Shown: piece by piece, positions 1 to 64,000 of the stretch | Position numbering within the stretch: the first letter of the stretch is position 1 | Layout of the letters: each line of letters begins with the position of its first letter | Origin: Rhodohalobacter mucosus | GTDB taxonomy: Bacteria > Bacteroidota > Rhodothermia > Balneolales > Balneolaceae | DNA: 64,000 bases | Direction of reading: 5' to 3' | Assembly (NCBI RefSeq): GCF_003150675.1 | Contig: NZ_QGGB01000007.1 | Coordinates: forward strand, 1-64,000 | Translations under genes and position numbers: made by a program | The notes under the pieces: generated by a model | What the model was told of the DNA's origin: nothing | The model's input: the letters and a program-made list of their open reading frames with translations, nothing else | Database searches by the model: none

Positions 1-74
1 TCAATCAACCCGACAATTTGTTTACGCAAGGTAGGTGAAAACTCCCGGCGTTGCCGAAGATATTTTTTAGACAT
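1..74 (-). CDS. Partial transposase-like OrfA (5' end only)
   Basis: An open frame runs from an ATG at 74 off the left edge of the window. It encodes 24 residues, beginning MSKKYLRQRREFSPTLRKQI. A basic start followed by an RRxFSPxLRKQIV stretch is typical of the N-terminal helix-turn-helix of IS3-type OrfA transposase subunits. Too little is visible to assign a family, and no terminal inverted repeat was recognised beside it. It could also be another small HTH protein. Confidence 0.35.
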   Translation of the reverse strand, partial: MSKKYLRQRREFSPTLRKQIVGLI

Positions 75-127
75 AAAGAATCGGTTTATAAGTGATAATT
101 TATGTCAACCTATTTTAGGCACCTACA

Positions 128-190
128 ACCCTGCACCCTGCACCCTGCACCCTGCACCCTGCACCCTGCACCCTGCACCCTGCACCCTGC
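128..190. repeat. Short tandem repeat, 7-bp unit x9
   Basis: Nine head-to-tail copies of ACCCTGC fill exactly 63 bp in the spacer upstream of pyrC. The last unit decays into ACCTTGT. An open frame can be read through it but encodes only repeated CTLHPAP, so I do not call a gene. Another 7-bp array with a different unit lies at about 13411-13446. Confidence 0.9.
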
Positions 191-207
191 ACCTTGTAAC
201 CTTCAGA

Positions 208-243
208 CTGCTGCGTGCAGTTCGCAGTCCCGAGCCTTCGGGA
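208..243. repeat. Dispersed hairpin repeat, copy 1
   Basis: A unit of about 36 bp contains CTGCTGCG, GCAGT and a short palindrome, TCCCGAGCCTTCGGGA. Two near-identical copies lie downstream of serS at 13540-13575 and 13586-13621. Copies in spacers with a small stem-loop suggest a REP-like dispersed element. Confidence 0.6.
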
Positions 244-335
244 CAACCTGTATCCCGCTCCATTTAACAAGCTTCACATCTGAACCAAATTCAGCCTATA
301 TTTAATCATTAAATCCAAACGTAAATGTACTTTTC

Positions 336-1640
336 ATGGCTCAGACTCCCAATCTGCTTATCAAAAACTGCAAACCCGTGGGTGATGGTTTTACCGGAAG
401 CAAAACAATGGATATCCGGATTAAAAACGGCATTATAGATGAAATTTCTGATTCATTGAGTAAGTCCGGCGATGAGGAGGTCTTTGATGCCCAGGAAGCT
501 TACGTGAGCGGAGGATGGATGGACATGCATGTTCATTTTCGTGAGCCGGGTTTTGAACATAAGGAAACGATTGAATCCGGCTGCCGGGCTGCCTCATTCG
601 GCGGATTCACAGAAGTTGCATGTATGCCCAATACACAGCCTCCGATCCATACACGCGACGTGGTGGAGTACATCAAGAAAAGATCTGAAAAGGAAGCCGT
701 TGAGGTGCACCCCATCGGTTGTGTTACGAAAGAACGAAAGGGCGACTCCATAGCCGAGATGAGCGATATGAAAGACGGCGGGGCCGTCGCCTTCAGCGAC
801 GACGGAGATCCGGTATCGAGCGCCAGGGTAATGCGCGTTGCACTCGAGTATTCATCCATGCTCGGCATGCCCATAATCAACCATGAGGAAGACCTGGAAC
901 TCTCGCGGCCCGGCCACATGAATGAAGGCACGGTATCAACACGGCTTGGCATTGAGGGTACGCCGGGCATTGCAGAAGAAACCATGATTGCACGCGATAT
1001 TCTGCTCGCAGGATTCACGGGCGGACACATACACGTGGCCCATATCAGTACGCGAAAAGCGGTGGACCTTGTGCGAAGGGCCAAAGCGGAAGGCATACAT
1101 GTAACCACTGAAGTCTGTACTCATCACTTCGATCTTACGGACGAGGAAATTGACCGGCGCCATTTCGATACCAATGTGAAAATGCATCCTCCTCTCAGAA
1201 CCCGGGACGATGTGGAAGCAATGATTGAGGGGCTGCAGGACGGCACCATTGATGTGATTTGTACAGATCACGCCCCGCACGCCATTGAAGAGAAGGAGGT
1301 AGAGTTTATCTATGCACCCAACGGAATTACCGGACTGGAAACGGCATGGAGCGTGACAGTGAAAAGATTGCTGGAGCCTGGAAAAATGGAACTCACTTCC
1401 ATTCTGGAAAAACTGGTTAAAAATCCCAGAACCATCCTCAATCTCAGTGTTCCGGTGCTTAAACACGACGAGCCTGCAAATCTCACATTGTTCAATACGC
1501 ACGAAGAGTGGATTTATTCGGAAAAAGAGGTGCGATCAAAATCAAAAAATTCTCCTTATCTGGGTGAAATGATGAAAGGCAGGGCGGTAGCTATTTATAA
1601 CAAGGGACAATTCGTTGAAAATATACTTCGGGAACAATGA
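336..1640 (+). CDS. pyrC: Dihydroorotase
   Basis: Catalyses reversible cyclisation of carbamoyl-aspartate to dihydroorotate, the third step of de novo pyrimidine synthesis, in the cytoplasm. The 434 residues form an amidohydrolase barrel. The metal motif HVHFREPG is at 65-72, followed by MPNT at 97-100, SDDG at 154-157, His183 and His236 in NHEE and AHIS, and the catalytic CTDHAPHA around Asp311. Length and motifs fit the bacterial class I enzyme. The start is the ATG at 336. The ribosome site before it is weak, but the next Met (residue 25) would remove the first strand of the composite domain. Confidence 0.93.
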   Translation: MAQTPNLLIKNCKPVGDGFTGSKTMDIRIKNGIIDEISDSLSKSGDEEVFDAQEAYVSGGWMDMHVHFREPGFEHKETIESGCRAASFGGFTEVACMPNTQPPIHTRDVVEYIKKRSEKEAVEVHPIGCVTKERKGDSIAEMSDMKDGGAVAFSDDGDPVSSARVMRVALEYSSMLGMPIINHEEDLELSRPGHMNEGTVSTRLGIEGTPGIAEETMIARDILLAGFTGGHIHVAHISTRKAVDLVRRAKAEGIHVTTEVCTHHFDLTDEEIDRRHFDTNVKMHPPLRTRDDVEAMIEGLQDGTIDVICTDHAPHAIEEKEVEFIYAPNGITGLETAWSVTVKRLLEPGKMELTSILEKLVKNPRTILNLSVPVLKHDEPANLTLFNTHEEWIYSEKEVRSKSKNSPYLGEMMKGRAVAIYNKGQFVENILREQ

Positions 1641-1675
1641 GGTTCGATTTATTCGTTGACCGGTAAAGTAAATTC

Positions 1676-3703
1676 ATGAAACTTCTGCGACTGTCTATTC
1701 TATTTCTGCTGATTTTATCGGGATGGTTTCCGATGCGGGCGGATGTTGCAGGTGCGCAGAACATCACCATGGAAACTGAGGTTCTCGAACAAATTGAAAT
1801 TTTTGACCGCTTCGGAAATATTTTCGACCAAAATTTCAATGAGTCAGGGTATCCCGGTGAACCCTGGTATTTTCAGCTTAAAGAAACAGTGGTTCGGTTC
1901 GACCGCCGTCCGCAGGGCATAACAGCCTTTATCGATTATCTGGTCAGAATACGGATTACAACAGACGACCCTTTACGAATAGCAGAAGCGTCACTGGTGG
2001 GGATTCCCTACTATTTCCAGGAAAACATGGAGCGTGTTATCAATCTGGAAGGGTACACCTACCAGCCCGATGGAGAACGGAGCTATTTCAGCGGAGAAGA
2101 TGCAGCAGTGGTAGACCTGAACAGCAGGTACAAAATCCTTGAATTTCAGATGCCGGATGTGAAAGAAGGGTCTGTAATTGAGTACAAATATACCCTTGTG
2201 AGGAGATATATTGAGGAACTTCCCGACGTACAGTTCTCCCATCAGGTACCCGTAAAAAAGGTAAACCTCTACATGAAAAATGAACCCTATTTGCGGTATC
2301 AGGCTGTGGAGGAGAATATCGACTTTGATCTGAACTATACCGAAACCCGGGTCGATACCAGCAGCATACCGATGGTTTTTACCTACCGAAGGCCAGAACC
2401 CGTTTTCATTCAGCAGTGGAGTGCTGAAGATATTCCGGCGGTAGATGCAGCAGCCTACGTGTCATCGGTAGACGACGTGCGCGGCAAGTTGAAATTCCAG
2501 ATCAGTGAATTCGGAAATCCGCGGCAACCGCTTGAAAACAGCTGGGAATTTGTGGCGGCGCAAATTCAGAGAACTATTAATCCGTTTAAAATGCTTGCAG
2601 AAAACACCGCCCTGACAGATCTCGGGTCATCTCTCTACAGTGATCTTGGTACGTCGGAAGCCCGAATCGACTCCCTGTTTCATTACGTAAATTCCAGGGT
2701 TCAGTTCAATAATACGGGATCAGTCTTTGCGGATTCCGGACTGAGTCATGTGCTCCGGGGCGAGCCTGCAGATCAGGCAGAGATTAATATGGTACTGCTT
2801 GCGCTTTTGCGCGGGTCGGGCTTTGAGGCCTATCCGCTCTACATCTCCGGGAGAGAGTTCGGAAGAATAAATCTCTCTTTTCCGTCTTTATATCAATTCA
2901 ATCGCATGCTGGTGGTTGCCCGGAAGCCGGCAGACAATGAATGGATATTTATGGACGCCTCCTTCAGCCACAGTCTGCCGGGGCTGATTCCTGTTGAATC
3001 TTTCAGTGAGCAGGGTATGATTCTGAAAGAGAATGAATATGAGTGGACAGAAATAGAACCTGAAAAAAGCTTTTTTGGGCTGGATGTTAACCTGGAAGCG
3101 CAGCTGAGTGAAAACGGAACACTGAGCGGTGAGTTTTCGGGTGAAGTAAGTGGGTACCCGTCCAGAATTTTACGTCGCGACATTGCGCTCAAGCGTCCAT
3201 TAAATGAGATTCTGAAGCAGCTTTTTTTTGATTCGTATCCTGAAGCTGAACTGCGAAATGCGTCTGTATCGCCCCTGGCCGGCAACCGGAATGTTTCTGT
3301 GATCAGCGCCGATTTCGTACTATCCGACTACGCAGTCACATACACCGAAGGCATGGACTATCGTCCGATGGTGGTTGGATACCTGTTCAGTAATCCGTTT
3401 GAGAAAACAGAACGCAGGGTACCGATCAGCCTGGACGCTCCTGAAACATTAAGTATCGATTACCGCATAACATTGCCCGAGGGGTATCGGTTTGATGTGT
3501 CGGGTGAAACACGGTCGACCAGCCTGCCGGGTGCTCAGCTATTTGAAGAGTACCTTCTGTTCGATAACCGGATAGAGTATCTGTTCGACATTGAGATCAC
3601 CACGAAAGAATTCCCGGCAGATGCCTATGCACAGCTCAGGCAGATTTATGATCGCTGGGTGGCCCTCAGCAATAATGCCTGGTTTATTGAAAGAAATCCC
3701 TGA
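1676..3703 (+). CDS. DUF3857 / transglutaminase-like exported protein
   Basis: The product is 675 residues. A signal peptide occupies residues 1-27 (MKLLRLSILFLLILSG), then comes a beta-rich DUF3857-type domain and a transglutaminase-like core. In catalytic family members the core motif is close to GDCKDKA. Here it reads GEPADQA at about residue 361, so the nucleophilic cysteine is absent and the domain is probably not a peptidase or transglutaminase. Such proteins are common in Bacteroidota relatives and are predicted to be periplasmic, but their role is not established. It follows pyrC by 35 bp and precedes tsaB by 10 bp, suggesting cotranscription. Confidence 0.7.
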   Translation: MKLLRLSILFLLILSGWFPMRADVAGAQNITMETEVLEQIEIFDRFGNIFDQNFNESGYPGEPWYFQLKETVVRFDRRPQGITAFIDYLVRIRITTDDPLRIAEASLVGIPYYFQENMERVINLEGYTYQPDGERSYFSGEDAAVVDLNSRYKILEFQMPDVKEGSVIEYKYTLVRRYIEELPDVQFSHQVPVKKVNLYMKNEPYLRYQAVEENIDFDLNYTETRVDTSSIPMVFTYRRPEPVFIQQWSAEDIPAVDAAAYVSSVDDVRGKLKFQISEFGNPRQPLENSWEFVAAQIQRTINPFKMLAENTALTDLGSSLYSDLGTSEARIDSLFHYVNSRVQFNNTGSVFADSGLSHVLRGEPADQAEINMVLLALLRGSGFEAYPLYISGREFGRINLSFPSLYQFNRMLVVARKPADNEWIFMDASFSHSLPGLIPVESFSEQGMILKENEYEWTEIEPEKSFFGLDVNLEAQLSENGTLSGEFSGEVSGYPSRILRRDIALKRPLNEILKQLFFDSYPEAELRNASVSPLAGNRNVSVISADFVLSDYAVTYTEGMDYRPMVVGYLFSNPFEKTERRVPISLDAPETLSIDYRITLPEGYRFDVSGETRSTSLPGAQLFEEYLLFDNRIEYLFDIEITTKEFPADAYAQLRQIYDRWVALSNNAWFIERNP

Positions 3704-3713
3704 TTTTTAAAAG

Positions 3714-4415
3714 ATGACGCTGGATACTCATTTATACAAATACATTCTGGCCATTGAAACGGCTACTCCGGTCTGTTCTGTCGCACTGCGGAAACCGGAC
3801 GGCAGGATGATTGAAAAACGTGTGGAAGGAACCGGGGTGCATTCCGAGAAAACATTCATGTTCATCAGAGAACTGATGGAGTCTGCCGGGATCGGCGCGC
3901 AGGACCTGGATGCTGTGCTATTCAGTAACGGTCCTGGCTCTTATACAGGTTTAAGAATCGGTGCGGCAGCCGTAAAAGGCCTTCTTTTTGGCACAAAAAT
4001 AAGCCTCTATCTCTTTCCCACCCTTCTTTCATATGCGGTGAGAGCACTGCCAGACGATGGAAATGCTTCTCAAACGATACACGCTGTGATTAACGCCCGC
4101 CGGAACCATCTCTACATTCAGAAGGCCGGAGCTGATCTTGAAAAGATCGGTAAACCGGCAGTATCCGAACTTGAGCAGATAAAAAAAGAGCTTAATGAAG
4201 GAGATATTCTGATCGGAACAGGCTGGGATAGGCTGAACCTGGAACCCAACGATAAAATCGGGACGATAGGAACAGAGGGGATATCGGCAACGTCGCTCAT
4301 TAAAGCATTCGGGAATGACAGGCTGAAAGACTATTTTGAAAAAGCAGAACCAAAGTCATTTGAACCGCACTATCTTACTCTTTCGCAGGTAAATAATTCA
4401 CGGATTCAAGGTTAA
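3714..4415 (+). CDS. tsaB: tRNA threonylcarbamoyladenosine synthesis protein TsaB
   Basis: A 233-residue ASKHA-fold protein. TsaB pairs with TsaD and TsaE to make the t6A modification at position 37 of ANN-decoding tRNAs, and serves as the non-catalytic scaffold. The N-terminal ILAIETATPVCSVAL strand and the SNGPGSYTGLRIGAA motif are diagnostic of the TsaB/YeaZ family. It lies 10 bp after the DUF3857 gene and 60 bp before accD, in the same direction. Confidence 0.9.
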   Translation: MTLDTHLYKYILAIETATPVCSVALRKPDGRMIEKRVEGTGVHSEKTFMFIRELMESAGIGAQDLDAVLFSNGPGSYTGLRIGAAAVKGLLFGTKISLYLFPTLLSYAVRALPDDGNASQTIHAVINARRNHLYIQKAGADLEKIGKPAVSELEQIKKELNEGDILIGTGWDRLNLEPNDKIGTIGTEGISATSLIKAFGNDRLKDYFEKAEPKSFEPHYLTLSQVNNSRIQG

Positions 4416-4475
4416 TGGTTTTTGCTTCGGCCGATTATCATTATTTTTGCTGCAACTGATCATTAATGTCTCAAT

Positions 4476-5324
4476 ATGTCCTGGTTTAAAAGAAAAGATT
4501 CGAATATACAGACGGATAAGAAAAAAGATATGCCTGAAGGGGTGTGGGTAAAAGTGCCTGAAACCGGCGACACCATCCACAGGCGTGAACTGGAAGAAAA
4601 TCTATGGGTGGACCCAATCAGCGGATATCACTTCCGCATTGGTAGCAAAGAGTATTTCTCCATCCTGTTTGATGATGAAAATTTCAAGGAAATTGCAGAT
4701 GATATTCTGCCCACGGATCCTCTTGAGTTTGTTGACCGAAAGAAATATGCCGACAGAATCAAAGATACGCAGAAAAAAACGGGTTTAACCGATGCAGCCA
4801 GGGTTGGCGTCGGTAAGATGGGCGGACACAATGTGGTTATTGCCTGTATGGACTTCAGCTTTATCGGAGGAAGCATGGGGTCTGTAGTGGGTGAACGGCT
4901 TGGACAGGCAATCGATCATGCCCGGGAAAAGAAATATCCCCTCATTATCATCTCTCAGTCAGGAGGTGCAAGGATGATGGAGAGTGTACTGAGCCTGATG
5001 CAGCTTCCCAAAACATCCGCCAAACTTGCCCGGCTTGATAAGGAGAGAGTTCCATATATCTCGCTCATGACCAACCCGACAACGGGCGGTGTTACAGCCA
5101 GCTACGCTATGCTTGGTGACTTCAATATCGCAGAGCCCGGATCGCTTATAGGTTTTGCGGGTCCGCGGGTGATACGCCAGACCATCGGGAGAGATCTGCC
5201 TGAGGGCTTCCAAACGGCAGAATACCTGGTTGAGCACGGTTTTCTTGACTTCATCGTGCCAAGAACCAAGATGAAGAAGAAATTGTCAAAACTGCTGACC
5301 ATTCTGGAAAATAAATCGGGCTGA
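4476..5324 (+). CDS. accD: Acetyl-CoA carboxylase carboxyltransferase subunit beta
   Basis: With AccA it transfers the carboxyl group from biotin-BCCP to acetyl-CoA, giving malonyl-CoA for fatty acid synthesis. The 282 residues match the family: crotonase-fold motifs FIGGSMGSVVGE, SGGARMMESVLSLMQL and FAGPRVIRQTIG are all present. The N-terminal zinc ribbon has lost all four cysteines: the usual KCPxCG and VCPxCGHH positions read KVPETG and VDPISGYH. The fold is kept without metal, which as far as I recall is usual in Bacteroidota-type AccD. Confidence 0.93.
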   Translation: MSWFKRKDSNIQTDKKKDMPEGVWVKVPETGDTIHRRELEENLWVDPISGYHFRIGSKEYFSILFDDENFKEIADDILPTDPLEFVDRKKYADRIKDTQKKTGLTDAARVGVGKMGGHNVVIACMDFSFIGGSMGSVVGERLGQAIDHAREKKYPLIIISQSGGARMMESVLSLMQLPKTSAKLARLDKERVPYISLMTNPTTGGVTASYAMLGDFNIAEPGSLIGFAGPRVIRQTIGRDLPEGFQTAEYLVEHGFLDFIVPRTKMKKKLSKLLTILENKSG

Positions 5325-5433
5325 CGTTCATCAGACCCCCGATTGCGTGTAAAAAAGTTGTCCGAATGATTAGGGTGCGGAAATGCACACCCTGTAAAAA
5401 ACTATCTGAATCACAGTCAGAGGAGTTATCTCG

Positions 5434-6432
5434 ATGAGATTTGCCGACTATGCTAAAATATATGTTACTGCGGGAAAGGGCGGGGATGGAATGGCTCATT
5501 TCCGTAGGGAAAAGTATGTTCCGAAAGGCGGTCCCGACGGTGGCGATGGAGGTAAAGGTGGAGATGTAATTCTGGTGGGTAATAAACAGCTGAACACGCT
5601 TCTTGATCTGCGATACCGGAAATTTATAAAGGCTGACCGGGGTGGCCACGGACAAACATCACGTAAAACGGGCAGAGACGGTAAAACCGAACGGCTCGAA
5701 GTGCCTTTGGGAACCGTAGCCTACGATGCAGAATCCCGTGAACGTTTGGGGGAAATTACGGAAGATGGTCAGGAATTGATCGTAGCTAAAGGCGGAGACG
5801 GGGGGCTGGGCAACTGGCATTTCCGAAGTGCCACCAATCAGACTCCGCAACACGCACAGGAGGGAAAAGACGGTGAGGAGAGAGTTGTGGAGCTGGAGCT
5901 TAAATTGATTGCAGATGTAGGACTTGTGGGTTTTCCCAATGCAGGCAAAAGCACGCTCCTTTCAGCACTTTCAGAGGCAAAACCAAAAATTGCCGATTAT
6001 CCGTTTACAACGCTGGAACCTAATCTCGGGGTGGTTGCCTTTTCCGATTATCGCAGTTTTGTGATGGCGGATATACCCGGAATCATTGAAGATGCCCATC
6101 AGGGTAAAGGGCTTGGGCTACAGTTCCTGAGGCATATTGAGCGAAATAATGTTCTCCTGTTTATGGTTGGCTGTGATTCTGATATTGAAGAGGAGTATAG
6201 CGCACTGCTTCACGAACTGAAGGCGTATCGGCCCGATCTTCTTGATAAACCGCGAATCCTCGCCATTACAAAAATGGACCTAAAGGAGGGGTATGAACTT
6301 GACAGCCCGCCGGAGATTGATGATGATGTGGAGGTGATTAAAATCTCATCAGCTACAGGATACGGGATGGAAGAACTGAAAGAGCTGATCTGGAGGAAAT
6401 TGCAAAATATTGGAGAGGAAGAGCCACTATAG
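5434..6432 (+). CDS. obgE: Obg family GTPase
   Basis: A 332-residue ribosome-associated GTPase involved in 50S maturation and stress control. The glycine-rich Obg fold occupies residues 1-158 (GGDGMAHFRREKYVPKGGPD, GGDGGLGNWHF). The G domain has G1 GFPNAGKST, a G2 region with DYPFTTLEPNLG, G3 DIPG and G4 TKMD. The short C-terminus lacks the acidic OCT extension of some homologues. A GAGG ribosome site precedes the ATG at 5434. The last 23 bp overlap dprA, so the two are probably translationally coupled. Confidence 0.95.
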   Translation: MRFADYAKIYVTAGKGGDGMAHFRREKYVPKGGPDGGDGGKGGDVILVGNKQLNTLLDLRYRKFIKADRGGHGQTSRKTGRDGKTERLEVPLGTVAYDAESRERLGEITEDGQELIVAKGGDGGLGNWHFRSATNQTPQHAQEGKDGEERVVELELKLIADVGLVGFPNAGKSTLLSALSEAKPKIADYPFTTLEPNLGVVAFSDYRSFVMADIPGIIEDAHQGKGLGLQFLRHIERNNVLLFMVGCDSDIEEEYSALLHELKAYRPDLLDKPRILAITKMDLKEGYELDSPPEIDDDVEVIKISSATGYGMEELKELIWRKLQNIGEEEPL

Positions 6433-7534
6433 AGGATTGATTGCGCTGCAGCTTGTGCCCGGCCTGGGGCTTCAGCGTGCCAGGATACTGCTGCAGCAGC
6501 TCCGTGCCGAGGATGCTTCGGAGCTGTTCAGATGCAGCATCAGGGAACTGACGAAAACAGACGGTATCGGGGAGAATGTGGCCGGTAACCTGGTGAGATT
6601 CAATGAATGGCAAAAGGTTGACAGGATCCTGTTACAGACCCAAAAGGCGGGAGCCCGGTTCATCGCTTTTGATGATGAACACTATCCGGAACTTCTGCGC
6701 CATATCTATGATCCGCCGCTTATTCTGTGGCTCAGGGGAAGCAGTGAAGCGCTTACCGCCCCAGGGATCGGGGTTGTCGGAACACGTCGCCCCGGCCGGT
6801 ACGGACTTTCACAAACAGTAGAATGGGTAAAAAACCTTGTCAGCAGCAACGTATCCGTCAACAGCGGACTGGCATACGGTGTGGATACCGCTGCACACCG
6901 GGAAACGCTCGACGCAGGCGGAAAAACGGTTGCCGTTCTGGGGTCCGGTATCAATGTGATTTATCCGGCCAGAAATTCAGGCCTGGCGAAGCGGATAACG
7001 GAGCAGGGAGGTGCGCTGATTACCGAATATCCGCCGAATACACCACCGGATGCGGTAAATTTTCCCGGCAGAAACCGGATTGTAAGCGGTATGAGCCATG
7101 GAATTCTGGTTGTAGAGTCGGGAATCAAAGGCGGCAGCATGATTACGGCCCGCTATGCGCTCGATCAGAACAGGGAGGTATTTGTAGTTCCGCACCCGCT
7201 GGGATACGCAGGTGGTGAAGGCTGTAACTATTTGATCCGGACCGGTCAGGGGAAACTTGTTCAGACACCCGATGATATTTTTGATGAACTCTCCATTGGG
7301 CCGGCAGACGTCATAAAGTCCACACAATTGCACCCCGGTGAGGCCTGGAAAAAACTGGACCTGAGTCCCGGACAAACGGAGATATGTAAGGCGCTCAATG
7401 TGGATAAGCTCCATATCGATGTACTCTGCGAAAAGTTAAACCTTCCCGGTTATAAGGTATTGCCTGAAATGCTGGAACTGGAAATGAGAGGCGTGGTAAG
7501 GCAGTCGGCCGGAAAATACTTTGAACTGGTTTGA
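6410..7534 (+). CDS. dprA: DNA processing protein DprA
   Basis: A cytoplasmic protein that binds incoming single-stranded DNA and loads RecA during natural transformation. The 374 residues hold an N-terminal helix-hairpin-helix/SAM-like region (LQLVPGLGLQRARILL), then the Rossmann-fold core with GTRRPGRYG, SGLAYGVDTAAH and NFPGRNRIVSG. A C-terminal winged-helix DML1-like domain follows at about 310-374. The gene starts inside the end of obgE. Its presence suggests the host may be naturally competent, but no other competence gene is in view. Confidence 0.92.
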   Translation: MERKSHYRGLIALQLVPGLGLQRARILLQQLRAEDASELFRCSIRELTKTDGIGENVAGNLVRFNEWQKVDRILLQTQKAGARFIAFDDEHYPELLRHIYDPPLILWLRGSSEALTAPGIGVVGTRRPGRYGLSQTVEWVKNLVSSNVSVNSGLAYGVDTAAHRETLDAGGKTVAVLGSGINVIYPARNSGLAKRITEQGGALITEYPPNTPPDAVNFPGRNRIVSGMSHGILVVESGIKGGSMITARYALDQNREVFVVPHPLGYAGGEGCNYLIRTGQGKLVQTPDDIFDELSIGPADVIKSTQLHPGEAWKKLDLSPGQTEICKALNVDKLHIDVLCEKLNLPGYKVLPEMLELEMRGVVRQSAGKYFELV

Positions 7535-7636
7535 CCGGTCTGTCGTTACTTAATATTGTGAATCAGTTCGTAAAATCACCTTTTAAATGATCTATTTACA
7601 TTTTGCGGGTAGTGTAAATTTCGTTTCCTTAAGTGT

Positions 7637-8224
7637 ATGATTCGAGTAGGAGACGTCATATTGTCGGAAGATATTGCAACGGCCAAATTTGCATGCAATA
7701 TTTCTCTGTGTAAAGGAGCCTGTTGCGTTGTAGGTGATGCGGGTGCACCCGTTTCACGCCGTGAAATACCCGTACTGAACAAAGCTTTTCGCAAGCTCAA
7801 GGGATCACTTGCACCTGAAGCAGTCAAAAAAGCGGAAGAAGAGGGTGTTGTTCTCGGCGATCCGGAAAACGGTTATGAAATCAACTGCATTAACACCGGG
7901 GAATGTATTTTTGTTGAAAAAGACGAACATGGCATAGCAACCTGTGCCATACAGAAAGCATATTATGAAGGCCGGTTTAACTGGGAAAAGCCGATAAGCT
8001 GTCACCTCTATCCGGTTCGGCTGAAGCATATCGCAGGTTTCGATTATGCCAATTTTGAATATATCCCCGACCTCTGTTCGGCCGGCTGTAAGCGGGGGGA
8101 GGATGAAGGAATTTACCTGTCCGATTTTCTGGAGAGCGCCCTGGTAAGGAGATACGGGCGCGATTGGTATGATCAGTTTTTGATGGCATGCAGGGATGTG
8201 AGGGGTGAGAAGGAGCATGCTTAA
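7637..8224 (+). CDS. DUF3109 family cysteine-rich protein
   Basis: A 195-residue soluble protein of the DUF3109 family, common in Bacteroidota. Conserved cysteines occur in CNISLCKGACCVVGDAGAP near residue 20, and later in CINTGEC, ATCAIQ, SCHLYP and LCSAGC. This pattern resembles the YkgJ zinc- or iron-binding group, but the biochemical role is unknown. It ends only 8 bp after the proposed start of rpoN, so the two are probably translationally coupled. Confidence 0.75.
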   Translation: MIRVGDVILSEDIATAKFACNISLCKGACCVVGDAGAPVSRREIPVLNKAFRKLKGSLAPEAVKKAEEEGVVLGDPENGYEINCINTGECIFVEKDEHGIATCAIQKAYYEGRFNWEKPISCHLYPVRLKHIAGFDYANFEYIPDLCSAGCKRGEDEGIYLSDFLESALVRRYGRDWYDQFLMACRDVRGEKEHA

Positions 8225-9752
8225 AACCGGTCAAAACATATCACAGAAACAGAGCCTCCAGCAGAAGCTATCGCCTCAGCAGATACAGTTTGTAAAACTG
8301 CTGCAGCTCCCAACAATAGGATTGGAGCAGCGGATCAAAGAAGAAATTGAATTGAACCCTGTGCTTGAAGAGGCCGATCCGGCTGCAACGGAAGAGTCGC
8401 TTAGTGAGAAAGAGGCGGAGTGGGAAAGGGAAAACCCTGAAGAACAAAAATCGGAGGATGAACCCGATATAGATCCGGTTGACCAGAATGAGGATATTGA
8501 TTGGGATTCGTTTCTCCACAACACAGAATATGACGGCACAGGGTACTCAGGATCGTCGTCACCGTCGGGGAGTGCGGACGAGGATTGGAGAGATCTGCCG
8601 AACCCCTATCATGAAACGTTGCTTGAAGAACTTGAACAGCAGGTCACACTTCTCGATCTGAATGACGAAGAGATGCTGATTGCCGATCAAATTCTGGGGT
8701 CGCTCGATGAAGATGGCTACTTCAGGCGGGAGATAGAAGCTGTGGTCGATAATATCGCTTTTAACCATGGTAAACTGGTCAGCGCCGCACAGGTTGAGGA
8801 TGTGAGACAGAAAATCCAGGAACTGGAGCCGGTTGGCATAGCATCCCGGGATCTGCGCGACTGCCTGATCTGCCAGGCACGACTTTCGGATGGTGATTCC
8901 GAGATCCGCGATCTCGCTGTAACCATGTTGAAGGATGAATGGGATGCATTTGAGAAGAAACACTTTGACAAGCTTAGAAAACGCCTGGATGCAGATGATG
9001 AAACCCTGAAGGAGGTATTTGATTTTATTCGAGGCCTCAATCCAAGGCCCGGCGCTGTATCTGACCCTGAGAGCGATTCGCGAAATTATATTGAACCTGA
9101 TTTTGAAGTCTATTATGAACCCGCGGGGGAAGAAGGAGAAGAAGATGGCGAGTTTGTAATCCGCCTGAATCAGAGAAATATTCCACCGCTCCGGATTTCA
9201 CCCGATTATAAGCGCATGTGGGATCAGCTAAAAAAAGAGTCGGGAAAAGGTGAGGGCAAACAGGCAAGAAATTTCATCAGAGACAAAGTGGAATCAGCCC
9301 AGTGGTTTATCGACTCTATCAGGCAGCGCCAGCAAACCCTGATGACCACCATGCGAACGATCGTGGCACTTCAGGACGACTTTTTTAAGCACGGCGACGG
9401 CCTTAAACCAATGATTCTGAAAGATGTTGCGGAACGGATCGGAATGGATATTTCAACGGTATCGAGGGTGGTGAACGGCAAATATGTGCAGACCAATTTT
9501 GGTGTTTATGAGCTTAAATATTTCTTCAGCGAAGGCCTTGAAACTGAAAGCGGGGATGATGTATCGAGCCGGGAAGTGAAAAATATCCTGCAGAGAGTGA
9601 TCGACAATGAGGATAAAAAGAAGCCCCTCAGCGATCAGGCATTAACCGATATTCTACGAGAGAAAGGATTCAAGGTAGCCCGCCGAACGGTCAGTAAATA
9701 CCGGGAACAGCTTCAGATTCCCGTTGCGCGCCTGCGCAAGCAAATAGTCTGA
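8217..9752 (+). CDS. rpoN: RNA polymerase sigma-54 factor
   Basis: Directs RNA polymerase to -24/-12 promoters and needs an enhancer-binding AAA activator to open them. I chose the ATG at 8217 (511 residues) over an in-frame GTG at 8205 because family members begin MLKxxQ. Region I is glutamine-rich (QKQSLQQKLSPQQIQFVKLL). A very acidic linker covers about 50-125, followed by core-binding and HTH domains (DISTVSRVVNGKYVQTNFG). The C-terminal RpoN box is ARRTVSKYREQL. Overlap with the DUF3109 gene suggests one transcript. Confidence 0.94.
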   Translation: MLKTGQNISQKQSLQQKLSPQQIQFVKLLQLPTIGLEQRIKEEIELNPVLEEADPAATEESLSEKEAEWERENPEEQKSEDEPDIDPVDQNEDIDWDSFLHNTEYDGTGYSGSSSPSGSADEDWRDLPNPYHETLLEELEQQVTLLDLNDEEMLIADQILGSLDEDGYFRREIEAVVDNIAFNHGKLVSAAQVEDVRQKIQELEPVGIASRDLRDCLICQARLSDGDSEIRDLAVTMLKDEWDAFEKKHFDKLRKRLDADDETLKEVFDFIRGLNPRPGAVSDPESDSRNYIEPDFEVYYEPAGEEGEEDGEFVIRLNQRNIPPLRISPDYKRMWDQLKKESGKGEGKQARNFIRDKVESAQWFIDSIRQRQQTLMTTMRTIVALQDDFFKHGDGLKPMILKDVAERIGMDISTVSRVVNGKYVQTNFGVYELKYFFSEGLETESGDDVSSREVKNILQRVIDNEDKKKPLSDQALTDILREKGFKVARRTVSKYREQLQIPVARLRKQIV

Positions 9753-9966
9753 GATGGTAAGGTAAATAGAGTCAGCTTCCGCTCCTGATGTTTCAGCCGA
9801 AGCAGAGGAGGAGAAGTTGCCTTATTAAGCAGGTTTTCTCATGAGCGGAGAAAAAGAATGATATGAGTCACTGTTTATCCGCAGAAATCCCTACGGGAGA
9901 TGGGACACTTTTTAACCGGCCCTTTTTCGCAATCAGGTTACATAAATCTTGACACTGAAGAAGATG

Positions 9967-11469
9967 CTATTTACCAAACGTAAAGGCCATCTGAAGAGGT
10001 TCAAAGATCATTGGCGAAGTAAATAGAAACCAGGAGAGGATCATTACGGCGAGTACGTGGATACCGGTTGTCAGCAGGAGGTAGAGTAACCGGTTTTTCA
10101 AAAACTTTGCAGCATCAACTGATGCGATGATAAAGCTCATAAACCAGGTCAGTCCAAAGAGTATTGCAAAAGCGGCGATCCAGAATCCTGTAATCCCTGT
10201 CTGGCTGAGAACCACCAGAACCGTTGTCAAAAGAAGATTCACGTGAAGCGGCCAGCTGTAAAGGTTGAGGGCCTGGCTGAAGCTGGTAAGCTCTTTGTTT
10301 AAAAAATAGATCCAGAGCACGGAAATACCCTGTGTAATCAGTGCAAAGGAAAACCCTGCAAGTGAAAGAGATAAAAGTGGATTTTGGAAAAGAAACAATT
10401 CAGGAACCTGCACCTGAAGTGCATGAAGGCCTGTCTCTGAAATGAGAATATCTGCGCTCAAGTACGTGAATAAGGCAGTAATGGCTGCGTGCTGAAGGAG
10501 TACAATAAGGCCGGGCGTTGAATTTCTGACGCGGTGCTCCATGACGTCGATTACGTAGAAAGGATGATGCAGGAAATAACGGGACAGTGACTGACCGTAA
10601 ACGGGCTGATAGCGATAATGCAACAGAAAGGAGATCCAAAGGAGCAACAAAAACACTACGCTCCAGTTTGCAACCGGACCTTCACCGGAGTCGGCCGGAA
10701 GGGGCATCGGTATACGCTCACCGCTGGTGTAACGGTTAAGTACGGTGGCCATTCCCGGAACCGACTCTGAGGCAGAAAAAAACCAGCCTGCCGGCAGCAC
10801 AATAACACTGTTTTGAGTAACAAGCTGTGTATCGAGGAGCTGATTCAGGGAGCTTAAAGAAACATTGAGATCGTCTGATGGATTAAAGTGCACAAATGAA
10901 GAGAATTCATAATCGGGGTCCGTTTCTGCACGGGCCACAGAGGCGATGTATGAAAATGGTCCCCGGGCTGTGGAATCTGAATCGGTAGCACTTGTGTAAA
11001 AAATGGGCAGATCGGTATAGACCCTGATTGAATCGGTAACAGGGGCCGCAGCTTCGTGAAACGCCGGATTTCGGTCGTTAGGATAGCGATACAGTTCGAT
11101 GGCAGCTAAACTGCGCGGATATCTTCCTTCAATCCGTTCCGCTTCGCTCACTAACGTTTGTGCTGTACGCGCAGCGCTCTCCCTAACCTGGCCAACTGTT
11201 CGATAGGAATTATCACTGAACAGAATTAGAGAGAAATCAGGGCTCAGGGTGGCGGGCAACTCCGTATCGGGATCTATGAGTAAAAGATGGATCCCTGCAT
11301 TCCGGATTCTATCCAGGTTCGCTTCGGTGTTCCAGTCAATGTCCTGTTGAGTAACATCGAGGGCCAGAAAATGGCGTGTGGAGTCAGCAGACTGCGCTTC
11401 CGCAGCCTTTGAATAACAGAGCACCACTACAATGAGCAGGAAGAATCGATATGGCTGGTGAAGGGGCAA
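9967..11469 (-). CDS. Exported/polytopic membrane protein of unknown function
   Basis: A 500-residue protein I cannot assign. Residues 1-25 form a signal peptide (FFLLIVVVLCYSKAAEAQ), followed by an extracytoplasmic part of about 240 residues and then about six hydrophobic segments between 265 and 490. The soluble part contains SLAAIELYRYPNDRNP and YTDLPIFYTSA, recalling glycoside-hydrolase-like folds, but no catalytic motif is convincing. It stands 2 bp after the Lrp gene on the same strand and is probably cotranscribed with it. Confidence 0.65.
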   Translation of the reverse strand: MPLHQPYRFFLLIVVVLCYSKAAEAQSADSTRHFLALDVTQQDIDWNTEANLDRIRNAGIHLLLIDPDTELPATLSPDFSLILFSDNSYRTVGQVRESAARTAQTLVSEAERIEGRYPRSLAAIELYRYPNDRNPAFHEAAAPVTDSIRVYTDLPIFYTSATDSDSTARGPFSYIASVARAETDPDYEFSSFVHFNPSDDLNVSLSSLNQLLDTQLVTQNSVIVLPAGWFFSASESVPGMATVLNRYTSGERIPMPLPADSGEGPVANWSVVFLLLLWISFLLHYRYQPVYGQSLSRYFLHHPFYVIDVMEHRVRNSTPGLIVLLQHAAITALFTYLSADILISETGLHALQVQVPELFLFQNPLLSLSLAGFSFALITQGISVLWIYFLNKELTSFSQALNLYSWPLHVNLLLTTVLVVLSQTGITGFWIAAFAILFGLTWFMSFIIASVDAAKFLKNRLLYLLLTTGIHVLAVMILSWFLFTSPMIFEPLQMAFTFGK

Positions 11470-11471
11470 GA

Positions 11472-11951
11472 TTATTTCTTTAACTCGACACTTCGTTCAA
11501 CGGGCAGTTCCCGGGTCTCTTTAAAACTTGACAGCACAATATTTGACCTTGTCCTGGTTACACCGTCCCAGGACTGCACGAGAGACAGAAATTTTTCAAA
11601 AGAGGCTGTATTCATCGTGCGCACTTTCAGGATGTGGGAACCGTCGCCGGTAATGGAGTGACACTCCAGTACCTCCGGATGTTCGGTTACATTTTTAACA
11701 AATCCCTGATATCGCTCGGACCCGTCTACCTCCACAAAAATGAAGGCAGTAATGTCGAAATTGAACTTTTTTGCATCCAGAATGGCATTATAGGATGATA
11801 TCAATCCTTTCTCCTCAAGCTTTCGCATTCTCTCGGATACGGACGGAACTGAAAGATGGACAATCTCAGCAATCGTATTTCGCTGGGCTCGGCCATTACG
11901 CTGCAGATGATTTAATATTTTGATATCTGTTTCGTCAAGTTGTATGCTCAT
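11472..11951 (-). CDS. Lrp/AsnC family transcriptional regulator
   Basis: A 159-residue regulator starting at the ATG at 11951 (MSIQLDETDIKILNHLQ). An upstream in-frame start at 11984 would add 11 atypical residues. The N-terminal winged HTH has the family pattern DxxDxxILxxLQxNGRxxxxxIA and SVPSVSERMRKLEEKG. The C-terminal RAM domain (FIFVEVDGSERYQGFV, GDGSHILKVRT) normally binds amino acids and sets the oligomer state. It is divergent from serS, so the 171-bp spacer may be autoregulated. The effector is unknown. Confidence 0.88.
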   Translation of the reverse strand: MSIQLDETDIKILNHLQRNGRAQRNTIAEIVHLSVPSVSERMRKLEEKGLISSYNAILDAKKFNFDITAFIFVEVDGSERYQGFVKNVTEHPEVLECHSITGDGSHILKVRTMNTASFEKFLSLVQSWDGVTRTRSNIVLSSFKETRELPVERSVELKK

Positions 11952-12122
11952 AGCAACTCCATTTAGCCTAAAATTTCTAATCAATAGTCAAAATATCCTT
12001 AATTAGTTAGGAATTCAATTCCTGAAAGTGAATCGGAGGTAAAAAAATTTCAAAGGAGAGCTGCCTACCCGTATCTTTTCATTCAATGCAGATTTTAATT
12101 CAAAAAACGATCGTATAAGCCG

Positions 12123-13391
12123 ATGCTCGACATTAATTTTATTCGTGAACACCCCGATCTTGTAAAGGAAGGAATGAAAAACAAGGGTGAAAATGATATT
12201 TCGGTGGTAGACCAGGTACTGGCTAAAGACGAGGAGTGGCGTGAATTGATTACCGGGATTGATAATCTGCGGGCCAGGAGTAATGCCAAAGCAAAAGAGA
12301 TTGGAAACCTGATGGGCCAGGGAAAGAAAGATGAGGCACAGGCGCTGATCAAAGAGACCGGCGATAACAAGAAAAAAATTAAAGAGCTGGAAGATCAGGT
12401 CAGACTGGTTTCGGACGAACGTGACGAATTGCTCTACCGAATACCCAATGTGCCGGATCCATCCGTACCGGTAGGAAGCACCCCCGATGACAACATTGTG
12501 GATAAAACCGCAGGCACCATTCTGGAGCGCGATTGGCGAGTGCCGCACTGGGAAATTACAGACGAAAAGGGCTGGATCGACTTTGAGCGGGGTGTGAAGG
12601 TGACCGGGGCCGGATTTCCGTTTTATGTGGGAAAAATGGCCCGCCTGCAGCGTGCGCTGATCAATTTCTTCCTCAATGAGGCCGTTGAAGACGGATACAC
12701 GGAACTGCAGGCACCCTACTTTGTAAACGAGAACTCGGCCAGGGGTACCGGACAAATTCCGGACAAGGAGGATATGATGTACACCGTGCCGCGCGACGGT
12801 TTTTTTGCCATTCCCACGGCAGAGGTTCCCGTAACCAACTTCCACCGGGATGAAATTTTCAATGAAAAAGACATGCCTGTTCGGTACGCGGCCTACACAC
12901 CGTGCTGGAGACGGGAAGCCGGCAGCTATGGCAAGGACGTTCGCGGTTTGAACCGACTGCATCAGTTTGATAAAGTGGAGCTGGTAAAGATAGTTCATCC
13001 CGATAACTCGGATAACGAGTTGGAATCGCTCAGAGAGTACGCAGAAGGACTGATTGAAAAACTCGGTTTGGGGTACCGCACACTATTGATGTGCACGGGC
13101 GATATGGGCTTTACGCAGACTAAGAAATACGACCTTGAAGTGTGGAGCCCAGGCCAGGAGCGCTGGCTGGAAGTGAGCTCCTGTTCCAACTTCGGGTCTT
13201 TTCAGGCCAGAAGAATGCAGCTGCGGTATCGCAATGAAAAGGGCAAAACGGAAATGCTTCATACATTAAACGGATCCGGCCTTGCGCTTCCCAGAATCGT
13301 TGCGGCGCTGGTTGAGACGTATCAGACTGAATCGGGTGATGTAAGAGTGCCGGAGGTTCTGCAACCGTTTATGGGGACGGACAGTATCTGA
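12123..13391 (+). CDS. serS: Serine-tRNA ligase
   Basis: Charges tRNA-Ser, and tRNA-Sec where present, with serine. The 422 residues match the bacterial class II synthetase. An N-terminal antiparallel coiled-coil arm that grips the tRNA variable arm covers about 30-105. TAEVPV lies in the substrate pocket, motif 2 is TPCWRREAGSYGKD, and motif 3 is LNGSGLALPRIVAALVE. Translation starts at the ATG at 12123, giving MLDINFIREHPDLVKEG, the expected N-terminus. Confidence 0.96.
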   Translation: MLDINFIREHPDLVKEGMKNKGENDISVVDQVLAKDEEWRELITGIDNLRARSNAKAKEIGNLMGQGKKDEAQALIKETGDNKKKIKELEDQVRLVSDERDELLYRIPNVPDPSVPVGSTPDDNIVDKTAGTILERDWRVPHWEITDEKGWIDFERGVKVTGAGFPFYVGKMARLQRALINFFLNEAVEDGYTELQAPYFVNENSARGTGQIPDKEDMMYTVPRDGFFAIPTAEVPVTNFHRDEIFNEKDMPVRYAAYTPCWRREAGSYGKDVRGLNRLHQFDKVELVKIVHPDNSDNELESLREYAEGLIEKLGLGYRTLLMCTGDMGFTQTKKYDLEVWSPGQERWLEVSSCSNFGSFQARRMQLRYRNEKGKTEMLHTLNGSGLALPRIVAALVETYQTESGDVRVPEVLQPFMGTDSI

Positions 13392-13712
13392 GCGTTATTG
13401 GAATTGAAAAGGTAGAAGGCAGAAGGCAGAAGGCAGAAGGCAGAAGTGAGAAGGGAGTCTTGAGTATTGAGACTAATTTAATCTCTTAAACTACTAATAA
13501 AATTAACTTTAAAATAGTTCAAAAACAGCTTACTGCACCCTGCTGCGTGGAGTCCGCAGTCCCGATCCTTCGGGAACGCTTGAAGCTGCTGCGAGCAGTT
13601 CGCAGTCCCGAGACTTCGGGAAAGTCTGCCCCTTGCCCCTGATCCGGCGCTTTCAGAATTCCTGAAAGACACAGGAAATCCTTACAGGCCTCTTTTCACC
13701 CTGCACCCTGAA
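13392..13712. repeat. Repeat-rich spacer between serS and dusB
   Basis: No gene is visible. From about 13411 to 13446 a 7-bp unit (AGAAGGC) is repeated about five times. Next comes GAGTCTTGAGTATTGAGA, also seen near 19.9 and 20.05 kb. Two copies of the dispersed hairpin repeat follow at 13540-13575 and 13586-13621. CACCCTGCACCCTG near 13697 resembles the tandem array upstream of pyrC. The spacer collects several of the genome's short repeat families. Confidence 0.8.
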
Positions 13713-14702
13713 TCACGCTACCGCAAAGTACTCCTCCTCGCGGAAGTTGAGCAGCAGTTCCAGTACCGGTTCCATCTCTTTTTCTTCCATTATAGCGGCA
13801 CGCAGCTTTTTTCCGTTGCGAACTCCCTTCAGGTACTGCCCATAGTGTTTTTTCATAATGATCACACCGTATCTCTCGCCATGATGGGCCACGGAGAGGC
13901 GCAGCTGCTCTGCGCACAGCTCCAGGCGCTCCCGGAGTGTGGGGTTGGGGAGAAGTTCGCCCGTTTCCAGGTAATGACGCGCATGTTCAAAAATCCACGG
14001 ATTGCCGATGGCGCCCCGGCCGATCATCACGCCATCCACGCCGGTTTCATCAAACATCTTTTTGGCGAGTTCGGGAGTGGTAACATCACCGTTTCCAATG
14101 ATCGGAATTTCAAGCCCGGGCGTATTCTTCAGTTTTTTCAGATACTCCCATCGCGCATCTCCCTTATACTTCTGGCTGCGGGTGCGTGCGTGTACGGTCA
14201 GGGCTTTCACGCCAATTCGCTGCAGCATCAGGGCCACTTCCCCAATGCGAATAGTATGATCATCCCAGCCCAGACGTGTTTTTACCGTTACGGGATAATC
14301 ACCGGCTGCGTCAACCACGGTTCCCGCCATGCGTTCCATCATCCCAAGATCTTTCAGACAGGCGGAACCGGCTCCTTTTTTCACAATTTTGTACACAGGG
14401 CAGCCGAAATTTATGTCAATCAGGTCGGGGTTATTCGCTTTCGCCACCTTCGTGGCCCCTTCCATGGCCTCCTCGCGGCCGCCGAATATCTGAATCCCGA
14501 ACGGACGTTCCGCTTCCTCAAAATGCATCTTGTGAAGTGCAATATCTGAGTCGCGGATGATGGCTTCGGAACTGATAAATTCCGTGTAGACGATGTCGGC
14601 ACCTTTTCGTCTGCAGATCTGCCGAAATGGCGAATCGGAAACGTCTTCCATAGGTGCGAGAAACAGCGGCCTGTTGCCAAGTTGTATCTGATCGATGTAC
14701 AT
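13713..14702 (-). CDS. dusB: tRNA-dihydrouridine synthase (DusB type)
   Basis: An FMN enzyme reducing specific uridines in tRNA D-loops to dihydrouridine. The 329 residues have the N-terminal FLAPMEDVSDSPFR motif and a TIM barrel. The catalytic cysteine is in INFGCPVYKIVKKGAGSACL, and GNGDV, MIGRGAIGNPWIF and HARTR are also present. A C-terminal helical domain carries MKKHYGQYLKG. The 'RKGAD..YTEFIS' and length fit DusB better than DusA or DusC. The promoter would lie in the 194-bp spacer shared with fbaB. Confidence 0.9.
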   Translation of the reverse strand: MYIDQIQLGNRPLFLAPMEDVSDSPFRQICRRKGADIVYTEFISSEAIIRDSDIALHKMHFEEAERPFGIQIFGGREEAMEGATKVAKANNPDLIDINFGCPVYKIVKKGAGSACLKDLGMMERMAGTVVDAAGDYPVTVKTRLGWDDHTIRIGEVALMLQRIGVKALTVHARTRSQKYKGDARWEYLKKLKNTPGLEIPIIGNGDVTTPELAKKMFDETGVDGVMIGRGAIGNPWIFEHARHYLETGELLPNPTLRERLELCAEQLRLSVAHHGERYGVIIMKKHYGQYLKGVRNGKKLRAAIMEEKEMEPVLELLLNFREEEYFAVA

Positions 14703-14896
14703 ACTCTATTCGGTTTACATTCAGCACTGAAAATACGGGTTTTTCGTGATCTTCACATCCTCCCTTTTAAAACCCTTGAAAACAAAGCGCTTTCATCAAT
14801 ACTTGTGGTTCAATGGATAGCCATTTGATCTATGATCATGTATATTAACCTACATCTCAACAAAATCTTTGAACCTTAAAAAAAGGGGCTCAATCA

Positions 14897-15973
14897 ATGG
14901 CACTTGCAATTTCCGGAATCGAGGAACTCTTAGGTGATGACGCCGATTCCCTGCTAAATCATACATGTAAAACCATTTCTAAAGATAAACTGCATATTCC
15001 ATCTTCGTCGTACGTGGATGAAGTATGGTACCACTCTGACCGGAACAACCGGGTTTTGGGCAATCTGGAGTGGATGCTTAACCACGGCCGACTGGCGGGA
15101 ACGGGCTATCTCTCCATTCTTCCCGTCGATCAGGGAATTGAACACAGTGCCGGGGCATCTTTTGCAAAAAATCCGGCCTATTTCGACCCCGAAAACATTG
15201 TAAAACTGGCTATTGAAGGAGGATGCAATGCTGTGGCGTCTACTTTTGGAGTTCTGGCGTCCGTATCCAGAAAATATGCCCACAAAATTCCCTTCCTGGT
15301 AAAAATTAACCATAACGAACTTCTCACGTTTCCGAATAACTACGATCAGATCATGTTTGGTACGATCGACAAGGCTTACGACATGGGTGCTGCAGCCGTT
15401 GGCGCAACCATCTATTTCGGTTCTGAAGAGTCGAACAGGCAGATCGTTGAAGTGGCGGAAGCGTTCGAATATGCCCATCAGCTTGGAATGGCTACCGTGC
15501 TCTGGTGCTACACGCGAAACAGCGCATTCAAAGTGGATGGAACCGACTATCACAGTTCTGCCGACCTTACCGGCCAGGCAAACCATTTGGGTGTTACGAT
15601 CGGAGCCGATATCGTGAAACAGAAGCTTCCCACCAATAACGGCGGATACAAAGCGCTGAACAGCGGCGACTCTTCCTATGGCAAGCTCGATGAGCGCATC
15701 TACTCCGAACTTACCACCGATCACCCGATCGATCTGACACGCTATCAGGTGGCCAATGGATATATGGGCCGTGCGGGCCTGATCAACTCCGGTGGTGCGT
15801 CCGGCAGCGACGATTTTGCAGATGCGGTAAAAACAGCCGTTGTAAACAAACGAGCCGGCGGAATGGGCCTGATCAGCGGCCGGAAGGCTTTTCAGCGGCC
15901 AATGGACGAAGGCATCAAACTGCTGAACTTTATTCAGGACGTTTATCTGAGCGAAGAGATCACTATCGCCTGA
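14897..15973 (+). CDS. fbaB: Class I fructose-bisphosphate aldolase (DhnA type)
   Basis: A Schiff-base aldolase of the DhnA/FbaB family interconverting fructose 1,6-bisphosphate and triose phosphates in glycolysis and gluconeogenesis. The 358 residues include the [12 protein letters not shown] phosphate-binding motif, [22 protein letters not shown] and the barrel strand [13 protein letters not shown], which carries the lysine expected to form the Schiff base. It is monocistronic: its own upstream spacer is on the left and a strong terminator follows 11 bp after the stop codon. Confidence 0.92.
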
Positions 15974-15983
15974 TTCTATTTCA

Positions 15984-16023
15984 GGGTCTGATCCGTTTAA
16001 AGCCGGATCAGGCCCTTTTTTTA
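15984..16023 (+). terminator. Rho-independent terminator of fbaB
   Basis: A near-perfect stem (GGGTCTGATCCG with CCGGATCAGGCCC), a 7-nt loop and a run of eight T follow the fbaB stop codon by about 10 bp. Confidence 0.9.
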
Positions 16024-16113
16024 TTCAGTGCGATGATGTTCCACTTCATAAGATTCATTCTCCATGCACACAAGGGGAGTGATTACATTCCATTGACCAA
16101 CCGATAGCCCAGT

Positions 16114-17196
16114 TTGGAGAAACCTGACGAAAATATTGTCCGAAGCGGACCCCTGATCTCCTATAAATATCTCGCCGTTTCCATTGCGCTCAGCGTGGCG
16201 ACAATGTCCCTGGTGATCTGGTACACCTACACCCCAGATACGCTCCACTACCTGGTTCCCAAGCGTCTACCCGGGATTTTTATAGCGATCGCAGTCACCT
16301 TTCTGAAAGTCTGGTTTTTTGCCGCTAAAATCAGGGTACTGGCAGATGAAGCAATCAGCTTTATGGCGGCGGTCAGGATCTCACTGAGCTGGGATTTTGC
16401 TTCTGCGGTGACTCCCTCTACGATCGGAGGTGCCCCTGTGGCCACCTATACGATGACCCGCGAAGGCATTCCCCTGGGAAAATCATCGGCTATCATGCTC
16501 TACAGCGTTATGCTGGATCAGTTCTGGTATGCCATAGCTGTTCCGATTATCCTTATCACGGGAATTTTCTACGAAGTGGTGCCTGATGAGATCGGTCTGG
16601 TTGGCAATGCTACCATGTTTTTGATTTATACCGGTCTGCTTCTTTACGGCGCACTGCTCTCCTATGGACTGCTGGTGAATCCCAAGGCTATTAATAGAGT
16701 GATCAAGGCCATATTCAGGCTGCCGCTGCTCCGGCGTTATTCGGAAAGTATCAATGCAGAGGCCGAAAACCTGGAGAGCTACTCGTACGAGCTCAGAAAA
16801 AAGCCCATGGACTTTGTTCTGAAGGCATTCTTCTACACTACGATGAACTGGCTATGCAAGGTTGCACTGCCCGTGATTGTAGTACTTAGTCTGCTTCCGG
16901 GTCCGGAGGTGCTTCTGGTGCTGCGCAGCCTGGCCATGAATCTCGCATTTCTGATCATCCCCACACCGGGAGGATCTGGGGGTGTGGAGGGACTATTTGT
17001 TCTTTTCCTCGGTCCGCTGATCGACAGGGCTGCATTTATTGGTCTGTCCGTTTTCGTATGGAGGGTTATAACCTACTACTTCAGCCTTGGAATTGGAATT
17101 ATGGCCATGCTATGGTATGTGAACCGTTCCGTCTCGAACAAGCTTGAAAAAATCAATATGAAAGAGGAGGAGAAGGAGGAGATTGGCCAGGCCTAA
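16114..17196 (+). CDS. UPF0104 / lysylphosphatidylglycerol synthase TM family protein
   Basis: A 360-residue inner-membrane protein with about eight hydrophobic segments and a conserved GGAPVATYTMTREGIPLGKS motif (residues about 108-127). Both fit the AglD/YbhN-like UPF0104 family, related to the flippase part of MprF. Its substrate is unknown. The start is a TTG at 16114: the first internal Met (residue 37) would fall inside the first membrane segment. Its end overlaps radA by 14 bp, so coupling with radA is likely. Confidence 0.72.
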   Translation: MEKPDENIVRSGPLISYKYLAVSIALSVATMSLVIWYTYTPDTLHYLVPKRLPGIFIAIAVTFLKVWFFAAKIRVLADEAISFMAAVRISLSWDFASAVTPSTIGGAPVATYTMTREGIPLGKSSAIMLYSVMLDQFWYAIAVPIILITGIFYEVVPDEIGLVGNATMFLIYTGLLLYGALLSYGLLVNPKAINRVIKAIFRLPLLRRYSESINAEAENLESYSYELRKKPMDFVLKAFFYTTMNWLCKVALPVIVVLSLLPGPEVLLVLRSLAMNLAFLIIPTPGGSGGVEGLFVLFLGPLIDRAAFIGLSVFVWRVITYYFSLGIGIMAMLWYVNRSVSNKLEKINMKEEEKEEIGQA

Positions 17197-18529
17197 GATT
17201 CAGTATCAGTGCAGCAACTGCGGACATACATCGGCCAAGTGGCTGGGCCTGTGCCCCTCATGCGGTGAATGGCATACCTTCGAGGAGCATGAATCTCAGC
17301 CATCTGCCGGAAAAAAACACAAAGTGGATATTTCTGAGGAGTCTTCCTCCAAGGCCCTGCGCCTTTCAGAAATTGAAGTGAAGAGCACCGAACGTACATC
17401 AACCGGTCTCGCTGAACTCGACCGGGTATTGGGCGGGGGGCTGATCCGCGGTTCGCTCTTGTTGCTCGGCGGTGACCCGGGTATCGGTAAAAGTACCCTG
17501 ATGCTGCAATCCGCAGCAAAAACTCCGGATAAGACGATTCTTTATGTTGCAGGGGAGGAGTCCGCTTCCCAGATCAAACAGAGAGCGTCCAGAATCGGGC
17601 TTAAGGGGGATAATCTTCTGATATGGACCGATACACGGATTCAGTCGGTTATTGCGCAGGCACGAAGCATAAAGCCCGACCTGATGGTGGTCGACTCCAT
17701 TCAAACCGTTTTCAGTGATGATCTTAGCAGCCTCCCCGGCAGCGTGCAGCAGATCCGCGAATGCTCGGCCATGTTGCAGCAGATCTCCAAGAAAGAGGGC
17801 ATTACCACGCTGATGATCGGGCACGTAACCAAAGAGGGCGATATTGCAGGACCCCGGATCCTGGAGCACATGGTAGATACGGTGCTTCATTTTGAAGGCG
17901 ACCAAAGCCAGCTTCACCGGCTGCTCAGGGGTGTCAAAAACAGGTTTGGACCTGCTCATGAGGTTGGGGTGTTTGAAATGAGAGACAGCGGCCTTCATGA
18001 GGTGCTCAACCCATCGGACCTTTTTCTGTCTGAGATGGATGAAAACGTGAGCGGAAACGCCGTGGCATGTATCATGGAAGGATCGCGTCCGATTCTTGTG
18101 GAGGTACAGGCGCTTGTGACACCCAGCAGCTATGGTACGCCCCAGAGAACAGCGGGTGGATTTGATCAGCGCAGACTGCAGCTGCTTCTGGCTGTGCTTG
18201 AGAAGAGGGCGGGTATGGCATTTTCAGGACAGGATGTATATCTGAACATTGCAGGCGGAATCCGGATCAGTGATCCGGCTGCCGATCTTGCCGTTATGAA
18301 AGCACTCGCATCAAGCCTGACGGACAAACCTGCCGATCCCAAAACGGTATACATCGGGGAAGCGGGTTTGGGAGGCGAAATAAGGCGGATACCCTATATT
18401 GACAGACGACTGCGGGAGGCAGAGAAAATGGGATTTCGCAAAGCGGTACTTCCCGGGCGGGAAACATCCGTAAAATCAGATCTGTCACTGGTTGTGACAG
18501 ATACGGTAAGAAAAGCAGTCGGTAGTTAA
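17183..18529 (+). CDS. radA: DNA repair protein RadA (Sms)
   Basis: A RecA-related ATPase that promotes branch migration in recombination and repair. The 448 residues carry the N-terminal zinc finger (Cys10, Cys13, Cys24, Cys27), Walker A GGDPGIGKST, the RadA-specific KNRFG motif and a C-terminal Lon-protease-like domain. Translation starts at TTG 17183, giving MARPKIQYQC, behind a strong purine-rich ribosome site (GGAGGAGAAGGAGGA) lying in the end of the preceding gene. Confidence 0.95.
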   Translation: MARPKIQYQCSNCGHTSAKWLGLCPSCGEWHTFEEHESQPSAGKKHKVDISEESSSKALRLSEIEVKSTERTSTGLAELDRVLGGGLIRGSLLLLGGDPGIGKSTLMLQSAAKTPDKTILYVAGEESASQIKQRASRIGLKGDNLLIWTDTRIQSVIAQARSIKPDLMVVDSIQTVFSDDLSSLPGSVQQIRECSAMLQQISKKEGITTLMIGHVTKEGDIAGPRILEHMVDTVLHFEGDQSQLHRLLRGVKNRFGPAHEVGVFEMRDSGLHEVLNPSDLFLSEMDENVSGNAVACIMEGSRPILVEVQALVTPSSYGTPQRTAGGFDQRRLQLLLAVLEKRAGMAFSGQDVYLNIAGGIRISDPAADLAVMKALASSLTDKPADPKTVYIGEAGLGGEIRRIPYIDRRLREAEKMGFRKAVLPGRETSVKSDLSLVVTDTVRKAVGS

Positions 18530-18532
18530 AGT

Positions 18533-18552
18533 GCCCGGCATGCATACCGGGC
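18533..18552. terminator. Bidirectional hairpin between radA and rpsU
   Basis: GCCCGG and CCGGGC form a compact stem between the convergent radA and rpsU genes. No clear U-run follows in either direction, so its strength as a terminator is uncertain. Confidence 0.4.
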
Positions 18553-18621
18553 GGTAAGGCAGGAAAACGTTGTCAGCGGTTAGGCAGCGATATCTGAATA
18601 TCGGCTGTATCCTAAGGGTTA

Positions 18622-18816
18622 TTAGTAGTTATCCCGCTGACGTCTTCTCTCTTCGCGAACGCTTTTCTTGAGGGCTTCACGCCGCTCTTCGGAAGGTTTG
18701 GTAAACTGCTGACGCTCCTTATATTCATTCAATACACGTGAGCGTGTTACCATCTTTTTGAAGCGGTTGATCGCGCGATCAATGCTTTCGTTATCTTTTA
18801 CGTTTACTCCGATCAT
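18622..18816 (-). CDS. rpsU: 30S ribosomal protein S21
   Basis: A small basic protein near the 30S platform, contacting the 16S rRNA 3' end. The 64 residues MIGVNVKDNESIDRAINRFK onwards, ending in an arginine-rich helix (EERRRQRDNY), match S21 in full. The gene stands alone and convergent to radA. Confidence 0.93.
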   Translation of the reverse strand: MIGVNVKDNESIDRAINRFKKMVTRSRVLNEYKERQQFTKPSEERREALKKSVREERRRQRDNY

Positions 18817-19062
18817 AGATTTACTTGGGTTTGAAAAAATTTACAGACCTCAAATATAAAAAGAGTAATCACAAAATAATAGTTCCGTTTTAAAAATTGT
18901 TTATTGACTCAATTCACGGCTGGAAAGCATTTTTTGTGACCTTTGAGTACAAAAAAACAGAGGGAATCCATTTACAGGATCGGTAATTACTTCCTTTATG
19001 CAAAAGGTATGTATGTTACCCCATTAAGATGCAAAAAGTCTGAAATTGCGTACGTTTCATCC

Positions 19063-19854
19063 ATGCAAACATCCGAAGAGCACCATTCAGTACATATTAC
19101 CCTGACGCGAGACGGGTCCACAACCCTTTATTCGGACAGGTTTGGCCAGCACTATCACAATCCGAACGGAGCGGTCGCGGAGAGCCGTCATGTTTTTTTC
19201 GAAACAGCAGATGTTCCCGGATTGCTTGGCAAACGGGATCATCTTACCGTTTTTGAAACCGGGTTTGGCTCCGGACTGAACCTGATCCTCATGCTTGACT
19301 ACCTCAAAGAATCAGAATCGAGCTGCCTTGTGGATTATGTGAGTATCGAGGCCTATCCAATCTCCCCCCGGAAGGCTGTTGAACTGAATTTTGGTAAAGA
19401 GCTGGCAAACCTCGAGCCGAATCGGGTTCTGCAGGATTTTTTCAAAAATGTGAAACACGGCTGGAACCGATTCAGTCCCGGAAACAGGCTTAAGCTTCAT
19501 CTGTTTAACGGGTATTTTGGTGCTTTTGAGTCTGGATTCCCCCGTCAAAAAGCAGACCTCTTTTTCCACGATCCGTTCTCACCGGAAGTGAACCCGGATC
19601 TCTGGACAAAAGAGGTCTTTGAAAAACTGCTGTCCATAGCGGCTCAAGATGCATTTCTGATTACCTACTGCGCAGCCAGTTCGGCCCGCGCCGCAATGGC
19701 TTCAGCCGGATGGCATGTGGCCCGAGCTCCGGGCGCCCTCGGCAAACGGGAAATGACAATCGCATCTCCTAGTCCCTCGCAGCTCAGCCATTTTAAAAGA
19801 GTGAATGAAGAGCGCCTTAAAAAGCGTTATGATGCCGGTGACTTTAAAAGGTGA
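19063..19854 (+). CDS. mnmD: tRNA (mnm5s2U34)-methyltransferase MnmD-like
   Basis: SAM-dependent methylation of the wobble uridine in tRNAs for Lys, Glu and Gln. The Rossmann motif VFETGFGSGLN, the FFHDPFSPEVNPDLW signature and the C-terminal ARAAMASAGW and GKREMTIA segments identify the DUF752/MnmD family, without the FAD-dependent MnmC half seen in enterics. I start at the ATG at 19063 (263 residues). An in-frame TTG at 18943 would add 40 residues that do not look like the family. No clear ribosome site marks either start. Confidence 0.82.
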   Translation: MQTSEEHHSVHITLTRDGSTTLYSDRFGQHYHNPNGAVAESRHVFFETADVPGLLGKRDHLTVFETGFGSGLNLILMLDYLKESESSCLVDYVSIEAYPISPRKAVELNFGKELANLEPNRVLQDFFKNVKHGWNRFSPGNRLKLHLFNGYFGAFESGFPRQKADLFFHDPFSPEVNPDLWTKEVFEKLLSIAAQDAFLITYCAASSARAAMASAGWHVARAPGALGKREMTIASPSPSQLSHFKRVNEERLKKRYDAGDFKR

Positions 19855-19904
19855 TTGTAAAACGCCTCATGGTTACCTTTAATGGAGATAGATAGTCCTG
19901 AGAC

Positions 19905-20065
19905 CTGAGTATTGAGAAGACCCCGGAGCAGACATGGTATGTCTGTTCTGTGATTATTGTTCGAAATAGCTCAAACCCAGGTTTAGATCCAGAACTAATC
20001 ATCTTGTTATACAGACATACCATGTCTATGCTATGTCTGCTTTGGACGATTCTCAATACTCATGA
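19905..20065. repeat. Imperfect inverted repeat (MITE-like) upstream of the kynureninase-like gene
   Basis: TGAGTATTGAGAA and, slightly inside it, CAGACATGGTATGTCTG recur in inverted order at the right end as CAGACATACCATGTCTATG and TTCTCAATACTCA. The arms are about 40-50 nt, enclosing about 60 bp of non-repetitive DNA. The inner arm is itself palindromic. There is no coding capacity. The GAGTATTGAG core also occurs near 13460. It may be a small non-autonomous element or a regulatory hairpin. Confidence 0.55.
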
Positions 20066-20089
20066 CTCAAGACTCAAGACTTTAAAATA

Positions 20090-21283
20090 ATGCAGGAATT
20101 CGACAAGCTCGCTAAATCGCTTCAACCCCACTATTCACATTTTAATGTTTCCAACCGGCTTTTGTTTACGGGTCATTCCCACCAGGCGTGGCCGGATGTT
20201 GCGTTCGAGGGAGTACAGCAATATATGCAGATGGTGGCCGAGCAGGTGGATAAAAAGTGGGATTTTGGGTTTGAAAAAACGGAGATTATGCGTGAATACC
20301 TGCGGGGATGGTACGACGACCCGAATGGGCGCTACTGCCGCGAGCAGAATACTCACATTCTTATGGTGTCGTGGCTGTCTGCTCTCGACCTTCGGAATAA
20401 GCCGAAAATTATCACAACCACCGGTGAGTTTCACTCCATGTATCGTCAGCTGAGAAGGCTTGAGGAAGAGGGTCTTGAGATCGTCTACCTGCCGCACGAG
20501 GATGATGATGCTCTGCTGGAGGCTATCACAGACGAACTCGATGACAGCACAGCCGCCGTGATGCTGTCACATATCTATTTTGAAACATCGGAGGTGAATA
20601 CGCGAATTGCAGAGATTGCGCAGGCAGCCAGGGAGGCGGGTGTACCGTTGCTGATTGATGACTACCACGGTACCAATGTGGTTCCTCTCTCTGTGGAGAA
20701 GAACAACCTGCATGACTGCTATATTTTTATCGGCGGGTACAAGTACATGCAGTGGGGTGAAGCGAACTGTTTCCTCAGATTTCCCGCCGATTGCAAACTG
20801 CGTCCCGTTATTACGGGGTGGTTTTCCGCCTTTGAACAGCTCGATCATCCCCGGACCGATGAACCCGTGGAGTTTGATGAGGGAGATCAGAAATTTGCCA
20901 CAGCCACTTACGATCCTATTTCACAGTATCGCGGGGCAGCCGTAACGGAGTTCTTTATCCGCCAGGGACTCACCAAAGAGGTGCTGCTGGAGAATTATCA
21001 CGCCCAGGTGAGCTATCTGCGGAGGTTATTCGACGCAAAGGGTTTTGATACGGAAGTGATCCGCCATGCCAATACTCGTCCAATCGAACAGACCGGCGGA
21101 TTCATGGCACTCCGGTCGCCCCATGCACGCAAATTCCGAGCCATGCTGCTCGAAAAGGATGTCTTTACGGATGCACGGGATGAGATCATCCGGTTTGGTC
21201 CGGCACCCTATACCACCTCTGAACAGTGCGAGCGGGTAATGGATAAGCTCGAAGAGGTTGTGAACGAGGGAAGCGAGGGTTAA
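20090..21283 (+). CDS. Kynureninase-like class V PLP-dependent enzyme
   Basis: A 397-residue fold-type I PLP enzyme. The PLP-pocket segments LLIDDYHGTNVVPLS and FIGGYKYMQWGEANC, with the Schiff-base lysine in GYKY, resemble kynureninase, which cleaves kynurenine to anthranilate and alanine. No neighbouring tryptophan-degradation gene supports that function, so I leave the symbol blank. The C-terminal codons and stop lie inside a GC-rich palindrome that belongs to a dispersed repeat family. Confidence 0.72.
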   Translation: MQEFDKLAKSLQPHYSHFNVSNRLLFTGHSHQAWPDVAFEGVQQYMQMVAEQVDKKWDFGFEKTEIMREYLRGWYDDPNGRYCREQNTHILMVSWLSALDLRNKPKIITTTGEFHSMYRQLRRLEEEGLEIVYLPHEDDDALLEAITDELDDSTAAVMLSHIYFETSEVNTRIAEIAQAAREAGVPLLIDDYHGTNVVPLSVEKNNLHDCYIFIGGYKYMQWGEANCFLRFPADCKLRPVITGWFSAFEQLDHPRTDEPVEFDEGDQKFATATYDPISQYRGAAVTEFFIRQGLTKEVLLENYHAQVSYLRRLFDAKGFDTEVIRHANTRPIEQTGGFMALRSPHARKFRAMLLEKDVFTDARDEIIRFGPAPYTTSEQCERVMDKLEEVVNEGSEG

Positions 21284-21835
21284 TACCCTCGCTCGTATGT
21301 TAAGCTCTCCGGGCTTGGAAAAAGCCTGTTTCAATTAGAGTTGAGGAGGTTTATTTGTGGGATGCTGCGTTTTTTAAGGCCAAAGTATGCGATAAATAAA
21401 GTCCTGCTCCCGCGGAGTGAACGGGGGCTGAAGCCCCCGCTCGCATATTAAGCCCTCCGGGCTTGGCAGAAGTTTGGTTTGATGAAAGCAGAGGAGGTTC
21501 TTTTACAGGGTGCTGCTTTTTTGAAGGTCCAGTGGTTGAAACAACTAAAGTCCTGCCCCCTGCAGGACGACATACACTAGCGAGGGCTTCAACCCTCGCA
21601 TCCCGGAGCGGGGAATACCCCAACGGGATCCATTCGGAAAATTCCCCACTCGTGCATAAAGCCCTCCGGGCTCGGTAAAAACACGGATTGATTAAGTAGA
21701 GGAGATTCTTTTAACGGAAGGTCCGCGTTTTCTTAAAGGCCCGAAGGTCTGCACAAATAAAGTCCTGCTACCGCTGGACGGCATACACGAGCGAGGGTTT
21801 CAACCCTCGTTCTCATGGCCCGACCTTCATTTCAG
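21266..21835. repeat. Dispersed GC-rich palindrome repeat block, left of vapBC
   Basis: About 570 bp without a gene. Two palindrome types recur: GCGAGGGTTTCAACCCTCG-like stems (near 21270, 21407, 21580, 21790) and GCCCTCCGGGCT (near 21302, 21452, 21661). They are separated by semi-conserved text containing GTCCTGC, GACGACATACAC and GAGGAGGTT. The same pattern appears to the right of vapBC at 22555-22750. Confidence 0.8.
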
Positions 21836-21901
21836 TTAGGAAATCTATTCTAATGTGTATAAATTGAAAAATAATACACATTGAAAGATTCCGGAGGTGG
21901 T

Positions 21902-22099
21902 ATGCGAACAAATATTGTAATAGACGATGAGTTGATGGAAGAGGCTTTGAGGGTGAGTCGCCTGAAAACGAAGAAAGAAGCTGTAGAAGCAGGTTTGAAG
22001 CTTCTGGTACAGCGAAAGAAGCAGGAAAATATCAGAAACTTGCGCGGCGCTCTGCACTGGACCGGCGACCTGGAGCAGATGAGGGTTAACGAAAAATGA
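21902..22099 (+). CDS. vapB: VapB-type antitoxin
   Basis: A 65-residue ribbon-helix-helix-type antitoxin (MRTNIVIDDELMEEALRVSR, then KTKKEAVEAGLKLLVQR). It should bind its own promoter through the N-terminal strand and inhibit the PIN toxin through its C-terminal tail. The ATG at 21902 is chosen because GGAGGTGG stands just before it; an earlier in-frame ATG has no ribosome site. It overlaps vapC by ATGA. Confidence 0.9.
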   Translation: MRTNIVIDDELMEEALRVSRLKTKKEAVEAGLKLLVQRKKQENIRNLRGALHWTGDLEQMRVNEK

Positions 22100-22491
22100 T
22101 CCTGGCAGATACCAGTGTCTGGATTGATTATTTCAACGGTGTTGAATCTTATCATACCGACAGCCTGGACATTGCTCTTTCTGAACAGACGGTCTTGATG
22201 GGCGACATCATACTCGCTGAAATTCTTCAGGGTTTTGACAGTGATTCTGAGTTCAAAAAGGCAAGGGATGCACTGAAGATACTCGAATGCGTCCGTCTCG
22301 GCGGAAAAGAACTGGCGATACAATCGGCATCAAATTTCCGGTTACTGCGATCAAGGGGTATCACCATCCGTAAAACAGTGGATATGATTATAGCCAGCTG
22401 GTGTATCGAGCACGGTGTGGAGTTAATGCACAATGACAAGGACTTTGACCGGATTGCTTCTGAATTGCCGCTTCTAGTATATACGCGTTGA
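22096..22491 (+). CDS. vapC: VapC-type PIN-domain ribonuclease toxin
   Basis: A 131-residue PIN domain. The acidic residues expected to bind Mg2+ are present: Asp5 in LADTSVWIDYF, Glu42 in ILAEILQG, and the aspartates in TVDMIIASW and HNDKDFDRIA. VapC toxins cleave tRNA or rRNA when the antitoxin is degraded. The target here is unknown. The pair sits as an island between two blocks of the same dispersed repeat. Confidence 0.92.
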   Translation: MILADTSVWIDYFNGVESYHTDSLDIALSEQTVLMGDIILAEILQGFDSDSEFKKARDALKILECVRLGGKELAIQSASNFRLLRSRGITIRKTVDMIIASWCIEHGVELMHNDKDFDRIASELPLLVYTR

Positions 22492-22782
22492 TCAAAAAGC
22501 ATAGGGCGATATACCAATCCTGCCGGAAATGTTTCTAAATAGCCCAATTGCACTACGACACGGGGGGCTGAAGCCCCCGCTCGCATATAACGCCCTCCGG
22601 GCTCGGCAGAAGCCTGGGTTGATGAATGATGAGAAGGTTTCTTTGTGGAGGACTCTTTTTTAAATGAAGGCGCAATATTTGGAACAACAAGAGTCCTGCC
22701 ACTGCAGGACGACATACACGAGCGAGGGTTTCAACCCTCGCACCCTCGCATCCTCGCACCCTCACCTCCGTTCCACTCTATC
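22492..22782. repeat. Dispersed GC-rich palindrome repeat block, right of vapBC
   Basis: Contains the same units as the left block: CGGGGGGCTGAAGCCCCCG near 22560, GCCCTCCGGGCTCGGCAG near 22590, a GACGACATACACGAGC segment and GCGAGGGTTTCAACCCTCG near 22720, then CACCCTCGCA short tandem units. No gene is visible. Confidence 0.75.
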
Positions 22783-23490
22783 TCAAAAACTCCCCGACAG
22801 CTCCAGAATGCGATGTATTGCGAATGCCAGGTATCCGATGAGTCCCGCAGCAAAACCTGACAGTACCGCAAAAAGGATATACCCGGTTGCGTAGGATGAT
22901 ATCAGCCTTACCCACCCCAGGAAATCGGACGGCCTCAGGTATTGCCGGTAGAGGTGGAGCATCGGCAAGGCCAGAGCAACGGCCGGAAGGGTGGAGCTCA
23001 TCATGGGATCGGAAACGGGCAGTCCGCTCAGCATCCAGGCGGGTACAAGAAGGGCCAGAACCGGAATGGAAGCACCGACCGTGTAGGTGTTCAGGATCAG
23101 GTTTTCATAAAACCCGCTGACCGACTCCCTGAGGAAAAAGAGCCCGCCCAGCGAAAGCATCGGTATCAGAAAAAGCGCTGCGGAAAGCGGCAGAAACCGT
23201 GTAAAAGCCCAGACGTTGCTCACTTCGATCCACTCCGTGATCGCTGCAATCTGCTCGTTAACCGGTTCATCGCCGGGTCCGGTTTGAATGCCGGCCGGGT
23301 CAAACGAATAGTCAACAGGAATCACATTCATAACCAGCAGAATAAAAGCAGCTGAAATCAAGACAAAGGCAAAAGGATGCGTAAAACTGCGGGGTTGGTC
23401 CGCTTCTGCATGGAGAAACGAGTCAATGACGTTCCGCGGTGCAGACCAGAGCTCTTTCAGGGTTGGTAAGTAAAGCCGAAGGTTTTTCAT
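22783..23490 (-). CDS. Polytopic membrane protein, DUF3667-like
   Basis: A 235-residue inner-membrane protein with about five hydrophobic segments. The N-terminal LKELWSAPRNVIDSFL stretch, a proline-rich first loop and the FYENLILNTY motif resemble the membrane part of DUF3667 proteins of Bacteroidota, which usually start with a zinc ribbon that is missing here. The function is unknown. Confidence 0.6.
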   Translation of the reverse strand: MKNLRLYLPTLKELWSAPRNVIDSFLHAEADQPRSFTHPFAFVLISAAFILLVMNVIPVDYSFDPAGIQTGPGDEPVNEQIAAITEWIEVSNVWAFTRFLPLSAALFLIPMLSLGGLFFLRESVSGFYENLILNTYTVGASIPVLALLVPAWMLSGLPVSDPMMSSTLPAVALALPMLHLYRQYLRPSDFLGWVRLISSYATGYILFAVLSGFAAGLIGYLAFAIHRILELSGSF

Positions 23491-23844
23491 GACAAATATT
23501 GAAAGGCTAAACAGCTTTCGTTACACAGGCTTTACGATAAAACCTGTTGGTACCGCAGTAAAAGTAATTTGAAGGTTTCCCTTCATCACTCCGTGTCTCC
23601 GTGGCAGCCGTAACGCATAGGCACAGACAAAAAATAAAAAACCGGCTGCCCTTTCAGACAGCCGGCTGTAAGAACTCTGAAGATCCTTTAAACAGGCCAA
23701 TCAGAATCCTTAACCCCGGCTAAATATAAGATAATAGACGTCAGATGAAAAGGAGAGCTTTTACCGAATTTGGAATTTGAATGGATTCGGTTGTTGTTTC
23801 TGGATGGCAAAGCTTGTAATTTTGTAACTCTGTAAAAGAAATGA
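23491..23844. other. Gene-free spacer before the tRNA
   Basis: No gene is visible in this 354-bp stretch. The only structure seen is the minus-strand terminator at 23628-23665. Confidence 0.6.
23628..23665 (-). terminator. Minus-strand hairpin terminator
   Basis: CCGGCTG pairs with CAGCCGG around a 10-nt loop, and on the minus strand the stem is followed by a T-rich run. No minus-strand gene ends here, so it may be left from the pre-insertion locus or block antisense transcription into the DUF3667-like gene. Confidence 0.6.
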
Positions 23845-23918
23845 GGGCCCGTAGCTCAGTTGGTCAGAGCAGTCGACTCATAATCGATTGGTCGCAGGTT
23901 CAAGTCCTGCCGGGCCCA
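23845..23918 (+). tRNA. tRNA with anticodon CAT, probably tRNA-Ile(CAU)
   Basis: Seven-base acceptor stem GGGCCCG/CGGGCCC, D-arm GCTCAGTTGGTCAGAGC, anticodon loop CTCATAA, and T-arm CAGG TTCAAGT CCTG. No CCA is encoded. The anticodon CAT could be elongator Met or the lysidine-modified Ile2. The stem GTCGA..TCGAT and the following TTGGTCGC..GGTTCAAGTCC resemble tRNA-Ile2 more, but the isotype is not certain. Confidence 0.88.
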
Positions 23919-23920
23919 CA
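23888..23920. other. Probable attL of a tRNA-targeted element
   Basis: The integrase gene begins about 230 bp after the tRNA and points away from it. This is the usual layout when a tyrosine recombinase has used the tRNA 3' end as attB. A second copy of the T-arm plus acceptor sequence was not seen elsewhere in the window, so attR is either past 64 kb or decayed. Confidence 0.45.
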
Positions 23921-24056
23921 TCTTACCAAACAGTACAAGAGGGGGCAAAAACCCCCTTCTATTCCTCTCTAAAGCAAAAAAAACCTCAAAAACTAACATT
24001 GGTAAGCGAGCAGAAGTGATCAAAAGTGATTGCTTCGCACAGCTCAATTCCCAGTC

Positions 24057-24093
24057 TTGGTGTCCAAATTGGTGTCCAAATTGGTGTCCAATT
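24057..24093. repeat. Three direct 12-bp repeats between tRNA and integrase
   Basis: TTGGTGTCCAAA appears three times in tandem, the last copy ending in TT. Position and form suit arm-type binding sites for the neighbouring integrase. Read as protein they give CPNWCPNWCP, a reason not to start the integrase upstream of 24151. Confidence 0.6.
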
Positions 24094-24150
24094 TTTGAGG
24101 GTTTGGGAGCCACTCTAAACGAGAACTCTCAAATACGTTGGAGTGGAACT

Positions 24151-25326
24151 ATGGCATTTCTTACAAAACGTGGAAAGTACTATTACGTAAAATGGAATAC
24201 ATCTGAGAAGGGTAAAGTCAGAGAAGTCCGAAAATCGCTGGGAACTCGTCATAAAGATGTAGCTCAAAAAATGGTGACAGAACTGGAGAAGCTGGAATCG
24301 CTTGGGAAGATCGATCCATTTATACCCGGCTTTAATCCCAAACGAGCATTGACAGATGATAAGACTGAAAAGACGCTTCAATGCGCCACTGTTACGGATG
24401 CACTTAATCTATTCTATTCTGCTAAACAGCATTTATCTCCTGCGACAGTCGATGCATATAAACGGGCACTTGATCATTTTGTAGAACTAAACAGGCTGAA
24501 AATGGCAAGTCCAAAGAGCATTCGGCCACATCACTTTGAGAATGTAATCTTTAAACGTGGCATTACTGCAGCAACCAGACATTACTATTTTCGGCATTTC
24601 CGTTCTTGGTGGAAGTTCCTGAAAAAGAAAAAAGTAGTTGAAGCAGATATTTTTGACTCCCTGAAAGAAGATCTTCCACGCATTCGGGAAAATACCCGGC
24701 CAAAAATGATTTCGGAGCAAGAGTTGAAAACACTCTTCAAAACGTTCGATTCTGAACTGCAAAGAAAGAAAGCACTTTCGGAATTTGATCCGGAAAGAGT
24801 TCAGCATTGGTTCAAACCAATTGTGGCTTTGTACTTCTATGGTGGGTTACGAAAGCACGAAGCCGGTTACTCACCCTATTTAAAATATTCAGGATTAAAG
24901 GGTGAAAATTTGATTTTTGAGGACGGAGAACTGACTTACATATACCTGCCTCCCACAAAAGGTCGGAAAGAGCGCCAGATACCGATTATCAAAGAATTAA
25001 GAGTACAATTAGAACAGTACTTAAAGCTTCGTGGCAAATTAAATTCGAAGGACTTTGTGTTCGTGTATCAGGGAGGAACTTCTAATAATAAGCCGGTTCG
25101 AGGGGATCGTGTTTATCGTGAATTCAAACGCTACGCTAAGGTTGCCGGAATACCTACCACTCGTAGCTTACATGGGATGAGACACCAGGCGGTTACTACC
25201 TGGATTGAGAAAGGATTTCATACTGCAGAGGCAAGTTATATGGCGGGGCATTCGAGTCAAAAAGTGACAGAGAAGTATACGCATCTGACTGCGAAGAGAC
25301 TGAAGGAGAAGATGGAAAAGTTATAA
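24151..25326 (+). CDS. Phage-type tyrosine recombinase (integrase)
   Basis: 391 residues from the ATG at 24151. An arm-binding N-terminus (FLTKRGKYYYVKWNTSEKG) leads into a core-binding SAM-like domain at about 110-200. The catalytic domain has Arg in LYFYGGLRKHEAG, Lys in PTKGRKERQIP, HGMRHQAVT (His, Arg), the later His in MAGHSS and the nucleophile in EKYTHLT. The extra helix typical of integron IntI is not evident, so this is probably the integrase of the tRNA-targeted element, not the source of the cassettes downstream. The stop codon lies within the first attC core site. Confidence 0.9.
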   Translation: MAFLTKRGKYYYVKWNTSEKGKVREVRKSLGTRHKDVAQKMVTELEKLESLGKIDPFIPGFNPKRALTDDKTEKTLQCATVTDALNLFYSAKQHLSPATVDAYKRALDHFVELNRLKMASPKSIRPHHFENVIFKRGITAATRHYYFRHFRSWWKFLKKKKVVEADIFDSLKEDLPRIRENTRPKMISEQELKTLFKTFDSELQRKKALSEFDPERVQHWFKPIVALYFYGGLRKHEAGYSPYLKYSGLKGENLIFEDGELTYIYLPPTKGRKERQIPIIKELRVQLEQYLKLRGKLNSKDFVFVYQGGTSNNKPVRGDRVYREFKRYAKVAGIPTTRSLHGMRHQAVTTWIEKGFHTAEASYMAGHSSQKVTEKYTHLTAKRLKEKMEKL

Positions 25327-25411
25327 CGGTTTGGCATTTGTGCGGCGTGGCAAGATATTAAATGATTGGGCAACAATTCATTACACGACCGCACGAAATG
25401 CTTGTTATGCC
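25320..25411 (-). other. attC site 1 (DUF2971 cassette)
   Basis: Read on the minus strand: R'' GGCATAAC, L'' GCATTTCGTGCGG, loop, L' CCGCACAAATGC, R' GTTATAAC. The arms pair completely apart from one extra C in L''. R' overlaps the last codons of the integrase gene. Confidence 0.85.
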
Positions 25412-25425
25412 AAAAAAACAAGATT

Positions 25426-26301
25426 TTAGAGCTCGATATCTTCAAAAGTGAGACCATATTTTTCTTTTGACTTAATTGCACGTTTAATGACTGCATTGGA
25501 ATCAACTCTACTGAGCTCTTTTTTGAGTTTTTCAATATTTTCATCTTTTGCATTAAGTCCGATAATAACTTCTCCAACAGCATCTGCACCAAACGAATAA
25601 GGAGTATCTGGATGATTCCACATAATTAATCTAATTTCATTTTCATGTTTCCAATGTATTGATTTCGTGCAATGGACAGCTTCTGTTACATCAAAATTTT
25701 CATCTGTAGAATCACCATTAAGAGGAGTATCAATATTTACGTGTGGTATTTCATCAGTATATATAACATCGTGAAGTGCAAGCAGTATACCTTCCTCAGT
25801 CAATAATTGTTTTTGCTTTTCCGCTATGACTTCTGTTTTCAGTCCGATACAAATACCTTCATGATTTTCTGAATAGTAAGCCCACATTGGTAATGAATTC
25901 CAATCCCTAACCAATGATAAAATTCCAAACCTTTCATATTGTAATTCCAATAGTTCGGCAGCTGCAATTGTTGGATCCTTTCGGTGAATCATAGCCCTTT
26001 TCCAAGCGATACTTTCTAATTCTTTACGTTGCAATCGAGTTGCTGTAGAAAATCTTTGCTTGGTTTTTTTATGAATGTACTGCTTTAGTTCATCTTCAGG
26101 TAAACCAATAAAATTTGACTCAGGAATAAAGTAGTGCTCAAAAGGATCGTTAAGATGACGAGCACTTGAAAAGAATGCTTCACCCGTAGTTGCCATTTTT
26201 ATTCCGAAGTTATCTTCATCGAAAACTCTGTATTTGTATAATAATGACGGCATGTTATCTAAGTTTTCTTCAATTGGATTGTAGCTAATTCGTTTAGTCA
26301 C
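25426..26301 (-). CDS. DUF2971 family protein (cassette D)
   Basis: 291 residues from a GTG at 26301, or 275 from an ATG at 26253; neither has a good ribosome site, as is common in cassettes. LLYKYRVFDEDNF, NDPFEHYF, the WAYYSENHEGICIGL core and the C-terminal HWKHENEIRLIMW motif are characteristic of DUF2971, a family of unknown function often found in mobile and defence-associated loci. The gene fills its cassette and ends 15 bp before attC site 1. Confidence 0.8.
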   Translation of the reverse strand: MTKRISYNPIEENLDNMPSLLYKYRVFDEDNFGIKMATTGEAFFSSARHLNDPFEHYFIPESNFIGLPEDELKQYIHKKTKQRFSTATRLQRKELESIAWKRAMIHRKDPTIAAAELLELQYERFGILSLVRDWNSLPMWAYYSENHEGICIGLKTEVIAEKQKQLLTEEGILLALHDVIYTDEIPHVNIDTPLNGDSTDENFDVTEAVHCTKSIHWKHENEIRLIMWNHPDTPYSFGADAVGEVIIGLNAKDENIEKLKKELSRVDSNAVIKRAIKSKEKYGLTFEDIEL

Positions 26302-26330
26302 TTTTTAATTTCATTTAGTGGTTAGAATTT

Positions 26331-27047
26331 GGCATAACGACACAGCGTTTAAACGGCACGGGGATTATGATTTGGTTGAAGTAGCAAAATTAATTCCTGG
26401 CAATCAAGTTCCATCGCACCCCGTCCGCGTCCGATTTAAAACGCCTTGTGTGCGCCCGGCATAGGTGCCTTTGGCTTACAGGTATGTAAGCCAAAAATCT
26501 TGAGGGTGAAAGTCCATTATGAGTCCCGCTGGAGAGCGGGGAACCATTAGCAAGTCGCAAGGGCGTTGCCGGTAACCGCAAGTCTGAAATAAGCGAGACT
26601 GCAAGCTCTGGTGCTGATGAACAGGAACCGCATAAGAGGCTAAATGTATTGAACAAGTAAGCACATCATTGAAACGTCCGAAACACCTCGAGGTGAATGT
26701 TCATTATGTAGATGCGGCAGGCATTAGATGAAAGAAGGCATTCTTACTCGGGGAGATCCTGGCTGTTTATAGAGTCAGGAATTCGAAAAAAGTCGTATTA
26801 ATCCGGCACTGCCGGATGAAGGGCTGAACGTTGTTCTCTCAGAAATTGAATTGGAAGCAAGACTGCAAAACGGATAATTTACCGGCAGTCATGCAGTCCA
26901 ATGTGAAAGTATGAGATGGCTCCAACCAACGAAAAGAGCGGTTGGAGTGATGGATGACGAACCGCCTTATACGCGATCCGTACGTGCGGTGGTCTGAGAG
27001 GCGCACAATGAGTTTAATTGCTCACGGCCGTCTACTCGATTATACCC
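26331..27047 (-). other. attC site 2 (membrane-protein cassette), split by a group II intron
   Basis: Without the intron the site is 126 bp. On the minus strand: R'' GGGTATAAC, L'' GCGTTTTAAATCGG, L' CCGTGCCGTTTAAACGC, R' GTTATGCC. The intron separates TATACCC from ACAAGG in this strand's R'' core. The R'' box is not a perfect complement of the cassette's 5' core (GTTAACCC), which suggests drift after the intron landed. Confidence 0.75.
26450..27040 (+). ncRNA. ORF-less group II intron inserted in an attC core
   Basis: The 5' end is GTGCGCCCGGCATAGGTGCC, followed by AATCTTGAGGGTGAAAGTCC and a TAGCAAGTCGCAAG segment, the typical domain I sequence of bacterial group II introns. Domain V is at about 26956-26996 (ACCGCC stem, GTGCGGTGG return strand, then TGAGAGGCG). 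A domain VI hairpin and the 3' end CTACTCGAT follow. At 591 nt, domain IV has no reverse transcriptase/maturase frame. It lies on the strand opposite the cassette genes, and its exact removal restores CTTGT|TATACC. Splicing or mobility would need a maturase in trans. Confidence 0.85.
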
Positions 27048-27055
27048 AGACTTTA

Positions 27056-27415
27056 TTAAAATGAGTATTTAGAATATTTCATTGCTTCAGCCTCAATTTT
27101 TTTATTGTAATTCCGTACACCTATGATAGCCCAGATTATATTGATCAACCAATAAATTGCTGGTATTGAAATTCCTATTAAGTAAAACTCAAATAAGTAA
27201 TCAGCTGTCCAATCAAAGAAGTCATAATTTCCTTCAATTATGTTATCAAATAGGTAATAGTAGCTAATACCTATCAACGCAATTGGAAGGAATGTCATTA
27301 TAAATCCACCTAATACGGTTGAATAGAATAAACCGATAGGGCCGAACAGCAAAGTCAGAAGTATTGCTATTCCCGTACTTTTTGGAGACTTAGTAATAAT
27401 GTATGGTGTTGACAT
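27056..27415 (-). CDS. Small membrane protein (cassette C)
   Basis: 119 residues with hydrophobic stretches at about 15-30, 34-52 and 85-106 (TGIAILLTLLFGPIGLFYST; IYWLINIIWAIIGVRNYNKK). The N-terminal LLFGPIGLFYST resembles small TM2-like proteins, but I cannot name a family. It is AT-rich and fills its cassette, with 17 bp between its ATG and the attC site 3 core. Confidence 0.6.
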   Translation of the reverse strand: MSTPYIITKSPKSTGIAILLTLLFGPIGLFYSTVLGGFIMTFLPIALIGISYYYLFDNIIEGNYDFFDWTADYLFEFYLIGISIPAIYWLINIIWAIIGVRNYNKKIEAEAMKYSKYSF

Positions 27416-27431
27416 TACATTTAGATTCTAT

Positions 27432-27567
27432 GGGTTAACGGTTTGGCGTTTAACCGGCTTAGCCTATTTGGTTAGTAATGTAATTAAAACTGAAAACATC
27501 TTTTAGCCCACGAATATTGAAATAGCAAAAAGCGGCCATGTTCACGTTGAAACGCTGGTTATAGGGC
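27432..27567 (-). other. attC site 3 (PLDc_N/NERD cassette)
   Basis: On the minus strand: R'' GCCCTATAAC, L'' GCGTTTCAAC, a long loop of about 85 nt, L' GGTTAAACGCC, R' GTTAACCC. One extra C in L'' is the extrahelical base. Confidence 0.82.
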
Positions 27568-27659
27568 GCTGTGAGATGCGTTTAGAAATTATTTTCAAGC
27601 TTTAGATATGGTGTGTGCCTTACTCGATTCAATATTTTTAAAACATGAAAATTTCTGCA

Positions 27660-28418
27660 CTACTTTTTCTTTGTATATCTACATTCTGGAAAATTAGAAC
27701 AGCCAAAAAATTTTCCATGCTTGCCATTTTTTAAAACAAGTATCCCCCCACATTTGGGACAATATCTAGGAACTGAACTTTTTTTGCCCCATTTGGTAAT
27801 CCTCTTTACAAACTTCCTGTGCTTTTTTTTAATATCCTTTTTGTCGACAATTACTTGTTTAACGAGGTCGTCAATTCTTTCCAGTTGATTATGCGTTAAA
27901 TGAATTTCTTTATTTCTCCTGATTGTTCTTAAAATCTTACGTTTGTAAATGACGGGCACAGAAGATTTTATTTTTTTGAGTTTTCCAGATCCTGCAAAAA
28001 CAATAATTGGGAAATATTTCAAACCAGTAAAATCTGAAAATATCTGTTTGAGAAAATTAATGTGAGACCAGCTTTGAATAACTGGATTAAAAATTTTGTA
28101 TTTATTTTTGAAAAGCGTTTGAGTCCAATATTTGGAGTTCTCATTCCCAAATATCCACCCCTTATAGTTTTTTGTTTCAATTACAAATATTCCATAAACA
28201 GATATGATTAAATGGTCTATTTGTTTGCTTCTTCCCTTGTTTTTTAAGTAGATGTCATTATAAACTATATAATCATTTTTGTTAAGTCTTCGTAGCTTTC
28301 GTGCAACACTATATTCTCCTAATACGCCTTTGATTTTTGGCAAATATTTCTTTTTAAAAAGGACGCCAACTAAATAGAGAATAAAAACAAATACAATATA
28401 TGCTATACTTTCATCCAA
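27660..28418 (-). CDS. NERD-domain nuclease-like protein with zinc ribbon (cassette B)
   Basis: 252 residues. There is an N-terminal membrane segment (IAYIVFVFILYLVGVLF), then a NERD domain at about 30-150 (GEYSVARKLRRL, SKQIDHLIISVYGIFVIETK), a nuclease-related fold whose D-x-E/T-K residues are present. A topoisomerase-type C4 zinc ribbon closes the protein (CPKCGG, FFGCSNFPEC). The membrane tether plus zinc ribbon suggests nucleic-acid handling at the membrane. It shares a cassette with the PLDc_N protein, and both begin MDES. Confidence 0.82.
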   Translation of the reverse strand: MDESIAYIVFVFILYLVGVLFKKKYLPKIKGVLGEYSVARKLRRLNKNDYIVYNDIYLKNKGRSKQIDHLIISVYGIFVIETKNYKGWIFGNENSKYWTQTLFKNKYKIFNPVIQSWSHINFLKQIFSDFTGLKYFPIIVFAGSGKLKKIKSSVPVIYKRKILRTIRRNKEIHLTHNQLERIDDLVKQVIVDKKDIKKKHRKFVKRITKWGKKSSVPRYCPKCGGILVLKNGKHGKFFGCSNFPECRYTKKK

Positions 28419-28438
28419 AAATTATCTTTTAAAGTCAT

Positions 28439-28630
28439 TTAATTTTTCTTTTTAATAGGAGCGAGCAACAGATAAAAAATCCATGCAAACCAAGAAATGA
28501 AGAGCACAGCCAAAACCCAAGCTAACTTTTCGCTTCCCATAGTTTTTTTAGAAATGAGAATTGACATTAGAGGTATTAGCCAGACGATTGCTATGATTGT
28601 TAAGAATGCAAGAGCTACTGATTCGTCCAT
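28439..28630 (-). CDS. PLDc_N small membrane protein (cassette B)
   Basis: 63 residues with two hydrophobic segments and the ending FISWFAWIFYLLLAPIKKK, the pattern of the stand-alone PLDc_N domain. A role is not known. It is the first gene of its cassette, 20 bp before the NERD gene, so the two move together. Confidence 0.7.
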   Translation of the reverse strand: MDESVALAFLTIIAIVWLIPLMSILISKKTMGSEKLAWVLAVLFISWFAWIFYLLLAPIKKKN

Positions 28631-28698
28631 TTTATATCAAATTAATTCAATATAAATATTCATTTGGAGTGTAAAATCTCTTTAAGTGTGTATTAAAA

Positions 28699-28787
28699 GC
28701 CCTATAACGATGCGGCGTTTGTCCGGCGTGGCAATCAGCAAAGCCGTGAACAAGAATTGCTTAAACGACCGATACGCTTGTTAGCGG
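28699..28787 (-). other. attC site 4 (HsdR_N cassette)
   Basis: On the minus strand: R'' CCGCTAAC, L'' GCGTATCGGTCG, loop, L' CCGGACAAACGCC, R' GTTATAGGGC. The arms pair less tightly than in the other sites but keep the unpaired extra base on the L'' side. Confidence 0.78.
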
Positions 28788-28819
28788 TTAAGCCAATATT
28801 TATTTTTTACATAAAAAGT

Positions 28820-29926
28820 TTAATGAACCTTTGCTTTAATTCTACTTCTCAGCTGTGGTTCAGCAACTTCAAGAGCCAAGTCAATAATATCCTGAATATT
28901 TTTCCGACTGTAATTAGTACCAAGCCACCAGCCTGAGACTACTTCAACTGATTTTTCTTCTGCTAAATCAGGACGTCCCGGATAAAGTTCATATTTATCT
29001 CTTGCCAAATACCTTCTTTTCCTTCCATGCTTTCTCGAAGCAAATCTTTCAAGAAATGAATCATCTTCTTTTGCTAATAATTCAAATAGGGTGACCATTA
29101 CTTCACGAGCAGAACCTGCTGAAATTTCTTGATCCTTAAATGTTAAATTGTAGTCATCAACTTTTTGAGTTCGAAACTTTTTGGGTGACGGTTTACTATT
29201 TTTTGTAGATCGTTCTGATATGTTTCGAACAGTTTTCTTTTCAACTCTTGAAGTACCATGAGAATTTATTTGTTCATCAAAAAACTGACTACAAACATCC
29301 AAATCGGGCTTATAACCACATAAATCTTCTACTTTTTCAGCTAATAACTCTAATAATATTGAATCTTGTTCCTGAAGTATAGATTCCCATGCTTTAGGTA
29401 GATTATTTGCTATGACTCTAAACTTTGCGACATTTTGGTAATCAGATCGGGCTGATATTAATGCTTCTCCAGATGTAACATTCTGGTATTTTAAATATCG
29501 AACAAGTCGCTTTTCGATTTCATCAAGACTCCTTTCCAGCATATCTATTTTATAAACTCTTCTTTCATCATAGCGCCCTTGTTCACCTGGTAAGTAAAAA
29601 CTCCATTCTTGACCATCAGTTAAAATTGCCATCGGAACCCCAAGATGAAATGCATATTCAAATAATTGGCGGTCCGCTCCATCTGCTAACCCAACATTTT
29701 TTACTTCTATAAATACAGCCGGTTTATTTTTAGGATGACACAATGCATAATCAACTCTTCGATTTTCAACTGTAAATTCAGGAACTACAATTGACGTGTC
29801 AAATACGGGCCAGCCGAGTTCATTTAAAGCTGGCAAAAGAATACCTTGAGAAACAGATGCTTCTGAGGTAAATGATCCTTGACGTAACCCATTTTGCACT
29901 TTTTTTAAGTGATCAGATAGTCCCAT
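28820..29926 (-). CDS. HsdR N-terminal-type nuclease-domain protein (cassette A)
   Basis: 368 residues. Positions 15-130 resemble the PD-(D/E)XK domain found at the N-terminus of type I restriction subunits: E in SEASVSQGILLPAL, D in RRVDYALCHP, then FIEVKNVG as the E-x-K. The central linker is basic and Ser/Thr-rich. The C-terminus (residues about 280-360) has VVSGWWLGTNYSRKNIQDII, a small domain that often follows such nuclease domains. There is no motor and no methylase beside it, so it is not a restriction subunit in the usual sense. Confidence 0.78.
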   Translation of the reverse strand: MGLSDHLKKVQNGLRQGSFTSEASVSQGILLPALNELGWPVFDTSIVVPEFTVENRRVDYALCHPKNKPAVFIEVKNVGLADGADRQLFEYAFHLGVPMAILTDGQEWSFYLPGEQGRYDERRVYKIDMLERSLDEIEKRLVRYLKYQNVTSGEALISARSDYQNVAKFRVIANNLPKAWESILQEQDSILLELLAEKVEDLCGYKPDLDVCSQFFDEQINSHGTSRVEKKTVRNISERSTKNSKPSPKKFRTQKVDDYNLTFKDQEISAGSAREVMVTLFELLAKEDDSFLERFASRKHGRKRRYLARDKYELYPGRPDLAEEKSVEVVSGWWLGTNYSRKNIQDIIDLALEVAEPQLRSRIKAKVH

Positions 29927-29970
29927 GTTTTTGGATGAACTTAGTAAAAATTTGTGATCTTATTTTTTGA

Positions 29971-30015
29971 CCGCTAACGGCTTGGTAATTACGGCATATA
30001 AGTAATTAATTTACC
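29971..30015 (-). other. Cassette-array boundary: half attC-like site
   Basis: CCGCTAACGG then CTTGGTAATTAC matches the R'-L' half of attC sites 1 and 3 (TAACGG, TTGG). The core GTTAGCGG (minus strand) is the 5' edge of cassette A. The rest of a site is not clear: GTAATTAATTTACC could be a short L'' arm. This may be a decayed fifth attC belonging to the ankyrin gene to its right. Confidence 0.5.
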
Positions 30016-30682
30016 TAAGTTTTCGATAAAGACTTGGAGCTCTTTCCTCCAATTCACTTGTTACGTAGACATCTCTCATGGGTGTTTCTCCAAATACCCA
30101 GCCACTAAACGTAGCCCCATTATTTACTAAAAACTCAGCAATCTCATAATATTTTTTATCATATCTCGAATACTGCCCCCCGAAAGTACCGTAGCCAGTA
30201 GCGTTGGCACCTCGACCTATTCTATTATAATCCAACGCAAAAGCTAATGGAAGTCTTGTTTCTGTATTTCCACCATAAGTACTTCTGTCATGTAATTTAT
30301 TAAAGTCTGCTCCTTTTGTTTTTAAAAACTCAAGAGCATCCATGTTTTTAACCCATATTGCAGTAAGAACTACACCCGAATCATCAGGCTTTAAACCGTG
30401 ATCAAAAAGTAATTCTAAAATATTTAAATGGCCGTAGTAAATAGCATATTGCCCAGCTTCGTTTCCGGCATTAGGAGTCATTCCAGCTTTTAAAAACAAT
30501 TCGACCGCTGAATAATCACCTTCTTGTATTCTAGAATGGTATTCATCAATTGTGAACTCAATTCCAATGTCTGACAACATTTTACGAGCTTCAAATCTTT
30601 CTTGAGCTTTTCTCTCTTCAAATTTACAACCAGTAAGTAAAAGTATTAGGAAAAATAAAACTGAGTATGTTGTTTTCATCAT
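30011..30682 (-). CDS. Ankyrin-repeat lipoprotein
   Basis: 223 residues. A lipoprotein signal peptide ends in LLLLTGC (Cys19), then two to four ankyrin-like repeats: GDYSAVELFLKAGMTPNAG, GHLNILELLFDHGLKPDDS and MDALEFLKTKGADFN. It is predicted to be an outer- or inner-membrane-anchored interaction protein. It is AT-rich like the cassettes, and its stop codon lies at the possible fifth attC, so it may once have been a cassette. Confidence 0.7.
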   Translation of the reverse strand: MMKTTYSVLFFLILLLTGCKFEERKAQERFEARKMLSDIGIEFTIDEYHSRIQEGDYSAVELFLKAGMTPNAGNEAGQYAIYYGHLNILELLFDHGLKPDDSGVVLTAIWVKNMDALEFLKTKGADFNKLHDRSTYGGNTETRLPLAFALDYNRIGRGANATGYGTFGGQYSRYDKKYYEIAEFLVNNGATFSGWVFGETPMRDVYVTSELEERAPSLYRKLR

Positions 30683-30869
30683 TATTCAAAGTTAGAGTGG
30701 ATTATAAAATGTCCATGAATAAGAAATGGATTTTGCTATACCATCTAAGCCTGGAAAAAGAACGTCCGCGGTGACATTCATTTATTTCAATTCTTTTGCT
30801 AAATCTCTAAAGAAATTTATTTTATAAATATTCGAGTTTTCTGAGAGTCTGATGCATGGAAATGTTTAA

Positions 30870-31367
30870 TCATTTACTAATGGTAATACTCTTAATTGTT
30901 CCATTCTCAAAGTACCCAAAATTATCATCAATACCGTCTCTAGACCAGACTTCCAAATCAACTCTATGTCTATCGTAGTAAAAAACAACTTTAGAATATT
31001 CGGCTGGGACAGAATATTCTAATTCTTCCCATTCTGCATTATTTCCCCACAACTCCATACATTTGGATAAATGATCACCAATTGATACGCCTAGAATTTT
31101 GCCACTAAATGCTATACCTGAATGTAATTGAGCGGCTTTAATTGAGGATACTTGGTTTCGATTGTTGTAGTAGACTATTAATCCATGATTAAAAAAAGAA
31201 TCAAAATAATCTCCTGTACGAGTTGGTGTGCCTAAAATTAGCTGAACCTCCATTTTACTTTGTCCGATATCTATAGGTAAATCACTATCAGTATTAATTT
31301 TTTTATTGGTTTCTTCACACCCAAAAAATACAATCACGACTAATGCATATAAAAGAAGATTTTTCAT
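30870..31367 (-). CDS. Small lipoprotein of unknown function
   Basis: 165 residues with a lipobox at VIVFFGC (about residue 17). The remainder (IGQSKMEVQLILGTPTRTGDY and later GVSIGDHLSKCMELWG) contains two repeats of a 'G..l.e..ellG.P' pattern like those of SmpA/OmlA-type small domains. I do not recognise a specific family. Confidence 0.6.
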   Translation of the reverse strand: MKNLLLYALVVIVFFGCEETNKKINTDSDLPIDIGQSKMEVQLILGTPTRTGDYFDSFFNHGLIVYYNNRNQVSSIKAAQLHSGIAFSGKILGVSIGDHLSKCMELWGNNAEWEELEYSVPAEYSKVVFYYDRHRVDLEVWSRDGIDDNFGYFENGTIKSITISK

Positions 31368-31619
31368 ATTTCAACAAAATCTAAATTTATTGGTTAAGGC
31401 ACCTAACATATAATTCTGTTTATGAAAACTTGATCCTATACTTTTCGCACATTATCTGATTTCTCTGTTATTAGCAAATGCAGACTATTACCAGGCATGT
31501 TCTGCGACACTTTATTTGCAGTACTGTCTTGTGATAATTCAAAAGTGACATTTTTCTGTAAGGGATCGCCATTTTTTTGTTCTTACTATTATAAATGGCA
31601 ACAAGAGACAGGAGAAAAT

Positions 31620-31844
31620 ATGACTGAAGAAATCAGACTAACCAGAGATATACACAACTTCGTCCGTGACCACATGTGCTGGGAAGAGTCACTTAGACTT
31701 TTAGATGAGATTGTTGAATCAGAGGAGTGGATTCAACATTTAGAAATTGATATGCTTCTATATGAAATGGCAAGTAAAGAACAGGAACTGAGGGCGGTTA
31801 AACCCTCAATTCCTGAATTTTTATTAAGAAGACGTGCTTTCTGA
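31620..31844 (+). CDS. Small acidic protein of unknown function
   Basis: 74 residues (MTEEIRLTRDIHNFVRDHM onwards), mostly helical and acidic. The ATG at 31620 is preceded by AGGAGAAAAT, a fair ribosome site. It is the only plus-strand gene in the virus-like region, and its last 21 bp overlap the end of the holin-like gene on the other strand. It may be a small regulator, or not a gene at all. Confidence 0.42.
   Translation: MTEEIRLTRDIHNFVRDHMCWEESLRLLDEIVESEEWIQHLEIDMLLYEMASKEQELRAVKPSIPEFLLRRRAF
31787..31833. terminator. Inverted repeat at the end of the virus-like operon
   Basis: AGGAACTGAGGG and ACCCTCAATTCCT form a 12-bp stem with one mismatch around a 6-7-nt loop. A T-run follows on the plus strand (GAATTTTTATT); on the minus strand the stem is followed by TGTTCTTT. 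It may end both the minus-strand operon and the small plus-strand gene. Confidence 0.5.
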
Positions 31845-32093
31845 TTGGGTTACTCCAACCGATACAGCAAAGCATCCATACAAATAACCTGCTGCCTCAA
31901 GTATTCCCAGGATAAGGAGTAGGGTAGTGTCAATTTCACCGATTTGAAGTTTACCGGCAGAAATTGATCCGGCAATAGCTAAGCTGGTGACACCACTGGT
32001 GGCAATGTCTTTGCCCTCTTCCGGGGTTTTGCCTCGGATTAGCTTGATGATTGCAGGTATTGCGGTAATGGTCTTTTTAAGTCGTGTGATCAT
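31824..32093 (-). CDS. Small two-TM protein, holin-like
   Basis: 89 residues with a basic amphipathic start (ITRLKKTITAIPAIIKLIRG) and two hydrophobic helices at about 33-49 and 57-79. It stands last in the operon after the cell-wall hydrolases, where lysis genes are usual. Size and topology suit a holin, but no family motif supports it. Confidence 0.5.
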   Translation of the reverse strand: MITRLKKTITAIPAIIKLIRGKTPEEGKDIATSGVTSLAIAGSISAGKLQIGEIDTTLLLILGILEAAGYLYGCFAVSVGVTQSESTSS

Positions 32094-32106
32094 TGGGGGA
32101 CGAGGT

Positions 32107-32427
32107 TTAAGGATTGTTGGGTGTTATTTCAATTTCGAGAGCACGGAGTCGGCCTTCGTGCTCTTCGAGGGTGATGGTTGTACTGGACTGATGAGTCTCG
32201 ATGGACTTTTTCAGCGATTCCAGGTCAATACTTTGTATTCGCTGTTCGGCCTGAATATTGATCATTAGCTCATACCACTTCTTAATTTCTGCGGTTTGAT
32301 TGTTGATCGAGTCATAGATCCCGGTCAGAAACAGGCAGATGATCGTGGTAATAATCAGCTCCTTATACTTGCTGAGGTAAGGTTCTATTCGTTGTGGTAG
32401 ATTAGACTGCTTCGGCTGTGGTTGCAT
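32107..32427 (-). CDS. Membrane-anchored coiled-coil protein
   Basis: 106 residues: one membrane segment (LIITTIICLFLTGIYDSI, about 28-45), then a heptad-like helix to the C-terminus (IQAEQRIQSIDLESLKKSIE). It lies between the D,D-peptidase and the holin-like gene, so a spanin- or holin-accessory-like role is possible. Confidence 0.5.
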   Translation of the reverse strand: MQPQPKQSNLPQRIEPYLSKYKELIITTIICLFLTGIYDSINNQTAEIKKWYELMINIQAEQRIQSIDLESLKKSIETHQSSTTITLEEHEGRLRALEIEITPNNP

Positions 32428-32947
32428 GTAGTTTCAGTGCCTGGTCAAGGGTTATAGATTTGCTGTTGGTCTGGCAGAAGAAGCTTCCATTAACCACAGA
32501 TTGATAGTAGTACAGGCCGTTAATTCGAAGCCACCTTAGCGGTCTCTGCTTTGTCGTATTTCCACTCCATCCATCAACATGCAGTCCAATTGCCGGGATA
32601 TCGGCTTTGGTTATTGGGCATTTATAACTCCAGTCGAAATACAAGCCCACTCCCTGAAACGGCCAGGTTGTAGCAAGCAGCCAATGATTAAGGGCAGAAG
32701 CCTGCTGTACACGCCATTGCGTAAAGAGTAGGCAGTCGATGGCCTTGCCCTTTCCGTGCGATTTCTGATCATTTCTGCGCCATGCAGAGGTAATCATGGT
32801 TGGCATGCCCGTCCACTGACGCCATGCCAGGAATGATTGCAGGAATCCGGTATCCATTCTTCCAATAGAATCCTGGATATCAAATTCACTGATCTTAAAG
32901 TGCCCACCATATGCATCAATTAGTGCGAGATAGTCTGATCGAGTCAT
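32402..32947 (-). CDS. Peptidase M15-like D,D-carboxypeptidase / endolysin
   Basis: 181 residues from the ATG at 32947, which follows AGGAGGAG and overlaps the previous gene by ATGA. The zinc motif SHGKGKAID (His64, Asp71) and the third ligand in GLHVD (His123) are in the M15A/VanY-like order. The N-terminal helix (DYLALIDAYGGHFKISEFD) is normal for phage M15 endolysins. It should cut peptide stems of peptidoglycan, with the transglycosylase cutting glycan strands. Confidence 0.78.
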   Translation of the reverse strand: MTRSDYLALIDAYGGHFKISEFDIQDSIGRMDTGFLQSFLAWRQWTGMPTMITSAWRRNDQKSHGKGKAIDCLLFTQWRVQQASALNHWLLATTWPFQGVGLYFDWSYKCPITKADIPAIGLHVDGWSGNTTKQRPLRWLRINGLYYYQSVVNGSFFCQTNSKSITLDQALKLHATTAEAV

Positions 32948-33186
32948 CTTCTCCTCCTGCGTCTGGATTTCCACCAGCAATATCCAAGGCCGACTGCCAG
33001 TGCTCCGGCTTTGTATTTGAATGGAATCTCGTCATTAATGTAGTCCTTGGCAGTTTTGATGAGATCCTTTTTAGTTTCATTATTTGTCTGATTATCAACA
33101 GGTGATTCACCAAGGCCGGGTGTTGGTTTTGAACAGCCGCAACCACAGCCGAGTCCATTATCGTAGATGTATTTTGATTTACTCAT
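32944..33186 (-). CDS. Small Cys-rich tail-anchored protein
   Basis: 80 residues: MSKSKYIYDNGLGCGCGCSK, a polar linker with GLGESP, then one hydrophobic segment (YKAGALAVGLGYCWWKS) and a tail of six arginines. It shares the 'KYIYDNGLG' start and the C-terminal membrane anchor with other small proteins of the operon. Probably a virion-membrane protein. Confidence 0.6.
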   Translation of the reverse strand: MSKSKYIYDNGLGCGCGCSKPTPGLGESPVDNQTNNETKKDLIKTAKDYINDEIPFKYKAGALAVGLGYCWWKSRRRRRR

Positions 33187-33202
33187 GTAGGATTATTTTA
33201 GG

Positions 33203-33664
33203 TTAGAGGACAATTTTTAGTAATACAGCAGCTCCAAGCAGGCCGCCACCGATAAGTGCTGCTTTCTTTTTTTCTATTCGATGATTCCCGTTGATCACAA
33301 GTTGATCTCCTTCAACTTTCACAAATGAATTGCCAGAGATGATTACCCCTAAAGGTTCAATACCGGCATCAGGTTTTGGGTCTACAATTGGGTGAGGGCC
33401 TCCGGTTTGAGGCATTAACCTTGTCCTGATTACAGGATCAGGAATTTTGACCGGATCAGGTTGCAATACCGGCTGATTAACCGTAGGAACTTTTACTACC
33501 GTAGGTTGAACTGTTCTTTGAAGTGTTGAACCACCTGATGAATATGAATCGGCAGGTTGGAGAATCATTCTTTCATCATAAAGCATGGGGTCTGCTTGCT
33601 GAGTGGCGATTCGTCCGAGTCCGGCTGGATGTTCATTATACACATAGCTTGATTGCGAGCTCAT
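33203..33664 (-). CDS. Tail-anchored structural protein candidate
   Basis: 153 residues: start MSSQSSYVYNEHPAGLGR, a proline/valine-rich extended middle (VQPTVVKVPTVNQPVLQPDP), a small beta region, and a C-terminal membrane anchor (KAALIGGGLLGAAVLLKIVL). This architecture suits a spike or fibre base anchored in an internal virion membrane. Confidence 0.6.
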   Translation of the reverse strand: MSSQSSYVYNEHPAGLGRIATQQADPMLYDERMILQPADSYSSGGSTLQRTVQPTVVKVPTVNQPVLQPDPVKIPDPVIRTRLMPQTGGPHPIVDPKPDAGIEPLGVIISGNSFVKVEGDQLVINGNHRIEKKKAALIGGGLLGAAVLLKIVL

Positions 33665-33667
33665 GGT

Positions 33668-34225
33668 TTAGGTTTTATGGGTTAAAAATTTGTAGGAGAG
33701 GAAACCGGCGAGTACCATTGGGAACAACATCACGGTGAATGAAGACGCCTTGCTTGCACCAAGCATCGATTCAATGATCTGTTTTCTTTTCAGTACATCT
33801 GATGCATAGTCTTTGCCGGTCGTTACCATATCAGGAGAAAGCCCGGAAGAAACTGCGGATCGAACCCTTGATGCTCCGGCATTGTAGGCAGCAACTGCTG
33901 GTTTTAGATTTCCATGAAACTGGCGAATAAGTTGGGACAGAAATTCTGCTCCATAATGGATGTTCGCCTGGTGATCATTGTTTGCAAACCTGCCGGTAAA
34001 CTCCGGATGATATCTGCGGTCAATTTGCATGATGCCGATACCATGACCACTATCACCCGTCCAGTTTGCGTCCAGGTTCAAACCCATATTGCTTTCCCGT
34101 GAAGCGATGGCCAGTAAAAGTGCAATCGGAACATTATGTTTGACTGCAGCCTCATGAAAATAGCCGATCAATCCACGAACGCGGACGTAGGTAAGCTGGG
34201 AGGATATTTGAATTGTGCCAGGCAT
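33668..34225 (-). CDS. Lytic transglycosylase (SLT) with C-terminal TM anchor
   Basis: 185 residues with the goose-lysozyme-like SLT domain at 15-150: catalytic Glu44 in ASRESNMG, GIGIMQID at 62-69 and AAYNAG at 112-117. A hydrophobic helix ends the protein (FTVMLFPMVLAGFLSYKFL). A membrane-anchored lytic enzyme inside a virion would be expected to pierce the cell wall during DNA delivery, as with PRD1 P7. Its start overlaps the stop codon of the preceding gene. Confidence 0.85.
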   Translation of the reverse strand: MPGTIQISSQLTYVRVRGLIGYFHEAAVKHNVPIALLLAIASRESNMGLNLDANWTGDSGHGIGIMQIDRRYHPEFTGRFANNDHQANIHYGAEFLSQLIRQFHGNLKPAVAAYNAGASRVRSAVSSGLSPDMVTTGKDYASDVLKRKQIIESMLGASKASSFTVMLFPMVLAGFLSYKFLTHKT

Positions 34226-35619
34226 TAAACAACCGCTTTACAGTTGAATCCAACCTTTACAGATTCGCCTGGCTGGATAGTGAACTGATCTGTTTCAGCC
34301 AAAGCCCTTCGAGCTAATAAGTACGGTGAGTAAGCAATTGAATTGGTTCTGTTACCATACAGACCAATCTCTCGCACAGTTATTGGAGTGGCACCTCTAT
34401 TTTCAAATATGCGCTCCACCGGGAAATAAACCTCATTTGCTACATCATCGACTACGAGGTCACCAATATGCATACCATGATGGACAAGAGAGCCATCTTC
34501 ATATCCATGAGATATTCCATGTTTGTTGTTATCGTCAGGGGTGAGGTTCGTGTCGGTCATTGATACGAACTTGTTGTCCTCACCAAGACGAACACCAAAT
34601 TGCCATGCATGAATATTCGTAGAGGTGTCGGGAGAGATACCTGTTCCTCCACCACCCAAACCACAAGCAAGATTCCACTCTACACCAGAGGAGTGTGATG
34701 CATTTGGATTTGCACAACGGTGTAAAGCAAGTATGAACTGTTCCGTCCATCCTCCGTTTGAACCATTCAAATTCGTATCCTGGTTGAAATTTTCAATCTC
34801 TGATAGAATTTCGTAGTCAAGGGATAGAGTTGATGCATGCTCAAGGTGAACCGGAGAGCCTAGTACATCACGAGCCATCAGCATATCGTTGGCATACAAT
34901 GCAGATTTTAACCCGATCTCTGCAATCTGTTTAACGACTCCTGATTCGTTTGTGAAAGGCCTGGAAATAGTAAATTTTGAGCTCTTTTGATCCGTTAATA
35001 CACTCGATATAGATACACTTCCTTGGTTGCATCCACGTTTGAAGTATCCAGGTAAACACAGATCAGATGCTTTTACAGCTCTTGCATCCGTTCCTATGAT
35101 AGGAAACCATTTCAAAGGCATGCGCTGATAAATATTCCACCATTCCGTTTTATGGTATGAGCCAATACCAATACCTGAAACTCCATCCCAACTACCGCTT
35201 ACCGAAGGTGCAATACCTTTTATTCTCCAGTTATACCGGCTAATGCGTTCATGAATGAAGGGAGTTTCGCCTTCATGTACTGAAAATTGGCCATTTAGAC
35301 CATCCAGGCCATAAACACCCTGAATACATAGCATCTGCACATTGCCGCCATTGTAATCAATCCAATTATCAACTGTGATATCAACGTCTCCATCTTCTTT
35401 TACATTTATAGCCGTGATGTTTCTCTCGCCATATTGAGTGTTCCAATACTTTGGTTCTCTATGGCCGGTCATACACAGGCGAATATACTTCATTAGGTTG
35501 GCGACAAAGCTCTCACACTTCATTCGGTATAAATGCTGCTCATTTAGGGTGAGATCGCAGAACATGTCAAGACCGGAGTTCGACCGGCCAATGTTTAAAT
35601 CGGATACAATTTTTTTCAT
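34225..35619 (-). CDS. Large structural protein candidate (spike or receptor-binding)
   Basis: 464 residues, no signal peptide and no membrane segment. It is rich in Gly, Asn and Trp (SGIGIGSYHKTEWWNIYQRM; LACGLGGGGTGISPDTSTN) with a predicted beta character, and resembles phage adhesins or tail-fibre-like shafts in composition only. It lies directly after the capsid candidates, with 2 bp between genes. A vertex spike or receptor-binding role is inference from position. Confidence 0.5.
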   Translation of the reverse strand: MKKIVSDLNIGRSNSGLDMFCDLTLNEQHLYRMKCESFVANLMKYIRLCMTGHREPKYWNTQYGERNITAINVKEDGDVDITVDNWIDYNGGNVQMLCIQGVYGLDGLNGQFSVHEGETPFIHERISRYNWRIKGIAPSVSGSWDGVSGIGIGSYHKTEWWNIYQRMPLKWFPIIGTDARAVKASDLCLPGYFKRGCNQGSVSISSVLTDQKSSKFTISRPFTNESGVVKQIAEIGLKSALYANDMLMARDVLGSPVHLEHASTLSLDYEILSEIENFNQDTNLNGSNGGWTEQFILALHRCANPNASHSSGVEWNLACGLGGGGTGISPDTSTNIHAWQFGVRLGEDNKFVSMTDTNLTPDDNNKHGISHGYEDGSLVHHGMHIGDLVVDDVANEVYFPVERIFENRGATPITVREIGLYGNRTNSIAYSPYLLARRALAETDQFTIQPGESVKVGFNCKAVV

Positions 35620-35621
35620 AA

Positions 35622-36188
35622 TTAAGTAATTGTGATGCTGAAAGAAGTTTTAAGATTATTGCCACTTGAGGATTGACTCGATTCATGATCGAGTGTCTTT
35701 GTCGCGTCAATTACAGGTTCAATGGTTGCAGGGGAGTCAGAACTTATAGGTTCCGTATTGGTCGTTGGCAGGGTGGTTGGTAAAGACTGGGAGATAAATT
35801 CAACATCAGATAAGGGGATTATCTCAAGCTCTATTTCTGCAGTAAGTTTGCCACCTACCTGCATTGTGACTCCGGGAGGAACGATGACCATATAGATCGG
35901 GGATTCGCCAACTCTGTCTGAAATTGTTCTTGATCGAACCCTAAAATAATGTCGGGTGTCCAAGTATGTAGTAGGGAACCACAAGCGATGATAGCGAACC
36001 ATATCTTGTGGTTCAGAGTTGTACTCGGGTGTGGTCAACAAGTCATCTGGGGATATTCCCCAATCCATTTGGGAAGATGCTTTTTCGCCTGTTGCCCAGC
36101 TTACCTGGATGGAGCCATCCAATAACATCCCGCTGACAACTCGCATTTTGAATGGTTCACCGAATTTTTTTCCTGAAATTTTGCTCAT
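35622..36188 (-). CDS. Beta-rich structural protein candidate
   Basis: 188 residues. Positions 15-105 (MRVVSGMLLDGSIQVSWATG, TTYLDTRHYFRVRSRTISD) look like a fibronectin III/Ig-type beta sandwich, followed by a Thr/Pro/Ser-rich tail ending in a beta strand (NLKTSFSITIT). Such modules often decorate capsids or link spikes. No family assigned. Confidence 0.5.
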   Translation of the reverse strand: MSKISGKKFGEPFKMRVVSGMLLDGSIQVSWATGEKASSQMDWGISPDDLLTTPEYNSEPQDMVRYHRLWFPTTYLDTRHYFRVRSRTISDRVGESPIYMVIVPPGVTMQVGGKLTAEIELEIIPLSDVEFISQSLPTTLPTTNTEPISSDSPATIEPVIDATKTLDHESSQSSSGNNLKTSFSITIT

Positions 36189-36190
36189 GA

Positions 36191-36613
36191 TTAATTCGTC
36201 CAGAAGATTTCAGTCACCAGTGCTTTGGAGTCTACTTCAGCTCCGCTTGCACCATCCCATAGTCCCATGAAGGCACCTTTGTATAGTTCTCCAAAGGTTC
36301 TCAAATCAAAATGGAGGGTTTCTCCTGCCCGGATCTTGAAGGTGTAGTGATTTTCCGTAATCCGCTGCCCATCAAGGGCAATCATGAGCTCCCCGCTACT
36401 GTTGTTATGGACGATCACACCCAGCCGGCCCGGATTGGCGTTTACCAGACGAACAGGTGAGCTCCCTTGCCGCATGACAGGTGAAATGGATGTACCAATT
36501 CGTTTGCCGCTTCCAGTGGCTTCTGATCCTGGGCCGGAGCCACGCATTTCCTGAAGCAAGGAGTCCAGTTTTGCAGAAAGGTCGCAAAGTGCTTGAATGA
36601 GCTGATTCCACAT
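36191..36613 (-). CDS. Beta-rich small structural protein candidate
   Basis: 140 residues: a short N-terminal helix (LIQALCDLSAKLDSLLQEMR), a Gly/Ser linker, then an antiparallel beta domain (PGRLGVIVHNNSSGELMIAL, HYTFKIRAGETLHFDLRTFG). The order helix-linker-beta barrel resembles penton- or spike-base proteins, but this is not proven. Confidence 0.48.
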   Translation of the reverse strand: MWNQLIQALCDLSAKLDSLLQEMRGSGPGSEATGSGKRIGTSISPVMRQGSSPVRLVNANPGRLGVIVHNNSSGELMIALDGQRITENHYTFKIRAGETLHFDLRTFGELYKGAFMGLWDGASGAEVDSKALVTEIFWTN

Positions 36614-36615
36614 AT

Positions 36616-37389
36616 CTAAGCCTCTTCAGTCATCAGTTCATCCTGGACGATGTAGCCTTCACACAAAAAGCTGACTTCTGCCGCTTGACCATTCATGTTA
36701 GTCGCGTACACATCGAAGGGCACGTTTGAGCCAACAATAAATGGTACGTTGGCGTACCTTCCATCGAACTCATCATTGATCTGATCGATAAACAATTCAT
36801 TTCGAACAGTGGTGTTGTAGATTTTCATCGAGGTGATAATGTTTTGCTGATCGCTACTCATCGCTATACGTCGGACTTCTACATCCACGCTCTTACTCTT
36901 CACGCCCAGATCGGCATTGAAGCCACCGGCAGGAACAGATGCATGGCCATATAAAAAGCGGGGAACAGGTACTGGAGAACCGATTTGGGCATATGCAGAT
37001 TGAAGTTTGCCCATTGCATACTGATCGTAGCCAATTAGTTGGATATTCACGGTCTGCTTGGCAGTCGATTTATTTTCCAGCTCAAATACGATGTTGTTGT
37101 TCTTCTGGATAATGAACGGAGCAAAGAGGCCGTCAATCGATTTGAAAAGGGTGTGTACCACGGAAAGTTGGACGTCCCTGAACATATAGAGGTCTTCGTT
37201 CAGCCGCGCCGAAACCATGATCTTGTTCATATCCTGGCTGTATGGTAGAATTCTCCGAATACCGAAGCTTTCTCCACCCATCCCGTTCATGATAACTTCA
37301 CCCTTGGCACCGGCAGCAAGCTCCAGGGATTTTGAAGGGTTATAGGGAGAGGATTCTTTAGGGGGTAAAAAGTTCTTTATGATTCTCAT
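36616..37389 (-). CDS. Major capsid protein candidate (large)
   Basis: 257 residues from the ATG at 37389; an in-frame GTG at 37428 would add 13. It is predicted all-beta with few helices: NNNIVFELENKSTAKQTVNI, VDVEVRRIAMSSDQQNIITS and VPFDVYATNMNGQAAEVSF. No membrane segment. It follows the 204-residue protein by 76 bp. A pair of neighbouring beta-rich capsid proteins of about 200 and 260 residues is the pattern of P23-77/SH1-like viruses. The assignment rests on size, composition and position only. Confidence 0.5.
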   Translation of the reverse strand: MRIIKNFLPPKESSPYNPSKSLELAAGAKGEVIMNGMGGESFGIRRILPYSQDMNKIMVSARLNEDLYMFRDVQLSVVHTLFKSIDGLFAPFIIQKNNNIVFELENKSTAKQTVNIQLIGYDQYAMGKLQSAYAQIGSPVPVPRFLYGHASVPAGGFNADLGVKSKSVDVEVRRIAMSSDQQNIITSMKIYNTTVRNELFIDQINDEFDGRYANVPFIVGSNVPFDVYATNMNGQAAEVSFLCEGYIVQDELMTEEA

Positions 37390-37465
37390 ATCTATCTGCT
37401 TAGTTAGCCACGGTTGAAATAAAATCACCGGCCACGATTAGCCGTGACCGGTGAATGAGGTTGAT

Positions 37466-38080
37466 TTAAGCGTCCACTTCTGCTACAACCAGGGAGGCAC
37501 GAAGCCAAAGCTGGCCTTGACCGGATTGAGTCCAGTTCTCTGCTGATGGGAAAACCGATGCATCGTCAAAGTGCACGGCCAGAGATACCGTCTGGTTTAC
37601 AGCCAGGTCGAATGGATCAGCCAGGCGGTACTCACCGGCAGATTTTAGAGTGGCCGTTCGCTTGTAGGCGGCAACAGCATCTACGGTATTATCGGTAGCA
37701 GATACCAGTTGCAGACCGGTTCCGGCAAAGTTGGAGAACTCGCTGATAGGGGCCCGGAGGAATTCTTTGTTGTCATTGTCGGCCTGCAGAAGAACTGCGG
37801 CGTCTTTCAGACCGTTGACGATCGCGCGGGCATCAATGCCGTGAGCCAGATCATCTTCAATGAACTGTTTGGTGATCTCGAAGGAAAGGCCAAGAATTCG
37901 GCGTTTCATCGATCCCGGAAACGGGTTGTTTACGTAGTTGTCTCGGGTAACTTTCCGAGTGGCATTAGCAGGAAAGAAGTTGATAACAGAGTTGTTCTGT
38001 TCAACTTGTTTGGTGTCATAGTAGGTTTTGATTCGCGCGGAGGCGGGAACCAGTGCTTTTTTACTGATACGATTGCTCAT
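37466..38080 (-). CDS. Major capsid protein candidate (small)
   Basis: 204 residues, mixed with a strong beta second half. A basic start (SNRISKKALVPASARIKTYY) and NNSVINFFPANATRKVTRD, NNPFPGSMKRRILGLSFEI recall the N-terminal arms of jelly-roll capsid proteins that lie on an internal membrane. The C-terminus alternates short strands (YRLADPFDLAVNQTVSLAVH; GQLWLRASLVVAEVD). Together with the next gene it is the best capsid candidate in the module. Confidence 0.5.
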   Translation of the reverse strand: MSNRISKKALVPASARIKTYYDTKQVEQNNSVINFFPANATRKVTRDNYVNNPFPGSMKRRILGLSFEITKQFIEDDLAHGIDARAIVNGLKDAAVLLQADNDNKEFLRAPISEFSNFAGTGLQLVSATDNTVDAVAAYKRTATLKSAGEYRLADPFDLAVNQTVSLAVHFDDASVFPSAENWTQSGQGQLWLRASLVVAEVDA

Positions 38081-38174
38081 AACTCGTGATGTATTAAGGG
38101 TTAATTTTTGGCTTATAGCCGCTGAGTATTACCAGTACCCCCCTTATGTGCTGCCAGAGCTATGAGACAAATGG

Positions 38175-38717
38175 TTACACTTCGATAGTGTTCTCCACTT
38201 CAAAAGATGTCTCCACATCGGCTACGTGCCGGGTGGATTCGGGAAGCCGGGGCTGAGAGGCAAATACGTGTCCGGTATCTGCTCGTCGCGGGCCGCCGCC
38301 ATTGATGTAGCCCGATCCGTCCATCAAGCCTTGGGAAGGCGTCCAGTCCGGCATGACGAACTTGATGATTTCCATTACACCCTGAACGCCCATCCCCATG
38401 GCCAGGCCACGGATATGCTTGTTCTTGCTCATGAGGGTTAACAGAACGCCTGCGGTTAATGGGATTCCGGCACGGGTTGCCTGCTGGATGGTCGCAGATG
38501 AATTGCCTGTCAGTATGGGGACGGCCAGTGCATTCACCTGAGCTGCTACAGCTTGGCCACCGAGAATATACGCGGCGGTAACCGCCTGTTGTTTAAACTC
38601 GGAAACAGCCTTCCCGGTTGTGATTTTGCTTTTTTTTGCCATGGTACTGCGTCGTTTATTTGGGTTTTCGATTATGTGTAGCTCGGAAGGATTTTTTGCG
38701 AAAACTCGCTCTTTCAT
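38175..38717 (-). CDS. Membrane protein of the virus-like operon
   Basis: 180 residues with two to three hydrophobic stretches (AVTAAYILGGQAVAAQVNAL; AGIPLTAGVLLTLMS). The start at 38717 follows GAGAAGG; a downstream Met (38642) has no ribosome site. The N-terminal AKNPSELHIIENPN carries the K/R-x-N-P motif found in the two large proteins of the operon. It lies just upstream of the capsid candidates. Possibly a virion-membrane or scaffold protein. Confidence 0.5.
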   Translation of the reverse strand: MKERVFAKNPSELHIIENPNKRRSTMAKKSKITTGKAVSEFKQQAVTAAYILGGQAVAAQVNALAVPILTGNSSATIQQATRAGIPLTAGVLLTLMSKNKHIRGLAMGMGVQGVMEIIKFVMPDWTPSQGLMDGSGYINGGGPRRADTGHVFASQPRLPESTRHVADVETSFEVENTIEV

Positions 38718-38745
38718 AAGACCTTCTCGGTTTTGTCGGGTGGGC

Positions 38746-41700
38746 TCAATTAAGAATGCCCCTGCCGTCTATGTTTACGTTAGCGATGATGTAGACATCA
38801 CCGTACTTATACACCGGTCGCTTTCCCGAATCGAAGTAGTGGAAGTAATGGTTATCCTTGCCTTTTTCGTCATCGGCGTAGATTACCTTGTCACTTACAT
38901 ACAGGATTCGGTCGGCGTGACCGGCACTGAGTAGTTTCTCGCCCGAAGACGGAAACAGCTCATAGTCGTAGTCATCGGCTGGGAAATGGTGAAACTCTTC
39001 AAACATCTCAGCCGCTTTGTCGTCGTCGTATGCTCCCTTGGAGAGCTTCATTAAACGGGTTGGAAATACAAATATGGTGGTTCCGTCTGCATCAATGATC
39101 ATAGCAAGATCATCCCGTTCGGCCTGGATTCGCTCCATCATGCCACCCTCATCGATGATTTCCAGTTCTTTGACGATCCCGGAGTAGACCAGCGGTTTTT
39201 CGTAAAGAATTTTGAGCAGAGCCGGTCGATTTTTGGGTTTTGGTCGCTTACCTGCTCCACCGGAGGAGTTCTCCCGTAAGGTTCCTTTTGAACCGGATTC
39301 CCCTTTTAAGGCTCCAACATCACGAACCGTGATAGCCTTTTTGATTTTGTACGTGGGAGCGATTCGATTGATCTCTTCATAAAGTTCATTTCGGTCGGAA
39401 TAGCTTACCGCTACCAGCTCATTGACGACATCATTAAGCTGGATCACGGTTTTTTGGTTGGCATCGAGATCCGTTTTGGCCGCGAGGAGTTCCTGCCGAG
39501 TAGATGTCAATACCCGTCCAAGCTCGGCCAGTGTCTTTTCGGTTTGGGTGACCTCGGCGCGTAACAGCTCCAAACGACTCTTGGATGTTCGTTGCCAGGC
39601 TCGTTCCAAGGCAAGGAATAGTTCAGCAAGCTTACGGGTGATAATCGGCTGCCATTTTGATATCGTGAACATACCCAGAGATTGTTTGATCTCTTTAAAG
39701 CTTCTATCATCCCCGGACTCGTTTGTTATTGCCTTCTCCGCCTGGATATCTACCCCGTACTCACGATAGAAGTCCTGCTCGGTGGCGATGATATTTCCAA
39801 GGTTTCCTGAGATGGAGCGTCCATTGCCGGTTGGCTCGTCCAGCGTCCACCCGAAGGTCTCGCCGAGTTCTTCTTTTGCCATCCGTTTGATTGAACCCCA
39901 GTTCGCCTTATTGTAGAAAGCTCTGTCAGGCATATTGCTGTCAGGAATCAGATGAAACCACACCCGGCCATTTTGGTTATTTTCCGGCACGTCAAGCTCT
40001 GCCTTCATACGGAAACTGGAAATTCGCTTCGCGTCAGATGACAACTCAACATCGATCTGATACGGTTCTCCATTCCATCCGAACTGCAACTGGAAAAGGT
40101 TTTGCTGGGTGGCCTGCTTCGCACTTGCCGGAAGGTGGGAGGCTTGCAGGGCTTTTTCTCGCTCAACTACCGACTGCATCTTTTCCTGCTTCGAAGTGAT
40201 ATCATGGGTGGCTTGCTTCTGGCTGGACTCTAACCGTTGCACTTCAGATTCCAGATTCCCGATCCGGTCTTCAAGCAGGTTCTTTTGCGCCAGGGCCTGG
40301 AAGAACTGTTTTACCCGTGGATCGGAGTTGGTTGCAGCTACCATCTGTTCGTATTCCAGTGATTCACTGTCTCCATCGTTAACGGTTTCTCTGGCGTTGC
40401 CAAAGAACAGATCATCAATCCAGCTCTGTTTCTTTGATACCAGTTCCAGGCGATATTGATCAAAGGAGTCCTGCATCAGATAGTAGTGGATAGTCACTTT
40501 CGGGTACTGATTTCCCTGGCGAAGTCCACGGCCATTTCGCTGCTGAATCTGTGAAGGTGTATAGGGTACATCCATGTGGTGTATATCGGTAGTCCACTTT
40601 TGCAGGTTCATGCCCTCTGCAATGGACTGATTACCAATCACCACCCGGTATTTACCCTGGTTAAAATCATCCTGCACGTCTTTCTTCAGAGCTTCTTTAT
40701 CGTCCTTGCTGCTTACCGAATAATCGGAGCCATCTTTATTGGTACCAATGATTGCGCCATTAATGATTGCAATCTGATCTTTTGGAATCCCGGCCTTCAC
40801 CAATTCAGATTTGATGAGCTGATGGAAACTTCCCCCCTGAGACTGATGGAGGCTTATCCAGTCGCAGAATATGATCTGGTTGCGGATAGCCGGACCAGTT
40901 GGATTTGATCGGCTTGCCTTGATCTTTTTCCACTGATCATTGAGCTTCTGAGCACGCTCTTTTGCCTCTTTTTCACTGCCATAAATTCCTTCATCCCATG
41001 TATGTTCAGGCTTCTTATCCTGCAAAATGTGTAGGGGTTCATACATCTCCTTTTTGCTATCCCATACCACCCAATAGCCGGATTTTTCCTTAACCACACC
41101 CTTGCTGGTAATCACCTCTATATGAGAAGGATTTGATCTCATGTGTGGGGGCGTGGCTGCATGTCGCTGCCTGCCGTGGCGATTGAAGTAATCTCCGTAC
41201 ATATCCTCCGGCTGAATAGTCGGTGCCGGATTGGATCGTGCCTGATACGAACTGGCTACGGAGTCCACCAATGCGCCAAGCTTCAGGTAAGTTCGATCAA
41301 TCCCTTCAAAATCCTTGTCATAAACTCGTAGATCCGTAGCAATCTTGCTGCCGTCTCCGGTAATGACCAGGAAATTATCCCTGGTTTCGCACTGCCGGTC
41401 TTTCATGCAGGCCAGCACATCATTGGCACGAAGGATGATATCATCAAAGAGAAGCTTGTGAAGTTCACTTGGCTCAATGACCACATTTCGGGAATTAGCT
41501 TTTGGCCGTTTGAATTTCGGCTCCAGTACTTTGGGCTGGCCGTCCGATCCCTTCACCGGTTTGCCGTCACTGCCCAGAATGTAATCTGGGTACTCTTTGT
41601 AGAAGCCAATCAGCTGATCATAGCTCTTGATGTCCATCACCTCATCGATGATCTTCCGCATTTCAGGCAAATTGTAATATCCGGCCACCACTCGTTCAGA

Positions 41701-44700
41701 TCGGTATTCACCATTGGTCTTCTTAACGATCTTCTCTTCCTCCCGGACAAACAGATTGATGAAGTTATCCAGATTTTCGATTTCGTACTCTTTGAGCAGA
41801 TCAGGTGCACAAAGGTTAAGCATGTGCCATACTTCCACCGGGGAATTCACAACGGGGGTTGCCGTCAGTACAAATACATTCTTGTACCCAATCTTACTAA
41901 ACAGCCATCGGGTTTTCTGAAGAGCATCTTCAGCTCGTTGAGAGGGTTTATTCGCAGAGATACCCAGTTTAGCCGCTTTCGCTGAACCGAGTGCATTTTT
42001 ATAGAAGTGAGCCTCATCAAAAAACAGGCAGTCCACACCCAGCTCGTCAAAAAAGATATCCGTTTCGAGACGTTTGGCATGGGCCACATTACGTAGCTTG
42101 GTTTCCCACTCTTCCATCTGCTTTTCCAGGCGCTTCATCATCGAGGTTTTTGCCTGTTTTGATATCGCCTGGTCTTCATCCAGCAGCTCCTCAAAGTTTT
42201 CAAGCATCTGATTGAAGTATTCGATGCGCTGCTGGTAAATCCGGGCCTGCTCGGAGGGGGAGAGTGGAAGAGATTTGAACGCATGATCTGCAATGAAAAT
42301 GGCATCCCAGTTGTAGAGCTGCGCCATGGTCAGCTCTTTATGCTTGCTGTCCGATGTCATTTTCATGTTCAGAACTTTTGCGTCGGGGAACAGCATCATA
42401 TACTCTTCCACCCACTTCTCCTGAACTTTCCCCGGCACCACAAACATGGGCTTTCGCGCGGCTCCCTGTTGGAGCAGCACCTGCGAGGTAATGATTGAGG
42501 CGAGGGTTTTACCGGCTCCCACATCGTGGCAGTTGGCACCTTTACCGTTCCAGACCAGTTTTTCAGCGATAGCCCGATTGTGTTTGTACACGGTAAAATC
42601 TTTCACCCCGTAAAAGGTATCACTCATTCCACGAACACGTAGAGTACGGCCGTCAAATGGTGGATTCACCACAGCATTGTAGGTGTTGTTGTAGGCCGAT
42701 TCGATGAGTTGCCGAATTTCAGTGGAGGCTTTCGTCCGTACCCAGTTATTGAACTTTTTAGGCACATGCGTCAGCATCCGGTTGTTATTCTGCCTCTGAA
42801 TTTTCCGTGCCCGCTCAATAAGAATCTGCCCTTTATCACCGGACATGGACAATGCTTGCTTCAGCGTCATGTTTGGAAGCAGCTCGTCATTTTCATCGTA
42901 GAATTTCAGTGGAAACGTACTGTCCTGGATGTAGGAGTTGATGATTTTGGTGAAGGGTGTCTCACCCCAGCCAAGATTCCAGTCATCATTGGTTTCATCG
43001 CCACCGGAAACATACCGGCCCCACTTTCGGAGCTTCATGTAGAACCGGTTGCCCAGATCCGCTTTATCCTTAACGAGGCCAATCTCCACCTTGTCGTAGT
43101 TCATCTCATCTTTGATCCACTCCTCTATAGCTTTGGCTGGCAGATAGGTGAAAATGTGTTGTGGATCGACTGTGATATTGTAGATATCGATCCACTCCGG
43201 AACCACCTCTTCAAGTGCAGTGATGTTCTTTTCCAGCTCGTTTTCACGGGCAATGGCCAGTTTTGAGCGAACGTTTCCGGCCAGATACTCATAGCGGAAT
43301 TCGTGGCGCGCCGACTCCGGGTTCCAGTAAAAATCAGGATGTGATTCCAGAGCTTCCAAGAGTTCATCTTTTGTAGCCGTGCCACCTTTGTACACCGACT
43401 GGAAGAAACTGGTATCGAGCGACTCACCAATCGACCGGCCAAACATGGCCAGCTCTGCCAGATCCCCAGAATCACCGATGGAGGGTACATAGTTACGGTT
43501 GAACATGGAATCGGCGTCGATGATATCGGCATAGACCAGCTCGCCATTCACCGGATCACGTTTCACCAGGGTAGTCAGTTTGTAGAGCCGGTTGTCGTAT
43601 TTGAAAACAGAACGAATATCTTCGTCTTCATCGGGGACGCCAAACAAATCCATATGGCCGGAGAGCAGCTCTTTAAACTCTGCCCGAAGCGCATCCTTTT
43701 CGGAGGTTTCCCGTGCCAATGCTGTAACGTAATCATCGTATTTATCCAGTAGCCGACAAGCTGACCCTATGCGGTTTTTAAGCCCTTCACTTTTACCGGA
43801 TAACGGAAGAGCCTTGAAATACCTGCGCTGTTTTTCATAGAAGGTGCCCTCATGCAGAACAATATTCCCCGGATGATACTCCCGGCGAATATCCAGCATG
43901 ATCCCGTCATCGGGTATATTATAGAGTGGCATTTCTTCGGGGAGTGGATAAGCAAAGGCCATCTCATCCGATAGAGCTTTTGAAATGACAGAATCCGTTA
44001 ATTGTCCCTTCACACCCATACGGGAAAAGAACTGCACGTTATGTCCCTGAATATGGTCACCCAATACTTTTTCAGGGTACTCCTTGTAATAGGGGTTGTA
44101 GGTGGCCCGGTAAGTTTCGCCGTTATACTCATGTGTACGTTCAATCAGATCATCATAGACAAAGAGCCGGTTCAGTGGGCTATCTACATCCGGGTGAACC
44201 TCACCGGAATGATCGCCATACTTTTGGAAGAACAGAATATCGGTCGTAACAGACGTATCAGCATTATCCTTGAAGGCCGAAGATGGAAGACGATATGCGC
44301 CAATGAATCGCCCGCGTTGAACCATTGCCTGACGAATGGCCGGATCTTTTTTATCCATCGTACCTGTGGAGGTGATTACGGCCATGAATCCACCCGGTGT
44401 AAGAGAGTCCAGGGATTTCAAAATAAAATAGTCGTGAATCCTTGGGCTAAGGGGTGCAAGCGGATCTCGCTGGGTATGAATCTTCAAATCGCCAAACGGC
44501 ACATTCCCTACAACTCCGGTTAGGTTGTAGATGGACAAATCACTGTCGGCAAAGTTTTCATGGCGAACGGTCTGCCGGGGATAGAGCAACCGTGCAATCC
44601 GTGAGCTGATCGCTGATCGTTCAACCATAACCATTCGGTAGGTATCCCGGTCTGGCAGAAAGCCTGCAAAATTTCCAACTCCGGCTCCAGGCTCTAAAAC

Positions 44701-46320
44701 ATTTCCGCCTGTTGCGCCCATCTTTTGAAGTTTATCCCAAATGAACTGTACTACCGAGTAGGAGGTGTAGTGTTCATTGAGCAGGCCACGTTTTCCACTT
44801 GCCTGTTCATCACTGTATCCAAGTCCACCGGCACCGGTATATTTTCGCAGTACATCAATATCGGCTTTGGTGATGGCCCGATCCTCTTTCTGCAAAACCT
44901 CAATGGCCTGTTCATTGGCCTTTCGACGCTCGGAGGCCGTCATTTTGATCGGCTGATAGTTTTTCAGCTCGACGTCCGAAAATCCGCTTTCAAATTTCGA
45001 TTCTCCCGTTCGATCTCCTTTACCTTCATAGGATGGGCTGCCTGTTTTTTCCGGTTTTTGAGCCTCTTGGAACAGATTGTCAAAATCTACACCAATAATA
45101 GAACCGTGATTTCTGAACAGTTCCAGGGCTTCCTTGCGATGCTCTTTTGGAAACTTATCCAGTGAAAATGCAAGGGCAAGTTTCTTCACGGTTTCACCAA
45201 ATGCATCCTGAAGCTCCTTCACTTCATCGGAAGGGTTTTTCCGAATCGTTAAGTCTTCCTGGAGTCGGTCGAGATCGGTTAAGTATGGTTCCAGTGCTTC
45301 GGCTGCTTTAATATCTCCTTTGTCTGCTTTCCAAGCCAGATCTGTCAGCTCCAAAAGCAGTTCACCATTCAGATTCCCATTCTTGTACGGGTAGTGGGAA
45401 GCCGCAGAGATCATCGACATTCGCTTGGTCTTGATCTGGATCTCTACCGGGGTGGCCTCGTCTACAACAATGATAAAATGGTGGGCGCGGTAGCCGTCCG
45501 CAGGATGGGCATACTTATCTTCATGTTCCCATACGGTTCCAAGCTCTCCATCCAGAATTCGTTGTACTATGGCTTCGACTTGCTTTTGAGAGTCGAGCAC
45601 TGCCATACAACCGGCAATATCTGTCAGTCCGGTCGTGTAGGTTTCTCCCGGTTGGTCGGCAACCTTTACCGTGAATGGGAATCGTTTGCGGATCAGTTTT
45701 CCCAGGGTAGAGTACATGGTCTTGATCCGGCCTTTCACCAATAGCGGCAATCCGGTATCTATCAGCTTTTGCATGACGGATTTCAATGCAGGCAGGTAAG
45801 CGTTTTTCTGCTTGATCAGTGCTTTGATTTGTGGCGTCAATTCGGCGCTGTCAATCGGCAACGTATCGCCCGGAACCAGTGGGTTGGGATCGTCAATATT
45901 CGCAATCCCATCTCCATCCCAATCGCCTAACCAGTGATCAAAGTCATCCTGATGAATCTCTTGAAGATCATCGATATTTGTTTTTACCTGGGCTGGATTT
46001 TTACGACCTCTCTTTAAATCTTGTTCAATCTTATCGACAACCGCTAATGCTTTTCGAAGTATGCCCACTTCATCGAGATGCCACAGATCGTGTTCATCAT
46101 AAAAGGTTTCTTTCTCATAGAGGTTCATCTCTCCATCGATCATGCCCATGACCGCTTCTGCGAAAGCAACTTCCTCGTCCTGATGATATCCTTCGTAACG
46201 ATCCTGGAGGGAATCGGGATACCCCATCAAACGATCCTGAAGCTCATCATAAAGCCTGTCGATATCACCCGCGGATGAATTCTGTCTTAGGTTTGAGGAT
46301 TTCGTTTTCATCTGCGACAT
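38746..46320 (-). CDS. Giant polyvalent protein: RelA/SpoT-like, N6-adenine methylase and SNF2-type helicase
   Basis: 2,524 residues. There is a DxDGDGIxNxDD calcium loop at 133-144. A RelA/SpoT synthetase-like domain at 190-315 has RIKTMYSTLGK at 198-208, Asp234 in TDIAG, GYRAHH at 276-281, EIQIKT at 293-298 and a HYPYK end. An N6A methylase covers about 490-700 (VLEPGAGVGNF at 541-551; NVPF at 606-609). A superfamily II motor follows: HDVGAGKT at 1265-1271, DEAH at 1435-1438, LTATPV at 1485-1490 and QQRNGRGLRQG at 1926-1936. A long C-terminus follows. Phage P1 DarB, a virion-delivered antirestriction protein, joins a methylase and such a motor, and 'polyvalent proteins' of phages are built this way. 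Delivery in the particle is inference. Confidence 0.82.
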   Translation of the reverse strand: MSQMKTKSSNLRQNSSAGDIDRLYDELQDRLMGYPDSLQDRYEGYHQDEEVAFAEAVMGMIDGEMNLYEKETFYDEHDLWHLDEVGILRKALAVVDKIEQDLKRGRKNPAQVKTNIDDLQEIHQDDFDHWLGDWDGDGIANIDDPNPLVPGDTLPIDSAELTPQIKALIKQKNAYLPALKSVMQKLIDTGLPLLVKGRIKTMYSTLGKLIRKRFPFTVKVADQPGETYTTGLTDIAGCMAVLDSQKQVEAIVQRILDGELGTVWEHEDKYAHPADGYRAHHFIIVVDEATPVEIQIKTKRMSMISAASHYPYKNGNLNGELLLELTDLAWKADKGDIKAAEALEPYLTDLDRLQEDLTIRKNPSDEVKELQDAFGETVKKLALAFSLDKFPKEHRKEALELFRNHGSIIGVDFDNLFQEAQKPEKTGSPSYEGKGDRTGESKFESGFSDVELKNYQPIKMTASERRKANEQAIEVLQKEDRAITKADIDVLRKYTGAGGLGYSDEQASGKRGLLNEHYTSYSVVQFIWDKLQKMGATGGNVLEPGAGVGNFAGFLPDRDTYRMVMVERSAISSRIARLLYPRQTVRHENFADSDLSIYNLTGVVGNVPFGDLKIHTQRDPLAPLSPRIHDYFILKSLDSLTPGGFMAVITSTGTMDKKDPAIRQAMVQRGRFIGAYRLPSSAFKDNADTSVTTDILFFQKYGDHSGEVHPDVDSPLNRLFVYDDLIERTHEYNGETYRATYNPYYKEYPEKVLGDHIQGHNVQFFSRMGVKGQLTDSVISKALSDEMAFAYPLPEEMPLYNIPDDGIMLDIRREYHPGNIVLHEGTFYEKQRRYFKALPLSGKSEGLKNRIGSACRLLDKYDDYVTALARETSEKDALRAEFKELLSGHMDLFGVPDEDEDIRSVFKYDNRLYKLTTLVKRDPVNGELVYADIIDADSMFNRNYVPSIGDSGDLAELAMFGRSIGESLDTSFFQSVYKGGTATKDELLEALESHPDFYWNPESARHEFRYEYLAGNVRSKLAIARENELEKNITALEEVVPEWIDIYNITVDPQHIFTYLPAKAIEEWIKDEMNYDKVEIGLVKDKADLGNRFYMKLRKWGRYVSGGDETNDDWNLGWGETPFTKIINSYIQDSTFPLKFYDENDELLPNMTLKQALSMSGDKGQILIERARKIQRQNNNRMLTHVPKKFNNWVRTKASTEIRQLIESAYNNTYNAVVNPPFDGRTLRVRGMSDTFYGVKDFTVYKHNRAIAEKLVWNGKGANCHDVGAGKTLASIITSQVLLQQGAARKPMFVVPGKVQEKWVEEYMMLFPDAKVLNMKMTSDSKHKELTMAQLYNWDAIFIADHAFKSLPLSPSEQARIYQQRIEYFNQMLENFEELLDEDQAISKQAKTSMMKRLEKQMEEWETKLRNVAHAKRLETDIFFDELGVDCLFFDEAHFYKNALGSAKAAKLGISANKPSQRAEDALQKTRWLFSKIGYKNVFVLTATPVVNSPVEVWHMLNLCAPDLLKEYEIENLDNFINLFVREEEKIVKKTNGEYRSERVVAGYYNLPEMRKIIDEVMDIKSYDQLIGFYKEYPDYILGSDGKPVKGSDGQPKVLEPKFKRPKANSRNVVIEPSELHKLLFDDIILRANDVLACMKDRQCETRDNFLVITGDGSKIATDLRVYDKDFEGIDRTYLKLGALVDSVASSYQARSNPAPTIQPEDMYGDYFNRHGRQRHAATPPHMRSNPSHIEVITSKGVVKEKSGYWVVWDSKKEMYEPLHILQDKKPEHTWDEGIYGSEKEAKERAQKLNDQWKKIKASRSNPTGPAIRNQIIFCDWISLHQSQGGSFHQLIKSELVKAGIPKDQIAIINGAIIGTNKDGSDYSVSSKDDKEALKKDVQDDFNQGKYRVVIGNQSIAEGMNLQKWTTDIHHMDVPYTPSQIQQRNGRGLRQGNQYPKVTIHYYLMQDSFDQYRLELVSKKQSWIDDLFFGNARETVNDGDSESLEYEQMVAATNSDPRVKQFFQALAQKNLLEDRIGNLESEVQRLESSQKQATHDITSKQEKMQSVVEREKALQASHLPASAKQATQQNLFQLQFGWNGEPYQIDVELSSDAKRISSFRMKAELDVPENNQNGRVWFHLIPDSNMPDRAFYNKANWGSIKRMAKEELGETFGWTLDEPTGNGRSISGNLGNIIATEQDFYREYGVDIQAEKAITNESGDDRSFKEIKQSLGMFTISKWQPIITRKLAELFLALERAWQRTSKSRLELLRAEVTQTEKTLAELGRVLTSTRQELLAAKTDLDANQKTVIQLNDVVNELVAVSYSDRNELYEEINRIAPTYKIKKAITVRDVGALKGESGSKGTLRENSSGGAGKRPKPKNRPALLKILYEKPLVYSGIVKELEIIDEGGMMERIQAERDDLAMIIDADGTTIFVFPTRLMKLSKGAYDDDKAAEMFEEFHHFPADDYDYELFPSSGEKLLSAGHADRILYVSDKVIYADDEKGKDNHYFHYFDSGKRPVYKYGDVYIIANVNIDGRGILN

Positions 46321-46323
46321 AGC

Positions 46324-48012
46324 TTAGCTCAACACCTTTTCTAAAAATGCATCCAGCTTATTCTGGCTTTTCCGTGCGGCCTCGATATCGATCCCTTTCG
46401 CTTTCGGGGGAGTTTTTTTCTGTTTAGCCGGTTTGTGCTTCGTTTTTGTCGGAATGGATTCAACGATGACTGGAATCTTCTTCCACCCGGATCGTTTGGC
46501 TACTTCTGTTGTGGCGTTGCCATCTTTGATGATATATTGACTGCCTTTTTTCTGCACCTGAATCGGTGCACGTTTCTTCTGATCACCGTTTGCTGCACGC
46601 TTCATAAAACCCAGTGCATTTTCGATGCTCTTTTCCGGGTTCTTTTTCTTGGATACCAGCTTCTCCAATGGCACAAGCTGTGTACCGTTTGGAAAGTCAA
46701 AGTAGTCCCTGTGTTCCTCCGGCAGGTTGTATCGTTTGATCTTGTCGGTCAGCTTTTCAGAGCTTTTTGAAGCCTGCTGGGGAGGGCAATCGCTACCGGT
46801 TTTCTGCGCTTTTTTGAAATTACGTTCCTGTCGTTTGTACTCCCTGGCTCCAAGAACTTTCTTTGCATGATCCTGCGAATAGATCATCACTTCCAGATCT
46901 CCATACTCCTTTACCAGCTGCCGCCATGATGCTTTAAAACCTCCACTGGCACCTTCCGTGCAAATCTGTGTTTCCAGCCTGCCATCAAGCAGGAGTTCAA
47001 GTACATATTTTTTGTTGTTGTAATCCGGGGTATATCGGATGCTCAAATGGGCAGATTCCGATTCTCCTGAATGCGCCTTTGCATAACAGGGCATTTTGGA
47101 ACCAAACATGGAGTTGGCACGCTTCCATGATCGAATTTTATGCAGCTTATCAATTTCTGATAGTGTGATTCGAAAAGGTACTTCTACCGGATTCGCCCGA
47201 TGTTCGCTATGGAAAGGGTTTGTAAGGTATTGGCTGCGTTTGGAAACCCAATGAGATGCCTGCGATTCAGTGAGTCCAAACTCCTTCTGAAAATGCTCCT
47301 TTAATTCCTGATCAGTTGAGACTTCATCATTTGACAAGGAATCTTCAACTGCTTCAAATTGCTTTTGCGACAGCTGCTTAACATCTGCCGGATTCTTCCG
47401 GATTGCTTTTTTACCCGTTGCTGTAAAAGGAACGTCAATGGCAGTCAGTGTCCTGTACCGATTTTTTTCAGCTTCGGCTTGGCCTTCTTTGGTCACTTTT
47501 ATTTCGATGTCGCACTCGTGAGCGATACTCGTATTCCCTTTATACTTTCCGTCTTTGGTGGCATGGGCAACCATGATGAAGCTGATACCAGTTTCCCTGC
47601 ACCATTGAGCCAGCTCAATTGTTGCCTTGTCGTTGGCTTCAATCACCGTAATCGAATCCAGCACGCAAAAAGCTGTCCGGTTTTTCCGAAGAGTATCTTT
47701 TAGAGCTTCAAGAGACTTCCACTTGGTGAAGTTCAGATTCTTGTGAGTAGCATTGAGTCGTTTGACTCGATCCACCAGGGTTTTGCCAAAGTGCTCTTCT
47801 GCCGGAATGTATTCCACCCGGCCATGATCGGCCAATGCATTGGCAAGTCCCAGGCTGAACGTTGATTTTCCTGCTCCTTTCTCGCCCCAGATAAACATCA
47901 CCGCATTCCGCTCGGGTTCTCCCAAAAGTGTTCCAAAAGGTTCGGCAATCTTGATTCCCTGAATATTTAGATTCGCCAATTCCTGTGCGCTGAGGGTATT
48001 CAACTGATCCAT
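46324..48012 (-). CDS. RadA/Sak4-like ATPase fused to a ParB-like domain
   Basis: 562 residues from the ATG at 48012, preceded by AGGGGG; an upstream start would run 22 codons into the previous gene. Walker A is WGEKGAGKST at 42-51, Walker B is FCVLDS at 115-120, and AHATKDGKYKGNTSIAHECD is followed by KNRYRT, the RadA/Sak4 pattern. A basic middle (205-290) has RKNP and HRANP. Residues about 443-520 form a ParB-like domain (LVPLEKL, YIIKDGNATTEVA, WKKIPVIV). It may act in recombination or genome segregation. It is also the operon's only stand-alone P-loop ATPase, so it is the only candidate packaging motor. Confidence 0.72.
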   Translation of the reverse strand: MDQLNTLSAQELANLNIQGIKIAEPFGTLLGEPERNAVMFIWGEKGAGKSTFSLGLANALADHGRVEYIPAEEHFGKTLVDRVKRLNATHKNLNFTKWKSLEALKDTLRKNRTAFCVLDSITVIEANDKATIELAQWCRETGISFIMVAHATKDGKYKGNTSIAHECDIEIKVTKEGQAEAEKNRYRTLTAIDVPFTATGKKAIRKNPADVKQLSQKQFEAVEDSLSNDEVSTDQELKEHFQKEFGLTESQASHWVSKRSQYLTNPFHSEHRANPVEVPFRITLSEIDKLHKIRSWKRANSMFGSKMPCYAKAHSGESESAHLSIRYTPDYNNKKYVLELLLDGRLETQICTEGASGGFKASWRQLVKEYGDLEVMIYSQDHAKKVLGAREYKRQERNFKKAQKTGSDCPPQQASKSSEKLTDKIKRYNLPEEHRDYFDFPNGTQLVPLEKLVSKKKNPEKSIENALGFMKRAANGDQKKRAPIQVQKKGSQYIIKDGNATTEVAKRSGWKKIPVIVESIPTKTKHKPAKQKKTPPKAKGIDIEAARKSQNKLDAFLEKVLS

Positions 48013-48014
48013 TG

Positions 48015-48341
48015 TTACCCCCTGATCTTTTGAGCTGCGAATGCAAGCGCTCCAACCAGAATACCGGCCAAGATCCATTTCTTCACTCCGGGTGAAGCGG
48101 TCTGTTCAGCAGGATAATGGGTAGATGTGATATCCGAAATCCCCAATACATCAAATAGCTTTTGGTCGGCAATGCCGTTCGGTTCCATCAGGAATAATCC
48201 TTGCGCCTGTTTAACCGCTGACTCTGTTTCCGGACCAAACATTCCATCCACTCCATAGGCAGGCAGTGCAATTCCGGCTTCCTGAAGAGAAGCCTGAAGT
48301 ACCATTACTTTCTGTCCTTTATCACCTCTGCGTAATGTCAT
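48015..48341 (-). CDS. Peptidoglycan-binding domain protein with C-terminal TM anchor
   Basis: 108 residues. Positions 3-67 form a PG_binding_1 helical domain (LRRGDKGQKVMVLQASLQEA, then GPETESAVKQAQ), followed by a membrane helix (WILAGILVGALAFAAQ, about 89-104). A membrane-bound cell-wall binder in this setting would hold a virion or its vertex against the wall during entry. Confidence 0.75.
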   Translation of the reverse strand: MTLRRGDKGQKVMVLQASLQEAGIALPAYGVDGMFGPETESAVKQAQGLFLMEPNGIADQKLFDVLGISDITSTHYPAEQTASPGVKKWILAGILVGALAFAAQKIRG

Positions 48342-48344
48342 AAC

Positions 48345-48746
48345 CTATTTTTTTCGATTGTATAATTTCAGTCCGGCCACGCCAATCAGAATTCCAACAG
48401 TTAGAAGACCACCAACTTTCAGAATAGCACCCGGTGCATGGCTGGCAATGGCTTTATCCACGTCCAGTTTTTTTGAAAGGGCAACTACATCCACATATTC
48501 AAAGTATTCATCAATCACCTGGGCATGTTGCTCGTAGTGCCTGCTGATCCCTTCACTGCTGGTGGTTACACCTGCCATATTCAGAGCAATGGTTGCATAT
48601 TTCCCGCGTCGACCACTGGTGGCGCTATTGATCAGTCCGGCAAAATGCAGAAATGCATTTCGTGAGGTTCGCTCCAGGTAATCACCGATAGCTCCAAGTC
48701 CTTCATCCACTACCTCATAATCTCTTCCTTTGATCAGCTCTTTCAC
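48345..48746 (-). CDS. Tail-anchored protein of the virus-like operon
   Basis: 133 residues: helical soluble part (YLERTSRNAFLHFAGLINSA) and a C-terminal hydrophobic helix (ILKVGGLLTVGILIGVAGLK) before a basic end. Its ATG overlaps the stop codon of the preceding gene. No family recognised. Confidence 0.55.
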   Translation of the reverse strand: MKELIKGRDYEVVDEGLGAIGDYLERTSRNAFLHFAGLINSATSGRRGKYATIALNMAGVTTSSEGISRHYEQHAQVIDEYFEYVDVVALSKKLDVDKAIASHAPGAILKVGGLLTVGILIGVAGLKLYNRKK

Positions 48747-49426
48747 TATTTGCTGGTTTTGCCGGTTAGTTGTTTCACGCCATCTCGCAGGCCGGGAAGC
48801 AAGGGAGCAGCAAAGTAAAATCCGGCTCCAACTCCGGCGATAATGATGACTCGTTTCAGCATGGTATTCACTTCACCTAAAGCTGATCCGGCTTTCATGG
48901 ATGGCAGTTTATACCAGGAACGCGTGGGTGGAGCATAAATCCCGGACTGCTGGCCATCTTGCTCGCCCAGATCCAGAGTCATGGCCATGGATTGCTCAAT
49001 CCGGTCTTTTTCCTGAAGATTGTTGATGTCCACGCCATCCGGATAGAGTTCGAAAACAATGCGGCTGGTTGCATCCGGGCGAAAATCGCGATCAAATACC
49101 AATCGGGCCTGGGCCCGGCAGTTTTCCCACAGGGAGGTTCTCATTCGTTGCACTCCCCACACCCGGCCGGTGTCAGCTGACCGAACCACTACAAGTGCAT
49201 CCGGGCACGCTCCCCAACTGGCCAGAAATGGGAGAAAGAATACCTTTGCCCAGTTGCGAAAAGTTTCAATTTCCAGATCCAGTGAAAACGGAACACCTTC
49301 TCTGGGAAGTCCTCTTTGTGGATTACGGCCAATGATTCGAAGCTCTGCTTTGTCCGTTGCGATAACATTGCCGACAATTCGTGATTCACCCAGGCCGGTT
49401 GAAGTAAAGGAAGATTGATTACTCAT
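48746..49426 (-). CDS. Tail-anchored virion protein candidate with SSF/GLG start
   Basis: 226 residues: start MSNQSSFTSTGLGESRIVGN, a beta-rich domain at about 40-150 (VPFSLDLEIETFRNWAKVF, DALVVVRSADTGRVWGV), a linker, and a membrane anchor near 190-208 (VIIIAGVGAGFYFAAPLL). The first 15 residues resemble those of two or three other operon proteins. Confidence 0.6.
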   Translation of the reverse strand: MSNQSSFTSTGLGESRIVGNVIATDKAELRIIGRNPQRGLPREGVPFSLDLEIETFRNWAKVFFLPFLASWGACPDALVVVRSADTGRVWGVQRMRTSLWENCRAQARLVFDRDFRPDATSRIVFELYPDGVDINNLQEKDRIEQSMAMTLDLGEQDGQQSGIYAPPTRSWYKLPSMKAGSALGEVNTMLKRVIIIAGVGAGFYFAAPLLPGLRDGVKQLTGKTSK

Positions 49427-49429
49427 GGT

Positions 49430-49705
49430 CTACCTCCTCAATAGTCTATACCCACCATAAATTGCCAGCACCGTTATGATGGGTTTTCGGTTGTTGCGAA
49501 ACCAATCAGCAATGCCAAGATTCACCTCTCCATCTAGGCGTTGACAAATACTCTTTTTGTCATCCTCAACCAGAGATCCTTCGCCCATTTCAGTGGTCTC
49601 AATATCGGGCTGGATATACATGCGGTCCTCGGAATCAAAAACCCGTGGATTTCTCATTCCCGGCATGGTTCCGTCCAGGTATCGTGATTGTCTGATTGTA
49701 GTCAT
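49430..49705 (-). CDS. Small tail-anchored protein
   Basis: 91 residues: acidic, tyrosine-containing N-terminus (IRQSRYLDGTMPGMRNPRVF, a sequence that includes RNP), then a C-terminal hydrophobic helix (PIITVLAIYGGYRLL) ending in arginines. Spacing to both neighbours is 3 bp. Confidence 0.55.
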   Translation of the reverse strand: MTTIRQSRYLDGTMPGMRNPRVFDSEDRMYIQPDIETTEMGEGSLVEDDKKSICQRLDGEVNLGIADWFRNNRKPIITVLAIYGGYRLLRR

Positions 49706-49708
49706 GGG

Positions 49709-50038
49709 TTACTTCTTAAAACCTTTCATGACAATAATTCCACCACCTACGGCAACACCGGCAATGGCCAGATATTTCATAAAGGAACCGTTTTGGGGTG
49801 CCCTTGAAACATGCTGGCCGGGATAGAGGGGCTGTTGCACCGAGCTTTGTTTGTCCTTATTGATCACTCCATCAACGGTTACAAAGGTATGAGTAGCGGT
49901 TTGAAGGAATTGATTGATGCTGTTGAGTGCATTTGAAAATCGGGACGGCTGGCGAACAGCTGATTGGCCACCGGATGCAGTAGCAGCCTGGGTATTTAAC
50001 AGATCAAAACTGTCGTATCCACTGGTTTCGTTAATCAT
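49709..50038 (-). CDS. Small tail-anchored protein
   Basis: 109 residues: polar Ser/Gln/Thr-rich N-terminal half, then FMKYLAIAGVAVGGGIIVMK and a short basic end. The hydrophobic segment starts only about 22 residues before the C-terminus. Probable virion-membrane protein by comparison with its neighbours. Confidence 0.55.
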   Translation of the reverse strand: MINETSGYDSFDLLNTQAATASGGQSAVRQPSRFSNALNSINQFLQTATHTFVTVDGVINKDKQSSVQQPLYPGQHVSRAPQNGSFMKYLAIAGVAVGGGIIVMKGFKK

Positions 50039-50049
50039 AGATGATGTTT

Positions 50050-50472
50050 CTATTTAGAGGGTTTCGATTTTCTTTTGCTTTTTAGATAGAGGAAAAGAGC
50101 AGCTCCAGCGAGGGTAACTCCACCTATGGTAAGACCGGTTTTCATCGCTGAATTGGCTGTCTGCTGTTTTTGGGCTGTGCTTGTCATTGTGGTTTGAAGC
50201 GCCTGCATCATCTGGTCTCGCTGGCCTTCCCATTCGGCTTTTTGCTCAAGTTGCTTTTGGTGTGCCTGGCACAATGCCTGGCTTTTTTCACGCTGTCTTC
50301 GGCAGCTTTTCAGTGCGCCAAATAGTTTTCCCCTGCAGCTTTGATTCGCATACCGGCAGGGATCGGTATCCTCCCAACTGCCTAAACCCGTTTCGACCGG
50401 TGATTGAGTGAATACCTGGTCGGTGCCCAAAACAAGAACGCCAGTACTGGTTACATAGCTGCTTCGATTCAT
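50050..50472 (-). CDS. Tail-anchored Cys-containing coiled-coil protein
   Basis: 140 residues: start MNRSSYVTSTGVLVLG, a Cys-rich segment (DPCRYANQSCRGKLFGALKS), a helical Gln-rich coiled-coil at about 58-105, then a membrane helix (GLTIGGVTLAGAALFLYL) and a lysine-rich tail. Four to five Cys in the central part could form disulfides outside the cell. Confidence 0.55.
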   Translation of the reverse strand: MNRSSYVTSTGVLVLGTDQVFTQSPVETGLGSWEDTDPCRYANQSCRGKLFGALKSCRRQREKSQALCQAHQKQLEQKAEWEGQRDQMMQALQTTMTSTAQKQQTANSAMKTGLTIGGVTLAGAALFLYLKSKRKSKPSK

Positions 50473-50479
50473 TTGCTCA

Positions 50480-51505
50480 TCACTTTTTTATAGTCCAGAT
50501 CACGATGCTGGTAAGCAGAATTCCACCTGCCGCTAAACCGGTAACCATGGTCATTTTTCGTTTACTGTTTTGGGCTCGCTGACCTGCCACAAAGGAGTCC
50601 GACAAATTCCCGTACCTGTTCAGTTGATCAACAGCCGGTTTTCCCAGCTCATCAATCATTTTTGCATAGCGTTGAAGCTTGTGGTTTTCGGTGTGTGAAT
50701 AAGAGATCACTTCCGATCGCACTCCCTGCTGCATCAAATAATTTCGCAGACCGCTACGTAGCTGGCGCTGGTCTTTATCTCCGGCTGCAAATAGTTGTGA
50801 AAGGGTATTCTTTACGCTGATCCCGGTACTTACCGTGGAAGCGATAGCCGCTGCCGTAGTTATCGGTTCAAAGCCAAGTCCATCCGGCAGGCGGTTGGGA
50901 ATGTGCCGGGATTTTTTAATCAGCCGTTCATCAAACGAATATCCCGGATATTTTAGAACAGTAGTATCGAATGACTTCCATCCGGCCGGTGACCGGTACA
51001 CAGCATAGATATGATCAAAATGGTTGCCGGTTCGTGATACAATTCGGAATCCGGTTTGAATGCCAAGGCTTTGAAGGAGGGAGGCTCCCAGAATCGCATG
51101 ATCATCACAATCACCGGCTTTTTGGCGAATGGTGACATCCGGCGATTGAATTCGCTCAATATTCCAGGGATCACGTACATAGTTAATGTTACGAACCATC
51201 CATTTATAGATAGCCTCGGCAATCAGATCATCGTTGCGGAGATCGGGCTGGCCGGTTGCTGAATGCTTTCGCACGGAACGGGTGATGTTAAGTGCAAGAC
51301 TGCGAACCCGTTCATCCCCGGTGTACTTTGCAACCAGATCCGTGGCCGCCTGCATCACGCCATCAATTCCCGGATAGCGGGTCTTTTTCACAGAAAGAGG
51401 TGCTGTGGCACTTCCCGAGGAAGATGCCACAGACCGTGCCCTAACAGTACGCTGTCGGGGTGCTGGTAATAGCGTTGATGATATATCGCTGAATCCACTC
51501 TGCAT
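50480..51505 (-). CDS. Membrane-anchored transglutaminase-like protein
   Basis: 341 residues. The core at about 90-185 has a complete Cys-His-Asp triad of the transglutaminase-like fold: Cys133 in KAGDCDDHAI, His165 in HFDHIYAVY, Asp180 in WKSFDTTV. An Ala/Thr-rich linker and helical region follow, then a C-terminal anchor (MVTGLAAGGILLTSIVIW). It might be a capsid cross-linking or maturation peptidase, or might modify the host wall. It overlaps the next upstream gene at its start codon. Confidence 0.7.
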   Translation of the reverse strand: MQSGFSDISSTLLPAPRQRTVRARSVASSSGSATAPLSVKKTRYPGIDGVMQAATDLVAKYTGDERVRSLALNITRSVRKHSATGQPDLRNDDLIAEAIYKWMVRNINYVRDPWNIERIQSPDVTIRQKAGDCDDHAILGASLLQSLGIQTGFRIVSRTGNHFDHIYAVYRSPAGWKSFDTTVLKYPGYSFDERLIKKSRHIPNRLPDGLGFEPITTAAAIASTVSTGISVKNTLSQLFAAGDKDQRQLRSGLRNYLMQQGVRSEVISYSHTENHKLQRYAKMIDELGKPAVDQLNRYGNLSDSFVAGQRAQNSKRKMTMVTGLAAGGILLTSIVIWTIKK

Positions 51506-51726
51506 TAACCGATTGCCTTCCGGGTTAGCACTGAAACCGTATGATGTGGATTGTGCTGAAGTGAGTGTTGGAGCCTGTCTGCAACCGTTTTGGAAAGTTC
51601 ACCAGTGGAGATGAATACGCCAACAAACCGTCCTCCACGGGTAATGGCAGTCATTCCGAGGGAGTCTGTTTCGCTGTAAATGCCATCGCGAAACCGGGTA
51701 ATTGTTTTGATAGCTACGTTGCTCAT
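51505..51726 (-). CDS. Small protein of the virus-like operon
   Basis: 73 residues with alternating hydrophobic positions (VAIKTITRFRDGIYSETDSL, GGRFVGVFISTGEL), likely a small alpha/beta fold. No family recognised. It overlaps the transglutaminase-like gene by one base. Confidence 0.5.
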   Translation of the reverse strand: MSNVAIKTITRFRDGIYSETDSLGMTAITRGGRFVGVFISTGELSKTVADRLQHSLQHNPHHTVSVLTRKAIG

Positions 51727-51727
51727 G

Positions 51728-52168
51728 CTATGCCGGTTGTGGATTCATGTTTCGGCTGTTCACGCTGATCTTTTGAAGCTCAGCGACAACCTGGATCAAC
51801 AGGGTGGTCAGCTCAGGTTCGATTTTTTTGGACAGACCTGTATACCAGAGTAAAAGTTTGGTAGCAGACTCAGCCGGGATGTTGGCGTATTTGGCCAGAT
51901 GTTGCCCTGATCCATCCAGAATGGGATATATGCTCTCTGCAATCTGCCTTGCGCCGATGTCCTGCCGGAGAGCCTGCTTACCTAACGTCATTGCCATTTG
52001 CAGCCAATCGCCCATCTGCATTGGTCTTCGTTCAATTTGTTCGATGATGGCGATCTGATTGTGAACTTGTTGTGCGTATTTCAGATAGAGATTCCGTTTG
52101 TTCTTTTCAGCCATGAACGACATGGCCATTGAAAGCAGATCGAATCGGTGCTTTGGCATTTCCTGCAT
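51728..52168 (-). CDS. Helical protein of the virus-like operon
   Basis: 146 residues, almost entirely helical (FDLLSMAMSFMAEKNKRNLY, ATKLLLWYTGLSKKIEPELT). Translation is coupled to the preceding gene by a TAATG overlap. No recognised domain. Could be a scaffold or membrane-adjacent protein. Confidence 0.5.
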   Translation of the reverse strand: MQEMPKHRFDLLSMAMSFMAEKNKRNLYLKYAQQVHNQIAIIEQIERRPMQMGDWLQMAMTLGKQALRQDIGARQIAESIYPILDGSGQHLAKYANIPAESATKLLLWYTGLSKKIEPELTTLLIQVVAELQKISVNSRNMNPQPA

Positions 52169-52977
52169 TAAAAGCCCTCCATATCCGGTTCATGGTGGCC
52201 GTTTGTTTTGCTTGCAAAAAAGTCGTTCAGGCCGATAGCCTCTTCCTCGAAAGGAGAGCGGTGAAGGGACTGCTCACCCTCACCGTTTTTGGGCGTCTTT
52301 GCCTGATTATTTGGGGAAATTTCTTCACCGATTATGCCTGCATCACCATTCATATCCTGTTCAAAAGCTTGCCGAAGCTGTTCAGTCTGTTGGGGTGAGA
52401 GTTCCGCAGGAGCAGATAGTGCTGGTTGCCCCTGGGCTGTTAGTGCACCACCCAGAACCCCGGAAAGGTTTTCAAATAAAGTGGGGGCTACATCTTCCAG
52501 CATATCCAGAATGCGGTTGCCGGTTGTTCGGTCGCCGGACCGATGTTCAAGCTCCATCTTGAATGCCTGGCGTTCCAGGTCGATGATCTGTCGTTCAAAC
52601 TCCCGTGTGTCTCGACGGTGATTTTCTTTGAGCCTTTCAACTTCCAGCCGGTGAGACTCTTTTAAATCGGATATTTCTTTTTGATGGCTCAGAAGTGTTT
52701 CGGTTCGATCTTTCGACAGCTCCCGTTTAAGCTGCATGATCTCATCTACCTGAAGACGAATTTTTCGGTCAGAATCATGAAGCTCTCCTTCCAACCGGCT
52801 GCACCTCTCACGATAGTGCTGAACCAGTGATTCATCTACAAAAGAGGGTTTTTCTCCACCCAGGTACGACTCCATTGAAGGGCGTCCTGCCGAAGAATTG
52901 CCATTTCCTTTAATGATTTGACCATTAACGGGCAGCTCTGTTGAATCTCCGGTATGTGGTTGAGAAAGTTCGGCCAT
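52168..52977 (-). CDS. Coiled-coil protein, first gene of the virus-like operon
   Basis: 269 residues. A long coiled coil covers about 52-150 (HYRERCSRLEGELHDSDRK, EISDLKESHRLEVERLKEN), then a short hydrophobic helix (VAPTLFENLSGVLGGALTAQ) and an acidic, disordered tail with NGD/NGE segments. It stands at the promoter-proximal end of an operon running 21 kb to the left. A scaffold, or a protein bringing virion parts to the membrane, would fit. Confidence 0.55.
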   Translation of the reverse strand: MAELSQPHTGDSTELPVNGQIIKGNGNSSAGRPSMESYLGGEKPSFVDESLVQHYRERCSRLEGELHDSDRKIRLQVDEIMQLKRELSKDRTETLLSHQKEISDLKESHRLEVERLKENHRRDTREFERQIIDLERQAFKMELEHRSGDRTTGNRILDMLEDVAPTLFENLSGVLGGALTAQGQPALSAPAELSPQQTEQLRQAFEQDMNGDAGIIGEEISPNNQAKTPKNGEGEQSLHRSPFEEEAIGLNDFFASKTNGHHEPDMEGF

Positions 52978-53364
52978 CTGTGATTGAGTTTTCGTTCAAA
53001 CACAGATTAGGGGCAAAAATACTGGCTTACAATGCTCTAAAGGCTGGTTGGTTGGATATGGATAACAAAAAAATTAACCAGAATTTAGAGGCTATTAAAT
53101 GAGTAAAACGGTTTTATATGTTCTCCTGCAAGGATATGAGTAAAATGGAAGAAACTTTACTTTTTTGAGCGGAATGATCTACATTATTGCTGTTTGCTTG
53201 AACCGTTAAGAAACAATCGGATACGATTTTTATGATTTTATCTTGAAATCATCGGTTTACTTTAAATTTTTTTGAGAGTACCTGCTAGTGTTCTTCTATT
53301 ATATCTAATACGGAGTTTGACATATAAGAGATAACTAGTAATTAATTTGACGCACGAATATTGT
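52978..53364. other. Spacer between the virus-like operon and the defence operon
   Basis: 387 bp, AT-rich, no gene seen in either strand. On the minus strand TATTTTTG at 53021-53014 fits the Bacteroidota -7 pattern TAnnTTTG, but no clear TTG -33 box stands at the right distance. It probably holds the promoter of the long operon. No tRNA-like attachment repeat was seen here. Confidence 0.4.
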
Positions 53365-54837
53365 CTATTTTTTAAGAATATGAATCATTGATTCAATTGA
53401 TTCTTCAAGCTCTTTAGAACTAAATGTGCTCACCTGCATAATTGTATTCTCTGGATGGTGAATTTTATTTCTTATAAATACAGGTAAGGTACACATGTAT
53501 TTTGCGCCAGGATTTCCATTTTGCTCACGTTGCCATTGTTTTGAATTCTTCAAACCTTGCTCCTCAAAGAAGTCATCTATCTCTTTTTCTTTAAACTTTT
53601 CATGTTTCTCTTGGATAAATCCATACAATTCATTGTGAAACTCAACTGTTGGGTAATTATAGGCTTTGTAATTGATTTCACCCCATGAGGGACTCCAGGG
53701 AAATAAACCAGAATCAGGTTGCATTTTTTGGATCACTAATTCATCACCATCCTCAAATGATGTAACAAAGGTTTTAACACCTGTCTTATTAAACGTATTC
53801 TTGTAAAAGATTGGTGAGTGAGTTGAGATGAAAATTTGATGATTATTACTCTCCTGCGAAAGGCTCAATAAATAGTCAGCTAATTTTTCCTGTAATTTAG
53901 GATGAAGGTGCAATTCAGGTTCATCAATTAGAATAAGTAGTTTTTCTTTCGAAAAGGAAGCCAAGGTTTCAAGAAATAATAATGATATAATCATTTCAAA
54001 TCCTGATCCTAAATCTTTAACTGGCAGATCAAGAGTACCTTTTTTTGAAGAAAAAAATGCCGAATCATAGGGTGCTACTGAATCAAATATTGACATATCT
54101 ATTTCAGCAATATCAAATTTATTTAGTTTCTCTCTTAATAATCTAACCAACTCCAAATCCTCAACCTCTGAATATTTATGTATTTCATTTGTAAGCTCTT
54201 GGATTTTTTCTTGAATTGTCTGAGAGTCAGGATCTTTTCGAACATATCTATTATACCGCCAGTTTAAATCCTCAACCACATTAGAAAACGAAGAGTTAAA
54301 TCCTTTAGTGAGTTGACGGTTTCTATCTTTTCCAAAATAGAATGTTCGAGGTAGGTCTTCCGTAGATATATTGGATAATGTTAAAGATCTTTCTGAAAAT
54401 TTAAAATCTGAGCCACTTTTCCTTTTAATTTTCCAACCTTTTCCATTTTCTTCTCTTTCAAATGCAGGACCAACGAGATGAGTAACAACATATGGGTCAG
54501 ACAATACTTTCCCTGCTTTCTTTTGGTCTCTTTTCTTGACCTCTAAATATAACTTATCGCACTCAATTTCTTGAGTAGTATAACCATCTGGAAGTTCAAC
54601 CTTCAGATTTTCAATAAATTTTATAAACACAGAAAATGAATCAACTGATCCACCTTTAAAGTCGGTATGTTTAATCCTATTAGCTAAAAAGTATGGTGAA
54701 AATGCATGATTTAAAGCTTCAATTATACTTGTTTTGGAGGTCCCATTATCTCCAATCAATATGTTATAATCACCAACATTTAAATCACTAATTTTTCCTA
54801 TACCCCTAAAGTTTGATATCGAAAATTTCTCTATCAT
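53365..54837 (-). CDS. AAA ATPase (OLD/RecF-like), last gene of the RM operon
   Basis: 490 residues of the overcoming-lysogenization-defect-like AAA_15/21 type: Walker A IGDNGTSKTS at 28-37, signature region DLGSGFEMIISLLFLE, and LILIDEPELHLHPK near 300. No Toprim domain is apparent. The C-terminal part has FIRNKIHHPENT near 455, an R-N-x2-H-H motif that could be a HEPN-type ribonuclease site (inference). It lies 27 bp after res and belongs to the defence operon. Confidence 0.72.
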   Translation of the reverse strand: MIEKFSISNFRGIGKISDLNVGDYNILIGDNGTSKTSIIEALNHAFSPYFLANRIKHTDFKGGSVDSFSVFIKFIENLKVELPDGYTTQEIECDKLYLEVKKRDQKKAGKVLSDPYVVTHLVGPAFEREENGKGWKIKRKSGSDFKFSERSLTLSNISTEDLPRTFYFGKDRNRQLTKGFNSSFSNVVEDLNWRYNRYVRKDPDSQTIQEKIQELTNEIHKYSEVEDLELVRLLREKLNKFDIAEIDMSIFDSVAPYDSAFFSSKKGTLDLPVKDLGSGFEMIISLLFLETLASFSKEKLLILIDEPELHLHPKLQEKLADYLLSLSQESNNHQIFISTHSPIFYKNTFNKTGVKTFVTSFEDGDELVIQKMQPDSGLFPWSPSWGEINYKAYNYPTVEFHNELYGFIQEKHEKFKEKEIDDFFEEQGLKNSKQWQREQNGNPGAKYMCTLPVFIRNKIHHPENTIMQVSTFSSKELEESIESMIHILKK

Positions 54838-54863
54838 TTGCCCCGTTTCATTCTTTAGTACTA

Positions 54864-57845
54864 TTACTCTTCAACTACGTCCAAAAACCGATCAAAATCA
54901 TCGGCAACTTCATAGGCTACACCCGATTCCAGAGCTTTAAAGTGCTCTCTTCCGCAGTCGATCTTGGCTTTTTCAGTGGCTCTTAGTGCATCACTAAAAA
55001 GTGAGCCTTTGGTTTCTACTACAAAATAGAGCTTTTTATCACCGTTGTTCTCATAAACCACAGCCCAATCCGGATTATAAGAACCAAGGGGCGTATCTAC
55101 CTTGAACCAGGCGGGGAGCTTAGCATATAGATTCACACCATCATTTTCTTCAAAAGCTTGTGCAAAATTTCTCTCAATATCAGAGTCATAAACCACATGG
55201 TCATGCACGGACTTCTTAGCTTTGATCATGTTCTTGTCGAGGTAACCAAATAGTTCCTCGCTTTCAAAAAGCTCCTGAGCGTAAAAGTGGTCATCACCTA
55301 TTTTCTGATACTTGATACCATCAACAATCACCATTCGCATCTCACTTTTTATAATATCCAATGCTTGCTCAATGAACTTTTGAGGATTATTGGTAAAGGA
55401 TGAAAGCCTTCCGCTATCCATCAACATCTTAGCAATAGATTTTCGGGTTAGTTGAGTCTCATCCTGGAGAATGGTCAATATATCCGGTAGGGGAAAGTCG
55501 GTAGCATCGTAGGTCTGTACTTGCTGATTTGGATCACCGGCATGAACACCTCCGCGATCCATTGCAAGTTTAGAGGTTTCATACCGGAAACGGGCTTTGC
55601 TTACTCTTAACTGATCTCTGAGGGCTTTTGCACAGTTCTCAATAAGTTTCTCTGAATCAAAATCTACTCTGTATGTGGTTTTGTATTTAATCTTATCCCA
55701 GAGCTGCTTGAAGTCTTCATCCAGAAGTACCTGCTTATTAAGTTTGACTTCACGCTTATCATCGGCATTTTTGATATTGAGCTTGCCAGCCAGTTTTCTT
55801 AGTAGAGAAGTAATCTGAGCTTTTTGCTCTTTCACTTCTTCAGGAACATTGACCACATCACTCTTAATATCCAGCCTTAGTTTATCTTGGATTTTTCCTC
55901 GTTTATCAATGTAATCTTGTTCTATAAAATGCTCATAGATCTTAGCTGATTGTTCGACTCCGAGGTTTTTACTTTCACCTGATTCATCCAACACAGGAAT
56001 ACCTGCAAAGGAATGTTCTTCTACGACACCAAACTTAATACCTTCTTCTTTTTCAATTTCCTTCTGGAGCTCTTTGGCAAAGTTCTCATAGGATTCATTT
56101 GCCATCACCGTTAATGTATTTACATCAAAACCATACACCCGTTCACCATCCTGATCTACCGCTATCCGTAAACCACGACCAATTTCCTGCCTTTTCTTAA
56201 TGGTGGAATTGGTTTCATTGAGGGTACAGATCTGAAACACATTGGGATTATCCCAGCCTTCCCGTAGAGTGGAGTGAGAGAAGATGAATTTTAACTTTGT
56301 ATCCAGATCAAGGAGCTTCTCTTTGTCCTTCATGATCAGATTATAAGCATCTCCATCAGCTTGTGTTGTACCAGAAGTATCCTTGAAATACTCAACTTTA
56401 CTGTTACCTCTGCCTTTGGTATCAATAGAAAAATACCCATCATGTACTCTTTCGGCTATAGTATCTTTATCAACGCCTTCAAATAACTGACTATATTTAG
56501 GGCTGGAAATCGCCTTTTTATATTCTTCTTCGAACATCTTAGCGTATTTGCCATTCAACTGATTTCCATCTTCATCATACTGGCGATAGTTGGCAACCCT
56601 GTCTATGAAAAACAGGCTGAGCACTTTAATTCCTCTTGGGCGTAGCCGCAACTCTTTATCCAGGTGTTCATCAATGGTTTTTCTTATCTGAAGCCGTTTC
56701 AGAGTATCTTCATCAACTCCGCCAATCGTTTCTCCCTTTTTCACGTATATATCAGTGCCAAATTTCACAAACTCGTTGCCTTTTTCCGCATATATCTCAC
56801 TGATAATGTACCCATCATAGACTTCTCTGCCACCGGAATACTCAAACAAGTCAGCTCCTTGACTAACTCTTCGCTTAACCCGTTTCACTTTACCATCTTT
56901 AAACTGGTCAAAGGATATGGTAGCCTCCGGGCTTCCTTTTTTGTTGCTCACATCATGCACTTCTATAAAGGCTTTATTATGGGCATCATCTACTTGAATT
57001 CCCGCTACTTCTATCTGCTTCACTAATTTCCGCTCATAGGCATCTACAGAATCCAGTCTATAGAGCATGTGATATTTGTCAATATGAGTAGCGGAATACC
57101 TGTAGGTGCATAGTGGATTCAGAGACTCAATTGCCTTGGTACTCTTGTTGGTGGTATCCACAGATTGAGGCTCATCAATAATCACTATGGGATTAGTGGA
57201 CTGAATGTATTCAATAGGCTTCTGACCATTCATCCGGTCATGGCTACGGTGAATAATGTTTGCCTTTTTTTCTAACTCTGGATTGGTGAAAGATCTTCTA
57301 AAGGCATCAATATTGATCACCATGATTTGTATGTGCTGTGAAGTAGCAAACTGCCTAACCTTAGGCAGATCATCAGAATCATAAATGAAATAGTCATAAG
57401 GTGTATTATCGTAAATTTGGCTGAAATGCTCTTTGGTCATTTGCAGAGATTTGTACACCCCTTCTCTGATAGCTACAGATGGAACCACTATTATGAACTT
57501 AGAGAAGCCATACTTCTCATGAAGCTCAAACATGGAGCGGAGATACACATAGGTTTTACCAGTCCCTGTCTCCATTTCAATAGTGAAGTCCAGGCTTTTT
57601 AGTATTTCATCGGGCCTAAGTCCATTTTCAATTTGAATGGATTGAATATTTTTTAAAATATCTTCTTCTAATAGCTTTAATCTATTACCAACACCAATTT
57701 CTTGCAATTGAAATTCAGTTTCTGGAATACCAGAAACAGTGAACCGACTATTTCCCTCTTCCTGTCCTTCAAACACTCTTGTAACTGAATTAATAGCATC
57801 TCGTTGAAAATCCAGGTTTGGATTAAATTTAATCTTCATAGCCAT
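54864..57845 (-). CDS. res: Type III restriction enzyme, Res subunit
   Basis: 993 residues. The motor domain has DFQRDAIN at 12-19, METGTGKTY at 91-99, VIIDEPQ near 225, and REGWDNPNVFQIC plus QEIGRGLRI near 555. The C-terminal nuclease domain keeps the acidic residue in DSDIERNF, SYNPDWAV and FVVETKG near 920-945. All catalytic sites look intact. With Mod it cuts DNA carrying two unmethylated sites in head-to-head orientation. A GGAG site precedes the ATG at 57845. Confidence 0.9.
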   Translation of the reverse strand: MAMKIKFNPNLDFQRDAINSVTRVFEGQEEGNSRFTVSGIPETEFQLQEIGVGNRLKLLEEDILKNIQSIQIENGLRPDEILKSLDFTIEMETGTGKTYVYLRSMFELHEKYGFSKFIIVVPSVAIREGVYKSLQMTKEHFSQIYDNTPYDYFIYDSDDLPKVRQFATSQHIQIMVINIDAFRRSFTNPELEKKANIIHRSHDRMNGQKPIEYIQSTNPIVIIDEPQSVDTTNKSTKAIESLNPLCTYRYSATHIDKYHMLYRLDSVDAYERKLVKQIEVAGIQVDDAHNKAFIEVHDVSNKKGSPEATISFDQFKDGKVKRVKRRVSQGADLFEYSGGREVYDGYIISEIYAEKGNEFVKFGTDIYVKKGETIGGVDEDTLKRLQIRKTIDEHLDKELRLRPRGIKVLSLFFIDRVANYRQYDEDGNQLNGKYAKMFEEEYKKAISSPKYSQLFEGVDKDTIAERVHDGYFSIDTKGRGNSKVEYFKDTSGTTQADGDAYNLIMKDKEKLLDLDTKLKFIFSHSTLREGWDNPNVFQICTLNETNSTIKKRQEIGRGLRIAVDQDGERVYGFDVNTLTVMANESYENFAKELQKEIEKEEGIKFGVVEEHSFAGIPVLDESGESKNLGVEQSAKIYEHFIEQDYIDKRGKIQDKLRLDIKSDVVNVPEEVKEQKAQITSLLRKLAGKLNIKNADDKREVKLNKQVLLDEDFKQLWDKIKYKTTYRVDFDSEKLIENCAKALRDQLRVSKARFRYETSKLAMDRGGVHAGDPNQQVQTYDATDFPLPDILTILQDETQLTRKSIAKMLMDSGRLSSFTNNPQKFIEQALDIIKSEMRMVIVDGIKYQKIGDDHFYAQELFESEELFGYLDKNMIKAKKSVHDHVVYDSDIERNFAQAFEENDGVNLYAKLPAWFKVDTPLGSYNPDWAVVYENNGDKKLYFVVETKGSLFSDALRATEKAKIDCGREHFKALESGVAYEVADDFDRFLDVVEE

Positions 57846-57846
57846 A

Positions 57847-59715
57847 TCAAATACTCCTTACATCTTCAATTCCGTGTTGCTTCAGGATCTGAACAGCATT
57901 GGTTTTAATCACATCATCTTTGAAGCCGCTGTCTCTGAATACCACTCGGGTTAGCTCCGGCTCCAGTTCTTCCTTCTGTTTGGCAATACCTTCCACCACA
58001 ACGAGGTCAATTTTTGGAGCTAAGCAGATAAATAGGGCTCCGGCACCTGCCACAAATACTTTTGAACCGCCGATTTCTTTTTCTTCAATTGGGAGAGCTA
58101 AGTCTAAACCATACTTCAGCAGTATCTCATAAAGTACATCCTGTTCTGAGCGATCAGGTTTAATATTTTCAATGGAATCTTCAATAGATAACTGAACTTG
58201 TTCAAAATTGGGGTCCCAAGCTTTGATATTCGACTCATCAAGCTTCAATGACTTGAAACCATTTTTATGATTATTTTTTTCATTTGATTCATCAATAATA
58301 TTAATGACTTTTCTAATTCTATCTTTGGCAATTTCAGATATGGTCTTGTATCCTAATTTATATGCTTCAGATTTTTCTTCTATTTCTTCAGGTAGTTGAA
58401 CAAGAATAAATCGCCTATTTCCATCATCATTTATATTTTTGTAAAGACAAGCTTCCGCTAAGGATGCTGAGCCAGCAAAGAAATCAAGTATCAAGTCGTC
58501 TTTTTTTGTTCCTACATGAATAATTTTTTTCATGTAGTCCACAGGCTTTGGATAGTCAAATACCTGTTTTCCTTGAAACAGTTCTTTCAGGGCTTTATTC
58601 GATCCATCAGTATGCCCAACTTCATCATAGTCCCAAAAGGTAGTAGGAGTGATACCCTGTTTAACTTCACTTAAAAAGCGTTTTATAGAAGGAACGTTAG
58701 AACCGTCTTCTCCAAACCAAATTCGATTATCATCAACTAATTCCTGAAATTTGTCTTTAGAGTACCTCCATGAATTACCTTCAGGGGGAGCTACTTTTCT
58801 ACCAGAAGGTGTAGTAATTTCATAAATATCCTTCTCTGTTACTCTACCTACACTTAAATCACTTGATTTCCAAGGTCCTCTTGGATCATTATCTGGATTA
58901 CTATATCTACTGTTTTGTTTTTCAGTTCTTGGAAGCAATGTTGGACTAAAGGATTCAGAATTCTTAGCATAACATATTAAATACTCATGGCTTGTAGAAA
59001 AATGTTTTGCATCATTTTGTATTCCATATTTTTTTCTCCAAACAATATTTGCAACAAAATTACTGTCACCAAAAACCTGATTACATACATTAATCAAGTT
59101 GAACAATTCATTATCATCAATTGATATAAAAATGCATCCATCTTGAGTCAATAACTCTCTTGCTAATAACAATCTTGGAAACATCATGTTTAACCAATCT
59201 GTGTGATATCTACCGCTATATTCTGGATTACTACTAACTTTTTTTCCTTCTCTATCAACTTGACCTGTTATTTTTAAATAATTCCTGATGTTATCACCAT
59301 AATCGTCAGGATACACAAAATCGTTACCTGTATTGTAAGGAGGATCTATATAAATCATTTTCACCTTCCCATGATAGCTTCGCTGAAGTAGCTTAAGAAC
59401 TTCCAAGTTATCTCCCTCAATAAACAGATTCTCAGTACTATCCCAGTTAACACTTTCTTCTGGGGCAGGTCTTAAAGTTCCCCGACTGGGAGTCATGGCT
59501 AATTTCCGGGCTTTACTTTTCCCATTCCATGTAAAAGAATAGCGTTCCTTGCTATCTTCTTTAAACTCTCCGAGTACTTCTTCAAGAGTTTCAAAATCAA
59601 CTTTACCATCTGTTACAATTTCCGGGAATAGCTGCTTCAGCTTTTCTATGTTTTCAGCTACCAGATCTTTACTTTCCCCATCTTTTTCTGTCAGTGGTGG
59701 TATGGTGTCACTCAT
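57847..59715 (-). CDS. mod: Type III DNA methyltransferase, Mod subunit
   Basis: 622 residues, beta-class N6-adenine methylase. The catalytic motif DPPYNTG is at 124-130, a large target-recognition region covers about 230-370, and the SAM motif DFFAGSASLAEA is near 407. The N-terminal segment (EKLKQLFPEIVTDGKVDFET) is typical of Mod. It overlaps the DUF4391 gene by ATGA, and res follows after one base. Confidence 0.92.
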   Translation of the reverse strand: MSDTIPPLTEKDGESKDLVAENIEKLKQLFPEIVTDGKVDFETLEEVLGEFKEDSKERYSFTWNGKSKARKLAMTPSRGTLRPAPEESVNWDSTENLFIEGDNLEVLKLLQRSYHGKVKMIYIDPPYNTGNDFVYPDDYGDNIRNYLKITGQVDREGKKVSSNPEYSGRYHTDWLNMMFPRLLLARELLTQDGCIFISIDDNELFNLINVCNQVFGDSNFVANIVWRKKYGIQNDAKHFSTSHEYLICYAKNSESFSPTLLPRTEKQNSRYSNPDNDPRGPWKSSDLSVGRVTEKDIYEITTPSGRKVAPPEGNSWRYSKDKFQELVDDNRIWFGEDGSNVPSIKRFLSEVKQGITPTTFWDYDEVGHTDGSNKALKELFQGKQVFDYPKPVDYMKKIIHVGTKKDDLILDFFAGSASLAEACLYKNINDDGNRRFILVQLPEEIEEKSEAYKLGYKTISEIAKDRIRKVINIIDESNEKNNHKNGFKSLKLDESNIKAWDPNFEQVQLSIEDSIENIKPDRSEQDVLYEILLKYGLDLALPIEEKEIGGSKVFVAGAGALFICLAPKIDLVVVEGIAKQKEELEPELTRVVFRDSGFKDDVIKTNAVQILKQHGIEDVRSI

Positions 59716-60467
59716 AATTGTTTTGCTATCTGCTTAAGTTGTTTTTCCAGTTCCTTAATATCCACATTCAACTTCACTTTTTCATTGAATGCTTCTTCTT
59801 TCTTTAATTTCACTTTAAGGGCTTCAATTTGCTCTTCCAAATCCCGGTGTTCATTCAGGGCTTTTATTCTTTGCTGCTTTTTACTTTGCTCGTCCAGCAT
59901 TTCAAAATTACCGGTTACACTGGCGACTTTATAAGCAGTAAAAGCATCTATCCAGCCTTTATAGAATACCTTAAGGTTTAACCTTGGCTGTTTATCATAG
60001 GCTAATTGTTCTACAAAAGCCCGATCGGAATTTGCCTTTAAATTCTCATCAATCTGTTCGGTAACCCAATACTCTTCAATAGTAGCCGCCTGATTATCTG
60101 CCAAATTAAAGCGTTTATCAGCTACTGATAAGCGAACCCACTGTTTCCCCTTAAATACAATCATCATAGGGTATGGAATTGCCCGGTGTATTATATCTGT
60201 CAATCGGTTCACATGATGGTCATTCTCCAAGTCAACTTCAATCACCGCTATTTCATCATAATGAAAATGTTCTTCTTTCACCGGAAATATCAGTGTAACA
60301 GTTGGCTTTATAGAATATTTCCACCTTATATGATTAATATCTTTAGTAAACCACTTCTTATCGGTTACACTGAACTTTGCGTTCTCATAAAACAGTTTTT
60401 TATATACTGGCTTGTCCAGTCTGCACTTCTCCGGCAGTTTCAGATATGTATAGGGAAATTCATCCAT
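59712..60467 (-). CDS. DUF4391 domain protein
   Basis: 251 residues. The DUF4391 region is 1-200 (KPTVTLIFPVKEEHFHYDEI, PMMIVFKGKQWVRLSVADKR). The last 50 residues form a coiled coil (EEQIEALKVKLKKEEAFNEK). DUF4391 genes commonly stand beside type III Mod and a SNF2 helicase, as here, but the role is not established. It overlaps the helicase stop by TAATG. Confidence 0.85.
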   Translation of the reverse strand: MDEFPYTYLKLPEKCRLDKPVYKKLFYENAKFSVTDKKWFTKDINHIRWKYSIKPTVTLIFPVKEEHFHYDEIAVIEVDLENDHHVNRLTDIIHRAIPYPMMIVFKGKQWVRLSVADKRFNLADNQAATIEEYWVTEQIDENLKANSDRAFVEQLAYDKQPRLNLKVFYKGWIDAFTAYKVASVTGNFEMLDEQSKKQQRIKALNEHRDLEEQIEALKVKLKKEEAFNEKVKLNVDIKELEKQLKQIAKQL

Positions 60468-63400
60468 TAAATCTGATCGGGTGATACAATGAGATAGCTT
60501 ACCACTTCAAAATCATTCACCCCTTTAAAGGAATGTTTACTGATGGTAGTACCACCTCGGGTGAACAAACTCTCCACACCTTTTTCCTCTGCCTTCCCTG
60601 AAATGGACTTCACCGCCTTTTCTAAAAGTGCCTGATATTTTTCCATCCTTGTACCATCTTCAGTTTGCTTCATGAACGTTTTGAAAGCATCATTTTCGGA
60701 GGAAGTATTCCCAAGGCTAAGTAGTTTAAAGATGTCTAAGAGTTTTTTTGTCTTGGTAAATGGAATAGCCGCATTACCATCGGCATCCACATATGCGAGA
60801 TAGTACGGAGCAATTGAATAATTTGGATCAATACTGATATTTGGATTATCCGATTTTAAACAAAAAAGTACACCTGCGGCAGAATTTTCTGTTATAAACT
60901 CGTCAGGATTTACACAAGCTCTACCACCAATTGGAAGCTTTGTAAGTTCTTCTTCGTGGTTTTTCAGGTATTCAGCCAAATCCATACGAAAGTCATTCAG
61001 TGTTAAATCAGTTATTGAAATTCCACTACCTAAATCCTCAAGATCGAGTACCTCATCCTGCAATTGCTCCATTTGCCTGCGACGATACTCTAAATCGTTC
61101 ATGGTGGCAGAATCCTTATACTCAATTACATTTTCTTCCCCGGTTGCTGAAATATCCAAGAGCACCATTCTACCAGACACTCTGGCCTCCAGGTTAATGT
61201 ACTCATCCAATTCAAGGTTTGGCCAAAAATTCACTAATTGAATCTTACTGTTAATTGACCCTAAGCGATCGACTCGTCCAAATCTTTGTATAATTCTGAC
61301 TGGATTCCAGTGTATATCGTAGTTGACTACAAAATCACAATCCTGGAGATTTTGTCCTTCTGAAATACAATCGGTGGCAATTACAATATCAATTTCTTTT
61401 GTGGCCTCCTCATCAATTTTCATGCGCTCTTTTGAGATAGGAGAAAACCAGGTAATGATAGAAGCTAAATCGGTTCTAATACCGGGAAGGGTACATTTAT
61501 TACCAGAATTACCACCCGTTACTAATGCAACATGAAGGCCCAATTCATCCTTAGCCCACTTTGAGATATCATCATATAAATATTCTGCTGTATCCGTAAA
61601 AGCAGTGAAGATCAGAGCCTTTTTATTACCGGCATTAATTGGGTTTTCAGCCTTTTCCCGAAGCAGCGTTTTTAGTTCTTTTAGTTTTGCGTCATTCTCT
61701 GTTTTAACAGAATTTGCTGTTCTGTAGAGCTTTAATAGCTTTTCCTCATCTTCCTGAAGTTCTTCTTTCCAGCGAATTAAATCCATGTCCTGAATTAGAA
61801 CCTTAATTTTATTTCCAATCAGGAATGGCTCCATTGACTCGTCTTCCAGATCCACATCCTCAATGGACAATTCATCTATCTCATCTACACTATCAATTTT
61901 ATCTATCAAATCCTGAACTTTTTCATGTAGCTTACCAAGTGTGGACGAAAATGATACTACGGAACTCTCTAATCTTTTAAGAAGATTCACTCGCATCAGA
62001 TGTATCAGACTTTGCTCACGATCTACCTGTTTAAATACCGAACCCTGAGCAACTTGAGTATCATATTTTTGGGCATACTCGTCTCGTTTTTCCGGAAGCA
62101 AATATTTGAGGGGAGCATAAGCCGCTAAATTTAATTTCCTAATTTCTCTGTTTATCTCTTTAAGGGGAGGGAACTCATTCTTAAGATCAATATCAGGCTT
62201 CTTGTTGATTGGCTTCAATCTTTCCGGAAATGTCCCAAAATCTTCACCTTTGAAATACTTAGTAATGTGCTTTCTCGATCTTGCAATAGTGAGTAAATCA
62301 AGCAGTTTGAAATAATCAAAGTTCAGAGCATCTAATAGGGATTCGGTGGTTCGTTGCTCAGCTTCAAAATTCTGCCACTGATTGAATTTAGTTTGTGCCT
62401 TTTTGAGGGTTTGCTCAATGCTATGAATGCCTGACTCATATAATGCGTCGTCGCTGCCTTCAGTTATAAAAGCCACCTGATTCTTAAGGTCATTCATTCG
62501 GTTATTTACCGGGGTAGCCGAAAGCATTAATACTTTAGTCTTAACACCGCTTTTTATTATCTGGTGCATGAGCTTCCCGTAGCGGGTTACTCCATCTTTT
62601 TTTGGCGGATTATTTCTAAAGTTATGTGATTCATCAATTACAATTAAATCATAAGTGCCCCAATTCACAGTCTCCAGATTGATATCACCTGACATACCAC
62701 CATCCCTGGTAAGATCGGTATGGTTCAATACATCATAATTAAAGCGATCTTCAGCGAATAAATTTCTTTTATCATTTAATGTATAAATAGTCCAGTTATC
62801 TCGGAGTTTCTTTGGAGCTAATACAAGAACTCGATCATTTCTCAACTCATAATACTTTATCACTGCAAGCGCCTCAAAGGTCTTTCCTAACCCTACACTA
62901 TCCGCTATGATACATCCATTATGCTGCTCAATTTTACTAATGGCACTGATTACTCCGTCAATTTGAAATTTGTATAGTTTATTCCAAACCAGCGTGTTTT
63001 TTATGCCGGTACGAGTTTTCATAACCCGTTCCTCATCAATCAGATCTAATGAGTCCTTAAAAAGGTGATAGAGCGTTTGAAAGTATAATTTCTGAGGAGA
63101 TCTTGGCTTGTAAATGCTTTTTAATGAGTCAGAAAGTAATTCCATTGCTTCTTTACCGGAACCAGTATTATTCCATATTTGCTGAAACCAATTATTAAGC
63201 CGAAGCACATTATCATCATCCTCAAATAAACTATTCATCTCATGGCCAGAAGAAGGGATAACCCCAAGGCCAGAACTTGTTAATGTTGATGAACCATTAA
63301 TAACAGAATGTTCTCCCCCATCTTGAAACACCTCATAGTGGTTCGCATTTAGTGGGTCATAAGAACCTTTTACTTCTACTTTATCATTAAGCCATTCATC

Positions 63401-63676
63401 AAATTGCTTTGCCAAAGCTTGTACTGTAAGTTCATTTCGCAGCTCACGATCATTGACATCTCCGAGAATAGGAGGCAGGCCTTCAAGTTCCTCTGGAAAC
63501 ATATCTTTCAGAGAAATCAACAGCTTTACAGATTCAACCTGATTGAGCTCTTCACTAATAGCTGAATATCCAAACAAAGACAATTTTCTTGTTATGATAT
63601 TCAGTTTGTCCCCTTTACCAATAGCTTTTTTTAAAGCATCAAGTACACGCCCGTTGTCTCTGTTGTCTAAAATCAT
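60467..63676 (-). CDS. SNF2-type helicase with PLD-like N-terminus
   Basis: 1,069 residues. Residues 1-115 look like a phospholipase-D-like domain (GDKLNIITRKLSLFGYSAIS, VKLLISL) without a visible HKD. The motor has ADSVGLGKTFEA near 262, VIDESHNF near 347, VLMLSATPVNN, and HWNPVRIIQRFGRVDRLGS near 795. A long helical insert occupies 400-640. This is the first gene of a five-gene defence operon, and its translation is coupled to the next. Confidence 0.85.
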   Translation of the reverse strand: MILDNRDNGRVLDALKKAIGKGDKLNIITRKLSLFGYSAISEELNQVESVKLLISLKDMFPEELEGLPPILGDVNDRELRNELTVQALAKQFDEWLNDKVEVKGSYDPLNANHYEVFQDGGEHSVINGSSTLTSSGLGVIPSSGHEMNSLFEDDDNVLRLNNWFQQIWNNTGSGKEAMELLSDSLKSIYKPRSPQKLYFQTLYHLFKDSLDLIDEERVMKTRTGIKNTLVWNKLYKFQIDGVISAISKIEQHNGCIIADSVGLGKTFEALAVIKYYELRNDRVLVLAPKKLRDNWTIYTLNDKRNLFAEDRFNYDVLNHTDLTRDGGMSGDINLETVNWGTYDLIVIDESHNFRNNPPKKDGVTRYGKLMHQIIKSGVKTKVLMLSATPVNNRMNDLKNQVAFITEGSDDALYESGIHSIEQTLKKAQTKFNQWQNFEAEQRTTESLLDALNFDYFKLLDLLTIARSRKHITKYFKGEDFGTFPERLKPINKKPDIDLKNEFPPLKEINREIRKLNLAAYAPLKYLLPEKRDEYAQKYDTQVAQGSVFKQVDREQSLIHLMRVNLLKRLESSVVSFSSTLGKLHEKVQDLIDKIDSVDEIDELSIEDVDLEDESMEPFLIGNKIKVLIQDMDLIRWKEELQEDEEKLLKLYRTANSVKTENDAKLKELKTLLREKAENPINAGNKKALIFTAFTDTAEYLYDDISKWAKDELGLHVALVTGGNSGNKCTLPGIRTDLASIITWFSPISKERMKIDEEATKEIDIVIATDCISEGQNLQDCDFVVNYDIHWNPVRIIQRFGRVDRLGSINSKIQLVNFWPNLELDEYINLEARVSGRMVLLDISATGEENVIEYKDSATMNDLEYRRRQMEQLQDEVLDLEDLGSGISITDLTLNDFRMDLAEYLKNHEEELTKLPIGGRACVNPDEFITENSAAGVLFCLKSDNPNISIDPNYSIAPYYLAYVDADGNAAIPFTKTKKLLDIFKLLSLGNTSSENDAFKTFMKQTEDGTRMEKYQALLEKAVKSISGKAEEKGVESLFTRGGTTISKHSFKGVNDFEVVSYLIVSPDQI

Positions 63677-64000
63677 TTATTAATTAACTTCTTTGCTAAT
63701 TTATACTCCCGATCAAACGGCACCTTCTCTATCCGAAATAATAATTTGGCAATGCAATCGCTCAACTTACGTAATAATAGGTAAATACTATTTAGTCACA
63801 TAAACTAATTCTCTTAATAGATAGTATATGGTACCTGTTTTTTGGTAATCGTTTCAAGTTATATCTACTCGAACAATTTCTATTGCATTTTTTTAATTCT
63901 TAGTGTGGAATATCCGAAATGTACTGTAATGTGCTCACCGAGTACGTGAATACCGCTTGGCTGACATCATGTCGTTATGAAACATCCATCAAATTTGTCA
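63677..64000. other. Right-end spacer, upstream of the defence operon
   Basis: 324 bp, AT-rich, with no gene seen. It should hold the minus-strand promoter for the helicase-mod-res operon. No repeat of the tRNA 3' end is visible. Confidence 0.5.

Follow-up and report, generated by a model that had tools for sequence, protein, structure and literature searches.

A group of four integron cassettes lies in a cargo slot of a provirus of Rhodohalobacter mucosus that resembles Salisaeta icosahedral phage 1 (SSIP-1). We put at roughly 70% the probability that an integron integrase (IntI) inserted these cassettes into the provirus at tRNA-Met and that the phage carries them to new hosts. The DNA analyzed (the window) comprised positions 1-64000 of contig C7 in a genome of 3.9 Mb (17 contigs, 97% complete). 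Outside the cassettes, its relevant features were the following.

23845-23919, plus strand: tRNA-Met, left end of the provirus (right copy at 69772-69846 on the contig, outside the window)
24016-25326, plus strand: provirus tyrosine integrase of the phage type, not IntI (Pfam Phage_integrase, 5.1e-18)
29971-29996, minus strand: 5' edge of the first cassette; upstream bases resemble an attC site's 3' half (by eye)
31579-53105, minus strand: provirus core in common with R. halophilus, with SSIP-1-like structural, ATPase, transglycosylase, and giant-protein genes
53105-64000, minus strand, on to about 64493 of the contig: second cargo slot with ATPase, type III restriction-modification, and helicase genes

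The integrase, the array, and the phage genes are held together in a 46-kb element between the tRNA-Met copies. The tRNA-targeted integrase that the preliminary description saw beside the array is thus no chance neighbor. Integrase-like remains, recognized by eye, follow the right tRNA-Met copy (69772-69846). Rhodohalobacter halophilus JZ3C29 contains a collinear provirus, likewise between tRNA-Met copies, with an integrase 92% identical to that of the window (87% in the alignment of the elements) and four core blocks aligning at 87-93%. TrkA and TrkH genes occupy the position of the window array in this relative. Judged by sequence, the array was therefore read as a four-cassette CALIN that occupies a cargo slot of an SSIP-1-like provirus. 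An array that belongs to the chromosome and has a phage integrase beside it by accident, an idea to which the presence of other attC arrays in the genome lends some color, is very improbable; the tRNA-Met copies enclose array and phage core alike, and in R. halophilus the core and the integrase are joined around another cargo. The collinear provirus largely refutes this explanation.

Similarity to SSIP-1 was found with profiles for 12 of the 83 element ORFs (ORFs of at least 80 aa). Eleven matches had E values of 4.1e-7 or lower and followed the SSIP-1 order; the twelfth was weak (9.5e-4) and lay outside the window. Profile E values were 1e-42 for the gp40 ATPase, 1.5e-45 for the transglycosylase, 5.1e-30 for gp45, 1.2e-26 for gp47, and 2.1e-15 for the giant gp43, and a single-sequence search for gp47 reached an E value of only 0.07. 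The element was classed as SSIP-1-like because its genes for homologues of virion proteins and of the packaging-type ATPase are arranged as in SSIP-1. The SSIP-1 record (NC_017983) labels gp45 and gp47 as structural proteins. Fold prediction without an alignment was poor for the 270-aa gp47-like protein (pLDDT 36.5). In IMG/VR, no relative was found when the integrase or either of two structural proteins served as query.

For recognition of attC sites, two covariance models were made. The training set of R1 consisted solely of six attC sites, taken from the integron region on contig C2 of the same genome and aligned; a single attC structure was drawn on them by hand. R2 was derived from 112 aligned matches over 49 sources, some of them repeated by overlapping loci, and contained no sequence from the window or from the surveyed provirus contigs. 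A hand-made attC finder was rejected, as it missed the known sites and gave one match that lay inside a gene. The array contained the following features.

25317-25412, minus strand: attC A, last of the array (R1 60.8 bits, R2 77.2 bits)
25426-26301, minus strand: cassette gene, DUF2971 (PADLOC phage-defense candidate PDC-S31)
26331-26449 and 27041-27048, minus strand: attC B, split by an intron (R1 30.3 bits, scored as far as the intron edge, match 26330-26455; R2 42.9 bits)
26450-27040, plus strand, opposite to the cassette genes: group II intron of 591 nt without an ORF (Rfam RF02001, 83.7 bits)
27056-27415, minus strand: cassette gene for a 119-aa protein without a Pfam match
27429-27566, minus strand: attC C (R1 37.9 bits, R2 47.7 bits)
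27660-28418, minus strand: cassette gene, NERD nuclease-related domain and topoisomerase-type zinc ribbon (domain search)
28439-28630, minus strand: small membrane-like ORF of 63 aa, sharing the cassette of the NERD gene
28698-28788, minus strand: attC D (R1 30.5 bits, R2 35.9 bits)
28820-29926, minus strand: cassette gene, HSDR_N-like (genome G023 has the cassette in a provirus, at 91% identity)

The four minus-strand sites had been proposed beforehand at these places. All were recovered by both models, which recognized the R''-L''-L'-R' structure in each, and R1 accepted them with 30.3-60.8 bits. R1 indicated no further attC site in the window at E ≤ 10. Over 117 kb, it matched the four window sites and seven sites on C2, six of the latter being its training sites. 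R'' was complementary to the 5' edge of its own cassette, as had been claimed for three of the four cassettes, in exact runs of 9, 10, and 11 nt, compared with 4-6 nt for the edges of other cassettes. In site B (cassette 3), with the intron flanks joined, the own-edge match was 4 nt by eye. The extra-base L'' arms ascribed to the sites were clean in A; by eye, small insertions or deletions disturbed them in B, C, and D.

The L'' flaws in B, C, and D and the modest R1 scores of 30-38 bits could be read as signs of ordinary intergenic hairpins or terminators. The chance of this is minute. R1 had no match at E ≤ 1 in the 608 kb of the first 34 related loci, a set that missed the array of genome G023 because only one side of the G023 gp47-like gene had been fetched, and in a wider 1.18 Mb it gave 13 matches, in five other proviruses. 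All 102 of 102 cells of the R1 training structure pair, with a covariation score above that of all 500 shuffles, 74 of which reached its count of further pair types. The own-edge complementarity in three of the four cassettes likewise argues against ordinary hairpins. As far as sequence can tell, this explanation is refuted and the four attC sites of the window are real.

Site B was split by the group II intron, which is inserted at TTGT/T. The Rfam RF02001 match covers D1-D4 type 3 only. The longest open stretch of the intron is 74 codons in any frame, leaving no room for an intron-encoded reverse transcriptase, and the intron folds better than 100 of 100 shuffles. Neither PF08388 (GIIM) nor TIGR04416 (group II maturase) had a match in the R. 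mucosus genome at E ≤ 0.001. Introns of the IIC-attC type are described as using a TTGT/T target in attC, in an orientation opposite to the cassettes (PMC7923331), and the window intron has both properties. An intron of this type would thus have entered attC B, probably disabling it. Intron matches, many of them fragments, were found in at least 16 of 146 genomes, R. mucosus included (at most 4 candidates scored per genome), and in 6 of 19 other loci (L164, L165, L176, L177, L179, and L180) an R1 site reached the intron 5' end. One genome (G008) contains a full-length relative, 79% identical and likewise at TTGT/T; in another (G045), 194 nt made up of attC sequence and the 5' end of the intron match the window at 80% identity, and the intron occupies the same place.

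The array was previously called a CALIN and said to lack intI. With four attC sites (at least two are required) and no intI nearby, the designation holds; the neighboring phage integrase scored 20.6 bits with TIGR02249 (cut-off 265) and is not an integron integrase, and its stop codon lies inside the R' box of attC A. The lack of intI proved to be local. A search of the window's own genome for intI and related attC sites located one IntI above the cut-off, with 432 bits, next to an attC array on C2, and attC sites on C2, C8, C3, and C5. Genome-wide, R1 gave at least 25 matches at E ≤ 1, and at least 23 sites had 30 bits or more (C2, 7; C8, 9; C3, 2; C5, 1; C7, 4); of the 497 candidates from a first look, 150 were scored. 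The C8 array extends to the contig end, and sites on C2, C5, and C3 are at most a few hundred bases away from contig ends. Thus, the resident integron was probably split across contigs by the assembly. The related statement that cassettes are little described in this group fits the literature searched, in that a search, outside which most subscription journals lay, found nothing on integrons in Rhodohalobacter or on integrons with Balneol- and attC. Among the genomes, however, R1 had matches at E ≤ 0.01 in at least 92 of 146 relatives, R. mucosus included (23 candidates scored per genome).

A second provirus holds one of the window cassettes. In a genome of the same genus (G023), a provirus extends from tRNA-Arg to an exact 47-bp repeat. 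Its integrase and gp47-like protein are 59% and 29% identical to those of the window, and its HSDR_N cassette gene is 93% identical. Four attC sites (50.5, 43.9, 39.5, and 25.2 bits) each follow a gene of the same direction. By blastn, a block of 1284 nt was 90.9% identical to positions 28699-29975 of the window. The similarity begins and ends at the cassette edges; the upstream DNA and the next cassette differ. All else that blastn aligned between the window element and the G023 provirus was two pieces of attC (86% and 77%) and two of the integrase (65% and 71%). At the level of sequence, this shows cassette-exact sharing between two distant SSIP-1-like proviruses.

These limits of similarity bear on the possibility that a block from a chromosomal integron entered the provirus through homologous or illegitimate recombination, instead of cassettes being acquired one by one via IntI. 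Four cassettes lie together, the right end resembles half an attC by eye, and such a route has been raised for phages by Qi et al. (PMC9892861, section 3.4). Block uptake is nonetheless unlikely: on either side, the similarity to G023 stops at the edge of the common cassette, whose neighbors differ between the two proviruses. Two cassette genes were also searched for. In the R. mucosus genome, each had one match, in the window, and thus the resident array was not seen as their source. Eight loci of relatives contained either gene, R1 sites were present at one of these (G023), and no chromosomal source array was seen for the two genes.

The survey was extended to all loci with a gene for the 270-aa gp47-like protein. 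Of 146 genomes, R. mucosus included, 19 contained this gene, with 24 matches in all. DNA was fetched around all 24 loci, several of which were cut by contig ends, and most were scanned with R1. R2 detected 18 sites at E ≤ 1, some of them weak, in 6 of the 24 loci, five of which had at least two: four each in the window, G023:C2, and G081:C5, three in G081:C1, two in G078:C2, and one in G033:C3. The 18 remaining loci, like SSIP-1 itself, had no attC site by R2 at E ≤ 1. The three sites of G081:C1 had 30.4, 23.4, and 20.3 bits, and the weak two lie between consecutive genes of the same direction. In G081:C5, the four sites are inside a provirus bounded by a 45-bp repeat and point against the neighboring ORFs. 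In the proviruses of G078:C2, G033:C3, and G081:C1, no exact repeat of at least 18 nt was seen that would mark the far end; their sites were called internal because they lie between the integrase gene and the gp47-like gene. In the 19 genomes with a gp47-like gene, 12 of 166 attC matches (a lower-bound total) fell in the roughly 1.4% of the DNA taken to be proviral, an approximately fivefold enrichment on which we do not rely, as a provirus length of 42 kb was assumed and the sites cluster. The value is probably too high, since 23 candidates were scored per genome and the totals are therefore lower bounds.

Secondary-site insertion into proviruses by IntI is the most likely explanation of these sequences. 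IntI of the present or an earlier host would have excised cassettes as circles, and the attC of each circle would have recombined with secondary attG-like sites in the proviral DNA. In the window, the cassettes would have been inserted at the 3' end of the integrase gene of the phage, the stop codon of which is now located within the R' box of attC A. Phage infection would next bring the cassettes into new hosts, and an IntI resident there could mobilize them further. Several observations run against this explanation. The right end is half-attC-like by eye, and part of the array may for this reason have arrived as a block or have been trimmed. Cassette 3 lacks the own-edge match, attC is absent from 18 of 24 SSIP-1-like loci, and the sites of G081:C5 oppose the neighboring ORFs.

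Pfam matches were obtained for 6 of 10 cassette proteins of G023, G078, and G081:C1, namely HSDR_N, DUF4145 twice (one below the cut-off), DUF6602, TIR with TPR, and HEPN. Some cassette genes are defense-like, and it is a guess that a lysogen might gain protection from them. The occurrence of related proviruses with cassettes, one cassette being common to two of them, suggests that phages may ferry integron cassettes between hosts. More tentatively, and with somewhat less than even confidence, SSIP-1-like proviruses of Balneolaceae could be regular cassette carriers that host integrases load and phages spread, so that cassettes would pass between unrelated proviruses and integrons. If so, a virus lineage and integrons would share one pool of partly defensive genes. 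Arrays in several proviruses together with one common cassette offer a concrete, testable route between sedentary chromosomal integrons.

IntI is said to place cassettes outside integrons at non-classical attG sites, as reportedly described by Loot et al. in 2024; here the target would be a provirus, and the site is a candidate. According to PMC6356626, SSIP-1 contains a membrane and has major capsid proteins of two types. Homologues of its structural proteins gp34, gp43, gp44, gp45, gp47, and gp48, of the ATPase gp40, and of a transglycosylase (NC_017983) occur in the same order in the window element. The window element differs in being a provirus and in having cargo slots, and SSIP-1 is without attC by R2. 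The window intron has in common with the group IIC-attC introns (PMC7923331) the TTGT/T target in attC and the opposite orientation, but differs in having neither an ORF nor a genomic match to a maturase or group II reverse transcriptase.

Among the matches listed in a literature search, outside which most subscription journals lay, there was no report of integrons in membrane-containing or tailless phages. Arrays of attC without intI are known in phage genomes, with 17 CALINs described by Qi et al. in 2023 (PMC9892861), some with putative counter-defense methyltransferases, and five of six tested phage attC sites recombined with IntI1. The window has in common with these the presence of attC arrays without intI in phage DNA. 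The main-text parts of that paper used for comparison name no phage as SSIP-1-like, and the word "tailless" is absent from the paper; most of its CALINs are in the supplement. Phage-borne integron components are thus known, but the repeated loading of one SSIP-1-like, putatively tailless lineage with several arrays, and a cassette common to two distant proviruses, seem to be new.

Of 146 genomes (Balneolaceae and related), at least 16 contain full or fragmentary relatives of the 591-nt ORF-less group II intron that splits attC B, and several of these relatives are located at attC sites. In the GSL.Bin13 MAG, a 32-nt match to the 3' end of this group II intron (positions 10145-10176 of locus L075) is found a short distance past a tRNA-Met integrase related to that of the window. 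It looks as if the same spot after the integrase was formerly occupied by an intron.

Further features lie in or beside the SSIP-1-like provirus.

Window 21881-22491: a VapB antitoxin gene paired with a PIN-domain gene, to the left of the provirus
Window 38746-46320: 2524-aa protein of the provirus core
Window 53105-64000, continuing to roughly contig position 64493: the provirus's second cargo slot

Past the right tRNA-Met copy, inspection by eye revealed remains resembling a decayed second integrase (about 10030-10200 of the fetched locus L016). These remains suggest tandem integration.

Besides an AAA ATPase and DUF4391, the second cargo slot encodes a type III restriction enzyme and methyltransferase, as well as a helicase that matches HKD+Snf2 models. 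Across this slot, the provirus of R. halophilus did not align to the window element. In the resident integron on contig C2, two attC sites flank SMODS nucleotidyltransferase and SLATT_4 effector genes (L008 13472-14900), which are a CBASS-like pair.

The 2524-aa protein showed RelA/SpoT and helicase matches as well as a weak methyltransferase match; it is the counterpart of the SSIP-1 structural protein gp43.
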